Shown piece after piece: positions 1-64,000 of a stretch of 64,000 nucleotides of DNA (position 1 is its first letter; each line of letters starts with the position of its first letter). The DNA is from Leucobacter chromiireducens subsp. chromiireducens (lineage in GTDB: Bacteria > Actinomycetota > Actinomycetes > Actinomycetales > Microbacteriaceae). The translations under genes and the position numbers were made by a program. Location: positions 62,001-126,000 of the forward strand of contig NZ_QYAD01000005.1 in assembly GCF_016758255.1 (NCBI RefSeq), given 5' to 3'. The notes beneath the pieces are model-generated. The model had not been told where the DNA came from, made no database searches, and saw nothing but the letters and a program-made list of their open reading frames with translations.

Positions 1-1014
1 CTCACCGACGCCGGGTGCGACGTGACGATCTGGGCACGACGCCCGGAACTCGCGCAGGAGATCCAGGTCGCGAAGCGCAATACGCAGTACCTGCCGGGAA
101 TCAACCTCCCGAAGCGGCTGTCGGCAACGAGCGATCTTGCCACCGCGCTCCGCGGTGCGCGCCTCGTGTTCCTCGCTGTGCCGAGCCAGACGCTGCGGCA
201 GAATTTGCTCGACCTCGAGCCCTTCCTCGATCGCCGCAGCGTGCTCGTGAGCCTCGTGAAGGGCGTCGAGCGCTCGACAACCATGCGGATGTCCGAAGTG
301 ATCGCCGACACACTTGACCTTCCTGCGGAGCGGATCGCGGCTGTCTCTGGCCCGAACATCGCCCTCGAGATCGCGAAGGAGCAACCGACCGGTGCGGTTG
401 CCTCCTGCGTCGATCTGAGCGTGGCGCAGGAGATCGCCACTGCGGCATCGGCGCCCTACTTCCGCACCTACGTGAACACCGATGTGATCGGCACCGAGCT
501 GGGCGGCGTGTTGAAGAACCTCATCGCGCTCGCGATCGGCATCGTCGATGGCGTCGGTTACGGCGAGAACACGAAGGCAGCCATTATCACGCGCGGTCTC
601 GCGGAGATGACGGAGTTCGCCGTCGCGTCGGGCGCCGACGTGGCGACACTTTCGGGCCTCGCTGGGCTTGGCGACCTGATCGCCACCTGCCAATCGCCGC
701 TGTCGCGAAACAACACTGCGGGCCGCCTGATCGGTCAGGGGTACTCGCAGGAGGAGACGAAAGAGCAGATGCAGCAGGTGGCCGAGGGCATCACCTCCGT
801 GCCGCCCGTGCTTGAGCTTGCGCGTGAGCGGGGCATCGTGATGCCCATTGTCGAGCAGGTGCAGATGGTGCTGAGCGGCACGATGGCGCCCGCAAACCTC
901 GGGCCGCACCTCGCGACCGAGGATGATGTGCCCCGCCCCGAGCAACGCCTGGACACGAGCCAGCCAGGCCGCTGGCGGCGCTTTGTGAACCGTATGAAGG
1001 GAACCCCCGCGTGA
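1..1014 (+). CDS. gpsA: Glycerol-3-phosphate dehydrogenase [NAD(P)+], 5'-truncated by the window
   Basis: Reduces dihydroxyacetone phosphate to sn-glycerol 3-phosphate, the head-group precursor for phospholipids. The reading frame is open from the first base, so the start and the N-terminal GxGxxG nucleotide loop lie outside the window. What is visible is typical of the family: the end of the Rossmann domain (VTIWARRPEL), a VSLVKGVE segment, the VSGPNIALEI segment, and the substrate-domain Lys region GGVLKNLIALAIGIVDG followed by GLAGLGDLIATC. The last four bases (GTGA) overlap the GTG start of ddl, so the two are translationally coupled. gpsA next to ddl is a common actinobacterial arrangement. 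Identification is firm; only the N-terminus is missing. Confidence 0.95.
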   Translation, partial: LTDAGCDVTIWARRPELAQEIQVAKRNTQYLPGINLPKRLSATSDLATALRGARLVFLAVPSQTLRQNLLDLEPFLDRRSVLVSLVKGVERSTTMRMSEVIADTLDLPAERIAAVSGPNIALEIAKEQPTGAVASCVDLSVAQEIATAASAPYFRTYVNTDVIGTELGGVLKNLIALAIGIVDGVGYGENTKAAIITRGLAEMTEFAVASGADVATLSGLAGLGDLIATCQSPLSRNNTAGRLIGQGYSQEETKEQMQQVAEGITSVPPVLELARERGIVMPIVEQVQMVLSGTMAPANLGPHLATEDDVPRPEQRLDTSQPGRWRRFVNRMKGTPA

Positions 1015-2159
1015 CTGACACCCAGCCCATGGCCGCTTCTGAGGCGGGCGCGCAGCCCGCACGGCGAACGGTTGCCATCCTGTTCGGTGGCCGTTCGAGC
1101 GAGCACGGCATCAGCTGCGTCACCGCCGCGGGCGTGCTGCGTTCGATCGACCGTGCACTGTTCGACGTGATCCTTGTCGGCATGACCAAGCAGGGTGCCA
1201 CCGTGCTCATGCAGGAGGACGACCTTGCGGGCTACAAGCTGGAGGCCGGCGCCCTGCCTGAGGTGCGCGACAACGGCACCCGCGTGCTCTGGCCCGCCTC
1301 GACCGCCACGCGCACGCTCACGCTGATCGATCAGTCTGGCGCACTGCGCAGCCTCGGCCATGTGGACGCGGTACTCCCGATGCTGCACGGACCCTACGGC
1401 GAAGACGGCACCGTGCAGGGCATGCTCGACCTCGTCGACATGCCTTACGTGGGCAGCGGTGTACTCGGCTCGGCGCTGTGCATGGACAAGCACGCGGTCA
1501 AGGTGGTTCTCGCTGATGCTGGGATTGGTGTTGCGCCGTGGCGCACGGTGACGAAGGAGCAGCTCGATGCTGATCCGTACCTCGTCCAGCGCGTCGACGA
1601 GGGCCTCAGCTACCCGTTGTTCGTGAAGCCTGCCCGAGCGGGATCGAGCGTGGGCGTGAGCCGCGTGACGAGCGCCGACGAGATCTCCGCCGCGCTCGAC
1701 ATCGCGTTCGCTGAGGACCGCACGGTGCTGATCGAGTCTGGCGTTACCGGCCGCGAGGTCGAGATTGCCGTGCTCGAGGGACGCGGCGATAGCGCGCCCC
1801 GCACGAGCTCCGTGATCGGGGAGATTGTCTTCACCGGCCGCGACTTCTACGACTTCGAGGCGAAGTATCTCGGCGGCGCAGGTGTCGAGCTGGCTCTCCC
1901 GGCGGACGTGACGGCCGAAGAGTTTGCTGCGATCCGCGATGCTGCCGTGCGCGCCTACGAGGTGACGCAGTGCGCAGGCCACGCCCGGATTGATTTCTTC
2001 CTCACGGCGGAGGGTCCCGTGTTGAACGAGATCAACACGCTTCCCGGGTTTACGCCCATCTCGATGTACCCGCGCCTCTGGGAAGAGTCGGGGCTCAGTT
2101 ACACCGAGCTCATCACCGAGCTCATCGAGCTCGCGATCGCGAAGCGCCCGGCGTACTAG
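1011..2159 (+). CDS. ddl: D-alanine--D-alanine ligase
   Basis: ATP-grasp enzyme that joins two D-Ala residues for the peptidoglycan stem peptide; cytoplasmic. The 382-residue length is usual. The N-terminal domain has the GGRSSEHxIS loop near residues 26-35; the ATP-grasp core shows LFVKPARAGSSVGVSRV near the middle and EIAVLEG; the C-terminal metal and substrate-binding segment NEINTLPGFTPISMYPRLW lies near residues 338-356. The start is a GTG overlapping the gpsA stop, with no room for another leader. Together with murT-gatD at the far end of the window this is the second cell-wall precursor gene present. Confidence 0.95.
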   Translation: MTDTQPMAASEAGAQPARRTVAILFGGRSSEHGISCVTAAGVLRSIDRALFDVILVGMTKQGATVLMQEDDLAGYKLEAGALPEVRDNGTRVLWPASTATRTLTLIDQSGALRSLGHVDAVLPMLHGPYGEDGTVQGMLDLVDMPYVGSGVLGSALCMDKHAVKVVLADAGIGVAPWRTVTKEQLDADPYLVQRVDEGLSYPLFVKPARAGSSVGVSRVTSADEISAALDIAFAEDRTVLIESGVTGREVEIAVLEGRGDSAPRTSSVIGEIVFTGRDFYDFEAKYLGGAGVELALPADVTAEEFAAIRDAAVRAYEVTQCAGHARIDFFLTAEGPVLNEINTLPGFTPISMYPRLWEESGLSYTELITELIELAIAKRPAY

Positions 2160-2175
2160 GGCCGCGGCGCTCGGC

Positions 2176-2688
2176 TCACTTCTGCTTGGTGATATCGAGG
2201 CTGTCGGTCAGGTCGAGGCACTGGCGCGTCTGGGGAAGCTCCTTCGCGACAGCGCTGAGATCGACCGCGGCCTCAGTGCCCGAGACCTGCTCGGAGTCGA
2301 TGAAGACCGCGAGACCGGGATCCCGGCCGTACGCCTCGAAGCGGTAGATCGGGGCAGCGGACTCGTCGATGATCCAGTCGACGCCGTTGACGTTCACGCA
2401 GCTGTCGGTGGTGGGACCGCTCGGCTCCACCCCGCACACCAGCTGCACGGCGGCGTTGTCGCCCCAGGCACCCGTGCTCTGCGCGGTCGTGGAGCGACGC
2501 TCCTCACCCGCGACGGTCTTGGGCAGGCGCACGATCACGTCTGCGCACGCTGGGTTGTTCGCGTCCGCTGCCGGGTCCATCGGCACGGTGCCGGCGCAGC
2601 CCGTGAGAATCGTGGCAACTCCGCCGATGGCCGCGAGGACCGAGATCGTACGGACGAGGGGACGGCGAGAGAGCGTGTGCGAGATCAC
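2176..2688 (-). CDS. DUF3515 family lipoprotein
   Basis: A 170-residue exported protein. Residues 1-31 form a lipoprotein signal: basic start, hydrophobic stretch and a lipobox ILTGC with Cys31 as the lipidated residue. The mature part has an Asn/Cys-containing start (NNPACADVIVRLP), then CGVEP and CVNVNGVDW, consistent with the actinobacterial DUF3515 family of unknown function. It starts with GTG at 2688, six nucleotides after a TAGGCT box, so it is probably leaderless. It is divergent from thiL with only 31 bp between the start codons. Function unknown; the four mature-region cysteines (besides Cys31) suggest disulfides outside the membrane. Confidence 0.8.
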   Translation of the reverse strand: MISHTLSRRPLVRTISVLAAIGGVATILTGCAGTVPMDPAADANNPACADVIVRLPKTVAGEERRSTTAQSTGAWGDNAAVQLVCGVEPSGPTTDSCVNVNGVDWIIDESAAPIYRFEAYGRDPGLAVFIDSEQVSGTEAAVDLSAVAKELPQTRQCLDLTDSLDITKQK

Positions 2689-2694
2689 CCCCTC

Positions 2695-2700
2695 AGCCTA
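2695..2700 (-). promoter_or_regulatory. -10 box for the DUF3515 gene (leaderless)
   Basis: TAGGCT on the minus strand ends six bases before the GTG start, so transcription should begin at the start codon. Confidence 0.55.
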
Positions 2701-2707
2701 GCTGGGG

Positions 2708-2713
2708 TAGTTT
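2708..2713 (+). promoter_or_regulatory. -10 box for thiL (leaderless)
   Basis: TAGTTT followed by six bases and then the thiL ATG. No Shine-Dalgarno sequence is present between them. Confidence 0.5.
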
Positions 2714-2719
2714 GAGAAC

Positions 2720-3742
2720 ATGGCGCAGACGGTGGGAGAGCTCGGCGAGAGCGGTGTGTTGCAGCGCGTGCTGTCTCGGTTGTCAGTCGCGGATGCGGCC
2801 GTGCTCGGACCCGGCGATGACTGCGCGGTGCTCAGTGTGCGCGGCGAGCTGGTAGTGACCACCGACACGATGATCGAGGGGCCAGACTTTCGCGCTGCCT
2901 GGCACGGCGGCTTCGAGCTCGGCTGGAAGCTCGCCGCAACGAATCTCTCCGACGTCGCCGCGATGGGGGCCCGCCCGACGGCGCTGACTCTCGCGCTCGC
3001 GGTGCCGCGTGACACTCCGGTTTCCTTGCTCGAGCAGATCGCTGAGGGAATGACCGCCGCGTGTCGCACGCTGGCGCCCGGCTGCGGGGTGGTCGGTGGC
3101 GACCTGGGGACGGCGCCCGTGATCACCGCGGCAGTCACCGCGCTCGGCGAGCTTGCGGACCGGCCCGCGGTCACGCGCTCCGGTGCCCGCGCTGGTGACC
3201 GCATTGCGTACGCGGGTGAGCTCGGGCTCGCGGGTATGGGCCTCTCGCTGTTGTTCGCAGCGGCGGCGGACGAGGACGGGATCGCCGACCCCGCCCCGAT
3301 GGCTGAGCTGTGGGAGACGCAGCCCGAGATTCTCTCCGCACAGCTTGCGCCCACCCCGCCGATTCCGCTCGGGATCGCTGCCGCGGCTGCGGGCGCCTCC
3401 GCAATGATGGACGTGTCCGACTCGCTCTCGATTGACGCCCACCGAATGGCGCGAGCGAGCGAGGTGAGGCTCGATCTCTCTTCGGCGCGGCTCAGCGAGG
3501 CCTTCGGGGTGCAGCAGGGAGTCGCGGTGCCGATTGAGGCGATGCTGAGCGGGGGAGAGGATCACGGCTTGCTCGCCACCTTCCCGCCCACGGCGGAGCT
3601 GCCCCACGGGTTCTCGGTGATCGGCGAGGTATCTCCGGCAGCGCTTCCCGGGCACGGCGACTCCTCCGGTCTCTTGCTCGATGGTGCGCCCGTCGCTCCG
3701 AGCGGATGGGATCCGTACGTGGTGCGCTGGCCGGGAGCGTAG
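2720..3742 (+). CDS. thiL: Thiamine-phosphate kinase
   Basis: Phosphorylates thiamine monophosphate to the active cofactor thiamine diphosphate with ATP. The 340-residue protein has the PurM/ThiL-like signatures: the ATP and Mg-binding loop GPGDDCAVL at residues 30-38, TTDTMIEGPDFR, NLSDVAAMGARPTALTLAL, GGDLGTA, MMDVSDSLSIDAHRMA, and LSGGEDHGLLATFP near the C-terminus. Start chosen as ATG 2720 because of the upstream TAGTTT box at leaderless spacing. No other thiamine genes are near; the downstream SIMPL gene is in the same direction, about 80 bp away. Confidence 0.93.
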   Translation: MAQTVGELGESGVLQRVLSRLSVADAAVLGPGDDCAVLSVRGELVVTTDTMIEGPDFRAAWHGGFELGWKLAATNLSDVAAMGARPTALTLALAVPRDTPVSLLEQIAEGMTAACRTLAPGCGVVGGDLGTAPVITAAVTALGELADRPAVTRSGARAGDRIAYAGELGLAGMGLSLLFAAAADEDGIADPAPMAELWETQPEILSAQLAPTPPIPLGIAAAAAGASAMMDVSDSLSIDAHRMARASEVRLDLSSARLSEAFGVQQGVAVPIEAMLSGGEDHGLLATFPPTAELPHGFSVIGEVSPAALPGHGDSSGLLLDGAPVAPSGWDPYVVRWPGA

Positions 3743-3818
3743 CTCGCGGAGTACAGTTGCCGCAGGGCGGAGGTCGCCTCGCGTGGGACGCGCCCGCGCA
3801 TGCGTGATAGGGGACACG

Positions 3819-4469
3819 ATGAGCAGCAAGCTGGCACCACAGATTTCCGTTTCCGGGCACGCGGAGCGACGCCTGCCGGCCGACCGGGTTGAGCTGTCGC
3901 TCAGCACCTCGCACGTGGGGCCCGAGCGGAAAACGGTGGTTGCGGAGGCCGCTGCCGAGCATGCACGCCTCGTCGCACGCGCCCAGGAGCTCGTTGGCAG
4001 CGGCGCTGCCGCGAGCTACAGCGCTGATGCGCTCTCCACCTACACGAATAGCTGGCGCGATGAGCGCGGCGCGCAGGTGATTGAGCACCGCGCGTCGGTC
4101 AGCGTGTCCGTTGAGCTGACCGCACTCGACCAGGTGGGCGCGCTGACCACCGAGCTCGCGGAGGGCGGCGTCGATCCGCGCTTGAGCTGGAAGCTGAGCG
4201 ACTCGAGCCGCACGGCGGTGCTGCGCGAACTACGCGCTGAGGCGGTCGCGGACGCGCGTGACACGGCCGGTGACTACGCCGCAGCGCTGGGCCTGAGCTC
4301 TCTCGAGCTTGTCGAGCTGCGCGACACGCAGTTTGGCGGAGGCGGGATCAGCCCGATCGGTGCGCCGCGCTTCGCGATGGCCGCGGATTCGGCCCCCACC
4401 GAGGTCAACGTGCAAGACATCGCGGTGTCGGTCGATCTTGAGGCGCACTTCTCCGCGAGCGCTTCCTAG
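3819..4469 (+). CDS. SIMPL-domain (DUF541) protein
   Basis: A 216-residue protein of the SIMPL/DUF541 family (oxidative-stress-related protein BP26/YggE in other bacteria; biochemical role unclear). The typical opening ISVSGHAERRLPADRVELSLS is present near residue 9, followed by a helical segment, the mid-chain YTNSWRDERG and SVSVELTALDQVGALTTELAEGGVDP, and a C-terminal VNVQDIAVSVDLEAHF strand. Unlike many family members no signal peptide is visible, so this copy may be cytoplasmic. ATG 3819 is preferred over upstream in-frame codons because an AGGGGA stretch precedes it and the family homology begins a few residues later. Confidence 0.82.
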   Translation: MSSKLAPQISVSGHAERRLPADRVELSLSTSHVGPERKTVVAEAAAEHARLVARAQELVGSGAAASYSADALSTYTNSWRDERGAQVIEHRASVSVSVELTALDQVGALTTELAEGGVDPRLSWKLSDSSRTAVLRELRAEAVADARDTAGDYAAALGLSSLELVELRDTQFGGGGISPIGAPRFAMAADSAPTEVNVQDIAVSVDLEAHFSASAS

Positions 4470-4498
4470 CGGCCGGGGGCTCCTAACGGCGGGGCTTC

Positions 4499-5712
4499 CT
4501 AGCGGCCCGCGCGGCGGGGTGGCGAGGACTTGGCTGGGCGCTCGGTCTTCCCCGGGCGTTCGGTTTTTCCCGGTCGCTCGGTCTTCCCCGGACGCTCGGG
4601 GCGCGCCCGGAAGCGGACCCGGCTGGGTGGCTCCTCGCGGAACTCTTGCCCCGAAGCGCTCGTCCAGTGCGCGACACCGCCCTCGCTTTGGGAAAGCCGC
4701 CAGCCGCCGTGGTGCTTCACCGTGTGGTGCCCCCGGCAGAGGTGCGCGAGATTGTCCGTGCTCGTCGCACCGCCGCGCGCCGCGTCGACCGTGTGGTCAA
4801 TGTCGCAGCGCTGGGCAGGGATCGTACAGCCCGGGGCCCTGCAGTGCAGGTCTCGCATCGCGAGGAAGCGCCGGATTTCGGGGCTCGGGCGGTAGCGCCC
4901 AACCGTGAGCACCGTGCCGTCGTCGTCGACGCGGACTCGATTCCACACGTCGCCGGACGCGGCGAGTTCCCTGGCCGTGTCAGGATCGACGGGGCCGACC
5001 CCGAGGACCTCCGCAATACCGCCACCCGCCGAGTCAAGCCGTCGTGGATTGCGTGCGCGTCAACGGAAGGCAGAAACGCGGTGAGGAGAGACATACCGTC
5101 GGTCTCCTCCGTGACCCTGACGTGGCGCCGCTCGCGGGCCTCCCGATGGCGCTCGGCGAGCGGTACCTCCGCAAGCTCCGCGGCAATGCGACGGGCGATA
5201 GGTCGGAGCCGCTGGGGCGGTGCGTGACGCGCGACCTCGAGCACCTCACGCTCGTAGCGCCGGCGAAGGGGGATGTCGTGCTCGGGGGAACCGGTCGTGA
5301 AGACGCTGCCCTCCGCAACGATGACCTCCACGTGGGGGAGCGAGATCGCGCCGGCCTCGAGTGTGGCGAGTGACTCTGCGTACTGCTCGCTGGCCACCGC
5401 CGCGGTGTCGAGCATGCGCTCCGCGACGTGCTCGCTCGTACTCAGCGTCGAGGCGAGCTCAAATCGGAGTGAGCGATACGCGATCATGCGCGCGCGTGCT
5501 GCGTGTGCGCCACCCGCACTTCCGGGGCCAGCCTGCCCCACCGGGGTCGGTACCGCGAGGGCCAAGATCCGCGCGAGCGCGCGCAGCCGGGCAGCGTCCG
5601 CGAGGCGCCGCGCGTGCTCGAGCCCGCGAAGCTCGGCGAATTCGGCGTCAACAGCCTGGACGTTGGGCGACGGCCCTGCGCGGCCGTGTGGGGTACCTCC
5701 GTTGGTGTCCAT
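4499..5712 (-). pseudogene. DUF222/13E12-type HNH endonuclease, one frameshift
   Basis: Two overlapping minus-strand reading frames together make one family protein. The first (from ATG 5712) carries the alpha-helical DUF222 region, through MIAYRSLRFELASTLSTSEHVAERML and HVRVTEETDGMSLL. Family sequence stops near HAIHDGL at about 5035 and resumes one frame over as DSAGGGIAEVLG, then VWNRVRVDDDGTVLTV, RFLAMRDLHCRAPGC, CDIDHTVDAARGG and LCRGHHTVKHHGGW, which is the HNH motif with its zinc cysteines. One missing base in the run around 5030-5036 (a GG read as G) explains the break. The C-terminus is a PGKTER repeat. Either a decayed gene or a base-calling error; the otherwise intact motifs favour a recent event or an error. 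Confidence 0.75.
4539..4592 (-). repeat. Three tandem 18-bp units encoding PGKTER
   Basis: Units begin at 4539, 4557 and 4575, with a partial fourth at 4593. They encode a basic, proline-containing tail of the HNH protein. The middle copy differs at a few bases. Confidence 0.8.
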
Positions 5713-5819
5713 GCCCCTATTGACGCATGGACCACTGACATTGGTGCCCCACGCGGAGAGCGCCCGCAGGCACGAGACCGGGCGCGGACGCTGCGGCCCT
5801 GATCCCGATCGAAAATGAC

Positions 5820-7415
5820 TCAGACGACTTCCCGCGAGGCGAGCACCCGGAGCGCCGCCCAGAGCTCCGCACGCGCATCAGGCGAGTCGAGGTCCAGCTG
5901 CAACAGACTCGCTGCCGTCTGCACGCGTGCCTTCAGCGTGTGCCGGTGGATACCGAGCTCGCTCGCGGCCGGGCTCGTCTGCCCGTGGTGTGCGAGCCAC
6001 GTCGTGAGGCTTTCCTCGATGCGATCGTCATGCCGCTCATCGTGGTGCCGCACCGGCGCGAGCAGCGCGGCAGCACGTGCACCAGCCTCGGGTTGCGCGG
6101 CCAGCAGCCGCAGCACGCCACCGTGCAGCTCCGGCCGATACTCGACGGGAACCTCCGAGTCAGACCCCAGCGCGGCCTCGAGCGCTCGGTCCGCCTGGCC
6201 CACGAGCTCGCTGAGCCCAATCACGCCGCTCAGCGTGCCACGCTCAGAGATGCCGGCGGGAAGTCGATGCGCGACGAGCAGCCGCTTCACGGCAGGGAGG
6301 TGTCTGGTCTCCGTCACAATGAGCGGCGCGTCGGCATAGAGCGCACCGATGAGCCCGGGGCTCCCAGCATCGAGCGAGTAGAGATCCTCGGCAAAGCTCG
6401 GGTCCGGTTCGATCGGCCCCCGATAGCGAACGGCGGCGACGGCCCCGCTCGGGATCCGGATCAGGGCTCCCTCAGAGAGCCGCTCCGCGAGCGCGAACTG
6501 CTCCGCCACCAGCAGATGCAGGATCGCGCCACGGAGTGAGGCCTGCGCCGCGTCCATGCCACTGCGGTGCTCAAGCTGCACCGTTGCGAGGGCTCCCACA
6601 AGGCCAAGCAGGGTGCGCTCGGCGTTGTCGGGCACGCCGCGATCCTCGACGACGAGGACGCCAAGCACCTGCCCTTGCCGCCCAAGCGTCTGCATCTGGA
6701 GGCCACCCTCCGCGGCTTCGCCACCGATGCGCCCGGCGCTCAGACCGCGCGAGATCAGGTGCCGAGTTTCGCGTTGGATCCACTCGGCGCGCACCTGCGA
6801 GCGTGCGTCCTGCGGCGCGAACTCCACGAGGCGCCCCGAACGATCGGTGACGCCGACCCACTTGTTCAGTCGCGCTGCGGCCTCGCGAACCGCGGATCCC
6901 AATCCGTCTCGGTGCAGGGACGCCGCGGTCACTGCGCGCTGCGAGTCGATCGCCCAAATATCGCGGTCACGGGTCTGCGCGTCAATGAGTCGGGCGGCCG
7001 TCTGCACAATTTCGATGAATGCGGTGTCGTAGGGGACGCGGAAGAGCGGGAGTCCGAAGCGGTCGCACGCGGCGACGATGGGGGCGGGCACGCGATCCCA
7101 GTGCAGGCCGATGGCCACGCCGAGCGCGGTGACGCCCGCCTCAACGAGGCCCTGCACGTACGCATCGGCGTCGCGCTGCTCTTGCACCACGTCGAAGCGT
7201 GCGCCGGTCGTGAGGAGCACAGTGCGCGGCGTGAGAAACGGCGTGGGATCCTCGAGCTCGCTGACGTGCACCCACTGCACTGGGCGGCTCGCCGTCGTCT
7301 CGTCCGTGCCCGCGATGAGGACCAGCCCCAACTGGTATTGGTGCAGGAGCTCGCCGAGTTCGATCGTTGGATGCGGGGTGGCGGCGTCGCCTGCTCGGGC
7401 CGGTTCTCGCTGCAT
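5820..7415 (-). CDS. PucR-family transcriptional regulator (probable GABA regulator)
   Basis: A 531-residue cytoplasmic regulator. The N-terminal PucR domain starts at about residue 20 (IELGELLHQYQLGLVLIAG, VQWVHVSELEDPTPFLTPRTVLLTTG); the middle is a variable ligand-sensing region; the C-terminal HTH_30 is visible in LTTWLAHHGQTSPAASELGI followed by HRHTLKARVQTA. ATG 7415 is chosen over an in-frame upstream codon because GAAAGGAG sits six bases before it. It is divergent from gabT across 174 bp, the usual layout for a local regulator, so control of gabTD is inferred. The activating ligand is not known from sequence. Confidence 0.85.
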   Translation of the reverse strand: MQREPARAGDAATPHPTIELGELLHQYQLGLVLIAGTDETTASRPVQWVHVSELEDPTPFLTPRTVLLTTGARFDVVQEQRDADAYVQGLVEAGVTALGVAIGLHWDRVPAPIVAACDRFGLPLFRVPYDTAFIEIVQTAARLIDAQTRDRDIWAIDSQRAVTAASLHRDGLGSAVREAAARLNKWVGVTDRSGRLVEFAPQDARSQVRAEWIQRETRHLISRGLSAGRIGGEAAEGGLQMQTLGRQGQVLGVLVVEDRGVPDNAERTLLGLVGALATVQLEHRSGMDAAQASLRGAILHLLVAEQFALAERLSEGALIRIPSGAVAAVRYRGPIEPDPSFAEDLYSLDAGSPGLIGALYADAPLIVTETRHLPAVKRLLVAHRLPAGISERGTLSGVIGLSELVGQADRALEAALGSDSEVPVEYRPELHGGVLRLLAAQPEAGARAAALLAPVRHHDERHDDRIEESLTTWLAHHGQTSPAASELGIHRHTLKARVQTAASLLQLDLDSPDARAELWAALRVLASREVV

Positions 7416-7493
7416 GAACGACTCCTTTCGTGCCACTGACGCGCCGATGCCGATGTGTCGAAAGCTGATCGGCGCACTCGCCATTCTGGCACA

Positions 7494-7521
7494 TTGTGGA
7501 GGTGGGTGATGGCGTTATGCT
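7494..7521 (+). promoter_or_regulatory. Probable gabTD promoter
   Basis: TTGTGG (7494-7499), 16 bases, TATGCT (7516-7521). It gives a leader of about 60 nt ending in an AAGGAG ribosome-binding site before gabT. The PucR-type regulator is transcribed away from the same region. Confidence 0.45.
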
Positions 7522-7589
7522 GAAGCCGAATCATTTGGACGCGCGAGCGGGGTGCCGCCCGCGCGACAGCTACGCAAGGAGAATCACTC

Positions 7590-8930
7590 ATGGTCGATGT
7601 CATCGGCGGCCCCTCGCTTCCGCAGGAGCGCAAGCTCGTTACCAGCATCCCCGGCCCGAAGTCGCAGGAGCTGCTCGCGCGCAAGAACGCTGCGGTTGCC
7701 GCTGGTGTTGGCGTGGCGCTCCCCGTCTCGATCGTTGCAGCAGGCGGCGGCGTCATGGTTGACGCCGACGGCAACTCGCTCATCGACCTGGGCTCCGGCA
7801 TCGCCGTGACCGGTGTTGGCAACTCGGCTCCCGCCGTCGTCGAGGCTGTGACCGCGCAGGTTCAGCAGTTCACGCACACCTGCTTCACCGTAACCCCCTA
7901 CGAGGGCTACGTGCAGGTTGCGGAGAAGCTCAACGAGCTGACCCCCGGTGATCACGAGAAGCGTTCGGCGCTCTTCAACTCGGGCGCAGAGGCAGTCGAG
8001 AACGCGATCAAGATCGCGCGTCACTACACCAAGAAGAACGGCGTCGTCGTCTTCGATCACGCTTACCACGGCCGCACCAACCTCACCATGGGCATGACCG
8101 CAAAGAACATGCCCTACAAGGATGGCTTCGGTCCCTTCGCTCCGGAGATCACCCGCGTTGCGACCTCCTACCCCTACCGCGACGGCCTGACCGGCGCTGA
8201 GGCAGCCGAGGTTGCGCTGACGCAGATCGAGAAGCAGGTCGGCGCTGCCAACCTCGCCGCGATCATCATCGAGCCCATCCAGGGTGAGGGCGGCTTCATC
8301 GCTCCCGCCGAGGGCTTCCTCCCCGCACTGCAGGAGTGGGCGACCGCCAACGGCGTTGTCTTCATCCTCGACGAGGTGCAGACCGGCTTCGCACGTACCG
8401 GTGATCTCTTCGCTGCAAACCACGAGGGTGTCGTTCCCGACCTCGTTACCACCGCAAAGGGCATCGCCGGTGGCCTGCCCCTGTCGGCTGTGACCGGCCG
8501 CGCCGAGATCATGGATTCCGCTCACGCGGGTGGCCTCGGTGGCACCTACACCGGTAGCCCGATCTCGTGCGCCGCTGCGCTCGCAACGATCGAGACCTAC
8601 GAGAAGGAGAACCTCGCGGCTCGTGCCAGCGAGATCGGTGCAATCATCACCGAGTTCTTCACTGAGCTGCAGAAGACGGACGATCGCATCGGCGACATCC
8701 GTGGCCGCGGCGCAATGATGGCCGTCGAGTTCGTCGAGTCGGGCTCCATGAAGCCCGCCGCCGCGCTCACCGGTGCGATCGCGAAGCACGCAGCGAACGA
8801 GGGCGTCATCCTCCTTACCTGCGGCACCTACGGCAACGTGGTCCGCTTCCTCCCGCCGCTCTCGATCTCCGACGAGCTGCTCCGCGAGGGCCTGCAGATC
8901 GTTGCAGACGCCCTCAAGGCGAACGCCTAA
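7590..8930 (+). CDS. gabT: 4-aminobutyrate aminotransferase
   Basis: PLP-dependent class III aminotransferase converting GABA and 2-oxoglutarate to succinate semialdehyde and glutamate. The 446-residue protein shows the family marks: FNSGAEAVENAIKIAR (cofactor phosphate loop), DHAYHGRTNLTMGMT, IEPIQGEGG, FILDEVQTGFARTG with the PLP-ring Asp at 261, and TTAKGIAGGLP with the Schiff-base Lys at 290. A strong AAGGAG lies nine bases before the ATG. gabD follows after 25 bp, so the two steps from GABA to succinate are co-transcribed. Confidence 0.95.
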   Translation: MVDVIGGPSLPQERKLVTSIPGPKSQELLARKNAAVAAGVGVALPVSIVAAGGGVMVDADGNSLIDLGSGIAVTGVGNSAPAVVEAVTAQVQQFTHTCFTVTPYEGYVQVAEKLNELTPGDHEKRSALFNSGAEAVENAIKIARHYTKKNGVVVFDHAYHGRTNLTMGMTAKNMPYKDGFGPFAPEITRVATSYPYRDGLTGAEAAEVALTQIEKQVGAANLAAIIIEPIQGEGGFIAPAEGFLPALQEWATANGVVFILDEVQTGFARTGDLFAANHEGVVPDLVTTAKGIAGGLPLSAVTGRAEIMDSAHAGGLGGTYTGSPISCAAALATIETYEKENLAARASEIGAIITEFFTELQKTDDRIGDIRGRGAMMAVEFVESGSMKPAAALTGAIAKHAANEGVILLTCGTYGNVVRFLPPLSISDELLREGLQIVADALKANA

Positions 8931-8955
8931 GTCCACCCCGAAAGGACACTGAATT

Positions 8956-10422
8956 ATGGCTCTGAAGCCCAACGAGCAGGAACTGCTCGACCGCGTCCAG
9001 TCCGGTCTTGGTATCGGCGGCACCTGGGAGCCCGCAACCTCGGGTGCAACGCTCGACGTGCACGATCCCGCCACCGGCGAGGTCATCAAGTCGATCGCTG
9101 ACGCCACTGTCGAGGACGCCGTGCGCGCGCTCGATGCTGCCGTCGCCGCGCAGGACAGCTGGGCGGCAACGCCGGCCCGCGAGCGCTCGAACATCCTTCG
9201 TCGCACCTTCGACCTGCTCATGGAGCGCAAGGAGGAGTTCGCGCTCCTCATGAGCATGGAGATGGGCAAGCCCATCGCCGAGGCTCGTGGCGAGGTCAAC
9301 TACGGTGGCGAGTTCCTGCGCTGGTTCTCGGAAGAGGCAGTCCGCGTGCAGGGTGACTACCGGCAGAACCCCGAGGGCACGGGCAACATGCTCGTCTCGC
9401 ACCTCCCCGTGGGTCCGTGCTACTTCATCACCCCGTGGAACTTCCCCCTCGCGATGGCGACCCGCAAGATCGCTCCGGCGCTGGCCGCTGGCTGCACCGT
9501 GGTCATCAAGCCCGCCGCGCTGACGCCGCTTACCACCATCTTCTTCGCGCAGCTGCTCGAAGAGGCCGGCCTCCCCGCCGGTGTGGTCAACGTCGTCGCA
9601 ACCTCGAAGTCGAGCGCACAGTCGAGCGCGATCCTCTCGGATCCCCGACTCCGCAAGCTCAGCTTCACCGGCTCGACCCCCGTGGGTGTCAAGCTGCTTG
9701 AGGCTGCTGCGCAGAACGTACTCCGGACCTCGATGGAGCTCGGCGGCAACGCTCCCTTCATCGTGTTCGAGGACGCCGATCTGGATCGCGCGGTCGAGGG
9801 TGCAATGCTCGCGAAGTTCCGCAACATCGGTCAGGCCTGCACCGCAGCCAACCGCGTGATCGTGCACGAGTCGGTCGCGGACGAGTTCGTGCGCCGCGTG
9901 AGCGAGAAGGTCGCTGCCTTCTCGGTCGGCCGTGGCGCCGAGGAGGGCTTCGACATCGGCGCCCTCGTCGACGAGAAGGCCGTCGCGAACACGGCGCGCC
10001 TGGTGCAGGACGCAGTGGACACCGGCGCAACGGTCGTCACCGGTGGCGAGGCGATCGAGGGTCCGGGCAGCTTCTTCCAGCCCACCGTCGTCGATCACCT
10101 CACCCCGCAGTCGGCGATCATGCGCGAGGAGATCTTCGGACCCCTCCTCGGCGTGATCCGCTTCTCCACTGAGGAGGAGGCTGTTGAGATCGCGAACAAC
10201 ACCGAGTACGGCCTCATCAGCTACGTCTTCACGGAGAACATCCACCGTGGGCACCGCATGATCGAGAAGCTCGAGAGCGGCATGATGGGCCTGAACACGG
10301 GCCTCGTCTCGAACGCTGCAGCGCCCTTCGGTGGCCTGAAGCAGTCGGGCCTCGGCCGCGAGGGCGGCTTCGAGGGCATCCACGAGTTCCTCTCGTCGAA
10401 GTACACTCTGCTGCCGCGCTAG
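8956..10422 (+). CDS. gabD: Succinate-semialdehyde dehydrogenase
   Basis: Oxidises succinate semialdehyde to succinate with NAD(P)+, completing GABA catabolism into the TCA cycle. It is a 488-residue aldehyde dehydrogenase with PWNFPLAMATRKIAPALAAG, the cofactor loop FTGSTPVGVKLLE, general base Glu261 in MELGGNAPF, nucleophile Cys295 in GQACTAANR, and the C-terminal EIFGPLLGVIRF and PFGGLKQSGLGREGG segments. GAAAGGA provides the ribosome-binding site. A strong hairpin follows the stop. The pairing with gabT fixes the substrate; the NAD versus NADP preference is not decided here. Confidence 0.94.
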   Translation: MALKPNEQELLDRVQSGLGIGGTWEPATSGATLDVHDPATGEVIKSIADATVEDAVRALDAAVAAQDSWAATPARERSNILRRTFDLLMERKEEFALLMSMEMGKPIAEARGEVNYGGEFLRWFSEEAVRVQGDYRQNPEGTGNMLVSHLPVGPCYFITPWNFPLAMATRKIAPALAAGCTVVIKPAALTPLTTIFFAQLLEEAGLPAGVVNVVATSKSSAQSSAILSDPRLRKLSFTGSTPVGVKLLEAAAQNVLRTSMELGGNAPFIVFEDADLDRAVEGAMLAKFRNIGQACTAANRVIVHESVADEFVRRVSEKVAAFSVGRGAEEGFDIGALVDEKAVANTARLVQDAVDTGATVVTGGEAIEGPGSFFQPTVVDHLTPQSAIMREEIFGPLLGVIRFSTEEEAVEIANNTEYGLISYVFTENIHRGHRMIEKLESGMMGLNTGLVSNAAAPFGGLKQSGLGREGGFEGIHEFLSSKYTLLPR

Positions 10423-10433
10423 TCGCGTCACAA

Positions 10434-10475
10434 CACAGCGGGCTCCGGGATCACCTGATCTCGGGGCCCGCTGTG
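10434..10475. terminator. Terminator between gabD and hipA
   Basis: Arms CACAGCGGGC and GCCCGCTGTG, continuing inward as near-complementary CCGGGATC/GATCTCGG around a short loop. Located between convergent genes, so it can serve both strands. Confidence 0.75.
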
Positions 10476-10499
10476 CGTTCTGCCTGGCGGCCTTTCGGC

Positions 10500-11792
10500 C
10501 TACGCGGTGGTGAGCTCGGCGCGCACTGTGTCGAGTCGCTCCTGCACCTCGGAGATACGCGCCGCCGAGATGCCAGCCACCTCGGCAAACTCCGGCCAGC
10601 GCGCCACTGCATCCCCAACCTCGCTCAGGACCGCGCGGGCTCCGGGAACGGCGAACTGGTCGGCGAGGGTGAGGAGATCCCGTGCGGTGATGTACTCGAA
10701 GCGGCCATTTACCGACATGAGGTGCTGCCGTAGCCACACACTCGATGGGCTGTACGCGAATGTGAGGTCGTACGCGGGGGAGAGCCGCCAAGCGCCATCC
10801 TGCGCCATCGTGAAGGCGTGATTCTTTGTGTGATCGTCGTTGTTCGCGGCGAGCACGTTGAAGCAGGCGCGCCGGAAGAGCTGCTCGCCGACTTCAAGCC
10901 CCAGTTCTTCTGCCACAAGGAAGAGCGTCGCGTAGTCATGCGTGCCCAGAGCATTGAAGTCTGCGCCCGCGAGCGCACAGAGCGACTGCATGTGCAGGCG
11001 ATCGCCCGTGGTGCCGGGTCGGTCGAAGCGGCGCGTCATGAAGTGGGCGCGGCCGCCCTCCTCGAGCAATCGACACTCGGCCATTTCGATCCCGGCGGCG
11101 CCGGCCATGAGGGCGTAGGCATACTCTGTTCGACCGTACTCACCCGTCGCTCCGAGCTGAGTATCCGATCCGACGCCGTCAAACTTGAGCAGCCATTGCT
11201 CGAAGCCTGCGGGGGCAGCGATGCCACCCGCGCGAATCTCGTCGCTCTCCCGGTTCCAGGCGATGATCGCTTTTGGGCGTGCGCCGCCCGCCGAACTGCC
11301 GACCTGGAGGAGATCATTCACGGCGCTCGTGCGTGTGGTGGGATCGAGCGAGCCGTGCACAGCGGCGCGCGCGGCCTCCACCAGCTGCCCGAGCTCGAGT
11401 GAAGAAGCCGCCGCGCCGGGTGACTGCGCGGGGTGGAACGTGAGCGCGCCGAGTGCCCGCTCGCCGACGTAGGCGAGCCGATCGATCGGGCGCACGTCAC
11501 TGGGCAAGATGCCCTGGCGGGCGAGCGCCGCCGCGATCACCGAGTTGCCGAAGCGATCGGGGGCCGAGTCCGCGATGAGCGGTGGCAGTCCGTGGAACGT
11601 CTCCTCTGGGAGCTCTGGAAAGGACCAGATCCTGCCGCGCGGGATCGTGGGCATGAGGAGCGGCGAGAGCTCGCGGTCGCGCCACCCGGGCGCATACTCG
11701 AATGCGGCGACCCCGCCGCGCCCACTGGAGAGCGCGCCGACGGTTTCGCCCCAGGCGCGGACTTCGAGAACGTCTACCCGCATGAATGTCAT
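10500..11792 (-). CDS. hipA: HipA-like Ser/Thr kinase toxin
   Basis: A 430-residue HipA-family kinase. The N-terminal domain (couple_hipA type) carries FHGLPPLIADSAPDRFGN; the kinase core has the loop GSSAGGARPKAII, the catalytic segment NVLAANNDDHTKNHAF, and the Mg-binding SPAYDLTFAY. In E. coli HipA phosphorylates glutamyl-tRNA synthetase and arrests growth; the target here is not deducible. The ATG overlaps the stop of the upstream HTH gene by four bases, the usual antitoxin-first order. All key residues look intact. A second in-frame ATG three codons in is also possible as the start. Confidence 0.87.
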   Translation of the reverse strand: MTFMRVDVLEVRAWGETVGALSSGRGGVAAFEYAPGWRDRELSPLLMPTIPRGRIWSFPELPEETFHGLPPLIADSAPDRFGNSVIAAALARQGILPSDVRPIDRLAYVGERALGALTFHPAQSPGAAASSLELGQLVEAARAAVHGSLDPTTRTSAVNDLLQVGSSAGGARPKAIIAWNRESDEIRAGGIAAPAGFEQWLLKFDGVGSDTQLGATGEYGRTEYAYALMAGAAGIEMAECRLLEEGGRAHFMTRRFDRPGTTGDRLHMQSLCALAGADFNALGTHDYATLFLVAEELGLEVGEQLFRRACFNVLAANNDDHTKNHAFTMAQDGAWRLSPAYDLTFAYSPSSVWLRQHLMSVNGRFEYITARDLLTLADQFAVPGARAVLSEVGDAVARWPEFAEVAGISAARISEVQERLDTVRAELTTA

Positions 11793-12115
11793 GCTTCCGC
11801 CCCCCGCCGCGGGCGGATCCCGCGCTCGCGTTCCTGCTGCTCGCGGAGGAGCGACATGGGGCTCGGGCCCGGATCTGGCGCGAGCTCATCGAGCCAGTCG
11901 CTGCGGCCGAGCGCACGGACAACCCTGATGAGGGTCGCGAGGCTGGACCCTTCGCCGCGCTCGAGCGCGCTCACCGAGTTGCGGTTGATGTTCGCTCGGC
12001 GGGCAAGCTCCGCCTGTGACCACTGCTCGGCGCGGCGAGCGCGTCGCAGCTGCTCGCCGATGTGCGCTTCCCACCGCTCCGTGGTCCAGCGGCGCTTGAC
12101 TAAATTATTGGGCAT
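11789..12115 (-). CDS. hipB: HipB-like XRE-family antitoxin/repressor
   Basis: A 108-residue DNA-binding protein. The Xre/Cro helix-turn-helix is at about residues 18-75: LRRARRAEQWSQAELARRA, then NINRNSVSALERGEGSSLATLIRVVRALG. The C-terminal tail (LLREQQERERGIRPRR) is charged and may contact the kinase. It precedes and overlaps hipA by four bases. By analogy with HipB it should repress its own operon and neutralise HipA. The start is six bases after a TAATCT box, so the mRNA is predicted leaderless and a repressor bound at the start would block initiation. Confidence 0.87.
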   Translation of the reverse strand: MPNNLVKRRWTTERWEAHIGEQLRRARRAEQWSQAELARRANINRNSVSALERGEGSSLATLIRVVRALGRSDWLDELAPDPGPSPMSLLREQQERERGIRPRRGAEA

Positions 12116-12121
12116 AGCGCA

Positions 12122-12127
12122 AGATTA
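12122..12127 (-). promoter_or_regulatory. -10 box of the hipBA operon (leaderless)
   Basis: TAATCT on the minus strand, six bases before the hipB ATG. It lies in the 32-bp gap downstream of the rsmD stop codon. Confidence 0.5.
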
Positions 12128-12147
12128 CGCCCATTCTGCATAACTTT

Positions 12148-12735
12148 CTAGGAGGCTTCGGGTTCTGACCACCAGAGTGCGGTCTCTCCGTAGCGCTTCT
12201 CGCGCACGGGGACGAGCCCTGCTGGAAGGGTGGGCTCGGGGCTTCGCGAGCTGCGCTCAACCAGTACCGCGGCATCGGGCGCCAAGAGGGGGAGCAGCGC
12301 TGTCAGGTTGCCGGTGAGCTCTTCTTCGCCGAGGTCGTAGGGCGGATCGAGCAGCGCGACGTCCCACAAGGCGCGCTCACCGCGCGCGTGCGCGTCGTCG
12401 AGGTAGCCCTGCACTGACTGCCGCGCGACCGTGATTTCCGGCGAGTCGCCACCGCGAAAGGCGCCGAGTACGGTGCGCACGTTCTGGGACGCGACCTGAG
12501 CCGCCGGCGCGTGTTTTTCGACGAGCGCAATGCGCCGCGCGCCACGACTTGCGGCCTCGAGCCCCAGCGCACCGGACCCCGCGTAGAGGTCGAGGACGCG
12601 TGCTTCGCGCACGAGATCCCACGACTCAAGGGTGGAGAAGATCGCCTCGCGGACGCGATCGCTCGTCGGTCTGGTCCCGGCCTTCGGAACGGCGAGTCGG
12701 AGCGAACCGGCCGCCCCCGCAATGATTCTGGTCAC
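12148..12735 (-). CDS. rsmD: 16S rRNA (guanine(966)-N2)-methyltransferase RsmD
   Basis: Methylates G966 of 16S rRNA in the 30S particle. The 195-residue protein begins TRIIAGAAGSLRL, has GTRPTSDRVREAIFSTLESW, the SAM-binding motif VLDLYAGSGALGLEAASRGA, and the catalytic DPPYDLGEEEL. No ATG exists in the correct region; GTG 12735 is chosen because the family sequence begins immediately after it and a TACCCT box lies six bases upstream. It is divergent from recG with 66 bp between start codons. rsmD next to recG is a frequent actinobacterial pairing. Confidence 0.92.
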   Translation of the reverse strand: MTRIIAGAAGSLRLAVPKAGTRPTSDRVREAIFSTLESWDLVREARVLDLYAGSGALGLEAASRGARRIALVEKHAPAAQVASQNVRTVLGAFRGGDSPEITVARQSVQGYLDDAHARGERALWDVALLDPPYDLGEEELTGNLTALLPLLAPDAAVLVERSSRSPEPTLPAGLVPVREKRYGETALWWSEPEAS

Positions 12736-12741
12736 TCTCCG

Positions 12742-12747
12742 AGGGTA
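12742..12747 (-). promoter_or_regulatory. -10 box of rsmD (leaderless)
   Basis: TACCCT on the minus strand, six bases before the GTG start. Confidence 0.5.
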
Positions 12748-12789
12748 GCGTGGACTCGCGCGCACACGCGCAGTGTCAGTGGTCGACGC

Positions 12790-12795
12790 TACGCT
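12790..12795 (+). promoter_or_regulatory. -10 box of recG (leaderless)
   Basis: TACGCT, six bases before the recG ATG. It faces away from the rsmD box 42 bp to the left. Confidence 0.5.
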
Positions 12796-12801
12796 GGAGG
12801 C

Positions 12802-15012
12802 ATGTCCCAGGTCACTCTCGAGACGAGTCTCGCCGGCGTTGTGGGCGCTCGCACCGCGAAGCCGCTGGAGAAGTCGTTTGGCATGCAGACCGTCGGTGAT
12901 CTCGTACTCCACGTGCCGCGGCGCTATTCCCGGCGTGGCGAGCTCACCCCGCTCTCCGGCCTGCCGCTTGGTGAGCAGATCACGGTGGTCGCGCAGGTCC
13001 TCGATGTGCGCACCCGATTCATGCAGCGCCGGCGAGGCAGCATCCTCGAGGTGCGCATCACCGATGGGACCGGTTCTCTCACCCTGACCTTCTTCAACCA
13101 GGAGTGGCGGGCGAAAGACCTCATCTCGGGGCGCCGCGGCATCTTCGCGGGGAAGGTGAGTGAGTATCGCGGGCAGCTCCAGCTCCAGCACCCCGAGTAC
13201 GAACTGTTTGACAACCGCGACGACGCGCCAGGCGGGGAGCAGCTGGACGAGGCCGCGGCGAAGGCATGGGCGGAGACGCCGGTACCGATCTACCCGGCGA
13301 CCGCGCAGATGCCCAGTTGGACCGTGCAGCGCGCCGTTGAGCTCGCGCTCGACGCGCTCGCGCCAGTGTCCGACCCGCTTCCTGCTGCCCTCGTGCGGAG
13401 CGAGGGTCTCATGCCGTACCACCGCGCGCTCGAGCTCGTGCACCGGCCGCAGCACGACGCAGACTGGCGTGGTGCGCGGGAGAGCCTACGGTTCCGTGAG
13501 GCGTTCGAGCTGCAACTCGCGCTCCTCGACCGGCGTCGGCGTGCAGCCGCCCAGCAGAGCACCCCGCGCCCACTGGGCGGAGCAGCACTCGAGCGCTTCG
13601 ACGCTGAGTTGCCGTTCGAACTGACGGGCGATCAGCGGCGCGCGGGCGCGGCGATTGCTGCAGACCTTGCGGAGCCGCATCCCATGCACCGATTGCTGCA
13701 GGGTGAGGTGGGCTCGGGCAAGACACTCGTTGCGCTGCGGGCAATGCTGCAGGTCGCGGGAAGCGGTGGGCAAAGCGCGCTTCTCGCGCCCACGGAGGTG
13801 CTTGCCGCGCAGCACTTCCGTTCGATCTGCGAGGCCCTCGGGCCGGAGCTCACCGAGTCGCTGAGCCCGGTACTCCTCACCGGTCGTATGCCCGCCGCGG
13901 AGCGCAAGCGCACGCTGCTCGCGATCGCGGCGGGTGCTGCGCAGATCGCGGTCGGCACGCACGCGCTGCTCGGAGATGCGGTGATGTTCGCGGACCTCGG
14001 GCTCATCGTCGTCGACGAGCAGCACCGCTTCGGCGTCGAGCAACGTGAAACCCTCCGGCAGAAGGGGGCACAGCCGCATGTGCTCGCGATGACCGCGACA
14101 CCCATCCCACGAACCGTCGCGCTGACGGCATTTGGCGACCTCGAAGTGACGACGATTCGCGAGCTTCCGCCTGGTCGATTGGGCATCGAGACGTTCACGG
14201 TGCCCGAACTCGAGATGCCCGCGCGCGCCGCCCGTGTGTGGGCGCGCGCGGTGGAAGACATTCATGCCGGGCGGCAGGTGTACGTGGTCTGCCCCGCAAT
14301 CGCGGCGGACGAGGTTGAAGCGGGGGAGGAGCTGGAGCCGGAAGCTGACGGCGAGTCTGCCGTGAGCGGCGTGCGCGGTGACGGAGCCACTCCGCGTCCC
14401 CTCGCGAATGTCGCCGATACGGTAGCCGAGCTGCAAGCGCGTCCGGACTTCGCCGGGATCTCGATCGCCGGGCTCCACGGCGGCATGCCTGGGCCCGAGA
14501 AAGATCAGATCATGCGCGCCTTCGCGGATGGCCAGATCCAACTGCTTGTCGCGACCACCGTGATCGAGGTCGGCGTGAACGTGCCGAACGCGACCATCAT
14601 GATCGTTCGAGACGCGGATCGCTTCGGCATCTCGCAGCTCCACCAGTTGCGTGGCCGGGTGGGACGAGGCGCCCACGCGGGGTTGTGTCTCCTCATGACT
14701 GCGGCTGAGCAGGGCTCCGTTGCGCGTGAACGAATCGACGCGATCGCGGCGACGACAGATGGGTTCGCGCTCGCGGAGGTCGACCTCGAACTGCGTCGGG
14801 AGGGCGACATCCTCGGCACAGAGCAGTCGGGTGGCCGCTCGACTCTCCGCCTGTTGCGCGTGGTCGAGCACGGGGATCTCATCGTGCACACGCGTGAACT
14901 TGCGGCGGCGCTGCTCGACCACGATCCTGAGCTTGAGACCGCCCCTGAACTCGCCGCGATCCTTGCGAGCGAGCGCGAGGCTGGGCATCTCGACAACCTC
15001 GCGAAGTCCTAG
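12802..15012 (+). CDS. recG: ATP-dependent DNA helicase RecG
   Basis: Superfamily 2 helicase that regresses stalled forks and branch-migrates Holliday junctions. The 736-residue protein has the N-terminal wedge (OB-fold) region, including VGDLVLHVPRRYSRRGELTP and VRITDGTGSLTLTFFNQ; Walker A GEVGSGKT at 301-308; DEQH at 405-408 (VVDEQHRFGVEQR); MTATPIPRT; the C-terminal helicase lobe GVNVPNATIMIVRDADRFG, QLHQLRGRVGR; and the RecG TRG motif region LREGDILGTEQSG. ATG 12802 is chosen because family sequence begins there and a -10 box lies at leaderless spacing. An upstream extension in the same frame would overlap rsmD. Confidence 0.94.
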   Translation: MSQVTLETSLAGVVGARTAKPLEKSFGMQTVGDLVLHVPRRYSRRGELTPLSGLPLGEQITVVAQVLDVRTRFMQRRRGSILEVRITDGTGSLTLTFFNQEWRAKDLISGRRGIFAGKVSEYRGQLQLQHPEYELFDNRDDAPGGEQLDEAAAKAWAETPVPIYPATAQMPSWTVQRAVELALDALAPVSDPLPAALVRSEGLMPYHRALELVHRPQHDADWRGARESLRFREAFELQLALLDRRRRAAAQQSTPRPLGGAALERFDAELPFELTGDQRRAGAAIAADLAEPHPMHRLLQGEVGSGKTLVALRAMLQVAGSGGQSALLAPTEVLAAQHFRSICEALGPELTESLSPVLLTGRMPAAERKRTLLAIAAGAAQIAVGTHALLGDAVMFADLGLIVVDEQHRFGVEQRETLRQKGAQPHVLAMTATPIPRTVALTAFGDLEVTTIRELPPGRLGIETFTVPELEMPARAARVWARAVEDIHAGRQVYVVCPAIAADEVEAGEELEPEADGESAVSGVRGDGATPRPLANVADTVAELQARPDFAGISIAGLHGGMPGPEKDQIMRAFADGQIQLLVATTVIEVGVNVPNATIMIVRDADRFGISQLHQLRGRVGRGAHAGLCLLMTAAEQGSVARERIDAIAATTDGFALAEVDLELRREGDILGTEQSGGRSTLRLLRVVEHGDLIVHTRELAAALLDHDPELETAPELAAILASEREAGHLDNLAKS

Positions 15013-15143
15013 CGCCTCCGCGAAACGGACTTTCATACCCAGGTACCACTGGGCAAGGCACCGACGGCTGATGCGCGGCGCCGCACGAGAATCTACCTTG
15101 GAACTATCGCCGGGAGTCCGGCAGCAGATTTCAAGGAGGCACC

Positions 15144-16055
15144 ATGATTGAGGCACGCGGCCTGAGCAAGCGGTACGGCGGCAAGCTTGCCGTCGATGAC
15201 GTGAGCTTCACGATTCAGCCCGGCCAGGTGACGGGGTTCCTCGGCCCGAATGGCGCAGGCAAATCGACGAGCATGCGGCTCATGGTTGGGCTCGACCGGC
15301 CCACCGCAGGCACGGTCACGATTCATGGGCGCCGGTACGTCGACCTGCCGGCTCCGCTCCACGAAGTGGGAGCGCTCCTCGACGCGAAGGGCGTGCACCC
15401 CGGGCGCACAGCCCGCAGCCACCTCCGCGCGCTTGCGGCAACACACCGCATCCCGGAGCGGCGCGTGCACGAGGTGCTCGAGCAGACGGGTCTCGGCGCG
15501 GTCGCCAACAAGCGGGTAGGCGGCTTCTCGCTCGGCATGGGGCAGCGACTCGGCATCGCCGCGGCACTGCTCGGTGATCCGCGCGTGCTGATCCTTGACG
15601 AGCCGGTCAACGGGCTCGACCCCGACGGTGTGCTCTGGGTGCGCCAGCTCGTGCGCCACCTCGCGAGCGAGGGGCGCACGGTGCTCCTGTCGAGCCACCT
15701 CATGAGCGAGATGGCGCAGACCGCGGACCACGTGATTGTGCTGGGCCGTGGCCGTGTGGTCGCTGACGCCCCCATTGGCGAGTTCATCTCCGCGGGGCGG
15801 CAGCAGCGCGTCACGGTGCGCAGCCCCGAAGCGGCGCGGCTTGCCTCACTGCTCATGTCGGTGCCGAACACGACGGCAACGCTCGAGCCGGCTGGAGACG
15901 AGTCATTCACCGTGGGGGGACTGTCTGCACCGGAGATCGGTGGTGTCGCGGCAGCGCACGGCATCGTGCTGCACGAGCTTAGCCCAGTTGCGGCGAGCCT
16001 CGAGGACGCCTACCTGGACCTCACCCGTTCCGAGCTCGAGTACGCGACCGCGTAG
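15144..16055 (+). CDS. ABC transporter ATP-binding protein (ABC-2 type)
   Basis: A 303-residue ATPase of the CcmA/DrrA-like group. Walker A GPNGAGKST at 34-42, signature FSLGMGQRLGIA in the middle, Walker B VLILDEPVNGLDPDG and the switch His in LLSSHLMSEMA. The C-terminal third matches the extended domain usual for export ATPases. AAGGAGG lies just before the ATG. The permease follows after 49 bp, then a two-component system. This order is typical of exporters for peptides or antibiotics, or of envelope-stress modules; the substrate cannot be read from the sequence. Confidence 0.9.
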   Translation: MIEARGLSKRYGGKLAVDDVSFTIQPGQVTGFLGPNGAGKSTSMRLMVGLDRPTAGTVTIHGRRYVDLPAPLHEVGALLDAKGVHPGRTARSHLRALAATHRIPERRVHEVLEQTGLGAVANKRVGGFSLGMGQRLGIAAALLGDPRVLILDEPVNGLDPDGVLWVRQLVRHLASEGRTVLLSSHLMSEMAQTADHVIVLGRGRVVADAPIGEFISAGRQQRVTVRSPEAARLASLLMSVPNTTATLEPAGDESFTVGGLSAPEIGGVAAAHGIVLHELSPVAASLEDAYLDLTRSELEYATA

Positions 16056-16104
16056 TCGCGCGTCGCCTCAGCTCTTTGGCAGACAAGCCCTAAGGACTTT
16101 CATC

Positions 16105-16992
16105 ATGACTTCAACGCTCATTATCGACGGCAGCTCGGCGCCCGCGCCGGGCCCCACTGGTGCCACCCGCGTACCGCTGCCCGGTCCGGGGCAGACGTTC
16201 GGCGGCGTCCTGCGCAGCGAACGTATTAAGCTGTCTTCGCTCCTCTCGGTGCGACTGACCCTTCTGATTACCGTGCTCTCCGGGCTGGGGATCAGCACGC
16301 TCATGGCCGTGCTCATGAGCGGCGAGATCCGCGACGGCAATGCGGGAATGTTTAGTGCCGGGGGCGAAGGCCTTCAGAGCTACCTCCTCATGTCGAGCAC
16401 GCTGTCGGCGCCATTCCTGGCACTCATCTTTGGTGTGCTTGGTGTCTTCGCGATCTCGAGCGAGTATTCAAGTGGCATGATCCTGTCGACGCTGACCGCG
16501 GTGCCGAAGCGTACGCCGGTGTTCGTGGCGAAGGCGCTCGTGCTCGCGGCGCTCTCCGCACTCACGGCGGCGCTCCTCGTGCTCGGTGGGCTTGCGGTCG
16601 CGGTGCTCTGCCTGCCCGACGCGGCGGCTCAGCTCGGTACCACCCCCGTGATCTCCGGTGCGCTCGGAACCATCGCGTACCTGGTGCTCATCGCGCTCTT
16701 TGCATTCGGCGTTGCGGCGCTGCTGCGCTCCACCGCCGGTGGCGTTGCTGTGGTCGCTGGAATCACCTTCGTGATGCCCATTGTCTTCCAGGTGCTCAGC
16801 ATCACGGGTTGGGAATGGGTCGGCACCGCAAGCATGTACCTCCCCACCCCGCTCGGTGGAACCCTCTCGCAGGGCCTGACCACCATGCCCATGGAACCCG
16901 GGTACTGGGTGGCACTCACCGCAATGGTCATCTGGGCCGCGGTCACGGTCGTGCCCGCAGCGATCTTGTTCAAGCGACGCGACGCTCGCTAG
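16105..16992 (+). CDS. ABC-2 type transporter permease
   Basis: A 295-residue integral membrane protein. A Pro/Gly-rich cytoplasmic N-terminus of about 45 residues precedes six hydrophobic segments, including LSVRLTLLITVLSGLGISTL, LSAPFLALIFGVLGVFAI, LVLAALSALTAALLVLGGLA, GTIAYLVLIALFAFGVAAL, GVAVVAGITFVMPIVFQVL and YWVALTAMVIWAAVTVV. SSEYSSGMILSTLTAVPKR after the second segment is the coupling region usual in ABC-2 permeases. The protein ends with a basic KRRDAR. It partners with the ATPase immediately upstream. An AAGGAC sequence precedes the ATG. Confidence 0.87.
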   Translation: MTSTLIIDGSSAPAPGPTGATRVPLPGPGQTFGGVLRSERIKLSSLLSVRLTLLITVLSGLGISTLMAVLMSGEIRDGNAGMFSAGGEGLQSYLLMSSTLSAPFLALIFGVLGVFAISSEYSSGMILSTLTAVPKRTPVFVAKALVLAALSALTAALLVLGGLAVAVLCLPDAAAQLGTTPVISGALGTIAYLVLIALFAFGVAALLRSTAGGVAVVAGITFVMPIVFQVLSITGWEWVGTASMYLPTPLGGTLSQGLTTMPMEPGYWVALTAMVIWAAVTVVPAAILFKRRDAR

Positions 16993-17021
16993 CGCTCAGA
17001 CGCCGCTCGCGGCGAAGAAGT

Positions 17022-17027
17022 TAGGCT
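17022..17027 (+). promoter_or_regulatory. -10 box of the two-component operon (leaderless)
   Basis: TAGGCT, six bases before the kinase ATG. Confidence 0.5.
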
Positions 17028-17033
17028 AGGGGG

Positions 17034-18443
17034 ATGATCAGCGAAGCCGAAGTGCGGCTCCCGCGAGCGCCCGGCGTGATACGCCGGGCGCTCGCGGCGC
17101 ACCCCGTTGTCGTTGACGTGTTTATCGTCGTCTGGTTCGTGTTGGGCAGTCTGTTCGGCGTACTGCTCGATCTGCTTTCGGCGGCGAACTGGAGTGGCAC
17201 CGCTGACCCGGAAACATGGTTCGGCGTGCCCAGGTATCTCGAGTGGCCGCTCTGGCCGCTCACCGCGATTCGTGTCGCAGTGGTCGCGACGGCGCTGTTC
17301 TTCCGGCGCCGGTACCCGCTCGCGGGGCTCATCGTTGTGGTGCTTGTGATGTTCGGCGAGCAGGGCATGCAGGGGTTTGCCAACGGGGTTGCACTGCTCT
17401 TCATGATCTACGCGGTTCCGGTTTACCGCAGCGTCTCGGCGGGCTGGCTCGGCTACGGCATCGCGGTCGTGGGGAGCCTGCTGCAGCTTGCGCTCGACTC
17501 TCGCCGTGCCGCGCAGCAGCTCGCGCAAACCGGGCCCGCGGGGATGATCAGCGCAGACATGGGCATCGTGCGTTCACCCACTGAGTTTCTCGGGATCAGC
17601 CTGCTGACCGCACTGTGGCTGCTCGCCATCCTTATGCTCGGCATCAACCTGGGCAACCGACGACGCTACCTGGAGGCAATCATCGACCGTGCCCACCAGC
17701 TGGCACGCGAGCGCCATCAGCTTGCGCAACTTGCAGTGGCGGAGGAACGCTCGCGTATCGCCCGCGAGATGCACGACATCGTGGCGCACTCGGTGTCAGT
17801 CATGATCGCGCTTTCGGAGGGAGCGGCACGTGCGGCGGAGGCCGCGCCGGAAGCCGCTGCTGACGCGATGCACCGAAGCGCGGAGACTGGCCGCACCGCG
17901 CTTGGTGAAATGCGGCGACTGCTTGGCGCGCTCCATGCGCCCGAGGATCGGGCAGAGCTCGTCCCGCAGCCTGGCGTGCAGGAGCTGCCAGAACTGGTGC
18001 AGAGCTTCACGAGTGCGGGCCTGCGAGTCTCCCTCACCGTCTCAGGCAGTGCCTCGGGTGACCGGGGGCAGGAGCTCGCCGTGTACCGCGTGGTGCAGGA
18101 GGGGCTCACGAACGTCCTGCGCTACGCAGGCACGGGAGCGCGAGCCACCGTCGAGGTTGCGCGCTACCCAGACCGCACAAGCGTGGAGGTACGTGACTAT
18201 GGCCGCGCAGCAGGTTCCGTGCGCCCCGTTGTGGGCGTGGGCTCTGGCCGCGGGCTTGCTGGTCTCAGCGAACGCGCGCGCGTGTTTGGCGGCCACATCG
18301 AATCGGGGCCGGTCACGGAGGCCGGAGGCGGCGGCTGGCGCCTCTGGGCGGTTCTCCCCGTGAGTGCTGCCGCTCGCACGCCGCACCCCGAAGTTTCATC
18401 CGAGCGCGGTGCGCCGCGCAAACCCGAGGAGCAGACCGAATGA
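17034..18443 (+). CDS. Sensor histidine kinase (HisKA_3 / NarL-partner type)
   Basis: A 469-residue membrane kinase. The N-terminal half has four to five hydrophobic segments (DVFIVVWFVLGSLFGVLLDL, the region after the WPLWPLTAIR motif, LIVVVLVMFGEQ, LLTALWLLAILMLGINLG) and little extracellular sequence. A short coiled linker leads into HisKA_3, EERSRIAREMHDIVAHSVSV with phospho-acceptor His247, then an HATPase_c domain with VVQEGLTNVLRYAG (N box) and GVGSGRGLAGLSERARVFGG (G boxes). It overlaps the response regulator gene by four bases. Lacking an obvious sensor domain, it may sense the membrane or its ABC neighbour, as LiaS/DesK-type kinases do (inference). Confidence 0.9.
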   Translation: MISEAEVRLPRAPGVIRRALAAHPVVVDVFIVVWFVLGSLFGVLLDLLSAANWSGTADPETWFGVPRYLEWPLWPLTAIRVAVVATALFFRRRYPLAGLIVVVLVMFGEQGMQGFANGVALLFMIYAVPVYRSVSAGWLGYGIAVVGSLLQLALDSRRAAQQLAQTGPAGMISADMGIVRSPTEFLGISLLTALWLLAILMLGINLGNRRRYLEAIIDRAHQLARERHQLAQLAVAEERSRIAREMHDIVAHSVSVMIALSEGAARAAEAAPEAAADAMHRSAETGRTALGEMRRLLGALHAPEDRAELVPQPGVQELPELVQSFTSAGLRVSLTVSGSASGDRGQELAVYRVVQEGLTNVLRYAGTGARATVEVARYPDRTSVEVRDYGRAAGSVRPVVGVGSGRGLAGLSERARVFGGHIESGPVTEAGGGGWRLWAVLPVSAAARTPHPEVSSERGAPRKPEEQTE

Positions 18444-19168
18444 CCGACACCCCGATTCGCGTGATGCTGGTCGATGATCAAGAACTCATTCGTACGGGAT
18501 TCCGTCTCGTGCTGCTGGGGGAGCCCGGAATCGACGTGGTCGCCGAGGCGAGCGACGGCGAGGAGGCGCTGGCAAGCCTCGGGCGGCTCGAGCAAGCGGG
18601 CGCGGGCTGCGACATCGTGCTCATGGATGTGCGCATGCCCGGGATGAACGGCATTGACGCGACCCGGGCAGTCGTTGAGCGTTTTCCAGACGTGCGTGTG
18701 GTTGTGCTCACCACTTTCGATCTTGACGAGTACGCGACCGGAGCCATCCAGGCAGGTGCGAGTGGCTTCCTGCTGAAGGATGCGCGTCCCACCGAGCTCG
18801 TTGATGCGATCCGTCGTGTCGCCGCGGGAGACGCGACGATGGCACCGAGCGTCACGAAGCGACTCCTTGAACAGCTGCGCCTGAATGGCACGTTGCCCCA
18901 GGAAGGCGTTGCAGCACCCAGCTTCGGCTTCGCAATGTCGATGGAGGCGCCCGCGGTCGCGGGGATTGCGCCCGAGCTTGAGGTGCTCACTGAGCGGGAG
19001 CTCGATGTGCTCCGGCTCATCGCTGAGGGAAAAAACAATGGCGAGATCAGCGGGGAACTCTTCCTCTCAGAATCTACGGTGAAGACCCACGTGGGGCGTG
19101 TGCTTGCGAAGCTCCAACTGCGTGACCGTGTACACGCCGTGATCTTCGCAAAACAGCACGGACTCTAG
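18440..19168 (+). CDS. NarL/LuxR-family response regulator
   Basis: A 242-residue regulator. The receiver domain has the acidic pair in VMLVDDQELIR, the phospho-acceptor Asp63 in IVLMDVRMPGMNG, Thr in VVVLTTFD and Lys in FLLKDARP. A roughly 30-residue linker leads to the LuxR HTH: LTERELDVLRLIAEGKNNGE, SESTVKTHVGRVLAKL. It is the cognate partner of the overlapping kinase. The likely targets are the ABC transporter genes upstream, which is inference from position. Confidence 0.92.
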   Translation: MTDTPIRVMLVDDQELIRTGFRLVLLGEPGIDVVAEASDGEEALASLGRLEQAGAGCDIVLMDVRMPGMNGIDATRAVVERFPDVRVVVLTTFDLDEYATGAIQAGASGFLLKDARPTELVDAIRRVAAGDATMAPSVTKRLLEQLRLNGTLPQEGVAAPSFGFAMSMEAPAVAGIAPELEVLTERELDVLRLIAEGKNNGEISGELFLSESTVKTHVGRVLAKLQLRDRVHAVIFAKQHGL

Positions 19169-19180
19169 AGGCTGGGCGGC

Positions 19181-19186
19181 TAGGCT
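19181..19186 (+). promoter_or_regulatory. -10 box of coaD (leaderless)
   Basis: TAGGCT, six bases before the coaD ATG. Confidence 0.5.
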
Positions 19187-19192
19187 AGTCGC

Positions 19193-19687
19193 ATGAGTAA
19201 GATCGCAGTCGTCCCCGGATCGTTTGATCCCGTGACCCTGGGGCATCTCGATGTCATCCGGCGAGCAGCCGGCGTGTTCGATGAGGTGCACGTGCTCGTC
19301 GTGCACAACCCGGGCAAAAACGCCATGCTGCCGCTCTCTGAGCGCGTCGGTTTGATCAAGAAGTCCCTCGAAGAAGACCCGGATATTCCGGACAACATCC
19401 TTGTCGCCTCGTGGTCGGTCGGCCTGCTGGTCGACTACTGCACCGAGGTCGGGGCGTCGGTCCTCGTAAAGGGCATTCGCTCCCAGATCGATGTGGCGTA
19501 CGAGACGCCGATGGTGTTGATGAACCGCAGCCTCGCCGGTGTCGAGACGGTGTTCATGCTGCCCGACCCGGCGCACGCGCACGTGTCAAGCACACTGGTG
19601 CGGCAGGTGGCCTCGCTCGGCGGCGACGTAAGCCCGTACGTCCCGCCCGCGGTTGCGCGCTTCCTGGACAAGAAGCGGCCTGCCTGA
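19193..19687 (+). CDS. coaD: Phosphopantetheine adenylyltransferase
   Basis: Transfers AMP from ATP to 4'-phosphopantetheine, the penultimate step of coenzyme A synthesis. The 164-residue length is usual. [15 protein letters not shown] near the N-terminus contains the TLGH nucleotide-binding motif at 15-18; [14 protein letters not shown] and the C-terminal [13 protein letters not shown] (the ISSTxxR-type motif) complete the set. Its stop overlaps the ATG of the next gene by one base (TGATG). coaD-yceD-rpmF-rnc-mutM is a conserved actinobacterial order. Confidence 0.95.
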
Positions 19688-20295
19688 TGGCCGGGGGAGA
19701 GGCCGTGGCGAACGGCCGCGGGGCAGCAAGCCGTGTGTTCCAGGAGAGCATTCGCGACATTCTGAATCGCCCGGGCGAGATGCGTGAGCGCTCACGCACG
19801 ATCTCGCTGCCTGAAAAGTGGGGCGAGGCACTCGCTGAAATCCCCGCAGGGGCTGAGATCGAGCTCGATGTGCGGCTCGAATCGGTGCACGAAGGGATCC
19901 TGGTATCGGCGGAGGCGCGCACGACGATGCACGCTGAGTGCGGTCGATGCCTGAAAGATTTCACCACGCCGTTTCAAGTCGAGTTTCAGGAGCTTTTCGC
20001 GTATACTCCTACGGAGGCCGACGAGTATGAGGTTCACGGTGATCACGTGGATCTTGAACCTCCGCTCCGAGACGCGGTAGTGCTTGCACTTCCGTTCCAG
20101 CCTGTGTGTCGCCCGGACTGCCCGGGACTCGATCCCGAGTCCGGTGAGCTGCGCGAGGCATCGGCTGCGGCGGTGCCTGATGTGGAAATTGATCCGCGTT
20201 GGGCGGCGCTGGCTGGTTTTGATGCCAGTGCTGAGACCGTCACGGCTGAACTAGAACCTGGCTCGGGGGAACATCCCGGGTCTGAAAGCAAGTAG
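19687..20295 (+). CDS. YceD-family DUF177 protein (ribosome-related)
   Basis: A 202-residue DUF177/YceD protein, nearly always found before rpmF and connected with 23S rRNA handling in the family. It has a helical N-terminus ([14 protein letters not shown]), a beta segment, and the two cysteine pairs CGRCLKDF and CRPDCPGL, which may bind zinc. The FQELFAYTP motif is the family core. Translation should be coupled to coaD through the TGATG overlap. rpmF follows after 13 bp. Confidence 0.87.
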
Positions 20296-20308
20296 GAAAG
20301 AGAACATC

Positions 20309-20512
20309 ATGGCTGTTCCCAAGCGGAAGATGTCGCGCTCGAACACCCGTCACCGCCGTTCGGCATGGAAGGCCGCTGTGCCTTCGCTGGTCAAGACCGT
20401 TGAGAACGGCAAGACCGTGTACAGCCTGCCGCACCGCGCTCGCGTGGTCGAGGACTCGCAGGGCACCCCCCTGTTCCTCGAGTACAAGGGCCGCAAGGTC
20501 GCTGACATCTAA
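20309..20512 (+). CDS. rpmF: 50S ribosomal protein L32
   Basis: A 67-residue protein beginning [20 protein letters not shown] and ending [11 protein letters not shown], as in L32. The form is Cys-free: the zinc-ribbon cysteines of other L32 proteins are absent, so it needs no zinc. AGGAAAG precedes the ATG. Confidence 0.96.
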
Positions 20513-20521
20513 GACTGCCGC

Positions 20522-21265
20522 GTGAACGGGAACGAATCATCGCTCCCGCGCACCGACCGCAAGAAGCCGTCGGGGTCCCCTCTGGGTGGCCTCGACGGCT
20601 TTCTTGTTTCACTCGGTGTTGCGGTTGAGCCGGAACTCGGACAGCTCGCTCTGACCCACCGCTCGTGGGCGTACGAGCACGGCGGTGCCCCGCACAACGA
20701 GCGCCTCGAATTTCTCGGCGACTCCATCCTTGGTCAGGCAGTGACGGTCAAGCTGTATCGCGACTACCCAGAACTGAGCGAGGGCGAACTCGCCAAGCGT
20801 CGAGCTGCGCTCGTATCCTCGGTGGCGCTCGCAGAGTTGGCGCGCGACCTCGGCGTGGGCGCCGTCCTTCTGCTCGGCAAGGGTGAGGAGCTCACCGGCG
20901 GCCGTGAGAAGGATTCTCTCCTCGCGGATGCTGTGGAGGCGCTCATCGGTGCTGTGTATCTCTCGGCCGGCCCCGCGGAGGCTGAGCGCTTTGTGCTCGG
21001 GCTTGTGGACACGCTGCTCGCTGATCCCGATCGATTCACGGATGCGCTCGATCCGAAGACCGCGCTCCAGCAGGAAGCCGGGAAGCGTGGCCTGCCGCAC
21101 CCGCCGTACGAAACCTACGGCACCGGGCCCGATCACGACCGGCGCTACACCGCGCACGTCAAGATCGCCGGGGTAGCGGGCCGGGGCTCGGGGACGAGCA
21201 AGAAGAACGCTGAGCTCGCCGCCGCGCGCGACGCGCTCGCCAAGCTGCGGCAACGCGCAGGCTAG
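20522..21265 (+). CDS. rnc: Ribonuclease III
   Basis: Double-strand-specific endoribonuclease that processes rRNA precursors and structured mRNAs. The 247-residue protein has an N-terminal extension of about 30 residues, the RNase III signature HNERLEFLGDSILG, the second acidic cluster DSLLADAVEALIGAVYLSAG, and a C-terminal dsRNA-binding domain (DPKTALQQEAGKRG to SKKNAELAAARDALAKL). It starts with GTG nine bases after the rpmF stop. mutM follows after five bases. Confidence 0.94.
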   Translation: MNGNESSLPRTDRKKPSGSPLGGLDGFLVSLGVAVEPELGQLALTHRSWAYEHGGAPHNERLEFLGDSILGQAVTVKLYRDYPELSEGELAKRRAALVSSVALAELARDLGVGAVLLLGKGEELTGGREKDSLLADAVEALIGAVYLSAGPAEAERFVLGLVDTLLADPDRFTDALDPKTALQQEAGKRGLPHPPYETYGTGPDHDRRYTAHVKIAGVAGRGSGTSKKNAELAAARDALAKLRQRAG

Positions 21266-21270
21266 CCCAC

Positions 21271-22251
21271 GTGCCGGAGCTTCCCGAAGTTGAGGTGGTG
21301 CGTGCGGGGCTGGCCCCCGCCGTTACCGGAGCACGCGTGGTTGCTGCGGAGGTGCGGGATCCGCGCGCGCTCAAGCGCCACGTACCGCTCGGCGGCGACG
21401 ATGGCCTCGGCGGGCACGGCGTCACCCTGCCCGCTGAGGCTGCGGCAACGCGCGCTGCCGACTTTGAGCGCCGGGTCACCGGCCTCACGCTGGGATCGCC
21501 GGCGCGGCGCGGGAAGTTCATGTGGGTGCCGGTTGCCGCCGAGCGGCCTACCGCAGAGCCATGGTCGCTCCTCGCTCACCTCGGCATGAGCGGTCAACTC
21601 CTGCTCCGGGACACGACGGCACTTGACGATCGACACGTGCGCATTCGGCTTTGGATCGAGCACCCCACGCATGGCGAGCTGCGCCTTGACTTCGCGGATC
21701 AGCGTCTTTTTGGCTCGCTCGCCCTCGATCGCCTCGCACCCACGCCCGACGGCGCACCGGGTGGCTTCGGGGGCGACGCGGAAGTTCCTGCGTTGCTGCC
21801 CGTGCAGGCTGCACGCATTGCCCGTGATCCGCTCGATCCGCACTTTGATGATGCCGAGTTCGTCGCCTCGGCTCGCCGTCGCGGCTCCGGGATCAAGCAG
21901 CTCTTGCTCGATCAATCGCTCGTGAGCGGGGTGGGCAACATCTACGCGGACGAGGCGTTGTGGCGCGCTCGGATGCACCCTGAGACACCCGGACGCCGGA
22001 TCTCCGCGGCACGCCTCACCGAGCTCCTCGCACTTCTCCGCGACGTATTTGCGCAGGCACTCGCCGAGGGCGGCACGAGCTTCGACGAGCAGTACGTCAA
22101 CGTGAACGGGCAAGCTGGTTATTTCAGCAGATATCTACATTCATATGGCCGAACCGCTGAACCATGCGATAGGTGCGGCACAAAGATCGAGCGAATTCCG
22201 TTCGCTGGGCGGTCGTCTCATTTCTGCCCGAAGTGCCAGCGTCTGCGGTGA
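21271..22251 (+). CDS. mutM: Formamidopyrimidine-DNA glycosylase; last 43 codons supplied by a mobile element
   Basis: Removes 8-oxoguanine and formamidopyrimidines from DNA and nicks the abasic site. The 326-residue protein starts with the catalytic PELPEVEVV (Pro becomes the N-terminus), has LAHLGMSGQL, HVRIRLW, the H2TH segment IKQLLLDQSLVSGVGNIYADEALW, and a zinc finger, two CxxC pairs starting at CDRC and CPKC. From codon 284 (22120) the codon use changes to AGA, CTA, AGG, TCA and the GC content drops. The native GC-rich 43-codon tail lies at 33471-33603. The gene remains open and its zinc finger is complete, so the enzyme is probably active as a hybrid. GTG start. Confidence 0.95.
   Translation: MPELPEVEVVRAGLAPAVTGARVVAAEVRDPRALKRHVPLGGDDGLGGHGVTLPAEAAATRAADFERRVTGLTLGSPARRGKFMWVPVAAERPTAEPWSLLAHLGMSGQLLLRDTTALDDRHVRIRLWIEHPTHGELRLDFADQRLFGSLALDRLAPTPDGAPGGFGGDAEVPALLPVQAARIARDPLDPHFDDAEFVASARRRGSGIKQLLLDQSLVSGVGNIYADEALWRARMHPETPGRRISAARLTELLALLRDVFAQALAEGGTSFDEQYVNVNGQAGYFSRYLHSYGRTAEPCDRCGTKIERIPFAGRSSHFCPKCQRLR
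22097..22142 (+). other. attL attachment site (left element junction)
   Basis: The left chromosomal half-site is joined to the element here. Predicted crossover dinucleotide GG at 22117-22118. The element-derived half continues with CAGCA at 22125-22129, the mirror of TGCTG at 33458-33462 across the reconstructed attP. Confidence 0.65.
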
Positions 22252-22323
22252 GCTCAGCGAGTGAGATCTGCGCAGACTCAGGCGGCTCACGTGAGTCGTC
22301 GGTCTTCACCTCGTCCTCCACGG

Positions 22324-22329
22324 TAGATT
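22324..22329 (+). promoter_or_regulatory. -10 box of the Type ISP gene (leaderless)
   Basis: TAGATT, seven bases before the GTG start. A perfect 10-bp palindrome CTCACGTGAG at 22286-22295 lies where an operator or -35 region would be. No separate controller gene is seen nearby. Confidence 0.45.
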
Positions 22330-22336
22330 ATGACGT

Positions 22337-25300
22337 GTGAGTACGACTGTCTATGAAGTTCTTGATTCCCTGCGAGCAGCGTCGCTCGACGAACGAGACA
22401 AAGGTGACCGGTTCGAGCGGTTGATCAAGTCCTTTCTGGAAACCGATCCCGAGTGGCAACAACGTTTCTCAACAGTCGAGTTCTTCACCGAATGGGAGTT
22501 GAACACGGGTGGCAAGGACATAGGCATCGATCTTGTCGCAAAGAACCGTTATGACGAAGGCTGGACTGCGATTCAGTGTAAGTTCTACGATTCGGGCGCG
22601 AAGGTAGCTAAGAGCGCTATCGACTCTTTCCTCTCGATCTCCTATCGTCCAGATTTCAACTTCACGCAACGCTTCATTATCGACACAGCCGATGGATGGA
22701 GCGGCAACGCCGAAGAAACCTTAAGGGGCCAAGTTCAACGCATCGACATATCGATGCTGGACGATGTCGCGATCGACTGGTCTGGTTGGTCAATTGACCA
22801 GCCCGAGAAGGTGCTCTATGCGGGGCCGAAGACGCTGCGCCCCCACCAGCGAGAAGCACTTGCTGACGTGCGATCTGGGTTCGGCGAACACGACCGCGGC
22901 AAACTCATCATGGCCTGTGGCACAGGCAAGACTTTCACCTCGCTCAAGATCGCTGAAGAGCTTGTTGGCAAGGGTGGGCGAGTGCTGTTCCTCGTGCCGT
23001 CGATTCAGCTGCTTTCGCAGTCGCTTCGTGAGTGGATGGCGCAAACGACTGTAGGTATTCGTCCGTTCGCTGTCTGTAGCGATGTTCGTGTTGGCCGCCG
23101 CGATGTGAACAATGATGAGCAAGACCAGTCAACGGTTGACTTGACCGAGCCGCCAACGACCGACCCCAAGAAACTCGTTGCGCGCTACAAGCAGAACCCC
23201 GCACCCGACGCTATGACTGTCGTGTTCTCGACCTATCAGAGCATCGACGTTGTGATCGCAGCTCAGGAGCATGGGCTCGATGAGTTCGACCTGATTATCT
23301 GCGACGAAGCACATCGCACGAGTGGCGTATCTGTTAGGGGCGAGGCCCGCCTCTCGCACTTCCTCAAGGTTCACGACCAAGACTTGCTGAAGGCGAAGAA
23401 GCGCCTCTACATGACGGCAACCCCGCGAGTCTTTGACGACAGTGTGAAGCGCCGCGCTGACGATGCTGAAGCCATTCTCTTCGACATGGGCGATGAGAAG
23501 CTCTACGGCCCCGAACTTCACCGTCTGGGCTTCGGCAAGGCCGTTGAGAGCAACCTGCTTACGGACTACAAGGTGCTCGTGCTCGCTGTAGACGAAGACT
23601 ATGTGGCCAAGCACTTCCAGTCGCAGTGGGGCTCTGAAATACCGCTCGATGACATTGCCAAGCTCGTTGGTTGCTGGAACGGTTTGGATAAGCACTTCAA
23701 AGAGACTGACGACGCCATTAAGGACTGGCGGCCGATGAAGACGGCTGTGGCCTTCGCGAGAGACATTGCTTCCAGCAAGACGGCAACGACGGTCTTTCCC
23801 GAGGTCTCCAAGAAAATCAACGAAGCGATCTCAGAGGGTGATAGCCGACGCCCCCTCGCTGTCGAGTCGCATCACGTCGACGGCACCATGGGTATTCACG
23901 AACGCAACTCGAAGCTGGCCTGGCTGAAAGAAGGCACCGACGAAGACGTTTGCCGAGTGCTGACGAACGCTCGCTGTCTTTCAGAGGGTGTGGACGTGCC
24001 AGCTCTCGATGCTGTGCTGTTCCTCACGCCTCGAGGTAGCCAAGTCGATGTTGTTCAGTCTGTCGGTCGGGTGATGCGCTTGGCTCCAGGTAAGGAGCTG
24101 GGCTACATCATTCTGCCTGTCGTCATTCCGGCGGGCATTCCGCCCGAAGAAGCACTCCAAGACAACGAACGCTATCGGGTGGTCTGGCAGGTTCTTCAGG
24201 CTTTGCGCTCACACGATGATCGCTTCAATGCCGAGATAAACAAGATCAACCTGAACCGGAACCGTTCGCCGCGTATCAGCGTTATCTCGGTCACAAACCC
24301 TTCTGACCAAGACCGAGGCGATGGGAGCGACAACTCGGAAAGCGGCCCTCGCTTCCAGCAGCAAGAGTTCGACTTCCCAGAAGACGAAGTCATTGACGCG
24401 ATGTATGCCCGCATTGTTCAGAAGGTGGGCGAACGAACCTACTGGGCTAAGTGGGCGAGCGAAGTTGCCACTATCGCAGAGAAGCACATCACCCGCATTG
24501 AGGGCTTGCTTGCTCACCCCTATTCGAAGCAAGCTGTCGAGTTCAAGCGATTCTTGAAGGGTTTGCGAGGCAACCTCAACGAGAACATCACCGAGCAAGA
24601 GGCAGTTGAGATGCTTGCGCAGCATCTCATTACGAGGCCGATCTTCGAGAAGCTTTTCGAGGGCTACGACTTCACGGCACACAACCCTGTTGCTCAGGTC
24701 ATGGAGAAGATGCTGGAGGTTCTGGATGAGAAGAACCTCGATGATGAGAACCAGACTCTTCGAGGGTTTTACGAGAGCGTTGGAAGACGAGTCGATGGTG
24801 TCGATAACAGCGATGGCAAGCAGAAGATTCTCATTGAGCTTTACGACAACTTCTTCAAAGCGGCCTTCAGAAGGTCGCAAGAGAAGCTAGGCATTGTCTA
24901 CTCACCGACTGAGATTGTGGACTTCATACTTCGCAGTGCTGACGCAGTGCTCAAGGAGGAGTTCGGGCAAGCGCTGACGGACGAGAATGTTCATATTCTC
25001 GATGGGTTCATAGGCACAGGCACGTTCCTAGTTCGATTGCTCCAGTCGGGGCTCATTAAGCCCGAAGACCTGCCGAGGAAGTATGCGAACGAGCTTCACG
25101 GCAACGAGATTCTCTTGCTCGCTTATTACATTGCGACGGTCAACCTGGAGACGACCTACCAGGAGATTACGGGCGATGCTCAAGCCTTCGACGGCCTCAT
25201 TCTGACTGACACCTTCCAGTCCTGGGAACCGAACGATGTTGTTGACCTCGAAGTGTTTGAAGAGAACAACAAGCGACTTGAGGCGCTGAAGAAACTCAAG

Positions 25301-27145
25301 ATCACGGTCATTGTTGGAAACCCGCCTTACTCAGTTGGTCAGGACTCAGCCAATGACAACAACGCCAACGAGTCATATCCTGCGCTCGACTCACGCATTA
25401 AGTCGGACTACGCTGATCGCTCAGCAGCGAGGCACAAGGCGAGTCTGCTGGATAGCTATATTCGAGCGATTAAGTGGGCGAGTCTCCGCATTCAAGATTG
25501 TGGAGTGATTGCGTATGTCACCAATGGAGGGTGGATTGACAGCAGCAGTGCTGATGGCATGAGAAAGTCTCTTGCCGATGAGTTCACCAGCATCTACGTC
25601 TGGAACCTGCGGGGTAATCAAAGAACCGCTGGCGAGCTTTCTCGAAAAGAGGGCGGAAAGATCTTTGGCGGTGGAAGTCGAGCGACGGTAGCAATTACTC
25701 TTCTCGTCAAGAACCCCACTCGTCAAGGCCAAACAGTGGTCAACTACGCTGAAGTAGCCGACTACATGACGCGCGAGGAAAAGCTGAAACTCGTTGCTGA
25801 CACGTCAACGATTTTGACGCTGAACACAAAACAGATTACGCCCAACACTCACGGCGACTGGATCAATCAACGCCGTGATGACTTCATAGAATTCTTACCA
25901 GCTTCGAGCGACGATAGGTCGCCATCCATTTTCGGGTTTAATACAGGCTGTCCGCTGACCTCTCGTGATTCATGGGTCTACAACTCTTCGCAATCCACTT
26001 TGCAAGAGTCTGTAACTGCCATGATTGAGCACTACAACTCGCTTGTTCCTCGCTACGCCACCCATATTGCTGCTGGAAGCCGGCCCCAAGCGTTCTTTGA
26101 CTTTAGTGACGTCAAAGACGAAACCAAAGTCAGCTGGGATGGAAAGAACAAGAAGGACTTGGCGGCAGGCAAGATAGTTGCTCCGAAGCTTGAGCAAGTT
26201 CGCTCTGCTTCCTACAGGCCGTTCTTCAAGCAACACTTGTATTACGACTCCACCTGGATTAACAGCGTCTACCGCATTGAAGAGACCTTCCCTATCGGTG
26301 GTCTACCTAACATGGGCTTCTATGTGGTCGGCAAGACTTCTGCCAATCCGTTCAGTGCTCTTATGACCAACATTGTTCCCGATAGGCATTACACGGGGGC
26401 AGGTAGCGGCGGTCAGTTCTTCCCGAGATTCAGGTATGAAAAGGCCGGTGCTTTAAGTAGTGGTCAAGGTGCGTTCTCCTTTGATGAGGGAACGATACTT
26501 GACGGGTACAGGCAGATTGACAACATCACCGATGATGCGCTCTCGCTTTTTCAAGCTCATTATCCGAGCGATACTGTGAGCAAGGATGATGTGTTTTTCT
26601 ATGTGTATGGGCTACTCCATTCACCCGAGTATCGAACCACGTTTGAAGCTGATCTGAAAAAGACGCTCCCTCACGTTCCTTTCGTGCGCGAGTTCAGACG
26701 ATTTGCTGATGCTGGCCGAGCGCTCAGCGAGCTTCACCTGAACTACGAAGCTGTTGAGCGATACCCGCTCGCTGGTCTAGAAGTCGAGCCTCTGGCAACA
26801 GTTGACGCCTATGAGTTCTTCGCCATCGAGAAGGCGAAGTTTGGAGGCACTGGAAAGAAGAAGGACATGAGCCAGTTGGTCTACAACAGGCACATTACGC
26901 TTTCAGGTATTCCTGAAGAGGTCTACCGCTACATGCTTGGCTCGCGTTCAGCGATTGAGTGGTTGAACGACCGCTATCAGGTCAAGGTCGATGCGAAGTC
27001 GGGAATTAGGAACGACCCGAACGATTGGTCACGAGAGGTTGGCGACCCCCGCTACATTCTCGACCTCTACGCACGCATCGTGACTGTGAGTGTTGAAACT
27101 ATGAAGATCTTAGACAGCCTGCCGCCACTCGACATCGTCGAGTAG
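22337..27145 (+). CDS. Type ISP restriction-modification enzyme (nuclease-helicase-methyltransferase)
   Basis: A 1602-residue single-chain enzyme resembling LlaGI/LlaBIII in length and order. The N-terminal Mrr-like nuclease has Asp65 in GGKDIGIDLVAK and the QCK motif at 80-82. A SF2 translocase follows: Walker A ACGTGKT at about 194-200, DEAH at 323-326, MTATPRVF, and QSVGRVMRLAP. The gamma-type N6-adenine methyltransferase has motif I in DGFIGTGTFLVR (from 889) and motif IV NPPY at 995-998. The last 450 residues should hold the target recognition domain. Such enzymes methylate one strand of an asymmetric site and cut after two head-to-head motors collide. GTG start, leaderless. GC content is visibly below that of the neighbours, which indicates transfer. 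All catalytic motifs look intact; the recognition site is not predictable. Confidence 0.92.
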   Translation: MSTTVYEVLDSLRAASLDERDKGDRFERLIKSFLETDPEWQQRFSTVEFFTEWELNTGGKDIGIDLVAKNRYDEGWTAIQCKFYDSGAKVAKSAIDSFLSISYRPDFNFTQRFIIDTADGWSGNAEETLRGQVQRIDISMLDDVAIDWSGWSIDQPEKVLYAGPKTLRPHQREALADVRSGFGEHDRGKLIMACGTGKTFTSLKIAEELVGKGGRVLFLVPSIQLLSQSLREWMAQTTVGIRPFAVCSDVRVGRRDVNNDEQDQSTVDLTEPPTTDPKKLVARYKQNPAPDAMTVVFSTYQSIDVVIAAQEHGLDEFDLIICDEAHRTSGVSVRGEARLSHFLKVHDQDLLKAKKRLYMTATPRVFDDSVKRRADDAEAILFDMGDEKLYGPELHRLGFGKAVESNLLTDYKVLVLAVDEDYVAKHFQSQWGSEIPLDDIAKLVGCWNGLDKHFKETDDAIKDWRPMKTAVAFARDIASSKTATTVFPEVSKKINEAISEGDSRRPLAVESHHVDGTMGIHERNSKLAWLKEGTDEDVCRVLTNARCLSEGVDVPALDAVLFLTPRGSQVDVVQSVGRVMRLAPGKELGYIILPVVIPAGIPPEEALQDNERYRVVWQVLQALRSHDDRFNAEINKINLNRNRSPRISVISVTNPSDQDRGDGSDNSESGPRFQQQEFDFPEDEVIDAMYARIVQKVGERTYWAKWASEVATIAEKHITRIEGLLAHPYSKQAVEFKRFLKGLRGNLNENITEQEAVEMLAQHLITRPIFEKLFEGYDFTAHNPVAQVMEKMLEVLDEKNLDDENQTLRGFYESVGRRVDGVDNSDGKQKILIELYDNFFKAAFRRSQEKLGIVYSPTEIVDFILRSADAVLKEEFGQALTDENVHILDGFIGTGTFLVRLLQSGLIKPEDLPRKYANELHGNEILLLAYYIATVNLETTYQEITGDAQAFDGLILTDTFQSWEPNDVVDLEVFEENNKRLEALKKLKITVIVGNPPYSVGQDSANDNNANESYPALDSRIKSDYADRSAARHKASLLDSYIRAIKWASLRIQDCGVIAYVTNGGWIDSSSADGMRKSLADEFTSIYVWNLRGNQRTAGELSRKEGGKIFGGGSRATVAITLLVKNPTRQGQTVVNYAEVADYMTREEKLKLVADTSTILTLNTKQITPNTHGDWINQRRDDFIEFLPASSDDRSPSIFGFNTGCPLTSRDSWVYNSSQSTLQESVTAMIEHYNSLVPRYATHIAAGSRPQAFFDFSDVKDETKVSWDGKNKKDLAAGKIVAPKLEQVRSASYRPFFKQHLYYDSTWINSVYRIEETFPIGGLPNMGFYVVGKTSANPFSALMTNIVPDRHYTGAGSGGQFFPRFRYEKAGALSSGQGAFSFDEGTILDGYRQIDNITDDALSLFQAHYPSDTVSKDDVFFYVYGLLHSPEYRTTFEADLKKTLPHVPFVREFRRFADAGRALSELHLNYEAVERYPLAGLEVEPLATVDAYEFFAIEKAKFGGTGKKKDMSQLVYNRHITLSGIPEEVYRYMLGSRSAIEWLNDRYQVKVDAKSGIRNDPNDWSREVGDPRYILDLYARIVTVSVETMKILDSLPPLDIVE

Positions 27146-27199
27146 TTTAGCTTTTGCTGGATGCGCCTGAATCGGTGTGCGCATGTCGGTGACATGAAG

Positions 27200-27231
27200 A
27201 GTGCCCCGCGAGGTTGTCCTCGTGGGGCACT
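27200..27231. terminator. Bidirectional terminator after the Type ISP gene
   Basis: Arms AGTGCCCCGCGAGG and CCTCGTGGGGCACT with a TTGT loop (13 of 14 paired). It sits between two convergent genes. Confidence 0.75.
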
Positions 27232-27244
27232 TCGTTGTAGCCCA

Positions 27245-27976
27245 TCATCCGATCTCGAGGCTGTTGTCCTCGGTAGCGGGGGAATCTTCCCAGGGCGTGG
27301 GCAGCGGGCCGCGCTTCAGTGCTTCGCGCTGCTGGATGCGCGCCGCCCGGTCGATGACCTGCTGAGCCTCCTTCGCCTTGGCGACCACCCCACTGGTGTT
27401 GCGCTTGGCATCATCGAGGGCGGTCTCGGCCTCCCGCTGCTGACGGAGCACCATGTTCAGAGCGTTGCGCGCATCCTCCTGTTCCTGACGCACGCGCATG
27501 ATGTCATCGCGGAGCACGGTCTTCTGCTTCTCGAGACTGGCTTCGGTGTCGGTGCGCTCGGCGAGCGCGCTGGCGGGCTTGTACCGGAACGAGGGCGCGG
27601 CTCCGCCGTCTCCGGCGCGGTGCAGGGCGACGAGGTCGGCGTGATCGGTGAGCATCGCGGCCAGGTTCGCGGCGATCACCTGCTCGATCACCGCTTCGGC
27701 GTACTGCTCGCCGAGATCGTCTTCATGGATCGGATCACCAAGCGGCGAACCACTCTCATCGGTGACGGTGTAGACGGCGCGTGGCTTCATTCCCACGCGG
27801 GGCCGGAACCTGCCCCGCTTTGGGGCGAGGCCGAACAAGCGAGCGCGGCTGCGCTCGATGTAGAACTCCGTGAGCGTCGGCTCGATCAGCGCGGGATCGT
27901 GCAGGAGCTTGACCTCACCGAGCGCCTGCTCGATGTAGGCCACGGTCATGTGATGAATGGTCTGCTGGGTGTCCAT
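27245..27976 (-). CDS. Uncharacterised mobilisation-operon protein with C-terminal coiled coil
   Basis: A 243-residue protein without a recognised family. The first 140 residues are mixed, with RSRARLFGLAPKRGRFRPRVG and a segment AVIEQVIAANLAAMLTDHADL. Residues of about 155-225 are strongly helical and charged (TEASLEKQKTVLRDDIMRV, RQEQEDARNALNMVL), consistent with a coiled coil. No signal peptide or membrane segment is seen. It is the last gene of the operon led by rep, mobC and the relaxase, 34 bp after the relaxase stop, so a role in plasmid-like processing or transfer is inferred from position only. A GGAGTCCC-like ribosome site (AAAGGACTCCCACC) precedes the ATG. Confidence 0.6.
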   Translation of the reverse strand: MDTQQTIHHMTVAYIEQALGEVKLLHDPALIEPTLTEFYIERSRARLFGLAPKRGRFRPRVGMKPRAVYTVTDESGSPLGDPIHEDDLGEQYAEAVIEQVIAANLAAMLTDHADLVALHRAGDGGAAPSFRYKPASALAERTDTEASLEKQKTVLRDDIMRVRQEQEDARNALNMVLRQQREAETALDDAKRNTSGVVAKAKEAQQVIDRAARIQQREALKRGPLPTPWEDSPATEDNSLEIG

Positions 27977-28010
27977 GGTGGGAGTCCTTTCTGACTCGTT
28001 GAGGGTTGGT

Positions 28011-28994
28011 CTAGTCGCCGTATTCGCGGTCGCCTTGGCGCTGGTGTCCGCGCAAGAACCGTTCCCGCGCGGGAGTCTTCGGAGTCTTCGAGGCCATGCG
28101 CCGCTTCAATCGCAGCGCGATAGCGTCGAACTCGTCGGTTTCGAGTTCCACCCCTGGCACCGGCGCGAGTGCGGGCGTGAGGCCTGCCGCACGCTGGCGG
28201 AACATCTCGGTGGCGGCTTCAGTGGTGAACTCGGGCGTGAGTGCCGATGCCTTCTTGCGGCCAATACGCCCGTTGTCCGCGCGGCGCATCTTGAAGCTCC
28301 ACCCGTCGCGGTTCGTGACCGTGAGGGTGACCCCTTGTTCGCCGAGCAGTCGCTCGAATGCGGCCTGATCGACGGCGCGGGAATCGCTCAGCGCAGCGAA
28401 CACGGCATCGCCGAGGGTCTGCTCGAACCCGCCTGACGCGAATGCTTCACGCCGCTGTTCCCAACCGGGCTTCGGCTGCACGGGATCAGGCAGCACCCGC
28501 AACCCCTCGTCGCGCATGAGTTCGTCGTTCAGTTGGTGCAGGCCGCGTTTCCACGAGGTGAACCTCTGCAAGCTCTTGCCGGTGAGGTTGTCGTGATTCG
28601 CTACGAGAATGTGCGCGTGGCCGTGCCCGCCCGCCGAGTCGGAATGCACCACCACGAGATAATCCGCCGAGTGCATCCGGCCCGCGAGCTTCGCGGCAAT
28701 GTCCTTGATACGCTCCATGTCGGCTCGATAGGTCACGTCGAACTCGTCGGGATGAAACGCGAGAACGTAGCTGTAGAGCTCGTTCTTGCGGTTCATTGCT
28801 TTGGCGAGCCGTTGCGCCCCTGCCACGAATCCAGCCGGTGAGGTGCTGCCGTTCTGCATCGAGAGCGCGAGGGCTGCGGCGCGGGTCTGCCCGCGTGAGC
28901 GCAGCCGCTCACGGAACTGCTTGTCGTTTCCGTAGAGCACGTAGGCGACTGACGCGGCGGCATCTTTCGACGGCTGAACATTGATCGTGCTCAT
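28011..28994 (-). CDS. Relaxase / mobilisation nuclease (HUH type)
   Basis: A 327-residue relaxase. Near the N-terminus AYVLYG supplies candidate catalytic tyrosines (18 and 21). The metal-binding motif HSDSAGGHGHAHILVANHD has His117, Asp119, His124, His126 and His128, as in the Pfam relaxase/MobA group. The C-terminal 120 residues are basic and lack a helicase domain. It should nick the element at oriT and lead the strand during transfer. ATG 28994 overlaps the mobC stop by four bases, and family sequence begins there. The exact MOB class is not assigned. Confidence 0.88.
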   Translation of the reverse strand: MSTINVQPSKDAAASVAYVLYGNDKQFRERLRSRGQTRAAALALSMQNGSTSPAGFVAGAQRLAKAMNRKNELYSYVLAFHPDEFDVTYRADMERIKDIAAKLAGRMHSADYLVVVHSDSAGGHGHAHILVANHDNLTGKSLQRFTSWKRGLHQLNDELMRDEGLRVLPDPVQPKPGWEQRREAFASGGFEQTLGDAVFAALSDSRAVDQAAFERLLGEQGVTLTVTNRDGWSFKMRRADNGRIGRKKASALTPEFTTEAATEMFRQRAAGLTPALAPVPGVELETDEFDAIALRLKRRMASKTPKTPARERFLRGHQRQGDREYGD

Positions 28995-29674
28995 ACGCTT
29001 GTCCGATCTCCGAGAGCAGCGCGAACCTCGCTCACCGCACCGAGCACTGCCCGCAGCAATCCGACATCGACAGCCTGCCCCTTGCGCAGCGTGGTGTTGA
29101 GGTTGACCCCAACGCGGCGCAACTGCTCCACCACCCCGGCAAGCTCCGGGTTCGGTGTCTCGCGTGCGGTCTGCTGCATGGCCGCTTCGAGTGCGTGCCG
29201 CTGGTCGAGAGCATCGAGCATCACAGCCCGCGCCCACGCCGAAGGCTTCACCCCGAGCGCCCGCGCCCGGTCGCGGATCGCTTCGCGCTCTGCCGTCGTG
29301 AGTCGCACATCGAGCGACACGTCACGGCGCGCCCGAGTGCTCCTGCTGGCATGGCGGGCATGCCCGCCGTGCTGCTCCATCTCCTTCGCCGGAACGGCGG
29401 CAAAGGTGCTGTCGCGCGGCTGCACGGATACCGGGGAACCACCCGACACCGCTACGCCGCGACCCCCATCGTGCCGAGACTCGGAGCCACCGCTACGCGG
29501 TGTCTCACTCGACACAATACGGGTCTGGCCAGCAGGGTACTTGTCGGACGAAGAGCTATCGCTCTTCACCCGCAAGTAGCGCTGGCCCCAGTCCTCGCGC
29601 GCGTTGCGCACTGCGGGCTGGGGAGACCCGAGCACCTTCCGGGGTGCCCGGATCGGGGGCCCGATCGCGTTCAC
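28991..29674 (-). CDS. MobC-like relaxosome accessory protein
   Basis: A 227-residue protein. The C-terminal 125 residues match MobC-type accessory proteins: DVSLDVRLTTAEREAIRDRA (ribbon-helix-helix-like), GVKPSAWARAVMLDAL, and PELAGVVEQLRRVGVNLNTT. This domain binds oriT and helps the relaxase melt the nick site. The N-terminal 100 residues are low-complexity, Ser/Gly/Arg-rich and unlike the family, and their DNA contains a strong inverted repeat that could be oriT. ATG 29674 overlaps the rep stop by four bases. An internal start at MEQHGG would give a protein of more usual MobC length. Confidence 0.8.
   Translation of the reverse strand: MNAIGPPIRAPRKVLGSPQPAVRNAREDWGQRYLRVKSDSSSSDKYPAGQTRIVSSETPRSGGSESRHDGGRGVAVSGGSPVSVQPRDSTFAAVPAKEMEQHGGHARHASRSTRARRDVSLDVRLTTAEREAIRDRARALGVKPSAWARAVMLDALDQRHALEAAMQQTARETPNPELAGVVEQLRRVGVNLNTTLRKGQAVDVGLLRAVLGAVSEVRAALGDRTSV
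29484..29506. repeat. Inverted repeat inside the mobC 5' region (candidate oriT)
   Basis: GAGCCACCGC and GCGGTGTCTC around TAC: a 10-bp stem with one mismatch. It lies upstream of the conserved MobC domain, where oriT is often found next to mob genes. No nick-site consensus was recognised. Confidence 0.4.
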
Positions 29675-31191
29675 GATCCCACCCCCTCACCGGCACAACC
29701 GGGCGCAGCAATCGCGCCGGCGGGTGCAGCCGGCAGCAACGCAATGTCGCTGCTGCAACCGGCAAGACCACCGAGCAGTTCCGACACGGCACCATCGGCG
29801 TCGTGGTCGGTGCGATCCTCGGGACCGTAGCTCAACGACAACACTTCGACGCGGGGGAAGTAGCTGTTCGACTGCGAACCGACGATACTCACCGAGTACG
29901 GCTCGATCTTCCCGATGGGCTGCACCAAGTAGCGCAGAATGTCGTCCTCGCGGTAGACCTTCACGACCGACTGCAAGCGGCGGATGAACTGGTCGAGCGC
30001 TTCATCGACGTTGCCCTTCTGCCGGGCGTAGAAGAAGAACTCGATAGGTTCAATGGTTGCCGTGATAACGATGAGCCGGGGCGCGACCTCACCCTTGTTC
30101 TTATACCGTGCCCGAGCAGGCGAAGCATTGTGCGGATCGAGCAGCAACAGCCAGTCGTTCGCATCCATCGCCGAAGCGCGCAGATCATCGAGCAGCATGA
30201 TCTCTTCGCCCCGCCAGTCATCCAGCGGGTTCGAGGTCGCGGCCCGGTACACCTGCCACCGTTCACCCTGCGCCTGCGCATACGAGATCGCCTGCTGAAT
30301 GAACCCATTAGCGAAGCGAGTCTTGCCCACCCCTGCATCGCCATAGACGTAGACAACCTGGGTGCGGAAGTCACCGTTGCGCAGCTTCGCTGCCGCCCGG
30401 TATGCGCGCCTCTGCCCGAAGGCAGAGATCGCATCGTCAATCTCGCGCTGATGCCGCGAGTAGATGTCGAAAAGATCATCGGTGAGCATGATCTGATCGC
30501 GCGTCACCTCGCCCTGAAGCACCATCTCGCGGAACGCCTCGAACTCCAGCTTCGCTCGTTTCGCCTTGATATGGGCGCGACCCTTCAGCCATACCGGGTA
30601 GCGCTCGCGATACACCTGTACATAGTCCATACCGCGCACCGAAGCGACCTGCTCCGGCGGGTACTGGAACTTCTCCGGGTACTTGACGTGCGTGAGATAG
30701 GCGAGACCGTTGTCGTGCTGCTGCGTGATCTTCTTCCCGCAGACCTCAACCGGCGCACCACCACGCGACTTATCAAGTTCGAGATATTGCACCTCGACAC
30801 CCAAGATCGCGGCCAGTTTCGCAACCGCTGCCGAGGTCTCACGACTCTTGAACTTGAGCAGCAGATGCAGATGCAGAAACTTCAGCACTTCGATCATCGA
30901 AGCAGTCGCGTCATCCCAGGCCTGCTGAGTGTCGTCGCCGTGCAAGTTGCCGTGAGCGTCATCAAGCACGAGGCCTTCACCTTCCAACCTCGTAACGAGG
31001 TATTCGGAGATCGCGGCGGCCGTCTCGCGCAGCATGTCAATGCGTGCAGGATGATCCTTCGGCAGGTCGTTCGCCTGGTGCGCCAGTTCTAACAGCCTGG
31101 CAAACACTGGATCAGTCGAGTGCTGCCAGCACTCCGGCTTGATCTGCTGCACCAGCATTACCAGGGTCGGGTTCGCAGCCTTACGCGCCAC
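29671..31191 (-). CDS. Rolling-circle-type replication initiator with helicase domain
   Basis: A 506-residue protein from GTG 31191. The N-terminal half resembles plasmid Rep_2 proteins: HUH-like metal motif FLHLHLLLKFKS, then a Tyr motif in NGLAYLTHVKYPEKF. The second half is an SF3-like ATPase: Walker A GDAGVGKTRFA, Walker B IMLLDDLRAS and a following Asn/Thr sensor segment LIVITATIEP. This endonuclease-helicase order is that of Bifidobacterium-type plasmid Reps and of CRESS-DNA virus Reps. A longer start at ATG 31260 would run through a set of repeats that look like a binding site, so GTG 31191, preceded by GGGGGTGG, is preferred. The stop overlaps mobC. Confidence 0.8.
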   Translation of the reverse strand: MARKAANPTLVMLVQQIKPECWQHSTDPVFARLLELAHQANDLPKDHPARIDMLRETAAAISEYLVTRLEGEGLVLDDAHGNLHGDDTQQAWDDATASMIEVLKFLHLHLLLKFKSRETSAAVAKLAAILGVEVQYLELDKSRGGAPVEVCGKKITQQHDNGLAYLTHVKYPEKFQYPPEQVASVRGMDYVQVYRERYPVWLKGRAHIKAKRAKLEFEAFREMVLQGEVTRDQIMLTDDLFDIYSRHQREIDDAISAFGQRRAYRAAAKLRNGDFRTQVVYVYGDAGVGKTRFANGFIQQAISYAQAQGERWQVYRAATSNPLDDWRGEEIMLLDDLRASAMDANDWLLLLDPHNASPARARYKNKGEVAPRLIVITATIEPIEFFFYARQKGNVDEALDQFIRRLQSVVKVYREDDILRYLVQPIGKIEPYSVSIVGSQSNSYFPRVEVLSLSYGPEDRTDHDADGAVSELLGGLAGCSSDIALLPAAPAGAIAAPGCAGEGVGS

Positions 31192-31201
31192 AGCAACCAC
31201 C

Positions 31202-31253
31202 CCCGATGTGGGGGACAACGGCCAGCATCGAAATCCCGATGTACCCCCGATGT
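31202..31253. repeat. Three CCCGATGT repeats in 11-bp register (candidate Rep binding site)
   Basis: Copies begin at 31202, 31235 and 31246. The last two are 11 bp apart and the first is 33 bp away, so all face the same side of the helix. Immediately upstream of rep; probably iterons or a Rep operator. Confidence 0.55.
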
Positions 31254-31405
31254 ACCCCATGCAACCGGCGGCTGCAGGCAGCGGAACGGTGCGGTAAAAT
31301 CGGCGGAAACACGCCGGTTTCGGGGTGGCGCGGCGAATCTACAAGCCCTTCGCCGCGCCTGTAGGGAACGCATTCCCGATCACACCCGGCAAAACTCCTG
31401 CAGGG

Positions 31406-31440
31406 GTTCTCAAGGAAGAAGACCGGGTCTTCCTGAGAAC
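31406..31440. repeat. Long hairpin between the HTH gene and rep
   Basis: GTTCTCAAGGAAGA and TCTTCCTGAGAAC pair over 13 positions with one bulged base around a short loop. No T-run follows on the minus strand. It may be a replication-origin structure or a transcription attenuator before rep. The rest of 31261-31473 shows no gene I can support. Confidence 0.6.
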
Positions 31441-31473
31441 GCTCGTGCCCGATGCAGGCGGCGGGCGCGGCGT

Positions 31474-31782
31474 TCATACTGCACCTCCCGAGGATGCAGA
31501 GGCGAGTGCTGCGGCGATGCGCGCACGGCGAGCCTCGGAGAGCACGGGGGCCTGAGCGACGAGGTCAGCGATGTGCACTTCGATGTCTTCGAGGCTGCTC
31601 GCCTGGGGAGCGGTCAACGCATCGACATCGGCGGGAGCGAACAGAAGCCGCCCGTGTCGCCTAGCAGCGCGGAGCTTGCCAGCATCCTTCAAACGGCGCA
31701 ACTGCCGCTCGGAGTAACCGCTGCGGTGGATTGCCTCGCTGAGAGACAGAGTGAATACAGGGGTATCTGCGAAAACAGACAT
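31474..31782 (-). CDS. Excisionase/MerR-like helix-turn-helix protein
   Basis: A 102-residue protein with an HTH_17-type domain at about 12-55: LSLSEAIHRSGYSERQLRRL, KDAGKLRAARRHGRLLFAPADVDAL. This winged-helix layout is used by recombination directionality factors and by small plasmid regulators. The C-terminal half is an acidic then basic helix (EDIEVHIADLVAQA, SEARRARIAAALA). It lies between rep and the integrase, all on the same strand. It could direct excision with the serine integrase or control rep; the sequence does not distinguish these. Confidence 0.72.
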   Translation of the reverse strand: MSVFADTPVFTLSLSEAIHRSGYSERQLRRLKDAGKLRAARRHGRLLFAPADVDALTAPQASSLEDIEVHIADLVAQAPVLSEARRARIAAALASASSGGAV

Positions 31783-31975
31783 AGTGGAAGAACCTCACGA
31801 GTGAGTTTGCTTCCGGCCCCTGCGTATTTCAGCGATTTCCGGCTAACTATCCAACTGTAGGTCCCCGAGCTTCTCAGCCAAGCAATCCCTGGGGGAGTTG
31901 CTCAGCCCTGTCACGGCGTTGGTGGGGTTATGTCTGTATGGCCACAAGAATACCTGGGAACGCCGGACATTTCCT
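31783..31975. other. Intergenic stretch between integrase and HTH gene
   Basis: No supportable gene. It holds the promoter region of the HTH-rep-mob operon and the 3' flank of the integrase gene. It contains TATTTCAGC at 31825-31833, identical to nine bases at attL, without further similarity. Confidence 0.5.
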
Positions 31976-33424
31976 CTATGCTTTCCAGGAAATATTGAGA
32001 AGCGACGGGTCAAAGCCTTTTGCGCCCCGCTTTGAGGGCATCAGGGTGACGCTCATCAACTCGTTGATGATAAGCCGCTGACGTGCAATATCGAGCGCCT
32101 TCCAAGCTGCGGCCACATCCGGAGCCTCGACAATCTCGCGGCCAGGGTTCGACGGTGCAGGTGCAAGCAGGCCGTCGATCTCGTTCAATCGCCCGCGAAG
32201 TCGAGCTGACTGTTCGCGTACACCATCTCCATCGAGCACTCCATCGGCAAACAGTGCGGCCAGCCCATCGAGGCGATCTTGTACCGCGATCCTCTCAATT
32301 CTTAAAGAATCACGGTTGATCACCTTTTCGTCGGGCGGCGTGAAAAGGTCTCGAGCGTCTTCGCGGGTGAGCCTTCCGAGAACCAAAGCGTTGATGAAAT
32401 CGTCAACGGGTTCTGCGTTACGTGAGAGATGCTTGTGTTCTATGCAAGCGTAGAGGCGCTTCGGCTCGTACTCTCGATGCTCTCCAGTCACAAGGGTGCG
32501 GGGAGAGCGGCGGTAGTAACTCGTGTAGACCTTTGTCTTGTTGTCATTACACCGGCCACAGAATGCCAATCCAGAAAGTAGATATCTTGGTTCGGTTCCC
32601 CAAATGCGACGTCGTTCAGGGGCATGCAACTTCGCTTGAACCGCATTAAACACGTCGGCCGGAACGATGGCTTCGAACGCACCGGGGTACTCATCGCTTG
32701 ACATCTTCGAGACCTTCCGTTTCTCGGGGTCGGCCTCCCACTTCGTGATGACGCCCTTGTAGCGCGCGTTGCTCAGTAATGAGCGGATGTTCTCGTTCGA
32801 CCACTCGCTGCCCCGCGTCGTGGTGAACCCCTGCGCCGTCAGATCGCGGGCGATGTGCGTGATCTTGACGCCTGCCAGGAAGTCCTCGAACGCCTTCTTC
32901 ACCGCCGCTGCCTCGTCGTCGATCTGAGTCACGCCGTCGTCGTCATAGCCGAGGATGCGGCCTCGCATGATCGGAACGCCCTTCTTGCGCCGGGTCTCGT
33001 TCGCGCCGATGGCGCGCTCGGACTTCCGGCGTATCTCGAACCGGGCGACCGCCGCGAGCATCGTCGCGCGGAACTCGCCGTCTGCCGATGTCAGGTCGAT
33101 GTCCCCGTCGGCCGTGGCGACCTTCGCACCCAGGTCGATCAGCTTCACGAGGTCCTGTAGCGTGCGCAGCAGGCGGTCGAGATCTCGGGCGACAATCACG
33201 TCGAACTTGCCGGTGCCGACTTGAGAAAGCATCCGCGCCCACTCGGTATTGCCGTCACGCGCCTTCGTGGCGGAGACTCCCTCGTCGATGTACTCGGGGC
33301 CGTACTCCCAGTCGCGCGCCGTGCACACCCCCCTGATTCGCCTCCGCTGGGTCTCCAAGCTTAGAGACTCGTCATCGGTGTCGTCGGACTTGGAGACGCG
33401 GAGATACACGGCTGCAACGGTCAT
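31976..33424 (-). CDS. int: Large serine recombinase (site-specific integrase)
   Basis: A 482-residue large serine integrase. The resolvase domain has catalytic Ser11 in VYLRVSKSD, VARDLDRLLRTL (active-site Arg and Asp), and the long helix region EFRATMLAAVARFEIRRKSERA. The recombinase domain follows (GRILGYDDDGVTQI, LLSNARYKGVITKW), then the zinc ribbon FCGRC and YACIEH, and a C-terminal coiled-coil segment. It integrates the element into mutM; its own attP half-site lies 45 bp upstream of its ATG. The start is six bases after a TAATGT box. The length is at the short end for the family but no domain is missing. Confidence 0.94.
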   Translation of the reverse strand: MTVAAVYLRVSKSDDTDDESLSLETQRRRIRGVCTARDWEYGPEYIDEGVSATKARDGNTEWARMLSQVGTGKFDVIVARDLDRLLRTLQDLVKLIDLGAKVATADGDIDLTSADGEFRATMLAAVARFEIRRKSERAIGANETRRKKGVPIMRGRILGYDDDGVTQIDDEAAAVKKAFEDFLAGVKITHIARDLTAQGFTTTRGSEWSNENIRSLLSNARYKGVITKWEADPEKRKVSKMSSDEYPGAFEAIVPADVFNAVQAKLHAPERRRIWGTEPRYLLSGLAFCGRCNDNKTKVYTSYYRRSPRTLVTGEHREYEPKRLYACIEHKHLSRNAEPVDDFINALVLGRLTREDARDLFTPPDEKVINRDSLRIERIAVQDRLDGLAALFADGVLDGDGVREQSARLRGRLNEIDGLLAPAPSNPGREIVEAPDVAAAWKALDIARQRLIINELMSVTLMPSKRGAKGFDPSLLNISWKA

Positions 33425-33430
33425 GCTGTG

Positions 33431-33436
33431 ACATTA
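33431..33436 (-). promoter_or_regulatory. -10 box of the integrase (leaderless)
   Basis: TAATGT on the minus strand, six bases before the integrase ATG. The matching -35 position falls in the element-derived arm of attR, so the promoter stays with the gene in both the integrated and excised states. Confidence 0.45.
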
Positions 33437-33444
33437 TCGGAGAT

Positions 33445-33490
33445 GAACGTTAATAAGTGCTGTAGTCGGGGTATTTCGCGCACTCGCTCA
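33445..33490 (+). other. attR attachment site (right element junction)
   Basis: Element-derived half 33445-33468 with TGCTG at 33458-33462, predicted crossover GG at 33469-33470, then chromosomal mutM sequence starting GTATTTCGCGC. Joined to the left element end it gives a 50-bp imperfect palindrome centred on GG. Confidence 0.65.
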
Positions 33491-33603
33491 ATGCATATGG
33501 TCGCGGGGGAGAACCGTGTCATAGATGTGGCGAGCCACTGAAGCGAATTCCCTTCGGCGGGCGCTCGAGCCATTTCTGCCCCCGCTGCCAGCGTCGGCGT
33601 TGA
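33471..33603 (+). pseudogene. Displaced native 3' end of mutM
   Basis: Encodes 43 codons in frame from YF to a [14 protein letters not shown] and so on, with CHRC and CPRC zinc-finger pairs and [11 protein letters not shown]. It is high-GC with chromosome-like codon use, unlike the copy now attached to mutM. No start codon, so not expressed alone. It marks the right edge of the insertion. Confidence 0.92.
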
Positions 33604-33624
33604 GAACTGGTCGCTTTCGCGAGA

Positions 33625-34101
33625 CTACTTCGTGTGCAGTTCCGGGGCAGCAAAAAGAAGGTCGAACTCCTCGCAGACAACCTCAAGATCATCGCTCACT
33701 GCGTAGGCGGTGCCGGCGAGTACGCGAGAGTAATAGCCCTGGTGGGCAGTCCGCCACCAGCTGAGGGTTCGATCGCCTTCGCCTTCGGTTCGCGCAAACT
33801 CCTCGTCCACATCGGCGAAACGCCGAATCTCGACCGACCGCGTTTGAATGACGGCGCGTGCGATTCCGGCCCCGTCCGTCACGATGGCATAGTCGCCTGG
33901 CTGCGGGATCGGGTCTCCAGCGAGCTCCAGTTCGGCGACTGACGGCGCAGTTGCGCACTTCACGCCCGACAGTACGAGTTCGAGTAGAGCGTCGGCTTCT
34001 TCAGCGTTGTCGCTGAACGAGTACGACAGCGGCAGGCTCGCAGGTACTGATGGGGTCACCCCTCGATACTGAGCCCAGAGTCGTGCGACCGAATCGTCCA
34101 T
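33625..34101 (-). CDS. ASCH-domain protein
   Basis: A 158-residue protein with an ASCH (PUA-like) fold. It opens with a helical region LWAQYRGVTPS and SYSFSDNAEEADALLELVLSG, then the ASCH-type turn KCATAPSVAELE, and PQPGDYAIVTDGAGIARAVI; the C-terminus has DLEVVCEEFDLLF. ASCH proteins bind RNA or modified nucleosides, and some hydrolyse N4-acetylcytidine; no specific activity is claimed here. AGGGGGGAAACG precedes the ATG. It is convergent with the mutM remnant and is the first intact gene right of the element. Confidence 0.8.
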   Translation of the reverse strand: MDDSVARLWAQYRGVTPSVPASLPLSYSFSDNAEEADALLELVLSGVKCATAPSVAELELAGDPIPQPGDYAIVTDGAGIARAVIQTRSVEIRRFADVDEEFARTEGEGDRTLSWWRTAHQGYYSRVLAGTAYAVSDDLEVVCEEFDLLFAAPELHTK

Positions 34102-34176
34102 CGTTTCCCCCCTTCGACTGACCCGCGCGTGTGCGGCACGTTGAGCTTAGCGGCGGGGGAATCCTGCTGTGCTCGC

Positions 34177-34182
34177 TAGGCT
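34177..34182 (+). promoter_or_regulatory. -10 box of the MepB-like gene (leaderless)
   Basis: TAGGCT, six bases before the ATG. Confidence 0.5.
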
Positions 34183-34188
34183 GGGACG

Positions 34189-34638
34189 ATGCAGTTCTCC
34201 GCGTTTGCTCAGTACGCCGCACTATCACGCGACTTACGGTTCGCGGATGCAGAGCCGCAGGCTGAGGAACAGGGCAGCGACTACGAGGCTGGCACGGTGG
34301 GCTACGATGCGGAGCTCTGGCGCATTCGCACCGCGCGTGTGACGCCGCGCAAGCCCGGTGCATTTGTGGCGTTCTGGGAACGGGACCGCGTGGGCGCGAC
34401 GCGGCCGTTCTCTGAGGACGCGAGTATGGCGGGGCTGCTGGTGTTTGTCCGGGATGAATCGCGCTTTGGGGTCTTTCGCTTTCCAACTGCAGCACTGCGC
34501 GCGCTCGGAATCGTGCGCACGAGCACGCAAACCGGAAAACGTGGCTTCCGTCTCTACCCCGCGTGGTGCTCGGACTTGAACCCGCAGGCCGCGAGGACCC
34601 AGCGCGCCCAGGCGCCATATTTCACGCAGCTTCGCTGA
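34189..34638 (+). CDS. MepB-family protein
   Basis: A 149-residue protein resembling the MepB family, named for a gene beside the MepA efflux pump in staphylococci but of unknown activity. Recognisable segments are YDAELWRIRTARVTPRKPGAFVA, FWERDRVGATRPF, GLLVFVRDESRFGVFRFPTAAL and GKRGFRLYPAWC near the C-terminus. No signal peptide. The last 17 bases overlap the 3' end of the convergent GNAT gene. Confidence 0.75.
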   Translation: MQFSAFAQYAALSRDLRFADAEPQAEEQGSDYEAGTVGYDAELWRIRTARVTPRKPGAFVAFWERDRVGATRPFSEDASMAGLLVFVRDESRFGVFRFPTAALRALGIVRTSTQTGKRGFRLYPAWCSDLNPQAARTQRAQAPYFTQLR

Positions 34639-35170
34639 GGTCCGAGGGTGCAGCTTCCGCTGCTCGATCGACCGCGAATGCGAGATGGGGCAGCTCGGCC
34701 CCCCGGTACTGCATGGTGAAGTGCCCGCGCACCGTCATACCGATTCGGATCGCGACATTCATCGACGCGGTATTGGTGTTGCGAACCTGCGACCACACGC
34801 GGCGCGCATCGAGCTGAGTGAAGGCGTAGTCTCGGCAGGCCGTTGCCGCCTCAACAGCATAGCCCTGGTGCCAGTGCGCTCGATTGAAGAGATACCCGAC
34901 CTCAATCACATTCTCGCCCAGGATGTGCTGCCGTGTGAGGCCACACTGTCCGATGAACTCGCCTGTCTCGCGCAGGATCACCGCCCACAGCCCGAACCCG
35001 TCATCGCGGTAGCGATCCAGCGCGCGACGCAACCAGGCCTGGACGAGCGCCTCATCGAACGCCCCCTCATACGCGGTCATCGTGATCTCGTCCTGCAAGA
35101 TGGCCCGCAATGCGGGGAGATCATCCGCGGTCATTTCGCGAAGCGTGAGTCGAGGCGTGGAGGGGGGCAT
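34622..35170 (-). CDS. GNAT-family N-acetyltransferase
   Basis: A 182-residue acetyltransferase of the RimJ/RimL-like group. It begins TPRLTLREMTADDLPALRAIL, has WAVILRETGEFIGQCGL and VIEVGYLFNRAHWHQGYAVEAA with the acetyl-CoA pyrophosphate loop, then RRVWSQVRNTNTASMNVAIRIGM. Substrate not predictable. ATG 35170 is chosen because family sequence begins a few residues later; an upstream in-frame extension lacks similarity. The 3' end overlaps MepB by 17 bp. Confidence 0.85.
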   Translation of the reverse strand: MPPSTPRLTLREMTADDLPALRAILQDEITMTAYEGAFDEALVQAWLRRALDRYRDDGFGLWAVILRETGEFIGQCGLTRQHILGENVIEVGYLFNRAHWHQGYAVEAATACRDYAFTQLDARRVWSQVRNTNTASMNVAIRIGMTVRGHFTMQYRGAELPHLAFAVDRAAEAAPSDLSEAA

Positions 35171-35310
35171 GAAGCCCAGTATTGCAGCAGTGCACGTTGC
35201 AGTCTTGCTCGCCCGGCGGTGCTCCGACCGCCTGGGGCGGCGGCTCACAGTGCCGCGCCCTCCCGTGCTCTTCAGAGGTTTTTATGCTGGACCAATGAAA
35301 AGTCTGGTGT

Positions 35311-35316
35311 TAGCGT
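35311..35316 (+). promoter_or_regulatory. -10 box of the cupin gene (leaderless)
   Basis: TAGCGT, six bases before ATG 35323. This spacing favours 35323 over the in-frame GTG at 35317. Confidence 0.45.
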
Positions 35317-35322
35317 GTGGCC

Positions 35323-35727
35323 ATGAGCGAGCACACGGATCACGGACCCAATCCCTACGTCGTCAACCTCGAGGACGCGACGCGCACGAACGAGGTGTTT
35401 CGCACGACGCTGTGGACGGGCGAGTTTCTCCAGATGACGCTGATGTCGATCCCGGTGGGTGGCGATATTGGCCTCGAACTTCATGGCGACACGGACCAGT
35501 TCCTCCGCCTTGAGCAGGGGCGCGGACGCGTGCAGATGGGCCCCTCGGCCGAGCAGCTGACGTTCGACGAAGAGGTGGGCACAGATTGGGGAGTGTTCGT
35601 GCCGCGCGGTGTCTGGCACAACATCACCAACATCGGCGATGAGCCGATGCGTGTCTACAGTATTTACGCGCCTCCGCACCACGTGCCCGGCACCGTGCAC
35701 GTCACGCAGGCAGACCAGGACCACTAG
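35323..35727 (+). CDS. Cupin-domain protein
   Basis: A 134-residue single-domain cupin. Motif 1 is in PVGGDIGLELHGDTDQFLRLEQGRGRV, with metal-ligand His and Glu/Gln positions, and motif 2 in VPRGVWHNITNIGDEPMRVYSIYAP. This resembles the mannose-6-phosphate-isomerase-like small cupins, for which no reaction is assigned. Start set at 35323 from the -10 box. The stretch 35728-35964 after it holds no supportable gene, although the frame continues open past the stop for 27 codons. Confidence 0.83.
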   Translation: MSEHTDHGPNPYVVNLEDATRTNEVFRTTLWTGEFLQMTLMSIPVGGDIGLELHGDTDQFLRLEQGRGRVQMGPSAEQLTFDEEVGTDWGVFVPRGVWHNITNIGDEPMRVYSIYAPPHHVPGTVHVTQADQDH

Positions 35728-35964
35728 GCCTTCGCTGCGCAGGGCTTCTCCCTGTTCTTCAAGGGGGAAACAAGCGAGCGCGACCAGTCGTTCGCAGGCT
35801 TCGGGCGCTGAGGCGCGGTACTTCACCGGCCGCAGCTGCGTCACGTGCTCGCGACCATCTCCCGTATTCCGTTGCCCATCACTTGGTCGTGCACGCGAGA
35901 ATGGTGCCATGATCGGGCCTGCGCCTGTGCATCACGTTGACGACCCTGTCGCTCTGGCCCGAGC

Positions 35965-36498
35965 CTAGGCCTGGAAGGCGTCTGCAATTCTTTGTGCGGC
36001 CTCCCGATCGCCTGCCACGAACTGGATGCCGGATCCAGTGGACGTCGAGATCGTCACGGCAGCGGTGCCGCCCATGCTGAAGCGGAGCATGCGGGCCCCA
36101 GCCACGGTGGCGGGTGCCGCAGGCCAGTTGATGATGTTCGGATTCATGCCGTCGTCTGCGGTGACGGTGATCTGGCTGACGTCGGAGCGGGATAATGCTC
36201 GAGACACGAGCGGGGCGCGGAACCGGGCCCGCTCCGAGTCCACCGTGACCGAGATCGCGGCAGTCCAGGCCCACCATGCACCGAACGTGACCAGCGCCAG
36301 GGGGATGAGCCAGGTCGCCGCGATTCCGGTGGCAAACGCGATGACGCCCGCAAACGCCGCCCCGACCCCCAGGGCGACAAGCGGGCCGACGCGCGCGACG
36401 CCGTGAGCGCGCTCGATGTGCGAGAACTCGCCGTGGGATCGTTCGGGGTCAGTGCCTGCCGCGCGGGGTGGGCGCGGGTCCGGAGTTGGGGGAGTCAT
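35965..36498 (-). CDS. Uncharacterised membrane protein with PH-like soluble domain
   Basis: A 177-residue protein. After a Pro/Arg-rich start there are two adjacent hydrophobic segments (residues of about 38-58 and 60-82: VGPLVALGVGAAFAGVIAFA, TWLIPLALVTFGAWWAW), then a beta-rich domain beginning ISVTVDSERARFRAPL with SRSDVSQITVTADDG. Two TM helices plus a PH-like domain is common in actinobacterial proteins of unknown role. The ATG at 36498 has GAGAGGAG upstream. No family assigned. Confidence 0.7.
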   Translation of the reverse strand: MTPPTPDPRPPRAAGTDPERSHGEFSHIERAHGVARVGPLVALGVGAAFAGVIAFATGIAATWLIPLALVTFGAWWAWTAAISVTVDSERARFRAPLVSRALSRSDVSQITVTADDGMNPNIINWPAAPATVAGARMLRFSMGGTAAVTISTSTGSGIQFVAGDREAAQRIADAFQA

Positions 36499-36601
36499 GG
36501 CACTCCTCTCGGTGGGTACGGAGTTCCAGCCTATGGGCTGCCATGCTGCGTCGAGAGTGTCACCGAAAGCGGCGTCGGTGCTGCAGATTTTCCGACGAGT
36601 A

Positions 36602-36619
36602 GAAATACTCGAGTATTTC
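36602..36619. promoter_or_regulatory. Perfect 18-bp palindrome upstream of aceA
   Basis: GAAATACTCGAGTATTTC reads the same on both strands. It lies 106 bp before the aceA ATG and 104 bp before the divergent membrane-protein gene, in a 226-bp gap. Probably an operator for a dimeric regulator. Confidence 0.6.
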
Positions 36620-36724
36620 ACCCCTTGATTTGTGCAGTGAGGGGGTTTCGGAGGGTGCAGAGTGAGAACTAGTCCAGGAAGGTCACCGCGAAAGTGATCT
36701 GGCAGCCACTACAAAGGAGTCATC

Positions 36725-38317
36725 ATGACTGCATTCCAGAACGACATCGACGCCGTGGAGGCGCTCAAGGCGCAGAGCGGTTCGGGCTGGGACCAGATCA
36801 ACCCCGAGTATGTCGCTCGCATGCGTGCGCAGAACCGATTCAAGACGGGTCTTGAGATTGCCCAGTACACCGCAGACATCATGCGCCGCGACATGGCCGA
36901 GTACGACGGCGACTCCTCCGTCTACACGCAGTCGCTCGGTGTGTGGCACGGCTTCATCGGCCAGCAGAAGCTGATCTCGATCAAGAAGCACCTGAAGACC
37001 ACGAACAAGCGCTACCTCTACCTCTCGGGCTGGATGGTTGCTGCACTCCGCTCGGAGTTCGGCCCGCTGCCCGATCAGTCGATGCACGAGAAGACCTCGG
37101 TCCCCGCACTGATCGAGGAGCTGTACACCTTCCTGCGCCAGGCTGACGCGCGTGAGCTCGACCTGCTCTTCACGCAGCTCGACGACGCTCGTGTCGCCGG
37201 CGACGAGACCGCGGTGGAGTTCATCCAGTCGCAGATCGACAACTACGAGACGCACGTTGTGCCGATTATCGCCGACATCGATGCGGGCTTCGGTAACCCC
37301 GAGGCCACGTACCTGCTCGCGAAGAAGATGATCGAGGCGGGCGCGTGCGCGATCCAGATCGAGAACCAGGTCTCGGATGAGAAGCAGTGCGGTCACCAGG
37401 ATGGCAAGGTCACGGTTCCCCACGAGGACTTCCTCGCGAAGATCAACGCGGTGCGCTACGCATTCCTTGAGCTTGGCATCGACAATGGCGTGATCGTTGC
37501 CCGTACCGACTCGCTCGGCGCCGGCCTCACGCAGAAGCTGGCCGTCACGAACACCCCCGGTGACCTGGGCGACCAGTACAACGCGTTCCTCGATGTCGAG
37601 GAGATCTCTGAGGCTGATCTTGGCAACGGTGACGTCGTCATCAAGCGCGACGGCAAGCTCCTCCGCCCGAAGCGCCTCGCTTCGAACCTCTACCAGTTCC
37701 GTAAGGGCACGGGCGAGGACCGTTGCGTGCTCGACTGCATCACCTCGCTGCAGAACGGCGCCGACCTCCTCTGGATCGAGACCGAGAAGCCGCACGTCGA
37801 GCAGATCGCAGGCATGGTCGACCGCATTCGCGAGGTCGTCCCGAACGCGAAGCTCGTGTACAACAACAGCCCCTCCTTCAACTGGACGCTCAACTTCCGT
37901 CAGCAGGCGTTCGATCAGCTGGCCGAAGAAGGCAAGGACGTGTCGGCATACGATCGCGAGAAGCTCATGGCGGTCGAGTACGACGGCACCGAGCTCGCTG
38001 AACTCGCTGACGAGAAGATCCGCACCTTCCAGAAGGACGGCTCGGCTCGTGCCGGCATCTTCCACCACCTCATCACGCTCCCGACCTACCACACCGCGGC
38101 GCTGTCGACCGACAACCTCGCGAAGGGCTACTTCGGTGACGAGGGCATGCTCACCTACGTTCGCGACGTGCAGCGAGAAGAGATCCGCCAGGGCATCGCA
38201 ACCGTGAAGCACCAGAACATGGCTGGCAGCGACATTGGTGACAACCACAAGGAGTACTTCGCCGGTGACGCAGCGCTCAAGGCTGGCGGCAAGGACAACA
38301 CGATGAACCAGTTCTAA
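36725..38317 (+). CDS. aceA: Isocitrate lyase
   Basis: Splits isocitrate to glyoxylate and succinate, the first step of the glyoxylate shunt needed for growth on acetate or fatty acids. The 530-residue protein is the longer Pseudomonas-type form. The catalytic loop reads EKQCGHQDGK (active-site Cys in KQCGH rather than the KKCGH of E. coli), with IIADIDAGFGNPEATYLLAK and VARTDSLGA for Mg and substrate binding, and NNSPSFNW. AAAGGAG precedes the ATG. No malate synthase is in the window. The palindrome upstream suggests carbon-source control. Confidence 0.95.
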   Translation: MTAFQNDIDAVEALKAQSGSGWDQINPEYVARMRAQNRFKTGLEIAQYTADIMRRDMAEYDGDSSVYTQSLGVWHGFIGQQKLISIKKHLKTTNKRYLYLSGWMVAALRSEFGPLPDQSMHEKTSVPALIEELYTFLRQADARELDLLFTQLDDARVAGDETAVEFIQSQIDNYETHVVPIIADIDAGFGNPEATYLLAKKMIEAGACAIQIENQVSDEKQCGHQDGKVTVPHEDFLAKINAVRYAFLELGIDNGVIVARTDSLGAGLTQKLAVTNTPGDLGDQYNAFLDVEEISEADLGNGDVVIKRDGKLLRPKRLASNLYQFRKGTGEDRCVLDCITSLQNGADLLWIETEKPHVEQIAGMVDRIREVVPNAKLVYNNSPSFNWTLNFRQQAFDQLAEEGKDVSAYDREKLMAVEYDGTELAELADEKIRTFQKDGSARAGIFHHLITLPTYHTAALSTDNLAKGYFGDEGMLTYVRDVQREEIRQGIATVKHQNMAGSDIGDNHKEYFAGDAALKAGGKDNTMNQF

Positions 38318-38352
38318 GGTTCACCTCGCCCCTCCCAGGGGCGCACCTCGAA

Positions 38353-38384
38353 AGCGGGGGTTCGGCTTCGGCCGGGCCCCCGCT
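38353..38384 (+). terminator. Terminator after aceA
   Basis: AGCGGGGGTTCGGC and GCCGGGCCCCCGCT pair around TTCG, with two mismatches in the stem, 36 bases after the stop. Confidence 0.7.
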
Positions 38385-38410
38385 CGTCAATTCCTGCGGG
38401 GCCGGATCGC

Positions 38411-38416
38411 TAGGCT
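38411..38416 (+). promoter_or_regulatory. -10 box of the 38424 gene (near-leaderless)
   Basis: TAGGCT, seven bases before a GTG start. Confidence 0.45.
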
Positions 38417-38423
38417 GAGCTCC

Positions 38424-38987
38424 GTGGGCGATACGGATGCAGCGCAGTGGACACTGGTGAGTGGCGGGGCGCAGTTGCGCTTCACGGCGAGCCGGGTGCG
38501 TGCGGCATACTCACCGGGCTTTCTGGCGGTGTGCGCGTTCGTGGGCGTCACCACGGGCGGCGTGGCGGGTGTCGCCGGGTCGGGCCTCGCAAGCGCGGTA
38601 CTCGTCGCCATACTCGTCGGCGGCGTCATTGCTGCACTCGTGGGGTACTTTCGCCTCTCCACGCAGGCGCGTCCGATCACGCTGACGCTGTCGGGCGAAA
38701 CGGCAACGGTGTCAATCGGTGGCGACAGCGCTGATCGCACCGTCGCCCCGCTTGCCGAACTGCGACGCATCGTGATCGTGCACGATGGTGCGCCGGCGCG
38801 GGTGGTGGTTGATGCGGCTGGGCGGCGTGAGCGCTGGACAGTGGGGCAGCTGCACCGCAACAACCGGCCCGAGGAGCACCTCCCGCTGCCTCCGGCTGCG
38901 CTCGTGACGACACTGCGTGGGCTTGGCCTCCGGCTCGAAACTGAACGCGTGCGCGGCATCCGAACGACAACGATCCTGCCCGCGTAG
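38424..38987 (+). CDS. Uncharacterised two-helix membrane protein
   Basis: A 187-residue protein of unknown family. Two hydrophobic segments lie at about residues 33-53 and 54-76 (FLAVCAFVGVTTGGVAGVAG, SAVLVAILVGGVIAALVGYF), followed by a beta-rich cytoplasmic part with ITLTLSGETATVSIGG and VVVDAAGRRERWTV. This is the same overall plan as the protein at 35965-36498 on the other side of aceA, but I see no clear sequence identity. GTG start, supported by the -10 box. Confidence 0.65.
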   Translation: MGDTDAAQWTLVSGGAQLRFTASRVRAAYSPGFLAVCAFVGVTTGGVAGVAGSGLASAVLVAILVGGVIAALVGYFRLSTQARPITLTLSGETATVSIGGDSADRTVAPLAELRRIVIVHDGAPARVVVDAAGRRERWTVGQLHRNNRPEEHLPLPPAALVTTLRGLGLRLETERVRGIRTTTILPA

Positions 38988-39083
38988 AGGTCCGCTGCTC
39001 AGCATGCCGCGCGCCGTATGACGCCGCGTGACCTCGCGTGACCGACTGTGTCGCGGAGAAGTGCGCGGCCGGGCGACCGTCAG

Positions 39084-39089
39084 TACCGT
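39084..39089 (+). promoter_or_regulatory. -10 box of the OsmC gene (near-leaderless)
   Basis: TACCGT, seven bases before the ATG. Confidence 0.4.
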
Positions 39090-39096
39090 TGCCCGC

Positions 39097-39660
39097 ATGA
39101 CGACGCTGACGGACACACTGCCCACCATTGACATCCCCGAGATTGCGCCCGCGGATCGTGCCACTCGGCTCGACGCTGCTGGCGCCGCGTGGAGCGCGCG
39201 GATCGACGCGCGCCGCGATTCCTCGAAGCTCACCTACCGCGTGACAGGCAGCGGCGAGGGTGCGGTCGCCACTCGGCTGCGATCGGGCAAGCACGAGTTC
39301 GTCATCGATGAGCCCGCGCCGCTCGCAGGGGACGACGTCGCCCCGAGCCCGGTCGAGCTCGCGCTCGGCGCGCTGATCGGCTGCCAGGTGGTCGTGTATC
39401 GACTGTACGCACAGGCCCTCGGCATCCAGGTTGATGACATTGATGTGACCGCGGAGGGTGATCTCGACGCTGCACGGCTCCTCGGGAAGGACGATACGGT
39501 GCGCCCCGGCTTCAGCGCGATCCGTCTCCGTATTGAGCTCACGGGCCCGGAGTCCCAGGAGCGGTACGAGCAGCTGCGCGATGCGGTCGACGTGAACTGC
39601 CCGGTGTACGACCTCTTTGCGAACCCGACGCCGATCTCGGTTGAGGTCGCGAAAGCGTAG
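39097..39660 (+). CDS. OsmC/Ohr-family peroxiredoxin-like protein
   Basis: A 187-residue OsmC-family protein. The N-terminal strands SKLTYRVTGSGEGAVATRL and KHEFVIDEPAPLAGDDVAPS lead to the long central helix with the peroxidatic-type Cys in PVELALGALIGCQVVVYRLYA; the resolving-type Cys lies in VDVNCPVYDLF. This two-cysteine pattern fits thiol-dependent reduction of organic hydroperoxides, although YhfA-type OsmC proteins have less clear roles. ATG 39097 is chosen from the -10 box. A hairpin terminator follows. Confidence 0.87.
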   Translation: MTTLTDTLPTIDIPEIAPADRATRLDAAGAAWSARIDARRDSSKLTYRVTGSGEGAVATRLRSGKHEFVIDEPAPLAGDDVAPSPVELALGALIGCQVVVYRLYAQALGIQVDDIDVTAEGDLDAARLLGKDDTVRPGFSAIRLRIELTGPESQERYEQLRDAVDVNCPVYDLFANPTPISVEVAKA

Positions 39661-39671
39661 CGATTCCTTCG

Positions 39672-39700
39672 GCCGCGCCCCGCACCTTCTGGGGCGCGGC
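39672..39700 (+). terminator. Terminator between the OsmC gene and smc
   Basis: Perfect 10-bp stem GCCGCGCCCC/GGGGCGCGGC with a 9-base loop, 11 bases after the OsmC stop. Confidence 0.75.
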
Positions 39701-39762
39701 ACCCGGTCACCGCTAAGCTCGGGGGAGTATCAGCGGCCGATGCGGCGTGGGGAGGAGGCAGC

Positions 39763-42700
39763 GTGCACCTGAAGAGCCTCACGCTCAAGGGCTTCAAGTC
39801 CTTCGCCCAACCAACCACGTTCCAGTTTGAACCCGGCGTCACCGCGATTGTCGGCCCGAACGGGTCAGGGAAATCGAACGTCGTTGATGCACTCGCTTGG
39901 GTGATGGGTGAGCAGGGCGCGAAGACGCTGCGCGGCGGGAAGATGGAAGACGTCATCTTTGCGGGCACCGCGACACGGGGCCCGCTCGGCCGAGCAGAGG
40001 TGCGCCTCACCATTGACAACGCTGACGGTGCGCTGCCGATCGACTACACCGAGGTGACGATCAGTCGCACGCTGTTCCGCAACGGTTCGAGCGAGTACGC
40101 GATCAACGGCGAGGCGTGCCGGCTGCTCGATGTGCAGGAGCTGCTGAGCGACTCGGGCCTCGGTCGCGAGATGCATGTCATCGTCGGTCAGGGCCAGCTC
40201 GACGCGGTACTCCGAGCCACCCCGGAGGATCGCCGCGGCTTCATCGAAGAGGCCGCCGGGATCCTGAAGCACCGGCGGCGCAAGGAGCGCACGCTCCGCA
40301 AGCTCGAGGCGATGGAAGCGAACCTCACCCGCTTGAACGACCTTGCGGGGGAGATCCGGCGACAGCTCAAGCCGCTGGGACGCCAGGCCGAGGTCGCCCG
40401 CGCGGCGCAGGGCATCGCCGCCGAGGTGCGTGACGCAAAAGCCAGGCTCCTCGCCGACGACGTTGCCCGAGTGCGCGCGGAGCTCGACGCGCTCTCTCGC
40501 GACGAGGCGGAGCGGCACTCCGAGCGCATCGTGCTGCAGGAACAGACCGAGCAGAAGCAGCTTCGGATCCAGCGGCTCGAAGCCGAGCAGCAGAGTGACG
40601 AGCTTGACGCAGCCCGGCGTGTGACGATTGGGCTCGAGTCGGTGCAGGCGAAACTGCGCGGACTGTTCGCCCAAACCCAGCAGCGCCTCACGTTCCTCGC
40701 GACGCAGGCCGAGGCTCCCGAACAGCTGTCGCGCATCGGTCAGGGCGCCGTGGATGAGGCCGAGGCCGAGGCGGCCCAGCTCGCGGACGCCGTGCCCGAG
40801 GCTGAGACGGCGTGGGAGGCCGCCGGAGCGGCGACCCGCCGCGCGCAGCAGGCGCTCGACGCGATCGACGAGCACATTGCGGCTCAGAGCGCACTGGTAT
40901 CGAAGCACGACCTCGAGCTGTCGCAGTTGCGCGGCAGGGCAGAGGCGGCGGCGCAGAAGCATGCGACCGTGGGCGAGGAGATCGCACGACGCGAGCACGC
41001 AGTTGCGCAGGCTGAGGCGCGGCTCGCCGAGGCGCGCGACCAGCTCGCGGATTTTGCCGCCCGCGAGGAGGCTGCGGAGGGACCTGAAGGCGGGCTTGAC
41101 GATGCGCACCGCGCCGCACAGGACGCCCAGACCCAGGCCGAAGCCCTGCGTGACGCTGCGCGCGACCGGCTACACGAACTGGAGCAGGAGCGTGCCGGAC
41201 TCGATGCCCGCGTGGGTGCGCTCGCCCGCACGCTTGACCAGCGGGACGCGTCAGGCGCGCTGCTCGCGGAGTCGCGCCCCGGGATCACGGGGCGGGTCGC
41301 CGAGCGCGTGCGCGTGCGCGAGGGCGCTGAAGCCGCTGTGGGCGCCGCGCTCGGCTCGTACGCCGACGCACTCCTTGCAGCGGACACGGTTGCGGCGGAG
41401 CGTGCCGTGGATCTCGCTCGGGATCAGGACCTCGGCAGACTTCGGGTCGTGCTCTCGGACTGCGCCGAACTCGCGGACGCGGCACCCGAGGTTTCCGGCC
41501 TCACGCGCGCGGTTGATCTGCTGCTCGCTGCGCCCGACGGTGTACGTGGCCTCCTCGCCCGAAGCTACGTCGCGCCCAGCCTGAACGCGGCAGTGGCAGC
41601 AGCGCCCGAGCTCAGTCGGCTCCTGCCCGGGGGCGGGTACACGGTGGTCACCGATGACGGCGACGTACTCACCGCGTACACGCTGAGCGGTGGATCCGGT
41701 GGCGCGCCTTCCCGCATCGCGCTTACGGCGGAGCTCGAGCAGGCCACGCAGCGTCGTAACGAGGTCGCTGAGCAGATCGCGGGCACGGAACTGGAACTTG
41801 CCGAGCTGCGCGAGCACGCCGCGCGTGCAAAGCGCGCAACCCAGGAGTCGTTCGCGCAGCTGCGCGCTGCTGACGCTCGATTGGCGGAGATCGCGCAGGA
41901 ACGCAACCGCCTCGCCACCCGGGCGGACTCCGCGGCCGCGGAAGCCGAGCGTTCGCGTCAGGGACTCGCGTCTGTCGCAGCGTCGGCAGCGCCGCTCGAG
42001 CAGGAGGCGAACCGTGCTGCGCACGCGCTGCGCGAGGCGGAGGCGGCACCGCGACCGATCCTCGATGCCAGCCAGCGAGATGGCCTGCTCGCGGAGCTTG
42101 AAGTGGCCCGTGCTGCGGAGCTCGAGCGTCGACTCGGCTTGGAGACGGCCCGCGAGCGTGCGCGCGCCGGCGTCGCGCGGCACGAAGCGCTGATCGCGCA
42201 GCTCGCCGCAGAGCAGCGCGCTGCCGAGGAAGCGGCGAGGCGCGCCGTGCTGCGGGCGCGGCAAGTGGCACAGGCGGAGCGCGTTGCGGAGGCGCTGCCG
42301 GGGATTCTCGACGCCTGCGATCGCTCGCTCGCCGAGGCGCGGCTTGCGCAGCAACAGGCGGAGGCCGAACGCGCGAGGCACAGCCAGGAACTCACGCTCC
42401 TGCGCGCCGAAGACGCGGAGCTGCGGCACACGTTGCACGGCCTCACCGAGCGCGTGCACGGCGCTGAACTGAAAAGCTACGAGCGGAAGCTGCAGCTCTC
42501 CGGCCTTCTCGAGCGGGCGGGCAACGAGCTCGGGCTCGTCGAGGACGTGCTGATCGCGGAGTATGGCCCCGAACAGCCGATTCCCGAGCCAGACGCCAAC
42601 GCCGTCGCCGACGTTGAGACGCAGGCGCTGGCTTCCGACGGAGCCGATCCCGAGCCGCGGTTCGCGAATGCCCTCGAGGCCGAGCTTGCCGCGGAGCTTG

Positions 42701-43434
42701 GCCTCGACCAGCCGGCTGCCGCGAGCGACACTGCCACCGTCAACGAGGCGGTGCAGCAGGTCAGGACGCGTCCGTTTGTGCGTGCGGAGCAGGAGAGGCG
42801 ACTGGCCAAGGCGGAGAAGCGCTTGGCGGAGCTCGGGCGAATCAACCCCCTTGCTCTCGAGGAGTTCGCGGCGCTAGAGCAGCGCCACTCGTTCCTCACC
42901 GAACAGCTCGCTGACCTCACGAAGACGCGCGCCGACCTGCTCGCGATCATCAGCGAACTCGACGAGAAGATGCAGGGAATCTTTGCGGCGGCGTTCGAGG
43001 ACACCCGGGCCGCGTTTGCCGAGGTGTTTCCGATCCTCTTCCCGGGCGGCTCTGGCGAGATCGCGCTGAGTGCGCCCGAGGATCTGCTCGGCACGGGGAT
43101 CGAAATGACGGTCCGGCCCGCCGGCAAGCAAGTCGAACGCCTCTCGCTGCTGTCCGGCGGAGAACGTTCGCTGGCGGCGGTGGCGTGGCTCATCGCGATC
43201 TTCCAGGCGCGGCCGAGCCCGTTCTACATCGTCGACGAGGTTGAAGCGGCGCTCGACGACGCAAACCTCGGGCGACTGCTGCAGGTGTTTGAGCGGCTGC
43301 GCGAGAACTCGCAGCTCATCATCATCACGCACCAAAAGCGCACCATGGAGATCGCCGACGCGCTCTACGGGGTCTCGATGCGGCAGGACGGGATCTCCGC
43401 CGTGGTCGGTCAGCGCATCACCCGCGAGGACTGA
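39763..43434 (+). CDS. smc: Chromosome segregation protein SMC
   Basis: Condensin ATPase of 1223 residues, the usual length. Walker A GPNGSGKS at 31-38; an N-terminal coiled coil from about 170 to 500 with long Ala/Glu/Arg heptads; the hinge at about 500-650 (AVGAALGSYADALLAAD, LARSYVAPSLNAA); a second coiled coil; and the C-terminal head with the ABC signature LSLLSGGERSLAAVAWL and Walker B FYIVDEVEAALDD, then ITHQKRTMEIADALYGV. It works with ScpA and ScpB, which are not in this window. GTG start with GGGGAGGAGG upstream. ftsY follows after 67 bp, a common order. Confidence 0.95.
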   Translation: MHLKSLTLKGFKSFAQPTTFQFEPGVTAIVGPNGSGKSNVVDALAWVMGEQGAKTLRGGKMEDVIFAGTATRGPLGRAEVRLTIDNADGALPIDYTEVTISRTLFRNGSSEYAINGEACRLLDVQELLSDSGLGREMHVIVGQGQLDAVLRATPEDRRGFIEEAAGILKHRRRKERTLRKLEAMEANLTRLNDLAGEIRRQLKPLGRQAEVARAAQGIAAEVRDAKARLLADDVARVRAELDALSRDEAERHSERIVLQEQTEQKQLRIQRLEAEQQSDELDAARRVTIGLESVQAKLRGLFAQTQQRLTFLATQAEAPEQLSRIGQGAVDEAEAEAAQLADAVPEAETAWEAAGAATRRAQQALDAIDEHIAAQSALVSKHDLELSQLRGRAEAAAQKHATVGEEIARREHAVAQAEARLAEARDQLADFAAREEAAEGPEGGLDDAHRAAQDAQTQAEALRDAARDRLHELEQERAGLDARVGALARTLDQRDASGALLAESRPGITGRVAERVRVREGAEAAVGAALGSYADALLAADTVAAERAVDLARDQDLGRLRVVLSDCAELADAAPEVSGLTRAVDLLLAAPDGVRGLLARSYVAPSLNAAVAAAPELSRLLPGGGYTVVTDDGDVLTAYTLSGGSGGAPSRIALTAELEQATQRRNEVAEQIAGTELELAELREHAARAKRATQESFAQLRAADARLAEIAQERNRLATRADSAAAEAERSRQGLASVAASAAPLEQEANRAAHALREAEAAPRPILDASQRDGLLAELEVARAAELERRLGLETARERARAGVARHEALIAQLAAEQRAAEEAARRAVLRARQVAQAERVAEALPGILDACDRSLAEARLAQQQAEAERARHSQELTLLRAEDAELRHTLHGLTERVHGAELKSYERKLQLSGLLERAGNELGLVEDVLIAEYGPEQPIPEPDANAVADVETQALASDGADPEPRFANALEAELAAELGLDQPAAASDTATVNEAVQQVRTRPFVRAEQERRLAKAEKRLAELGRINPLALEEFAALEQRHSFLTEQLADLTKTRADLLAIISELDEKMQGIFAAAFEDTRAAFAEVFPILFPGGSGEIALSAPEDLLGTGIEMTVRPAGKQVERLSLLSGGERSLAAVAWLIAIFQARPSPFYIVDEVEAALDDANLGRLLQVFERLRENSQLIIITHQKRTMEIADALYGVSMRQDGISAVVGQRITRED

Positions 43435-43450
43435 GCCGTCTGAAGCGGAC

Positions 43451-43489
43451 GAGAGCCCACCACGAGAGCCCACCACGAGACCCCACCAC
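43451..43489. repeat. Three tandem 13-bp repeats between smc and ftsY
   Basis: GAGAGCCCACCAC, GAGAGCCCACCAC, GAGACCCCACCAC, head to tail, ending directly at the ftsY -10 box. Confidence 0.85.
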
Positions 43490-43495
43490 TAGACT
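43490..43495 (+). promoter_or_regulatory. -10 box of ftsY (leaderless)
   Basis: TAGACT, six bases before the ATG, directly after the tandem repeats. Confidence 0.5.
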
Positions 43496-43501
43496 CAGGG
43501 T

Positions 43502-44377
43502 ATGGCTGAGCGATCCTGGTCTTTCTCGAAGGCATTCCGCAACATCTTCAGCGGCCCCGCGCTGATCACTGAAGACACGTGGGACGATCTGGAGACCGCC
43601 CTCATCACCGCAGATTTCGGCCCCGACGTCACGGAGAGCATCCTCGACCAGCTCCGTGAGGACGTCGATCGGCACCGTGTCACCGAGGTCAAGGAGCTCC
43701 GCAGTATGCTCCGCGACGCCGTCGAGGAGCGCCTCGCCAAGTACGATCCGACGCTTCGGCTCTCCGAGCGGCCGGCCGTGATTCTCGTGGTGGGGGTGAA
43801 CGGGGTCGGCAAGACGACGACCATTGGGAAGTTTGCCAACTACCTCAAGAATTTCGACAAGCGGATCATTGTCGGTGCCGCAGACACCTTCCGCGCGGCC
43901 GCGGTTGAGCAGCTCGCCACGTGGGCTGATCGCGCGGGCGTGGACATCGTGAAGCCGCAGCAGCAGGGCCAGGATCCCGCCTCGGTTGCGTTCCAGACCG
44001 TGCAGCGGGCCATCGAGGAGGACTTCGAGATCGCGATCATCGATACCGCGGGGCGCCTGCAGACCAAGGGCGGCCTCATGGACGAGCTCGGCAAGGTGCG
44101 CCGCGTGATCGAGAAGCAGGCGCCCGTGGCTGAGGTGCTGCTGGTGCTCGACGCAACGACGGGCCAGAACGGGCTCGCGCAGGCGGAAGCGTTCATCGAA
44201 CACGCAGGGGTGACGGGACTCGTGCTCACGAAGCTTGACGGTTCGGCGAAGGGGGGCTTCGTGCTCTCAGTACAGGAGAAGACGGGGCTGCCGATCAAGC
44301 TGGTCGGTCAGGGAGAGGGCATCACTGACCTCACGGGCTTCACCCCGCACGTGTTTGCCCAGCAGCTCGTCGGATAG
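43502..44377 (+). CDS. ftsY: Signal recognition particle receptor FtsY
   Basis: GTPase that docks SRP-ribosome complexes at the membrane translocon. At 291 residues it is a minimal NG-domain form without the long acidic A domain of E. coli FtsY. The N domain begins with an amphipathic start (SWSFSKAFRNIF) that could touch the membrane. G1 is GVNGVGKTT at about 98-106, with DTFRAAAVEQL, DTAGRLQTKGGLMDEL and TKLDGSAKGG. It pairs with Ffh 1.1 kb downstream. Confidence 0.95.
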   Translation: MAERSWSFSKAFRNIFSGPALITEDTWDDLETALITADFGPDVTESILDQLREDVDRHRVTEVKELRSMLRDAVEERLAKYDPTLRLSERPAVILVVGVNGVGKTTTIGKFANYLKNFDKRIIVGAADTFRAAAVEQLATWADRAGVDIVKPQQQGQDPASVAFQTVQRAIEEDFEIAIIDTAGRLQTKGGLMDELGKVRRVIEKQAPVAEVLLVLDATTGQNGLAQAEAFIEHAGVTGLVLTKLDGSAKGGFVLSVQEKTGLPIKLVGQGEGITDLTGFTPHVFAQQLVG

Positions 44378-44538
44378 CCGCGTGCGGCGCAGTTTCTTCC
44401 GCCCGTCGCGAAAAACTGACCGCTGAGTGCAAAAGTGCGGTATACCTAGAAGAACGAGGCCTGACGGCTGAGCCACGAGCTGCGGCCGCCGGACCGAAAG
44501 CCACGCCAACCAGGCGGGGCGTTCGAGAAAGGGTAGAC

Positions 44539-45393
44539 ATGCAGAACCTCACCGTCTTGGGAACCGGCGTCCTCGGCTCCCAGATCATCTTCCAGGCGGC
44601 GTATTCGGGCAAGCAGGTGGTCGCGTACGACCTCAGCGATGAGATTCTCGGCAAGCTCGCCGAGCGCTGGGAGTACCTGAAGCCGCTCTACCTGCGCGAC
44701 CTGCCCGACGCCACGCCCGAAAAGCTCGATGCGGCGGTGGCTCGAATCCGGACGTCCTCGGATCTCGCCGACGCGCTCGCCGATGCTGATCTCGTGATCG
44801 AGGCGGTTCCTGAGCGGCTCGACATCAAGCAGAGCACCTGGGAGCGGGTGGGAGAGCTCGCACCCGCGAAGACGATCTTCGCCACGAACTCCTCGACCCT
44901 CCTGCCGAGCGACATCGCGCCCTTCACCGGCCGCCCCGAGAAGTTCCTTGCGCTCCACTTCGCAAATGAGGTGTGGAAGTTCAATGTCGGCGAGGTGATG
45001 GGGCACGAGGGCACCGATCCCGCGGTGTTCGAAGCGGTCGCCCAGTTCGCGGAAGAGATCGGAATGGTGCCGATCCGCATCCACAAGGAGCAGCCGGGAT
45101 ACGTGCTGAACTCCCTCCTGGTCCCGTTCTTGAATGCCGGTGCACGGTTGCTCGTGCGCGGCGTCGCAACGCCCGAGGACATCGACAAGACCTGGAAGAT
45201 CGCAACGGGAGCACCGACCGGCCCGTTCGAGATTTACGACGTCGTCGGCATGATGACGCCCTACCAGCTGGGGGCGTCAAGCGAGGATCCCGAGATGCAG
45301 GAGTTCGCCGCGCACATCAAGCGTGAGTACATCGACAAGGGCTGGCTCGGGAAGGGCGCAGGACGCGGCTTCTACGACTACAGCGCGAAGTAG
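44539..45393 (+). CDS. 3-hydroxyacyl-CoA dehydrogenase family protein
   Basis: A 284-residue single-function enzyme (FadB2/PaaH size) that would oxidise 3-hydroxyacyl-CoA with NAD+. The nucleotide loop is LGTGVLGSQI at 7-16. The catalytic pair is seen in ALHFANEVWKFNVGEV, and KEQPGYVLNSLLVPFLNAGARLL and TGAPTGPFEIYDVVG follow. In typical members the segment reads HFFNP; HFANEVW here departs from it, so the preferred substrate may differ. It is transcribed alone between ftsY and ffh, with a TATACC box about 90 bp upstream and a strong terminator after it. Confidence 0.85.
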   Translation: MQNLTVLGTGVLGSQIIFQAAYSGKQVVAYDLSDEILGKLAERWEYLKPLYLRDLPDATPEKLDAAVARIRTSSDLADALADADLVIEAVPERLDIKQSTWERVGELAPAKTIFATNSSTLLPSDIAPFTGRPEKFLALHFANEVWKFNVGEVMGHEGTDPAVFEAVAQFAEEIGMVPIRIHKEQPGYVLNSLLVPFLNAGARLLVRGVATPEDIDKTWKIATGAPTGPFEIYDVVGMMTPYQLGASSEDPEMQEFAAHIKREYIDKGWLGKGAGRGFYDYSAK

Positions 45394-45408
45394 TTCACAT
45401 CCACTCAT

Positions 45409-45439
45409 GGTGGCCCGGGTCGACACGACCCGGGCCACC
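45409..45439 (+). terminator. Terminator after the hydroxyacyl-CoA dehydrogenase gene
   Basis: Perfect 14-bp stem GGTGGCCCGGGTCG/CGACCCGGGCCACC with a 3-base loop, 15 bases after the stop. Confidence 0.85.
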
Positions 45440-45473
45440 GCTGCATGATGCGCACCTGCGTCGTGCAAACAGC

Positions 45474-45479
45474 TAGAAT
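45474..45479 (+). promoter_or_regulatory. -10 box of ffh
   Basis: TAGAAT, nine bases before the ATG; leader of a few nucleotides at most. Confidence 0.45.
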
Positions 45480-45488
45480 CGACCCATC

Positions 45489-47054
45489 ATGGCTACTTTC
45501 GGAAACCTCTCTGCGCGGCTCACCGACACCTTCAAGAACCTGCGTGCGAAGGGCAAGCTCTCCGCGTCTGACGTTGACAGCACCGTCCGCGAGATTCGAC
45601 GCGCGCTGCTCGAAGCAGACGTCGCGCTCGACGTCGTGAAGGACTTCACGGGGAAGGTGCGTGAGCGTGCCCTCGGCGACGAGGTCAATGCTGCGCTCAA
45701 CCCCGCTCAGCAGGTCGTGCAGATCGTCAACGAAGAGCTCGTCGCGATTCTTGGTGGTGAGCAGCGCCGGCTGCAGTTCGCGAAGAAGCCGCCGACGGTC
45801 ATCATGCTCGCCGGCCTGCAGGGCGCGGGTAAAACGACCCTCGCGGGCAAGCTGGCGAAGTGGCTGAAGGATCAGGGCCACACGCCGATGCTCGTTGCGT
45901 GTGACCTGCAGCGACCGAACGCCGTGACACAGCTTGGCGTGGTCGCTGAGCAGGCCGGCGTGGCAATCTACGCGCCCGAGCCGGGCAATGGCGTTGGCGA
46001 TCCCGTCAAGGTGGCCAAGGGGGGTGTTGCCGAGGCGCGCGCGAAGCAGCACGACTTCGTGATCGTCGACACGGCTGGTCGACTGGGTGTTGACCAGGAG
46101 CTCATGCAGCAGGCTGCGGACATCCGCAAGGCGGTGGAACCCGACGAGGTCCTCTTCGTGATTGACGCGATGATCGGCCAGGACGCCGTTGCAACCGCGC
46201 AGGCCTTCCAGGAGGGCGTGGACTTCACCGGTGTCGTGCTGACGAAGCTCGACGGCGACGCCCGCGGTGGCGCGGCGCTGTCGATCCGCGGCGTGACCGG
46301 ACGCCCGATCCTGTTCGCCTCGACGGGTGAGGGGCTTGGGGATTTCGAGCCGTTCCACCCCGACCGGATGGCGAGCCGCATCCTTGACCTCGGCGATATC
46401 CTCTCGCTGATCGAGCAGGCACAGAGCGCGTTCGATGAGGACGAGGCGCGGAAGGTCGCCGAGAAGATCGCGAAGGACGAGTTTACGCTCGACGACTTCC
46501 TCGGCCAGATGCAGCAGCTTCGTGGCGCCGGCTCCATCAAGAAGATGATGGGCATGCTTCCCGGCATGGGGAAGATGAAGGAGCAGCTCGACAACTTCGA
46601 TGAGCGCGAGATCGTGCGCACCGAGGCAATCATCCAGTCGATGACGAAGGCTGAGCGGCAGAACCCGAAGATCCTCAACGGGTCGCGACGTCTGCGCATC
46701 GCCAAGGGCTCTGGGATGACCGTGACCGATGTGAACGCGCTCGTGCAGCGCTTCGAGCAGGCCGCGAAGATGATGAAGACTGTTGCCCGCGGCGGTGTCC
46801 CGCAGATTCCCGGAATGGGCCCGATGCCCGGCATGGGCGGCCACGGCGGGAAGAAGAAGCAGCAGGCCAAGAGTAAGGGCAAGCAGCGCTCCGGCAACCC
46901 CGCGAAGCGTGCCCAGGAAGCCGCGGGCGTGGCCGCGAAGCAGGCCGAGACGCCCACGGGTTCCGGTTTCGGCCTGGGGAAGGGTGCGGGCGCGCAGCCG
47001 ACCGAGGAAGATATGGCGAAGCTGCAGCAGATGCTGGGGAAGGGCATGCGCTAA
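45489..47054 (+). CDS. ffh: Signal recognition particle protein Ffh
   Basis: The 521-residue SRP54 GTPase that binds signal sequences together with the small SRP RNA. The N domain (residues 1-90) is followed by the G domain with GLQGAGKTT at 109-117, DTAGRLGVDQELM, TKLDGDARGGAALS and FASTGEGLGDFEPF. The M domain has FLGQMQQLRGAGSIKKMMGML, SRRLRIAKGSGM and a methionine-rich signal-binding groove. A Lys/Gly/Ala-rich C-terminal tail extends beyond the M domain, common in actinobacteria. The next gene begins directly after the stop. Confidence 0.96.
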   Translation: MATFGNLSARLTDTFKNLRAKGKLSASDVDSTVREIRRALLEADVALDVVKDFTGKVRERALGDEVNAALNPAQQVVQIVNEELVAILGGEQRRLQFAKKPPTVIMLAGLQGAGKTTLAGKLAKWLKDQGHTPMLVACDLQRPNAVTQLGVVAEQAGVAIYAPEPGNGVGDPVKVAKGGVAEARAKQHDFVIVDTAGRLGVDQELMQQAADIRKAVEPDEVLFVIDAMIGQDAVATAQAFQEGVDFTGVVLTKLDGDARGGAALSIRGVTGRPILFASTGEGLGDFEPFHPDRMASRILDLGDILSLIEQAQSAFDEDEARKVAEKIAKDEFTLDDFLGQMQQLRGAGSIKKMMGMLPGMGKMKEQLDNFDEREIVRTEAIIQSMTKAERQNPKILNGSRRLRIAKGSGMTVTDVNALVQRFEQAAKMMKTVARGGVPQIPGMGPMPGMGGHGGKKKQQAKSKGKQRSGNPAKRAQEAAGVAAKQAETPTGSGFGLGKGAGAQPTEEDMAKLQQMLGKGMR

Positions 47055-48203
47055 GTGAGTTCGCTGCCGCACGGCGCTGCGGCAGCCGAGCGTCTCACGC
47101 TCTTCCGACGCGAGTGGCCCGCGCGGATCAGCTGGGGCCAAGTGCGCGCCGAGGAGCCGCGCGTCTTCTGGCGGGCGGCGGGTGGCGCCGCGCTGGTGGT
47201 TCCCACGATCGCCGCACTGCTGCTGTGGACCTCGCTCGCTGGCGAGTTCCCCGCACCAATATCTCTCCCCGCGTGGCTTGAGTGGATGCGCGGCGGCCTC
47301 GTGGTTGGGGGCTTCTGGTTGGTCCTCATGCTCGGCGTGTTCGCGGTGATCCTGTTGGATCGGCCGCGTGAGTTGCGCCGCGAGCTCGCGTTTCGAAGCT
47401 TCGCCGCCGCTCGTGGCTTGAGCTACGCCCGGCTGGGTGCTGCGCCGCCCGCGCGCGGGATCTTCTTTGCGGAGCCGAACGATGGGACAGCGCGCGGGGC
47501 GGCGCGACGCAGACGGCTCGGCATGCTCGCGGTGCCGGGCGATGCGGCGCGCTTCCGCGCCAACTTCTCGCTTTCCCCTGCGGAGCAGCCCGCCTGGCTG
47601 GGGGCGGAGCCGTCGCTTCAGCTCGCGATCGCGTCGTATTCTGGGGGGAAGAACGATGCGCGAGGCCCGCTCCTCGGCTTCCGCTACCTCCAGCTCCGTG
47701 CTCCCCGTGCCCTCCCGCACCTCGTCATTGATTCGCTGTCGAACGGACGGCTCAGAGAGTTCCTTGCAGGGGCGCAACGACTCTCCTTGGAGGGCGACTT
47801 CGACCGCTACTTCGCGAGCTATGCCCCCAAGGGTTACGCGCGCGACGCGCTTGAGCTCCTCACGCCCGATGTGATGGCAGTGCTCATCGATCACGGGAAG
47901 CACTGGGATATCGAGGTTGTCGAAGATCGGATCCTCATTGTGTCGCGCCGCGTGGGGCGGCGCTGGGACCGTTCGGAGACCACGGCGCTGCTGCTCTTCG
48001 CGGAGGTGCTGGGCGCGGAGCTCAGCCACCAGGCCCGCCACTACACCGACCCGCGCGCTGCGCGTCCGCGCCTGCAGGTCGCCGCGCCTGGGCAGCGGCT
48101 CGCGCGCGGCTCGCGTGTGTGGACCGTAGCGCTCGTGTGCGCCCTCGGTGCGGCGTTCTTCACCTTCCCCTTTGTGCTGGGGTGGCTGCTCGACCTGAGC
48201 TAG
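47055..48203 (+). CDS. Uncharacterised membrane protein downstream of ffh
   Basis: A 382-residue protein with no recognised family. Two hydrophobic segments lie near the N-terminus (VFWRAAGGAALVVPTIAALLL, VVGGFWLVLMLGVFAVILL) and one at the C-terminus (VWTVALVCALGAAFFTFPFV). The roughly 250 residues between them are soluble, with ARGLSYARLGAAPPARGIFF and EDRILIVSRRVGRRW. The GTG start abuts the ffh stop, so translation is coupled and the gene belongs to the ffh transcript. A role at the membrane is likely; function unknown. Confidence 0.72.
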   Translation: MSSLPHGAAAAERLTLFRREWPARISWGQVRAEEPRVFWRAAGGAALVVPTIAALLLWTSLAGEFPAPISLPAWLEWMRGGLVVGGFWLVLMLGVFAVILLDRPRELRRELAFRSFAAARGLSYARLGAAPPARGIFFAEPNDGTARGAARRRRLGMLAVPGDAARFRANFSLSPAEQPAWLGAEPSLQLAIASYSGGKNDARGPLLGFRYLQLRAPRALPHLVIDSLSNGRLREFLAGAQRLSLEGDFDRYFASYAPKGYARDALELLTPDVMAVLIDHGKHWDIEVVEDRILIVSRRVGRRWDRSETTALLLFAEVLGAELSHQARHYTDPRAARPRLQVAAPGQRLARGSRVWTVALVCALGAAFFTFPFVLGWLLDLS

Positions 48204-48266
48204 CTGTTCTGGCTTCCGCCCGCCCGGTCTCTCGGATCGTGACCGAGCCGTGATTTTTCTGCGCCA

Positions 48267-48293
48267 TGTACACTCTGACATGTACTATTGTAC
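48267..48293. promoter_or_regulatory. TGTAC repeat cluster upstream of the peptide ABC operon
   Basis: TGTAC at 48267, 48281 and 48289. GTACA (48268-48272) and TGTAC (48281-48285) form an inverted repeat with an 8-base spacer. The AT-rich patch also contains TACTAT, a possible -10. Probable operator/promoter. Confidence 0.45.
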
Positions 48294-48374
48294 TAACCGG
48301 GTGATGGGGCTTCTCCCTGATCCCGACCACAGGCCGAGCGGTGCTGTGCGACTCAACGAATCAAGGGTGACTCA

Positions 48375-50138
48375 ATGACTCGGAACAAGATCCTGACAGG
48401 CGCGGCCATGGTGGCCGTTGCCGCGATCGGCCTCACCGGCTGCGCGAGCGGTGGCGGGGGCGGTGGCGACGCTGCCGGTGAACCCCAGACGGGCGGCACC
48501 CTCAAGGTGCTCGCGAACGGCGATGTGGATCGGCTCGACCCGCAGCTCACGGCCTATGTGCCGGTGAACAGCGTGGTCCGCGCGATCTCCCGTTCGATCC
48601 TGGGCTACGAGTCGTCGAACGAGGTCGACAAGCGTGTGGAGTTGACCGGTGATCTCGCGACCGAGGTTCCAGAGCCCACAAACGATGGACTCACCTACAC
48701 GATTACACTGCGCGACGGTGCGCAGTGGGGTGCTCCAGACGGCGCTCGCGCGATCGTGGCGAGCGACGTCGAGCGCGGGATCAAGCGCATCTGCAATCCG
48801 CATATCGGGGCGGCGCTCGGTGGGTACTTCATCAATCTGATCGACGGCATGGAGAGCTTCTGCGATGGCTTCGCGAAGGTGGCTCCCGAGGTCGGGCCGA
48901 TGAAGGACTACATCGAGAAGAACGACATCTCCGGCATTGAGACGCCCGACGACAAGACCGTGGTGTTTACACTCACTGAGCCCGCATCCGACTTCACCTC
49001 GATGCTCAGCCTGCCGACGGCCAACCCCGCGCCGATTGAGGTGCTCGACTACCTGCCGGACTCACCCGAGTACCGCAACAACTTCATTGCTTCAGGCCCG
49101 TACACGGTGGCCGAGCACAAGCCCGACGTCTCGATGAAGTTCGTTCGCAACGAGGCCTGGGACGCGAAGAGCGATCCGCTCCGCGGCGCGTACGTCGACG
49201 AGATCCAGATGACCATGGGTCTCGAGGCCGACGCCGCCATGCAGCAGCTGCAGGCTGGCTCCGCGGATCTTCTTTTCGACCTCCAACCGAGCCCCGCGAA
49301 CATTCAGCAGCTCACAACCGCGAACGATGAGAAGTTCTCCACTATGGAGAACGGTGGCATCGATCAGTTCCTCTGGTTCAACACGAAAACCGACAACAAC
49401 GGCGGCGCATTGCAGAAGCTCGAGGTGCGTCAGGCTATTCAGTACGCCATCGACAAGCCCGCAGTCGTGCAGGTGATGGGCGGCGAGGACATCGCTACCG
49501 TAACGAACGGTATCTTCGGCCCTGGCGTTAACGGCTACGAGGACTTCTCGCTGTACGGCGACAAGTCGGGCAAGGCGGACCCGGAGAAGGCGAAGGAGCT
49601 GCTGGCGAAAGCGGGAGTCGAGAACCTCACGCTCAAGTTCCCCTACCGAAACCTAGGCACCCAGCCCGACATCGCACAGACGGTACAGGCGAGCCTCGAG
49701 GCCGCGGGTATTACGGTTGAGCTCTTCCCAGTCCCGCCGACGGACTACTACGCCAACTTCATGTCAAACGTGGAGAACACGACCGGCGGCGAGTGGGACG
49801 TTGCACTGGTGGGCTGGTCCCCGGATTGGGTAGGCGGCGCTGCGCGCTCGGTGTTCCAGCCGCAGTTCACGTTCGACGGGACCCCGCAGACCTACAACTA
49901 CGTCGACTACAACAACGATGAGGCAAACAAGCTCGCCACCGAGGCGCTGTCAGCAGCGACCCCTGAGGAGGCAGGCAAGCTCTGGCACCAGGTGGACGAG
50001 ACCGTGATGCAGGACTCGCCCATTGTGAGCATTGTCGCTCGAAAGAAGGCCAATTACCACTCAGCGCGCGTCGAGAACTTCGAGATCTATGCGCTCGCCC
50101 AGAACGGCGACTGGACGAACGTCTGGCTCACGAAGTAA
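48375..50138 (+). CDS. Peptide ABC transporter substrate-binding lipoprotein
   Basis: A 587-residue family-5 solute-binding protein (DppA/OppA type). The signal peptide ends in a lipobox, GLTGC, with Cys23, then a Gly-rich linker, so it is tethered outside the membrane. Family marks are GGTLKVLANGDVDRLDPQL at the start of the mature protein, ITLRDGAQWGAPDGA, FTSMLSLPTANPAPIEVLDY, FLWFNTKTDNNGGALQ and VRQAIQYAIDKPAVVQVM. It is first in an operon with an ATPase, two permeases and two proline peptidases, pointing to uptake of proline-containing peptides (inference). Confidence 0.9.
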   Translation: MTRNKILTGAAMVAVAAIGLTGCASGGGGGGDAAGEPQTGGTLKVLANGDVDRLDPQLTAYVPVNSVVRAISRSILGYESSNEVDKRVELTGDLATEVPEPTNDGLTYTITLRDGAQWGAPDGARAIVASDVERGIKRICNPHIGAALGGYFINLIDGMESFCDGFAKVAPEVGPMKDYIEKNDISGIETPDDKTVVFTLTEPASDFTSMLSLPTANPAPIEVLDYLPDSPEYRNNFIASGPYTVAEHKPDVSMKFVRNEAWDAKSDPLRGAYVDEIQMTMGLEADAAMQQLQAGSADLLFDLQPSPANIQQLTTANDEKFSTMENGGIDQFLWFNTKTDNNGGALQKLEVRQAIQYAIDKPAVVQVMGGEDIATVTNGIFGPGVNGYEDFSLYGDKSGKADPEKAKELLAKAGVENLTLKFPYRNLGTQPDIAQTVQASLEAAGITVELFPVPPTDYYANFMSNVENTTGGEWDVALVGWSPDWVGGAARSVFQPQFTFDGTPQTYNYVDYNNDEANKLATEALSAATPEEAGKLWHQVDETVMQDSPIVSIVARKKANYHSARVENFEIYALAQNGDWTNVWLTK

Positions 50139-50151
50139 CAACTCGGTAGCA

Positions 50152-50191
50152 GGGTGGGGCGGTGCTCCTGTGTGGTCGCACCGCCCCACCC
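50152..50191 (+). terminator. Hairpin between the binding protein and ATPase genes
   Basis: Perfect 14-bp stem GGGTGGGGCGGTGC/GCACCGCCCCACCC with a 12-base loop, 13 bases after the stop. No T-run follows. It probably protects or partly terminates the upstream message so that more binding protein than transporter is made. Confidence 0.7.
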
Positions 50192-50213
50192 GCGCCTGGG
50201 AAAGGTGAATCGG

Positions 50214-52055
50214 ATGACGATTCTTGAAGTGTCGAATCTCGTGGTGGACATCCCCACAGAGGATGGCGATGTGCACGCTGTGCAGGATGTCTCATTTGAC
50301 GTGCGGGAGGGCGAGTTCTTCGGCATCGTGGGCGAGTCTGGCTCCGGGAAGTCCGTACTCGTGCAGTCAGTCATGGGGTTGATCCCGCAGGCGAAGACGT
50401 CCGGGACGGTGTCGTTTCGAGGGCAAAACCTGCTGACTCTCGGTGCCAATGGGCTTCGCAGGCTCCGCGGCAAGGAGATCAGCATGATCTTCCAGGATCC
50501 GCTCTCGAGCCTGCACCCGCAGTACACCATCGGGTGGCAGATCGTTGAGCAGATCTGCGCCCACGAGCAGGTGACGAAGGCTGAGGCGAAGGCGCGGGCG
50601 ATCGAGCTGCTCGAGAAGGTGCGGATCCCGAACGCGGCGGAGCGCTTCGACGCATACCCGCACCAGTTCTCAGGCGGGATGCGCCAGCGCGTCATGATTG
50701 CGATGGCGCTTTCCCTGGGGCCGGCGATCATCATCGCCGACGAGCCCACCACCGCTCTGGACTCGACCGTGCAGGCACAGATCCTCGATCTGCTCGCAGA
50801 GATGCGCGCGGACCTGGGGGCTACGGTCATCATGATCAGCCACGACCTCGGCGTGCTGGCGCGCGTCGCCGATCGCGTCATGGTGATGTACGGGGGGCGT
50901 CGCCTTGAGCTGGGGGAGAGCGCCCAGGTGCTCGGCAACCCGGCCCACCCCTACACGGCCGGGTTGCTGCGCTCCTCTTCATTCAATACGGCTCCGGGCG
51001 CGCCGCTCGTGCCGATCGCTGGACGCACGCCGAGCCTCTTGACACCGCCGAGCGGCTGCGTGTTCCAGAGCCGCTGCCCGGATGCGATGGAGATTTGTGG
51101 CCAGCGTCCGCCGCTGCGCGAGTTTTCCGACGGCACCGAGGCACTGTGCTGGCTCGAGACGCCGCCGAGCGCCCCCGCACCGCCCGATCCCAAGCTGCCT
51201 GCGCTGGCGATCTCCGAGGACGACGCGATTGTGGAAGTGCGTGATCTGGCGCTCGAATTTCGGCAACGACGGGCAGCGCCCAAGCGCGTGCTCGACGGCA
51301 TCAGCCTGTCGGTGCGGCGTGGTGAAACGCTCGGCCTCGTGGGAGAGAGTGGCTGTGGGAAGACCACCCTTGCCCGCGCGATTGCGGGCCTCATCCCGCA
51401 GACGAGTGGAACGGTTCACTTCGACGGCCGCGATACGTCGGAGTTGCGCGGTGAGGAGTGGCGTGCCCAGCGGCGGCGCGTGCAGGTCGTGTTCCAGGAT
51501 CCTTTCGGGTCACTGAACCCGAAGCGTCGCGTCGGCGCGATTATTGGGGACCCGTTTCGGATCCACGGGGTCGCGTCTGGTCGCGAGCGCCAGGCTCGGG
51601 TGCAGGAACTGATGGAGCTGGTGGGTCTCAACCCCGAACACTTCAACCGCTTCCCGTCTCAGTTCTCGGGGGGCCAACGGCAGCGGATCGGCATCGCGCG
51701 TGCGATTGCGCTTCGGCCTGAGCTCGTGATCTTGGACGAACCGGTCTCGGCGCTCGACGTGTCGATTCAGGCCCAGGTGCTGAACCTCCTCGACGAGCTG
51801 CAACGCGAGCTGGGACTCACCTACCTGTTCATCTCCCACGACCTCGCCGTGGTGCGGCACGTGTGCGACCGCATCGCCGTGATGGAGGGCGGCCGCATCA
51901 TCGAGCTTGGTGAAGCGGAAGCCGTCTACGGCGCCCCGCAGCAGCCCTTTACGCAGCGCCTGCTTGCCGCGGCGGCGCCCGAGATTCCCCGCCGTCCGCG
52001 CGAGCGAGAGCTCCTTGCCGCGGCGGCGGTCTCTGGGACGGAGGCCCACGCATGA
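50214..52055 (+). CDS. Peptide ABC transporter ATPase, fused DppD-DppF type
   Basis: A 613-residue protein with two complete ABC domains in one chain. Domain 1: Walker A GESGSGKS near 40, signature FSGGMRQRVMIAMAL, Walker B IIADEPTTALD. Between them is the oligopeptide-type C-terminal segment with cysteines (CVFQSRCPDAMEICGQRPPL and CW), typical of the Fe-S-like motif of OppD. Domain 2: GESGCGKTT, FSGGQRQRIGIARAI and VILDEPVSALD. The fusion gives equal amounts of the two halves. AAAGG precedes the ATG. It overlaps the permease gene by four bases. Confidence 0.92.
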   Translation: MTILEVSNLVVDIPTEDGDVHAVQDVSFDVREGEFFGIVGESGSGKSVLVQSVMGLIPQAKTSGTVSFRGQNLLTLGANGLRRLRGKEISMIFQDPLSSLHPQYTIGWQIVEQICAHEQVTKAEAKARAIELLEKVRIPNAAERFDAYPHQFSGGMRQRVMIAMALSLGPAIIIADEPTTALDSTVQAQILDLLAEMRADLGATVIMISHDLGVLARVADRVMVMYGGRRLELGESAQVLGNPAHPYTAGLLRSSSFNTAPGAPLVPIAGRTPSLLTPPSGCVFQSRCPDAMEICGQRPPLREFSDGTEALCWLETPPSAPAPPDPKLPALAISEDDAIVEVRDLALEFRQRRAAPKRVLDGISLSVRRGETLGLVGESGCGKTTLARAIAGLIPQTSGTVHFDGRDTSELRGEEWRAQRRRVQVVFQDPFGSLNPKRRVGAIIGDPFRIHGVASGRERQARVQELMELVGLNPEHFNRFPSQFSGGQRQRIGIARAIALRPELVILDEPVSALDVSIQAQVLNLLDELQRELGLTYLFISHDLAVVRHVCDRIAVMEGGRIIELGEAEAVYGAPQQPFTQRLLAAAAPEIPRRPRERELLAAAAVSGTEAHA

Positions 52056-53014
52056 ACCGCGTTTTCTCAAAAGAGACCAAGGTGCTCATCACCCCGGCGG
52101 CTGCCGCTCGGCGTGCCGCGGAGGTCAAGGCGCGCAGCTCCTGGCAGCTCACTGCCGCGCGCCTCGTCCGTGATCCCGCGAGCATCGTCTCCGCGATCGT
52201 CATTGTGCTGATCGTGGCGTTCGCGCTGGGCGCGCCGCTCGTGGCACAGTGGACCGGGCACGGGCCAACCGAGCAGTTCCGCGAGTCCGGGCTGTCGTCG
52301 GCGGGCATACCGGTGGGACCGAGCAGTGAGTTCATCCTCGGCACCGATCAGCTCGGCCGCGACATCCTGGTCCGACTTGCCTATGGTGCACGCGTGTCGC
52401 TGCTGGTCGGCGTTGTTGCATCGCTCATTGCGTCGGCGATCGGCATTCTCATCGGAATGATCGCCGGCTTCTTCGGCGGCGTGGTCGACACGATCCTCAG
52501 CCGGGTGATTGACCTGGTGATGAGCGTGCCGTTCCTGCTCGTCGCAATCGCCACGGTGTCGGTGCTCGGCCCGAGTCTGCAACTCTCCATCGCCGTCATC
52601 GTCTTCTTCAGCTGGACCGGGCTCGCACGCGTGATCCGCGGTCAGGTGCTCGCCATCCGCGAGCGCGAGTTCGTGGAGGCTGCCCGCTCCCTCGGCGAGT
52701 CACCGATGTCCATCATGTTCACGGGTGTGCTGCCGAACCTCGTGGTGCCGATCATCGTCTACACCACGCTCATGATCCCCGCGGCGATCGTGTTCGAGGC
52801 CACCCTGTCGTTCCTCGGCCTCGGCATCGTGCCGCCGACGCCCAGCTGGGGCAACATGCTCGCGGACGCGGCGAACGGCTCGATGTACATGGTGGCGCCG
52901 TGGATGGTGCTCGTTCCCGGTCTCGCCCTCCTCGCGCTGACCCTCGCGTTCAATCTGCTCGGTGACGGTCTGCGCGATGCGCTCGACCCGTCCTCCACGA
53001 AGGGAGGGAAGTGA
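52052..53014 (+). CDS. Peptide ABC transporter permease (DppC type)
   Basis: A 320-residue permease. A cytoplasmic N-terminus of about 45 residues is followed by the first helix (IVSAIVIVLIVAFALGAPLV), the DppC-type periplasmic loop with SSEFILGTDQLGRDILVRLAYGAR, and then five further helices. The EAA coupling loop reads EFVEAARSLGESPMSIMFTGVLPN. It pairs with the DppB-type permease encoded next. The order C before B is the reverse of the usual dpp order. Confidence 0.92.
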   Translation: MNRVFSKETKVLITPAAAARRAAEVKARSSWQLTAARLVRDPASIVSAIVIVLIVAFALGAPLVAQWTGHGPTEQFRESGLSSAGIPVGPSSEFILGTDQLGRDILVRLAYGARVSLLVGVVASLIASAIGILIGMIAGFFGGVVDTILSRVIDLVMSVPFLLVAIATVSVLGPSLQLSIAVIVFFSWTGLARVIRGQVLAIREREFVEAARSLGESPMSIMFTGVLPNLVVPIIVYTTLMIPAAIVFEATLSFLGLGIVPPTPSWGNMLADAANGSMYMVAPWMVLVPGLALLALTLAFNLLGDGLRDALDPSSTKGGK

Positions 53015-53979
53015 TGGTTCGCTTCCTCGCCTCGCGCATCGGCTTTGGTGTGCTCGTGCTGTTTCTCCTCAGCGTGTTCGTCTTCGTGCTGTTCTACGTC
53101 ACGCCCTCCGACCCCGCGCGCATTATCGCGGGCGACAAGGCGACCGAGGAGCTGATGGCGCAGATCCGCACGAATCTCGGTCTCGACAAGCCGATGCTTG
53201 AGCAGTACCTCATGTTCATCGGCAACCTCGTGCAGGGCGACCTGGGATACTCGTACCGGACCAACCTGCCGGTCGCGGACATCGTGCTCACCCGGATCCC
53301 GATCACGATGTCGCTCGTGTTTGGCGCTGTCATCGTGTGGCTCCTCATTGGCATCCCGATCGGCATTGCATCGGCGAAGCGGCCCGGCAGCGTGCGGGAT
53401 CGACTGGGTCAGGGCTTTGCCATTGTGGGCATCAGTTTCCCCACGTTCGTGCTCGGCATGCTCGCGCTCTACACGCTCTACTTCCTGCCGACAAAGCTGG
53501 GGATTACGCTCTTCCCGCCCTCCGGCTACGTGCCCTTCGCGCAGGATCCGTTGCAGTGGGTGTGGCACCTGATCCTGCCCTGGTGCACGCTCGCGCTCGT
53601 TACGAGCGCTGTGTACGCGCGGCTCACCCGCGGCCAGATGCTTGAGGTGCTCGGGCAGGACTACGTGCGCACCGCGCGCGCGAAGGGCCTCACGGAGCGG
53701 CGGGTGACGTACGTGCACGCCTTCCGCAGTGCCATGCCGCCGCTCGTCACCCAGCTCGGGATCGACATCGGCATGCTGCTCGGTGGCGTGATTGTGATCG
53801 AGCAGGTGTTCGGCCTCCAGGGCGTGGGCGCTCTCGCAGTCACCAGCGTGGCAATGCAGGATCGGCCCGTGGTGATCGCGATCGTGCTGCTCGGCGGTGT
53901 CTTCGTGGTCATCTCAAACCTCGTGGTCGATACGCTGTACGCGCTGCTCGACTCGCGCGTTCGCACCGCCGGCAAGTAG
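53014..53979 (+). CDS. Peptide ABC transporter permease (DppB type)
   Basis: A 321-residue permease with six predicted helices. It starts MVRFLASRIGFGVLVLFLLS, has VFVLFYVTPSDPARII and LGYSYRTNLPVADIVLTRIP in the first periplasmic part, and the EAA loop YVRTARAKGLTERRVTYVHAFRS. ATG 53014 overlaps the previous stop (TGATG) and has AGGGAGGGAA before it; the GTG three bases upstream is the alternative start. A proline iminopeptidase-type gene follows after 35 bp. Confidence 0.92.
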   Translation: MVRFLASRIGFGVLVLFLLSVFVFVLFYVTPSDPARIIAGDKATEELMAQIRTNLGLDKPMLEQYLMFIGNLVQGDLGYSYRTNLPVADIVLTRIPITMSLVFGAVIVWLLIGIPIGIASAKRPGSVRDRLGQGFAIVGISFPTFVLGMLALYTLYFLPTKLGITLFPPSGYVPFAQDPLQWVWHLILPWCTLALVTSAVYARLTRGQMLEVLGQDYVRTARAKGLTERRVTYVHAFRSAMPPLVTQLGIDIGMLLGGVIVIEQVFGLQGVGALAVTSVAMQDRPVVIAIVLLGGVFVVISNLVVDTLYALLDSRVRTAGK

Positions 53980-54014
53980 CTCGAGTGACCCACCATTGGA
54001 AGGACGGATACCCC

Positions 54015-55316
54015 ATGCAGCGAAGCGCTGAGTACCTGATTGGCACGGACATCGTCGCGCGCGACGTGTGGACGACGGTGCCGCTTGACTGGAACGACCC
54101 AGAGGGTGAAACGATCCGCGTGTACGCACGCGAGCTCGTCGCCGCTGAGCGCCGCTCGGAGGACCTGCCGCTCCTCGTCCACCTGCAGGGTGGTCCTGGC
54201 GGCAAGGGAACGCGCCCGCTCGCCCGAAGCTCGTGGGTGGGGGCAGCGCTCCGCAGGTTCCGACTCGTGATCCCGGACCAGCGGGGGACGGGCCGCTCCA
54301 CACCGCTCTCCGGCAGAGACTTCGCCGAGCTGCCAGCCGAAGAATCAGCACGGCGGCTGTCGCTCCACCGTGCGGACTCGATTGTGCGAGATCTTGAGGC
54401 GGTGCGCGCGACGCATTACGCCGGGCGCCAGTGGTGGTCGATTGGGCAGAGCTATGGCGGCTTCCTCACGCTGCACTACCTCTCCACCGCGCCGGAGGCG
54501 CTCGTGGCTTCGGCAGTGACGGGTGGGCTCGCCGCGCTCGAGCCTGATCCCGCAGAGGTGTACCGCCGCACCTTCCCGCGCGTGCTCGAGAAGAATCGGG
54601 TGTTCCGAGAGCGGGCCCCGCACCTCACGGGTCGGGTGGACCGGATCGCGGACCTGCTCGAGGCGGAGGACGTGCGACTCGCGGATGGGGATCGCCTCAC
54701 CGTGCAGCGATTCCAGACGCTGGGACTCGACTTCGGTATGGCCCCGGGCTTCGACCGGGTGCACTGGCTCCTCGACGAAGCCTTCGCCGACGCGGACGAG
54801 ACACGCTTGAGCGACACCTTCCTCGAGACGGTGGGTGAGGCGACGGGGTTTGCCACGAATCCGCTCTTCATTGCATTGCAGGAGAGCATCTACGGGCCGG
54901 GTCCCTCCGCCTGGGCGGCGCAGCGCGAGCGCGATGCGCGGCCCGAGTTCGCTCCCGACGCCAGGTCACTGCTCTTCACGGGCGAGATGGTATTCCCCTG
55001 GATGTTCGAGGAGATCCGCGCGCTCCGCGGCTTCCGCGCGGGAGTTGAAATACTCGCTGCGCGAGAATGGCCGATCGAAATGTACGACACCGCACAGCTT
55101 GCGCAGAACGCTGTGCCGGTGGAGGCGGCCGTCTACTTCGACGATATGTACGTCGACGCGGGGCTGTCGCTCGACACCGCGGCGCGCGTGTCTGCGCTGC
55201 ATGCTTGGGTCACGAACGAATTCGAGCACGATGGCGTTCACCACGACGGTGTCGCCGAGCGGCTCTTCACCGCCCTCGAGCATCGGCTCGGCGGCACCCC
55301 CAGCACCCGCAACTAG
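54015..55316 (+). CDS. Proline iminopeptidase-like serine peptidase (S33)
   Basis: A 433-residue alpha/beta hydrolase of the S33 family, releasing N-terminal proline or similar residues from peptides. Oxyanion motif QGGPGGKGTRP; PDQRGTGRSTPL; nucleophile Ser146 in GQSYGGF; C-terminal acid and His regions in VYFDDMYVDAGLSLD and NEFEHDGVHHDGV. No signal peptide, so it acts on imported peptides. ATG 54015 is chosen for the GGAAGGA upstream; an ATG-like GTG further upstream lacks one. It is positioned after the peptide importer and before an Xaa-Pro aminopeptidase. Confidence 0.88.
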   Translation: MQRSAEYLIGTDIVARDVWTTVPLDWNDPEGETIRVYARELVAAERRSEDLPLLVHLQGGPGGKGTRPLARSSWVGAALRRFRLVIPDQRGTGRSTPLSGRDFAELPAEESARRLSLHRADSIVRDLEAVRATHYAGRQWWSIGQSYGGFLTLHYLSTAPEALVASAVTGGLAALEPDPAEVYRRTFPRVLEKNRVFRERAPHLTGRVDRIADLLEAEDVRLADGDRLTVQRFQTLGLDFGMAPGFDRVHWLLDEAFADADETRLSDTFLETVGEATGFATNPLFIALQESIYGPGPSAWAAQRERDARPEFAPDARSLLFTGEMVFPWMFEEIRALRGFRAGVEILAAREWPIEMYDTAQLAQNAVPVEAAVYFDDMYVDAGLSLDTAARVSALHAWVTNEFEHDGVHHDGVAERLFTALEHRLGGTPSTRN

Positions 55317-55337
55317 TTCTCAGGAGGAGAATCACTG

Positions 55338-56861
55338 ATGTCCCACGCCTCGCACGCCTCCCACGCACCCCACGCCACGAGCCTGTCCGGGCTCGGCGCC
55401 GCGGTCCGCACTGTTGACTGGGAGTCCGGAATGCCGAACTCGCGCGCGGTACGGCGCGATCCGCGCATGCCGCTGCTCTCCACCACGCCGGGTTTCACGG
55501 AGTGGATCAGTACCGGCTGGGGGGAGGCGGATCGCACGCCGCGCGTGGAAACTGGGGCGGCAGAAGCTGCGGCAGCGCACCGCGCCCGGCTCTCTGCCGA
55601 GCTGCCCGGCCAGGCGCTCGTGATCACGGCGGGTCGTGCGCAGCTGCGCGTGAACGATAACTTCTTCGAGTTCCGTGCCGACAGCGATTTCCTCTGGCTC
55701 GTTGGGTACGGCGTCGAAGACGGTGTCCTCGTGCTCACGCCCGCGGCGGGCGGCCATGACGCGGTGCTCTACGTCACGCCGCCCGCGCGCCCCGGGGAGG
55801 CAGCGTTCCATGCGTCTGCCGCGCACGGCGAGTTGTGGGTGGGGCCGCAGCCGGGAGTCGCCGAGTTGCAGGCAGCGCTGGGCCTCACCGTGAAGCCGAT
55901 CGCCGAGCTGCGACTCCCGGTGGGCGCGCTCGTCGCGGGCGCCGCTGTCGTGGCGGCGGGGGCGGGAGCGCGCCTCGAGGGGACGCCGCGCTCTGCCGAG
56001 CTCGCACGCGTGCTCTCCGAGCTGCGCATGTTCAAGGACGCGTGGGAGGTCGCCGAACTCCGCCGTGCCATCCTTGACACGGTGGACGGCTTCGCCGAGG
56101 TGCGTCGTGAAATCCCGCGCGCCATCGAGCGCGGGGGAGAGCGCTGGCTGCAGGGCACCTTTGATCGCCACGCCCGCACGGTGGGTCAGGCGCCGGGGTA
56201 CTCGACGATCGTCGGGTCCGGAGCGCACGCGCCCGTGCTGCACTGGGTGCGTGCGGACGGCGAGATCCTGCCCGAAGAACTCCTGCTTCTCGACATGGGT
56301 GTGGAAGGACGCTCGGGCTACACGGCAGACGTCACGCGTACGCTCCCCGCGAGCGGCACCTTCAGTGCGGTGCAGCGCGAGGTGCACGACCTCGTTGAGC
56401 GCTCGCACCGCGCTGGCCTCGCGGCGGTTGGCCCCGGGCGGCCGTGGGCGGACTTCCATGCGGCAAGCATGGAAGTCATTGCACGCGGACTCGCAGATTG
56501 GGGGCTGCTCCCCGTGTCGGTCGATGAGGCGCTCTCGGAGCACGGCCAACAGCATCGTCGGTACATCGTGTGCGGCGTCGGCCACCACCTCGGTCTCGAC
56601 GTGCACGACTGCGACGGCTCGAGCTACGAGGCGTATCTCGGGGGTACCGTGCAGGCAGGCATGGCCTTGACCGTTGAGCCGGGACTCTACTTCCACGCGT
56701 GGGACGAGACCGTGCCGCCTGAGCTGCGCGGGATCGGTGTGCGGCTCGAGGACGACCTCATCGTCACCGACAGCGGCACCGAGGTGCTGAGCGACGCACT
56801 GCCCATTGACGCGGCAGGAATTGAGGCCTGGATGGCGGATCAGCTCGGAGGTGGACTCTAA
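55338..56861 (+). CDS. pepP: Xaa-Pro aminopeptidase (M24)
   Basis: A 507-residue metallo-aminopeptidase of the PepP type, cutting the bond before proline at position two. The N-terminal creatinase-like domain (to about 240) has FRADSDFLWLVGYGVEDGVL. The pita-bread catalytic domain has the metal ligands Asp in LLLDMGVEG and DVTRTLPASG, His in VGHHLGLDVHDCD, Glu in LTVEPGLYFH and Glu in GVRLEDDLIV. CAGGAGGAG precedes the ATG. With the S33 peptidase it would strip proline-containing peptides completely. Confidence 0.93.
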   Translation: MSHASHASHAPHATSLSGLGAAVRTVDWESGMPNSRAVRRDPRMPLLSTTPGFTEWISTGWGEADRTPRVETGAAEAAAAHRARLSAELPGQALVITAGRAQLRVNDNFFEFRADSDFLWLVGYGVEDGVLVLTPAAGGHDAVLYVTPPARPGEAAFHASAAHGELWVGPQPGVAELQAALGLTVKPIAELRLPVGALVAGAAVVAAGAGARLEGTPRSAELARVLSELRMFKDAWEVAELRRAILDTVDGFAEVRREIPRAIERGGERWLQGTFDRHARTVGQAPGYSTIVGSGAHAPVLHWVRADGEILPEELLLLDMGVEGRSGYTADVTRTLPASGTFSAVQREVHDLVERSHRAGLAAVGPGRPWADFHAASMEVIARGLADWGLLPVSVDEALSEHGQQHRRYIVCGVGHHLGLDVHDCDGSSYEAYLGGTVQAGMALTVEPGLYFHAWDETVPPELRGIGVRLEDDLIVTDSGTEVLSDALPIDAAGIEAWMADQLGGGL

Positions 56862-56882
56862 AACTCCTGGTCCCAGCAAAAA

Positions 56883-56912
56883 TTGCGAAACAGGGTGTCG
56901 CTGTGGCAAAAT
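56883..56912 (+). promoter_or_regulatory. Promoter of the rpsP operon
   Basis: TTGCGA (56883-56888), 18 bases, CAAAAT (56907-56912). It gives a leader of about 85 nt ending in AAGGAG before rpsP, so this operon is not leaderless. Confidence 0.6.
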
Positions 56913-57001
56913 AGACGAGTTCACGCATTCGCGTGCCCAGGCTTTCGCGCAGCGGCCCAGTTTCGTCGCGTGTCGTCGTTTCACAATCAAGGAGTCATCT
57001 C

Positions 57002-57436
57002 ATGGCAGTCAAGATCCGCCTCAAGCGCCTCGGCAAGATCCGCGCACCCTACTACCGCATCGTCGTTGCCGACTCGCGCACCAAGCGCGACGGTCGTGTG
57101 ATCGAGGAGATCGGCAAGTACCACCCCACCGAGAACCCCTCCTTCATCGAGGTTGACTCGGATCGTGCACAGTACTGGCTGAGCGTCGGCGCACAGCCGA
57201 CCGAGCAGGTTGCAGCGATCCTCAAGCTCACGGGTGACTGGGGCAAGTTCTCGGGCGAGGGCTCGACCGAGTCGCAGGTCAAGGCTCCCGAGGCGAAGGC
57301 TGTCTTCGAGGCAGACGCTTCGAAGAAGGCCGTTCTCCGTCCCAAGGCTGAGAAGCCGGCTGCGGCCCCCGCTGAGGAGGCTGCTGAGGCTCCCGCCGAG
57401 GAGGCCACCGAGGCCGCTGAGACCACCGAGGACTAA
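57002..57436 (+). CDS. rpsP: 30S ribosomal protein S16
   Basis: A 144-residue protein. Residues 1-80 are the standard S16 core, beginning [20 protein letters not shown] and including [13 protein letters not shown]. The remaining 60 residues form a tail that ends in an Ala/Glu-rich stretch ([19 protein letters not shown]), common in actinobacterial S16. ATG 57002 is chosen because the core begins there, with AAGGAG upstream. khpA follows after five bases. Confidence 0.96.
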
Positions 57437-57441
57437 TCCTC

Positions 57442-57723
57442 TTGGCTGAACAGGCGCTCGCTGACGCCCTCGGACATCTCGTCCGAGGAATCGTTGACCA
57501 TCCGGATCGAGTGCGGGTTGACGCCCGCGGTGGATCGCGCGGCGAGGTGCTCGAGGTGCGCGTGCACCCCGGGGATCTCGGTCGCGTGATCGGCCGTGGC
57601 GGCCGCACCGCCTCCTCGCTGCGCACCGTCGTGAACTCGCTTGCCGCGGGTGAGCGCGTGCGCGTTGACGTCGTCGATACTGACGACGCCGCCGAGGCCG
57701 TCTCGACCGGAAGCGACGCCTGA
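57442..57723 (+). CDS. khpA: KH-domain RNA-binding protein KhpA
   Basis: A 93-residue single KH-domain protein. The domain has RVDARGGSRGEVLEVRVHP and the RNA-binding GxxG loop in RVIGRGGRTASSLRTVV. In other Gram-positives KhpA partners KhpB in small-RNA and cell-elongation control. The start appears to be TTG at 57442, five bases after the rpsP stop; no other start keeps the domain whole. It overlaps rimM by one base. Confidence 0.9.
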   Translation: MAEQALADALGHLVRGIVDHPDRVRVDARGGSRGEVLEVRVHPGDLGRVIGRGGRTASSLRTVVNSLAAGERVRVDVVDTDDAAEAVSTGSDA

Positions 57724-58367
57724 TGGCCGGCGCCTCCGGGCGCGCGCATGCTCCCCGTCCCGCTAGCGGGGCGGGGAGTTTGCGTGTTGGCCGTCTGACG
57801 AAGCCGCACGGCCTGAAGGGCGGCATCAAGCTCGAGCTCTTCACGGACAACCCGGAGCTGCGCTTCGTGCCGGGCGCCGAGTTTTACCTTCAGGTCCCCG
57901 AGGAGTCGCCCTGGTTTGGGCGCACGATCACGCTGCGCGAGCTGCGCTGGTTTAACGACTCGCCGGTCGGCTTCTTCGCGGAGCTCCCCGACCGCACCGC
58001 TGCCGAGGGCATCGTGCGGGCAATCCTCTGGATTGACGAAGATGCCGTGGCCGATGGCGAGGAAGAGAACGCCTGGTATCACCACCAGCTCGTTGGGCTT
58101 GACGTTGTCGAAGGCGAGCGGAAGCTCGGCGTCGTGGCCGAGGTGCAGCACTTCCCGGCGCAGGACCTCTTGGTCGTCACCACCGAGACCGGCGCGGTGC
58201 TCGTGCCGTTCGTCGAACAGATCGTGCCGAGCGTCGATATCGAGGCCGGCGTGGTGCACGTCACCCCGCCTGCCGGCCTGTTCGTGGAGCGCGAAGCCGA
58301 GATCGCGGGCGGTCCGGACGCCGGGCAACCCGCGGCGCGCGTGCGCGATGAGGAGACCGGCGCATGA
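57723..58367 (+). CDS. rimM: 16S rRNA processing protein RimM
   Basis: A 214-residue assembly factor for the 30S head that binds S19. The N-terminal domain has [25 protein letters not shown]; the PRC-barrel has [21 protein letters not shown] and [21 protein letters not shown]. The first 20 residues from ATG 57723 (Ala/Ser/Gly/Arg-rich) are not conserved, and their DNA contains a strong hairpin; TTG or GTG codons just after the hairpin could be the real start. trmD overlaps by four bases. Confidence 0.92.
57751..57778 (+). repeat. Strong hairpin in the rimM 5' region
   Basis: CTCCCCGTCCCGC and GCGGGGCGGGGAG pair at 12 of 13 positions around TA, followed by TTTG. It lies between khpA and the first conserved rimM codon, so it may set translation or partial termination. 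Confidence 0.65.
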
Positions 58368-59101
58368 GGATCGACGTCGTCTCGATCTTCCCCGGCTACT
58401 TTGACGCGCTCGAGCTCTCACTGCTCGGCAAGGCAAAGCAGCGCGGCATCGTGGACGTGCGCGTCCACGATCTGCGCGAGCACGCGCACGACAAGCACCG
58501 CACCGTTGACGACACGCCAAGCGGTGGCGGCGCGGGCATGGTCATGAAGCCGGAACCGTGGGGCACTGCGCTGGACGCGGTGCTCGCAGAGGATGGGGCT
58601 GATCCCGATCCGCTCATCATCTTCCCGTCGCCCGCTGGCGAGGTGTTTACCCAGCGCATGGCGCGTGAGCTCGCGGAGGAACCGCACCTGGTGTTCGGCT
58701 GTGGTCGATACGAGGGGATCGACCAGCGTGTGTTCGAGGAGTATGCCGAGCGGGGTCGCGTGCGGCTCGTCAGCATCGGTGACTACATATTGAACGGCGG
58801 CGAGGTCGCGACGATCGCCATGATCGAGGCCATCGCGCGCCTCGTGCCGGGCGTGGTGGGCAACCCCGAGAGCCTCGTCGAGGAATCGCACGAGGACGGC
58901 CTGCTGGAGTACCCGAGCTACACGAAGCCCGCCGAGTGGCGCGGTCGTGCCGTACCGCCGGTCCTGCTGAGCGGCAACCACGCCGCGATTGCGGCCTGGC
59001 GCACCGAGCAGAGCGTTGAGCGTACGCGCCGCGTGCGCCCCGAGCTCCTCACGCGCGAGCAGCGCGGCGAGTCCGCCGGCCGCCACGCAGCGGACGACTA
59101 G
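58364..59101 (+). CDS. trmD: tRNA (guanine(37)-N1)-methyltransferase
   Basis: A SPOUT methyltransferase making m1G37 next to the anticodon, which prevents +1 frameshifting. The 245-residue protein has [57 protein letters not shown] and the SAM-binding knot [14 protein letters not shown] (seen as [14 protein letters not shown]), then [20 protein letters not shown]. The ATG overlaps rimM. The rplS gene that often follows trmD is not here; murT begins 23 bp later. Confidence 0.95.
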
Positions 59102-59112
59102 TCCCTCTCCAC

Positions 59113-59118
59113 TAGGCT
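59113..59118 (+). promoter_or_regulatory. -10 box of murT-gatD (leaderless)
   Basis: TAGGCT, six bases before the murT ATG. Confidence 0.5.
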
Positions 59119-59124
59119 TGCTCC

Positions 59125-60450
59125 ATGCGTGATGTGATCTCCGCCCTCATCGGGAAGAGCGTTCGGCAGGCGGCGCGCCTGCGCGGTGGCGGCTCGGCAA
59201 TCCCCGGGCTTGTCGTCGAGAAGCTTGATCCGGGCTTCCTCGGCCGTGTGCTCGGCCGGCTGCCCTACGGGGTGGTCGCGGTGAGCGGAACGAACGGCAA
59301 GACGACGACCACGAAGATGATCGTCGAGATGCTCGAGGCCCAGGGGCTTCGGGTCTTCACAAACCGCACGGGCTCGAACTTCTCGCGCGGAGTCGTCGCC
59401 GCGGCGGTTGCCGAGGGGTCGCTCGCCGGCCGCCTCGACGCAGACATCGCCGTGCTCGAACTCGATGAGGCGCACGCGATGTACTTCATCGACCGCGTGC
59501 CGCCGCGCTTCACGCTGCTGCTCAATGTGCTGCGAGATCAGCTCGACCGCTTCGGCGAAATCGACACGACTGCGAAGCTGCTGCAGCGCATCGCGGACGC
59601 GACAAGCGAAGGGCTCGTGGTCAACCGCGAGGATCGGCTGATCCGCGAGATCGGGGAGCGCACGCGCCAGCGGTCCGCCGCCGTCGATGTGCGTGAGTTC
59701 GGTTTGTCCGACGACCTTCTGGCGACGTTCCCGAGCGACGACGACTTCCACGCGGGAGCTCCCGCCGTGCGCGAGGGCCCGGCTGGCGGCGCCGACGTGA
59801 CGCTCGTGGAGCTGGGTGACCACGAGGCGGTGTTCCAAATCGACGATGCGTCGCATCGGACCAGCCTGAAACTCGAGGGCCTGTACAACACGTTTAACGC
59901 GGCAGCCGCGCTCGCGGTCGTGCGGCAGGTGCTCGCCGCTGGCCCACTGCCGGATCGCGCGGCCCGGATCGCCCCGCCCGCGGACACCGCGCGCATTGTC
60001 GAGGCGCTCGCCGAGGTGCGCCCCGCGTTTGGTCGCGGCGAGCAACTGGAGCTCGACGGCCAGCCGCTTGAGCTCGTCCTCGTGAAGAATCCCGCGGGGT
60101 TCCGGCTCGGCCTCGCATCATTTGCCGCCGACGGCGTCGCCGCGATGATCGCAATCAACGACCAGTACGCGGATGGGCGCGACATGTCCTGGCTGTGGGA
60201 CGTGGATTTCAGCTCGCTCGCCCCCGCGGGCGTGGACACCGTGAGCGGTGCCCGCGCGTGGGACATGGCGCTGCGGCTCGAGCACGATGATGTTCCGGTC
60301 GGCGCAGTCGAGGAGGATCTCGGCCGTGCACTCGCAGCGTTCCGGGAGCGCACCATGGGTCAGCCGCGACGCATCTACTGCACCTATACGGCCATGCTCG
60401 AACTCCGCCGCGCACTCGCGGAGCTGACTGATGTGGAGGACATCTGGTGA
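59125..60450 (+). CDS. murT: Lipid II isoglutaminyl synthase, subunit MurT
   Basis: With GatD it amidates the D-Glu of lipid II to D-isoglutamine. The 441-residue Mur-ligase-like protein has the P-loop SGTNGKTTTTKMIVEML near 55, ELDEAHAMYFIDRVPPRFTLLLNVLRDQLDR, the C-terminal DUF1727 domain with MIAINDQYADGRDMSWLWDVDF (the Asp there is the proposed catalytic acid) and YCTYTAMLELR. The only cysteine is in that last motif, so the Cys4 zinc ribbon known in streptococcal and staphylococcal MurT is absent. The gene overlaps gatD by four bases. Confidence 0.93.
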   Translation: MRDVISALIGKSVRQAARLRGGGSAIPGLVVEKLDPGFLGRVLGRLPYGVVAVSGTNGKTTTTKMIVEMLEAQGLRVFTNRTGSNFSRGVVAAAVAEGSLAGRLDADIAVLELDEAHAMYFIDRVPPRFTLLLNVLRDQLDRFGEIDTTAKLLQRIADATSEGLVVNREDRLIREIGERTRQRSAAVDVREFGLSDDLLATFPSDDDFHAGAPAVREGPAGGADVTLVELGDHEAVFQIDDASHRTSLKLEGLYNTFNAAAALAVVRQVLAAGPLPDRAARIAPPADTARIVEALAEVRPAFGRGEQLELDGQPLELVLVKNPAGFRLGLASFAADGVAAMIAINDQYADGRDMSWLWDVDFSSLAPAGVDTVSGARAWDMALRLEHDDVPVGAVEEDLGRALAAFRERTMGQPRRIYCTYTAMLELRRALAELTDVEDIW

Positions 60451-61193
60451 GCGCAGCAGTTTCTGCGGGGGAGGGCTCTCGCGAACTCGTGATCGTGTCG
60501 CTCTATCCGCGCGACATGAACATCTACGGGGATCGCGGCAACGTGCTCGCTCTCGAGCGTCGCGCACGCGCGCACGGCTTTGCGCCCCGCGTGGTGGAGA
60601 TCAACCCGGGCGACGTCCTGCCGCAGCAGATCGATATCGTGGTCGGCGGCGGTGGCCAGGACTCAGGCCAGGGCCGTGTTGCTGCCGACCTCGCCGCGCG
60701 CGCGGATGAGATCCGTGCGCTCGCCACGGACGGGGTCCCCATGCTGATGGTGTGTGGGCTCTACCAGCTCTTTGGCCACCGCTTCATCACGCACACGGGC
60801 GAAGAGCTCGCTGGCATTGGCGTGCTGGACGTCGAGACTCGCGGCGGCACCGAGCGCATGATCGGCAACATCGTGCTCGACACCGCCGAGTTCGGTGAGA
60901 TCATCGGCTACGAGAATCACAGCGGCAACACCACACTGGGGCCGGGCTCCGAGCCGCTGGGCCGCGTGGTGCAGGGAGCGGGAAACAACCCGAACGATGG
61001 GGTCGAGGGCGCCCGCACGGGCAACGTGATCGGCAGCTATCTGCACGGCTCGCTCCTCCCGAAGAACCCGGCGCTGAGCGACTTCCTCATTGGCGAAGCG
61101 GCTCGCCGACGCTACGGCAGCTTCGAGCCGCGCGCCGTGGTCGGCGAGACGGTGCTCCGCGCCCGCGAGAGCGCAAAGCGGCGACCCCGCTAA
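60447..61193 (+). CDS. gatD: Lipid II isoglutaminyl synthase, glutaminase subunit GatD
   Basis: A class I glutamine amidotransferase of 248 residues that releases ammonia for MurT. Nucleophile Cys103 is in MLMVCGLYQLFGH and the catalytic His200 in GSYLHGSLLPKNPALSDFL. IVSLYPRDMNIYGDRGNVLAL at the start and GYENHSGNT in the middle match GatD rather than CobB/CobQ. The last four bases overlap the convergent mug gene. Confidence 0.93.
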   Translation: MSAAVSAGEGSRELVIVSLYPRDMNIYGDRGNVLALERRARAHGFAPRVVEINPGDVLPQQIDIVVGGGGQDSGQGRVAADLAARADEIRALATDGVPMLMVCGLYQLFGHRFITHTGEELAGIGVLDVETRGGTERMIGNIVLDTAEFGEIIGYENHSGNTTLGPGSEPLGRVVQGAGNNPNDGVEGARTGNVIGSYLHGSLLPKNPALSDFLIGEAARRRYGSFEPRAVVGETVLRARESAKRRPR

Positions 61194-61873
61194 GAGCGCA
61201 CCTCTCCGCTGGAACCCCAGTTCTGTTCAGCGCTGTCGGCCCACACCGCCCGCCACTTCTCCGCGAGCGATTCGACGGTCTCGTGTGCGTTGAGGCCGCT
61301 GGGCTGGGGGACCACCCAGAGCTGGATGTCGGTGGGCCACCCAGGAATGCGCTCGATGTCCTGCCTGCCGAGCGCGGCCCGGGGCTGCGCAAACGCTTTG
61401 CGGAACGCACCAATGCCGGCAATTGCGACCGTGTGCGGACGGAGCTCGCTGATCCGCTCCACGAGGCGTCGCCCCGCAGTGGGATATTCCTCCCGCGTGA
61501 GGTCGCGCTCGGCAGCCGTGGCGCGCCCAATTAGGTTGGTGATCCCGATCCCGCGGTCGATGAGCTGACGCTCGTCAGCGGGCGAGAGCCCCCGGCTTGC
61601 GTCGACGAGGGTGTCTGTGAGGCCAGCTCGGTGGAGCGAGGGCCAGAAACGATTTCCCGGGTACGCGAATGGGGCGTTTACGGCCGCGGTCCAGAGCCCC
61701 GGATTGACGCCAACGATGAGCAATCGCAGCGCGGGATCGCCGGGCCCATCCGGGAGCACGTCATCGAGCGTGCCAGGCTCGTCGGCTGCTCCTGGGGCGT
61801 GGCTGGCGAAGCGGGCGAGTTCCTCGCGGCGCGGCCGCGCTCCGCCGAGGGGTGAGGGCCGGCGCTGAGACAT
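61190..61873 (-). CDS. mug: Mismatch-specific uracil/thymine DNA glycosylase (Mug type)
   Basis: Removes uracil or thymine mispaired with guanine. The 227-residue protein has the family-2 UDG motifs: LLIVGVNPGLWTA, with the Asn that positions water, FAYPGNRFWPSLHRAGL, GIGITNLIGRATAAERDL, and the C-terminal VVPQPSGLNAHE. An N-terminal extension of about 50 residues is basic and probably disordered. ATG 61873 is six bases after a TACCCT box, so leaderless. It is convergent with gatD (4-bp overlap) and divergent from yceI. Confidence 0.9.
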   Translation of the reverse strand: MSQRRPSPLGGARPRREELARFASHAPGAADEPGTLDDVLPDGPGDPALRLLIVGVNPGLWTAAVNAPFAYPGNRFWPSLHRAGLTDTLVDASRGLSPADERQLIDRGIGITNLIGRATAAERDLTREEYPTAGRRLVERISELRPHTVAIAGIGAFRKAFAQPRAALGRQDIERIPGWPTDIQLWVVPQPSGLNAHETVESLAEKWRAVWADSAEQNWGSSGEVRS

Positions 61874-61879
61874 GGCTCC

Positions 61880-61885
61880 AGGGTA
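61880..61885 (-). promoter_or_regulatory. -10 box of mug (leaderless)
   Basis: TACCCT on the minus strand, six bases before the mug ATG. Confidence 0.5.
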
Positions 61886-62005
61886 GCGAATGACGGCAGA
61901 CGCAGTGCCGACGCGCCCGGCGGAAAAGTTTTTCGGGAAACAAGGAATATTCGTTTGCATGTATCTGTTGCACCCCGTGTACCGCCCCCAAACGAAAGGC
62001 AGAGC

Positions 62006-62563
62006 ATGACCATCACCGCTGAGCAGATCCCCGGCTACCGCGTAGGCACCTGGGTGATCGACCCCACCCACTCCGAGGTCGGCTTCTCTGTGCGCCACCT
62101 CGCCATCAGCAAGGTCAAGGGCAAGTTCGAGAACTTCGACGCGACCTTCGTGACCGCCGAAAACCCCCTCGAGTCGACTGTCACCGCGTCTGCCGACGTT
62201 GCATCGGTGAACACGAACGAGAAGAACCGCGACGGCCACCTGCGCACCGGCGACTTCTTCGCTGCCGAAGAGTTCCCGCAGCTCACCTTCGTCTCGACCG
62301 GTGCGCGCGAGGAGAACGGCGACTTCAAGGTCGACGGCGAGCTCACCATGCGCGGCGTGACGAAGCCCGTCACCTTCAACTTTGAGTTCGGTGGCTTCGG
62401 CGAGGACGGCTACGGCAACTACAAGGCCGGCTTCACCGCAACCACGACCGTGAAGCGCGAGGACTTCGGTCTCAGCTGGAACGCGCCCCTCGAGAAGGGC
62501 GGCCTGCTGCTCGGCTCTGACGTGACGATCAACATCGACGTTCAGGCGGCACTCCAGGCGTAA
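62006..62563 (+). CDS. YceI-family lipid-binding-like protein
   Basis: A 185-residue YceI-domain protein (lipocalin-like barrel that binds polyisoprenoids in some members). It has GTWVIDPTHSEVGFSVRHL, a segment SKVKGKFENFDATF, NRDGHLRTGDFFAAEEFP, VDGELTMRGVTKPVTF and KREDFGLSWNAPL. No signal peptide is visible, so this copy is cytoplasmic, unlike E. coli YceI. ATG 62006 is chosen for the GAAAGG upstream and because the family begins a few residues later. The codon use is strongly biased, as in well-expressed genes. Confidence 0.9.
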   Translation: MTITAEQIPGYRVGTWVIDPTHSEVGFSVRHLAISKVKGKFENFDATFVTAENPLESTVTASADVASVNTNEKNRDGHLRTGDFFAAEEFPQLTFVSTGAREENGDFKVDGELTMRGVTKPVTFNFEFGGFGEDGYGNYKAGFTATTTVKREDFGLSWNAPLEKGGLLLGSDVTINIDVQAALQA

Positions 62564-62593
62564 GCGTGCCTGCGCGGCGCCGCAGTGCGCCGG

Positions 62594-62640
62594 GCGAGCG
62601 GGGCGGGGCATCACCTTCCGGGTGGTGCCCCGCCCCTCGC
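62594..62640. terminator. Terminator between yceI and the FUSC gene
   Basis: Long stem GCGAGCGGGGCGGGGC with GCCCCGCCCCTCGC, continuing with CACC/GGTG around TTCCG. It serves the convergent genes on both sides. Confidence 0.8.
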
Positions 62641-62658
62641 ACGTCTGGGGGCCTGGCC

Positions 62659-63732
62659 TCAGTCGAGCTCGCCAGTGATGCGACCCCGCACCCGCCGGAG
62701 ATCCTCCATGAGCGAGCCAATCAACACCCAGTGCTCGGGGTGGGGCTGCGGGATCGTGTAGGGCTGTGTGAGCGCGGGAGGTTCGATGGGGCTCGTGGCC
62801 GCCACGTCGGAGGTGAGGTGCCCGAGGCGCTCAAGATCGTGGGCGGCCCGCCGCATCTCCTCGACCATGCCGATCACGGATGGATCGGTCACCAGTTCGG
62901 GATCGTAGAGGTCTGCCGTCGCTCGAGCCATACCGATGATTTGCGTCACGATGCGCTGGAGGCGCTGGAAGAGTGCGTCGTCGTCGGCGAGGCCTTGGCG
63001 GTAGCGGCGACTCCGGGGATTGAAGCGCAGGCTCTCGCGGGCCTGACGGAGCAGATCGTGGACACGGCCGCGCTCATCCTGCAGCGTGCGGGCCTCGGCA
63101 AGCATCTCGGCCAGCCACGCGCGATCGCGGGGCTCGTCGAGCGCGTCGGCGATGCGCGTGAGCACACGGGCTGAGTGATCGGTGAGCGCCACAATCGCCT
63201 CGTTGACCGAGGAATTCTTCACGGGGGCAACGACGAGCGCGTTGAGGGCGACACCGATGGCCGCGCCGATCGCGGTCTCGATGAGCCGCTCGGCCCCATA
63301 GTGCAGTTCGAGGCCGCCGAGCGCGATCATGAGGAGTGCGGTGATCGCGATCTGGTTTGTGGACGACGGCGACATGCGCAGCAGCCAACCCACTGCCATC
63401 GCGACGACAATCGCCGCGATGAACAGCCACGACTGGGGGCCGAAGAGCGCCCCGGCGCCGAGCGCGACCGAGATGCCGACGAGCACGCCCACGACGCGCT
63501 CGATGCCGCGCGTGAGCGAAAGATCGACATTGTCCTGCATGACGATCAGAGCAGCAATCGCGCCGAAGATGGGCAGCTGCTCGGGGAAGATGAGCAGGCA
63601 GGTGAACCAGGTGAGGATCGCCGCCGCGGCCGCCTTCGCAAGTTGGTACCAGGACGGGCGGACAGCCACCGTGAAGCGCCCGGTGAGGTTACGTTCGAAC
63701 CTCCGGAACGGGTGAGTGGTGGGCCCGCTCAC
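62659..63732 (-). CDS. FUSC-family (aromatic acid exporter-like) membrane protein
   Basis: A 357-residue protein. The N-terminal half has four to six hydrophobic segments (LAKAAAAAILTWFTCLLIF, LPIFGAIAALIVMQ, VVGVLVGISVALGAGALFG, WLFIAAIVVAMAVGWLL, LIETAIGAAIGVALNALVV), with the FUSC-like IERVVGVLVG motif. The C-terminal half is helical and cytoplasmic (EARTLQDERGRVHDLLRQAR). The substrate is unknown. GTG 63732 overlaps the stop of the upstream App1-like gene by four bases, which decides the start and indicates an operon. Confidence 0.8.
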   Translation of the reverse strand: MSGPTTHPFRRFERNLTGRFTVAVRPSWYQLAKAAAAAILTWFTCLLIFPEQLPIFGAIAALIVMQDNVDLSLTRGIERVVGVLVGISVALGAGALFGPQSWLFIAAIVVAMAVGWLLRMSPSSTNQIAITALLMIALGGLELHYGAERLIETAIGAAIGVALNALVVAPVKNSSVNEAIVALTDHSARVLTRIADALDEPRDRAWLAEMLAEARTLQDERGRVHDLLRQARESLRFNPRSRRYRQGLADDDALFQRLQRIVTQIIGMARATADLYDPELVTDPSVIGMVEEMRRAAHDLERLGHLTSDVAATSPIEPPALTQPYTIPQPHPEHWVLIGSLMEDLRRVRGRITGELD

Positions 63733-64000
63733 AGCACGCCGAGCTTGCGCAGCTCCTCGCGGAGCGTCGCCCCGTCGGGTCCGTACACCCACGGCACACC
63801 GCTCGTGGTTCGGTTGAGTCGAGCCTTCGAACGACCACCCGCGAGCACGGCCTCGCCAATCGAGAGCTGTCGGATCGCAACGGCGGCCACGTTCTGCGGG
63901 TGCGCGGTCGCGAACTCGTGGTACAGCGACTCGTCGTGCTGACCATCGTCACCGATGAGCACCCAGCGGACCTCGGGAAACTCGGCAGCGAGGCGCTTCA
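63729..64000 (-). CDS. App1/DUF2183-type phosphatase, C-terminal part (5' end outside window)
   Basis: The last 89 residues of a protein that continues past the window edge. KRLAAEFPEVRWVLIGDDGQ followed by HDESLYHEFATAHPQNVAAVAI is the C-terminal HAD-like motif of App1 (DUF2183) proteins, where the paired Asp bind Mg. In yeast App1 is a phosphatidate phosphatase; bacterial members have no proven substrate. It overlaps the FUSC gene by four bases. Confidence 0.82.
   Translation of the reverse strand, partial: KRLAAEFPEVRWVLIGDDGQHDESLYHEFATAHPQNVAAVAIRQLSIGEAVLAGGRSKARLNRTTSGVPWVYGPDGATLREELRKLGVL

Follow-up and report, generated by a model that had tools for sequence, protein, structure and literature searches.

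Very probably, mutM in the DNA analyzed here is occupied by an integrative mobilizable element of ∼11.35 kb (GG to GG), which inserts at a fixed attB in this gene and brings a substitute 43-codon tail. The window, i.e., the whole stretch of DNA analyzed, comprises 64,000 nucleotides of Leucobacter chromiireducens subsp. chromiireducens. The initial annotation had proposed that the element targets a conserved part of mutM and carries a substitute tail, and this was supported by the displaced tail, by tail pairs in seven genomes, by the symmetry of attP, by the conserved rare codons and by the integrase clade. In the proposed mechanism, a fixed attB within mutM would be recombined with attP by the serine integrase, the exchange taking place at the GG that belongs to the GYF glycine codon, and attP would carry a diverged, functional-looking copy of the remaining gene. 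Because attP carries the gene end, integration would swap the 43-codon C-terminal zinc-finger segment and MutM would not be destroyed; the host's own tail, shifted to the opposite end of the element, would be restored by excision.

The mutM chimera and its two tails

Two 43-codon mutM tails, each with a stop codon, had been annotated at 22120–22251 (fused to mutM) and 33472–33603 (orphan), and both were found there. The exchange point is best placed one codon upstream of the annotated boundary, within the glycine codon at its GG (22117–22118 and 33469–33470).

21271–22251, plus strand: mutM (fpg), chimeric, with host body to 22116 and element-borne tail from the GG at 22117 (Pfam/NCBIfam; host homology)
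22119–22251, plus strand: element-borne substitute tail, a zinc finger with the four Cys and the conserved Arg retained
33471–33603, plus strand: original host mutM tail, displaced and now orphan; a stop codon precedes GYF by two codons

The fused ORF matched MutM (Pfam Fapy_DNA_glyco, H2TH and zf-FPG_IleRS) and scored above the cut-off for NCBIfam NF002211 and TIGR00577. Fused and orphan tails, which lie 11.35 kb apart, were identical at 87/132 nucleotides and at 29/44 positions (stop included). As annotated, the fused tail is richer in AT, the GC content being 53.8% in the fused tail, 61.4% in the orphan tail and 69.0% in the mutM body.

Uninterrupted mutM genes were compared in other species of the window's genus. 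With the mutM tail of the nearest relative, the orphan shared 95% amino acid identity and the fused tail 63%. Therefore, the orphan, already described as host-like in the initial annotation, is the displaced original, and the fused tail was rejected as such. An uninterrupted mutM ending like the orphan had been named as something to look for in relatives, and an orphan-type tail (GYFAHS) was indeed present on mutM in 21/24 congeners, two of the 21 being cut by contig ends. No second mutM tail was found in the nearest relative, and the closest relatives showed neither a low-GC tail on mutM without the island nor an ortholog with both tails, the two outcomes named beforehand as speaking against insertion. 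Host homology to the nearest relative extended to 22115, with the query cut at 22117, and host gene order picked up again downstream at 35306–35730.

Gene content of the element

A serine integrase and mobilization genes had been annotated between the tails, and Pfam searches identified there a large serine recombinase, a MobA-type relaxase and a NikA-like protein.

22337–27145, plus strand: type ISP restriction-modification enzyme, cargo (Pfam Type_ISP_C and ISP_coupler; PADLOC REase_MTase_IIG)
27245–27976, minus strand: protein without Pfam or NCBIfam match, beside the mobilization genes (55% homolog in the Salinibacterium element)
28011–28997, minus strand: MobA/VirD2-type relaxase (Pfam PF03432; 80% homolog in G040), start set by homology, with the listed ORF extending to 29237
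28991–29674, minus strand: NikA-like mobilization protein (Pfam PF21983)
29671–31260, minus strand: replication protein with helicase and origin-binding-like regions (PF00910 above, PF01719 below the cut-off)
31474–31782, minus strand: small helix-turn-helix protein, candidate excision factor (HTH_17 below the cut-off)
31976–33424, minus strand: large serine integrase (Resolvase and Recombinase domains; clade)

Both the Resolvase catalytic and the Recombinase domain of the 482-amino acid integrase scored above the cut-off; Cys 289, 292, and 327 were seen, a zinc ribbon having four ligands. As in mobilizable elements, an own relaxase (PF03432) and an accessory mobilization protein (PF21983) were present, and the relaxase may permit transfer by a helper. 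When the seven element proteins besides MutM were scanned with Pfam and NCBIfam (short overlapping ORFs excluded), no conjugation apparatus was identified. The helix-turn-helix protein adjacent to the integrase, with tblastn homologs in 4/6 other elements, may serve as excision factor.

Related elements form one integrase clade

The initial annotation had also suggested looking for further elements in which a related integrase accompanies a mutM tail, and these were found in six more genomes, in which the integrases are related (64–84%) and both tails are present, split at the same codon. In a genome scan covering the best 80 of 84 relatives, the orphan mutM tail adjoined the integrase at the 5/5 closest loci, and the congener G003 and the window make seven; at the other 83 loci (75 genome, 8 viral) no orphan mutM tail was found. 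The two tails are located on different contigs in G042 and about 84 kb apart in G044 (MAG). A tree of 37 rows was built from 35 of the 88 loci of the genome and viral scans together with the window and G003 (L103 was lost by length), and here the seven integrases formed one clade with support 100/100.

At 42/75 related-integrase loci (best 80 of 84 relatives), the integrase gene adjoins one copy of part of a flavin-monooxygenase-like gene, and no second copy of this part was found in the DNA examined at those loci. The integrase was detected in 2/398 genomes of the family (E 1e-100), 2/394 of the class (1e-120) and 4/54 of the genus (E 1e-80), the last being the window, G003 and, at 43–45%, G002 and G823; counts include the window's own genome where the group contains the window. 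At E 1e-120, it was found in 1/401 genomes of the family of G570 and in 1/295 of the family of G044. From their identical coordinates, G125 and G570 are presumed to be the Salinibacterium and Gordonia genomes already counted. The plasmid collection yielded no integrase match at E 1e-60, and six records of the phage collection carried integrases of about 33% identity.

The distal parts of the element and orphan tails of Gordonia spumicola (G041) match at 82/93 nucleotides, so that some conversion or capture may happen.

The joined junctions rebuild a symmetric attP

22096–22103, plus strand: GTCAACGT, within the YVNVNG codons, putative motif for the integrase zinc domain in the attB left arm (5 bp nearer the center than in attP)
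22117–22118, plus strand: predicted crossover dinucleotide GG, left junction, attL (center of the attP repeat, 7/7)
22119–22144, plus strand: P' arm of attP, coding, contains CTACATTCAT (inverted repeat, codon conservation, single window match of the 14-base pattern)
33443–33468, plus strand: P arm of attP, beginning with ATGAACGT and located between the core and the start of the integrase
33469–33470, plus strand: predicted crossover dinucleotide GG, right junction, attR (center of the attP repeat)

When the junctions were joined, an attP was rebuilt in 7/7 elements as an imperfect inverted repeat of about 50 bp centered on a dinucleotide, as in large serine integrase systems; this dinucleotide, the GG of the GYF glycine codon, is the probable exact crossover site. 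Pooled, 114/182 positions matched compared to 46.0 (sd 5.8) in shuffles, and 0/2000 shuffles were as high. Same-center peaks were also observed outside attP, in attR of G041 (12/26) and in attB of the window (11) and of G040 (12), and attL of G044 ties.

Homologous tails flanking the DNA would also be expected if the second tail had arisen from mutM by tandem duplication or gene conversion and the island separating the copies were unrelated, and the distal similarity of the G041 tails (82/93) fits with conversion or capture. However, this origin is extremely improbable: the tails in the window are just 65% identical in nucleotides, a codon-level arm is common to 6/7 fused tails across genera, and duplication does not predict the centered inverted repeat seen in all seven sets of joined junctions. 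Insertion by the integrase is preferred.

A matrix derived solely from the attP arms gave its highest score in the left arm of the hosts at the offset shifted 5 bp towards the center, with a mean of 5.49 in 23 hosts against a mutM background of -14.9 (sd 5.7). The attB right arm scored -6.05 at the 5-bp shift and three other offsets were equal or higher, so that it gave no discrimination. The hosts were 23 of the 29 loci L004–L032, i.e., 20 congeners and 3 of other families; L011, L019, and L022 were left out (element-type or unusual tails) and L025, L028, and L031 were lost by length or pattern.

The coding arm and the rare codons

The codons CTA CAT TCA are fixed in the attP arm within the substitute tail in 6/7 elements, the G043 element keeping neither CTA nor TCA. 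In the mutM bodies of 22 loci (the attB set of 23 minus L024), CTA accounts for 2/192 Leu and TCA for 3/88 Ser codons. Synonymous identity among the seven element tails was 51/57 at codons 6–8 (from 0) vs. 237/489 in the rest of the tail; these elements are related and not independent rows, and when each lineage was represented once (5 rows), the contrast was 22/26 vs. 112/222 (Fisher 0.0008). The initial annotation had spoken of a recoded copy; a general composition effect as the origin of the rare codons was rejected since they are concentrated in the arm. The odd codons of the substitute tail are explained by its overlap with half of attP, and part of this tail appears to double as the element's insertion site. 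The arm pattern was found in 2/54 genomes of the genus and 2/219 of the family, all of them elements already known, and viral contigs gave no match to the 32-base pattern of the coding arm.

Relics and the state of MutM

Extra mutM tails were identified in 5/25 genomes of the window's genus and in at least 9/37 genomes of a second genus among the matches listed. G006 has a host-type tail on mutM and a frameshifted tail fragment 6.9 kb away, and G008 has a weak fragment. In G004, the second tail looks intact and is joined by part of a third, and in G023 the second tail has lost cysteines; all four cases are read as relics. No integrase homolog was found in the DNA examined of G004 and G023. The relics G023, G645, and G006 have an intact tail on mutM, while their displaced tail has lost Cys or its frame. 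No repeat centered on GG was seen in the relics G1090, G1492, G1491, and G023, and G004 showed one weakly (11/26). Judging from the extra tails in the two genera, mutM is a repeatedly used insertion site. It is somewhat likely that mutM is a recurrent docking site in Actinobacteria and that the elements are an engine of zinc-finger-segment exchange, in which the first dozen codons are half an integrase site and a swap can stay fixed after decay to an about 1-kb remnant.

Insertion could also disrupt MutM: the chimera would be inactive or altered, and repair would stay off as long as the element is integrated (regulated gene integrity). Disruption of the target gene is frequent among serine-integrase elements and occurs in all 29 streptococcal ICEs with serine integrases according to the available text of PMC4701971, and the related integrases beside a single flavin-monooxygenase-like gene part (42/75 loci) would fit this. 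The orphan tails also come close to the fused ones in conservation of the cysteines, all four being kept, and in codon-position pattern, their third-position excess resembling that of the fused tails (0.35, 0.32, 0.54 vs. 0.28, 0.28, 0.53). Constraint on the fused tail is thereby shown only modestly. Nevertheless, disruption is very unlikely, since the seven fused tails are invariant in the four Cys, the Arg and 22/43 positions vs. 15/43 positions in the orphans, a full zinc finger closes each of the fused frames, and in the decayed G023, G645, and G006 it is the displaced tail that deteriorates, the one on mutM being retained. The chimeric MutM is predicted to be active.

Discussion

The element apparently enters a catalytic gene without destroying it. 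If just two bases of a serine-integrase site must match, a substitute end may diverge widely and satisfy protein and integrase together, which offers a testable case of DNA being both protein code and recombination site. In actinobacteria, mutM is predicted to be a conserved landing site; in addition, an integrase with predicted attP and attB is offered. The related integrases in another gene, where no substitute was seen, form a natural comparison.

Comparison with known systems

A mutM element was not found in the literature searched (including PMC12424338), and the survey of Mageeney 2020 and supplementary target lists, outside the scope of this search, may list mutM. The available portions of PMC3218068, PMC4701971, PMC12884075, PMC10654092, and PMC10083194 do not mention mutM.

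The element resembles e14 in icd in its insertion inside a coding sequence, in the 3' end that it supplies, with the target gene running in frame into element DNA, and in the displaced original end at the other junction; moreover, relatives (other species of the genus) have an uninterrupted mutM with a host-type tail. The e14 integrase is of the tyrosine type. Unlike e14, the element described here has a serine integrase, a predicted two-base shared core and, in the window, a tail differing at 35% of nucleotides. In Escherichia coli, e14 and related prophages in icd supply an in-frame 3' end and leave the original end on the far side, and e14 duplicates 165 bp with 12 nucleotide and 2 amino acid changes (PMC11148124, in part). 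In the sections available of PMC10111431, an attP carrying the replacement gene end is a stated rule and icd-kind sites are described with long identity blocks.

As in the Listeria LI/A118 system, attP consists of two half-sites; a putative motif lies 5 bp inward in the left arm of attB, the shift being clear in this arm only. A118 disrupts comK. Unlike in LI/A118, one attP arm is protein-coding here, and the YVNVNG codons of mutM contain the attB motif. The LI/A118 attP is about 50 bp long with two half-sites and an outer zinc-domain motif, which in attB is 5 bp nearer the center (excerpts of PMC3783163).

mutT belongs to the same oxidized-guanine pathway as mutM. Streptococcal ICEs with serine integrases insert site-specifically in the non-essential rumA, hsdM, and mutT and disrupt their target (PMC4701971, in part), whereas here a substitute end is supplied. 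From the portions of these reports that were available, a replacement gene end on attP is already known (icd/e14). New here are the target, the serine integrase, the diverged zinc-finger tail and the dual-use codons.

Two mutM tails and the host-type end

As claimed in the initial annotation, two mutM tails could be identified in the window, each consisting of 43 codons and a stop codon; 87 of 132 nucleotides are identical between the tail fused to mutM and the displaced, orphan tail.

21271-22251: mutM, with the fused tail at its 3' end
33472-33603: second, orphan mutM tail

When the MutM protein was compared with the window's own genome, three matches were obtained: mutM in full, the orphan tail and, at 35%, a distant gene of the Fpg/Nei-like type. 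In alignments with solved MutM structures, e.g., 1l1t, the tail segment runs along the zinc-finger end. The proposal that the orphan tail is the host-like one held when relatives were inspected: the mutM end of the nearest congener, G001 (MutM 86% identity), is 95% identical to the orphan tail at the amino acid level vs 63% to the fused tail, and a GYFAHS-type tail is found on mutM itself in 21 of 24 congeners, the exceptions being G003, G004 and G023. Upstream, host homology extends to 22115 (the query was cut at 22117). Downstream, 35306-35730 matches G001 DNA starting ~170 bases past mutM, and 33604-35305 has no counterpart in G001 between the mutM end and the DNA matching 35306-35730.

Related elements and their integrases

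In integrase scans, 80 loci were kept from the genome collection and 8 from the viral collection. The five closest integrases (64-80% identity) belong to Salinibacterium, two Gordonia, Nocardia and Kocuria, and in all five loci an orphan mutM tail lies directly upstream of the integrase. Together with congener G003, which has an 84% identical integrase and a 6.3 kb version of the element, these loci establish that other elements carry a mutM tail beside a related integrase. No orphan tail was found at the other 83 integrase loci of both scans, some of which end close to the integrase.

In all seven genomes, the window's included, mutM ends in a differing fused tail, and fused and orphan tails begin at the same codon. 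Only five elements are cleanly bounded, because the tails of G042 lie on different contigs and those of the Kocuria MAG G044 (L157, L158) are ~84 kb apart, which could mean that the element is large or composite, or that the spacing arose in assembly. In a tree of 37 rows, all seven integrases fall into a single clade (support 100/100), within which the two Gordonia integrases are not grouped together, suggesting that the elements spread horizontally.

The Salinibacterium element shares a relaxase (80%), a NikA-like protein (68%) and an unknown protein (55%) with the window and also encodes type I restriction; the Nocardia element has an enzyme homologous (58%) to the type ISP protein of the window. 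The slot past the substitute tail is occupied by restriction systems in three elements (window 22337-27145, type ISP; L156, type ISP; L151:1758-7785, type I). A small HTH gene adjoins the integrase; tblastn detected homologues of it in G003, G040, G041 and G042, and its product is suggested as a candidate excision factor. The replication protein at 29671-31260 has a helicase region and a weak origin-binding-like match, and is reminiscent of CRESS-type Reps.

Integrases of ~40% identity adjoin part of another gene, presumably flavin-monooxygenase-like from its motif, with one copy of this part in 42 of 75 loci. These 42 loci (between L039 and L103, e.g., L046:9744-9917) come from many actinobacterial genera, and the part lies on either side of the integrase. 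A second copy was found in 0 of 75 loci and no match in 33, and no substitute gene end was seen in this lineage within the DNA examined around the 75 loci.

The attachment site

The attP was rebuilt by joining the left flank of the orphan tail to the right flank of the fused junction. Its best inverted-repeat centre lies between the two Gs of the GYF glycine codon in 7/7 elements, each pairing at 13-18 of 26 positions. Over all seven, 114 of 182 positions pair, whereas shuffled sequences average 46.0 (sd 5.8), and 0 of 2000 shuffles reached the observed value. Among the controls, attB peaked at the same centre only in the window (11) and G040 (Salinibacterium, 12), attR only in G041 (Gordonia spumicola, 12), and attL never alone, G044 being tied at 9.

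The outer motif ATGAAYGT was derived from attP arms only and scored on 23 host mutM genes, which are related and hence do not amount to 23 independent tests. In the left attB arm the top score was obtained at an offset 5 bp nearer the centre (mean 5.49; mutM background -14.9, sd 5.7), and this position falls within the YVNVNG codons. The right arm gave -6.05 at the 5-bp shift and does not discriminate, since three further offsets do equally well or better. An identical shift toward the centre is described for a Listeria integrase (PMC3783163), and is here matched in the left arm.

Apparent dual use of codons

The attP arm within the fused tail is coding. CTACATTCATA is carried by six of the seven fused tails and is missing from G043; its 32-base context matches 17 of 233 loci, each being a copy of one of these tails or of the relic G1491. 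Both CTA (2 of 192 Leu codons) and TCA (3 of 88 Ser codons) are rare in mutM bodies. Synonymous identity of the fused tails is 51/57 at three arm codons vs 237/489 downstream (22/26 vs 112/222 when reduced to five lineages), and 12/37 at the same codons of the orphan tails. The fused tails of the window, G003 and G040 agree at 33-34 of the first 36 nt, but their identity over the full length is only 71-75%.

The zinc finger's four Cys and its Arg do not vary among the seven fused tails, in which 22/43 positions are invariant overall; in the orphan tails 15/43 positions are invariant, the four Cys included. Past the arm, the differences at the three codon positions amount to 0.28, 0.28 and 0.53 for fused and 0.35, 0.32 and 0.54 for orphan tails, and because these are similar, this measure alone does not separate the fused tails. 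In G. spumicola (G041; L152, L153), the two tails are identical at 82 of 93 nt past the arm, which suggests that the distal host tail was locally converted or captured.

Recurrent extra tails and probable relics

Extra mutM tails were found in 5/25 genomes of the window's genus, weakly in a sixth (G008), and in at least 9/37 genomes in the genus of G570 (inferred Gordonia), a count including G570, with its tails on separate contigs, and two partial cases. Several inserts in this Gordonia-type genus are short, with ~0.7-3 kb between mutM and the second tail (L224-L230); no integrase homologue was found in them, and they are either relics or small non-autonomous elements. In G1491, where a fused tail bearing the CTACATTCATA arm and an orphan tail bearing the ATGAACGT arm lie ~1.1 kb apart, both attP-arm motifs are kept. 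A second fused-arm type, CTTSACGTTTATGG, is present in G1090, G1492 and G023. Loss of cysteines or of the reading frame affects the displaced tail of G023, G645 and G006, whereas the tail on mutM is whole in these genomes, from which it appears that a tail, once swapped, can persist after the element has decayed. G1509 (L231:1348-11600) has mutM and two further tails within ~10 kb, an arrangement resembling the tandem insertion of two elements.

Comparison with known systems

The presence of a foreign tail on mutM and of a displaced host-type tail is confirmed. An attP can carry a replacement gene end (PMC10111431), the best-known example being e14 in icd (PMC11148124), and according to a streptococcal survey, all 29 of its serine-integrase ICEs disrupt coding genes (PMC4701971). 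None of the papers found by literature search names mutM as a target of replacement-end elements. The principle, an attP carrying a replacement gene end, is ordinary and already known, and what is unusual here is the mutM target, the divergence of the tails and the dual-use codons.
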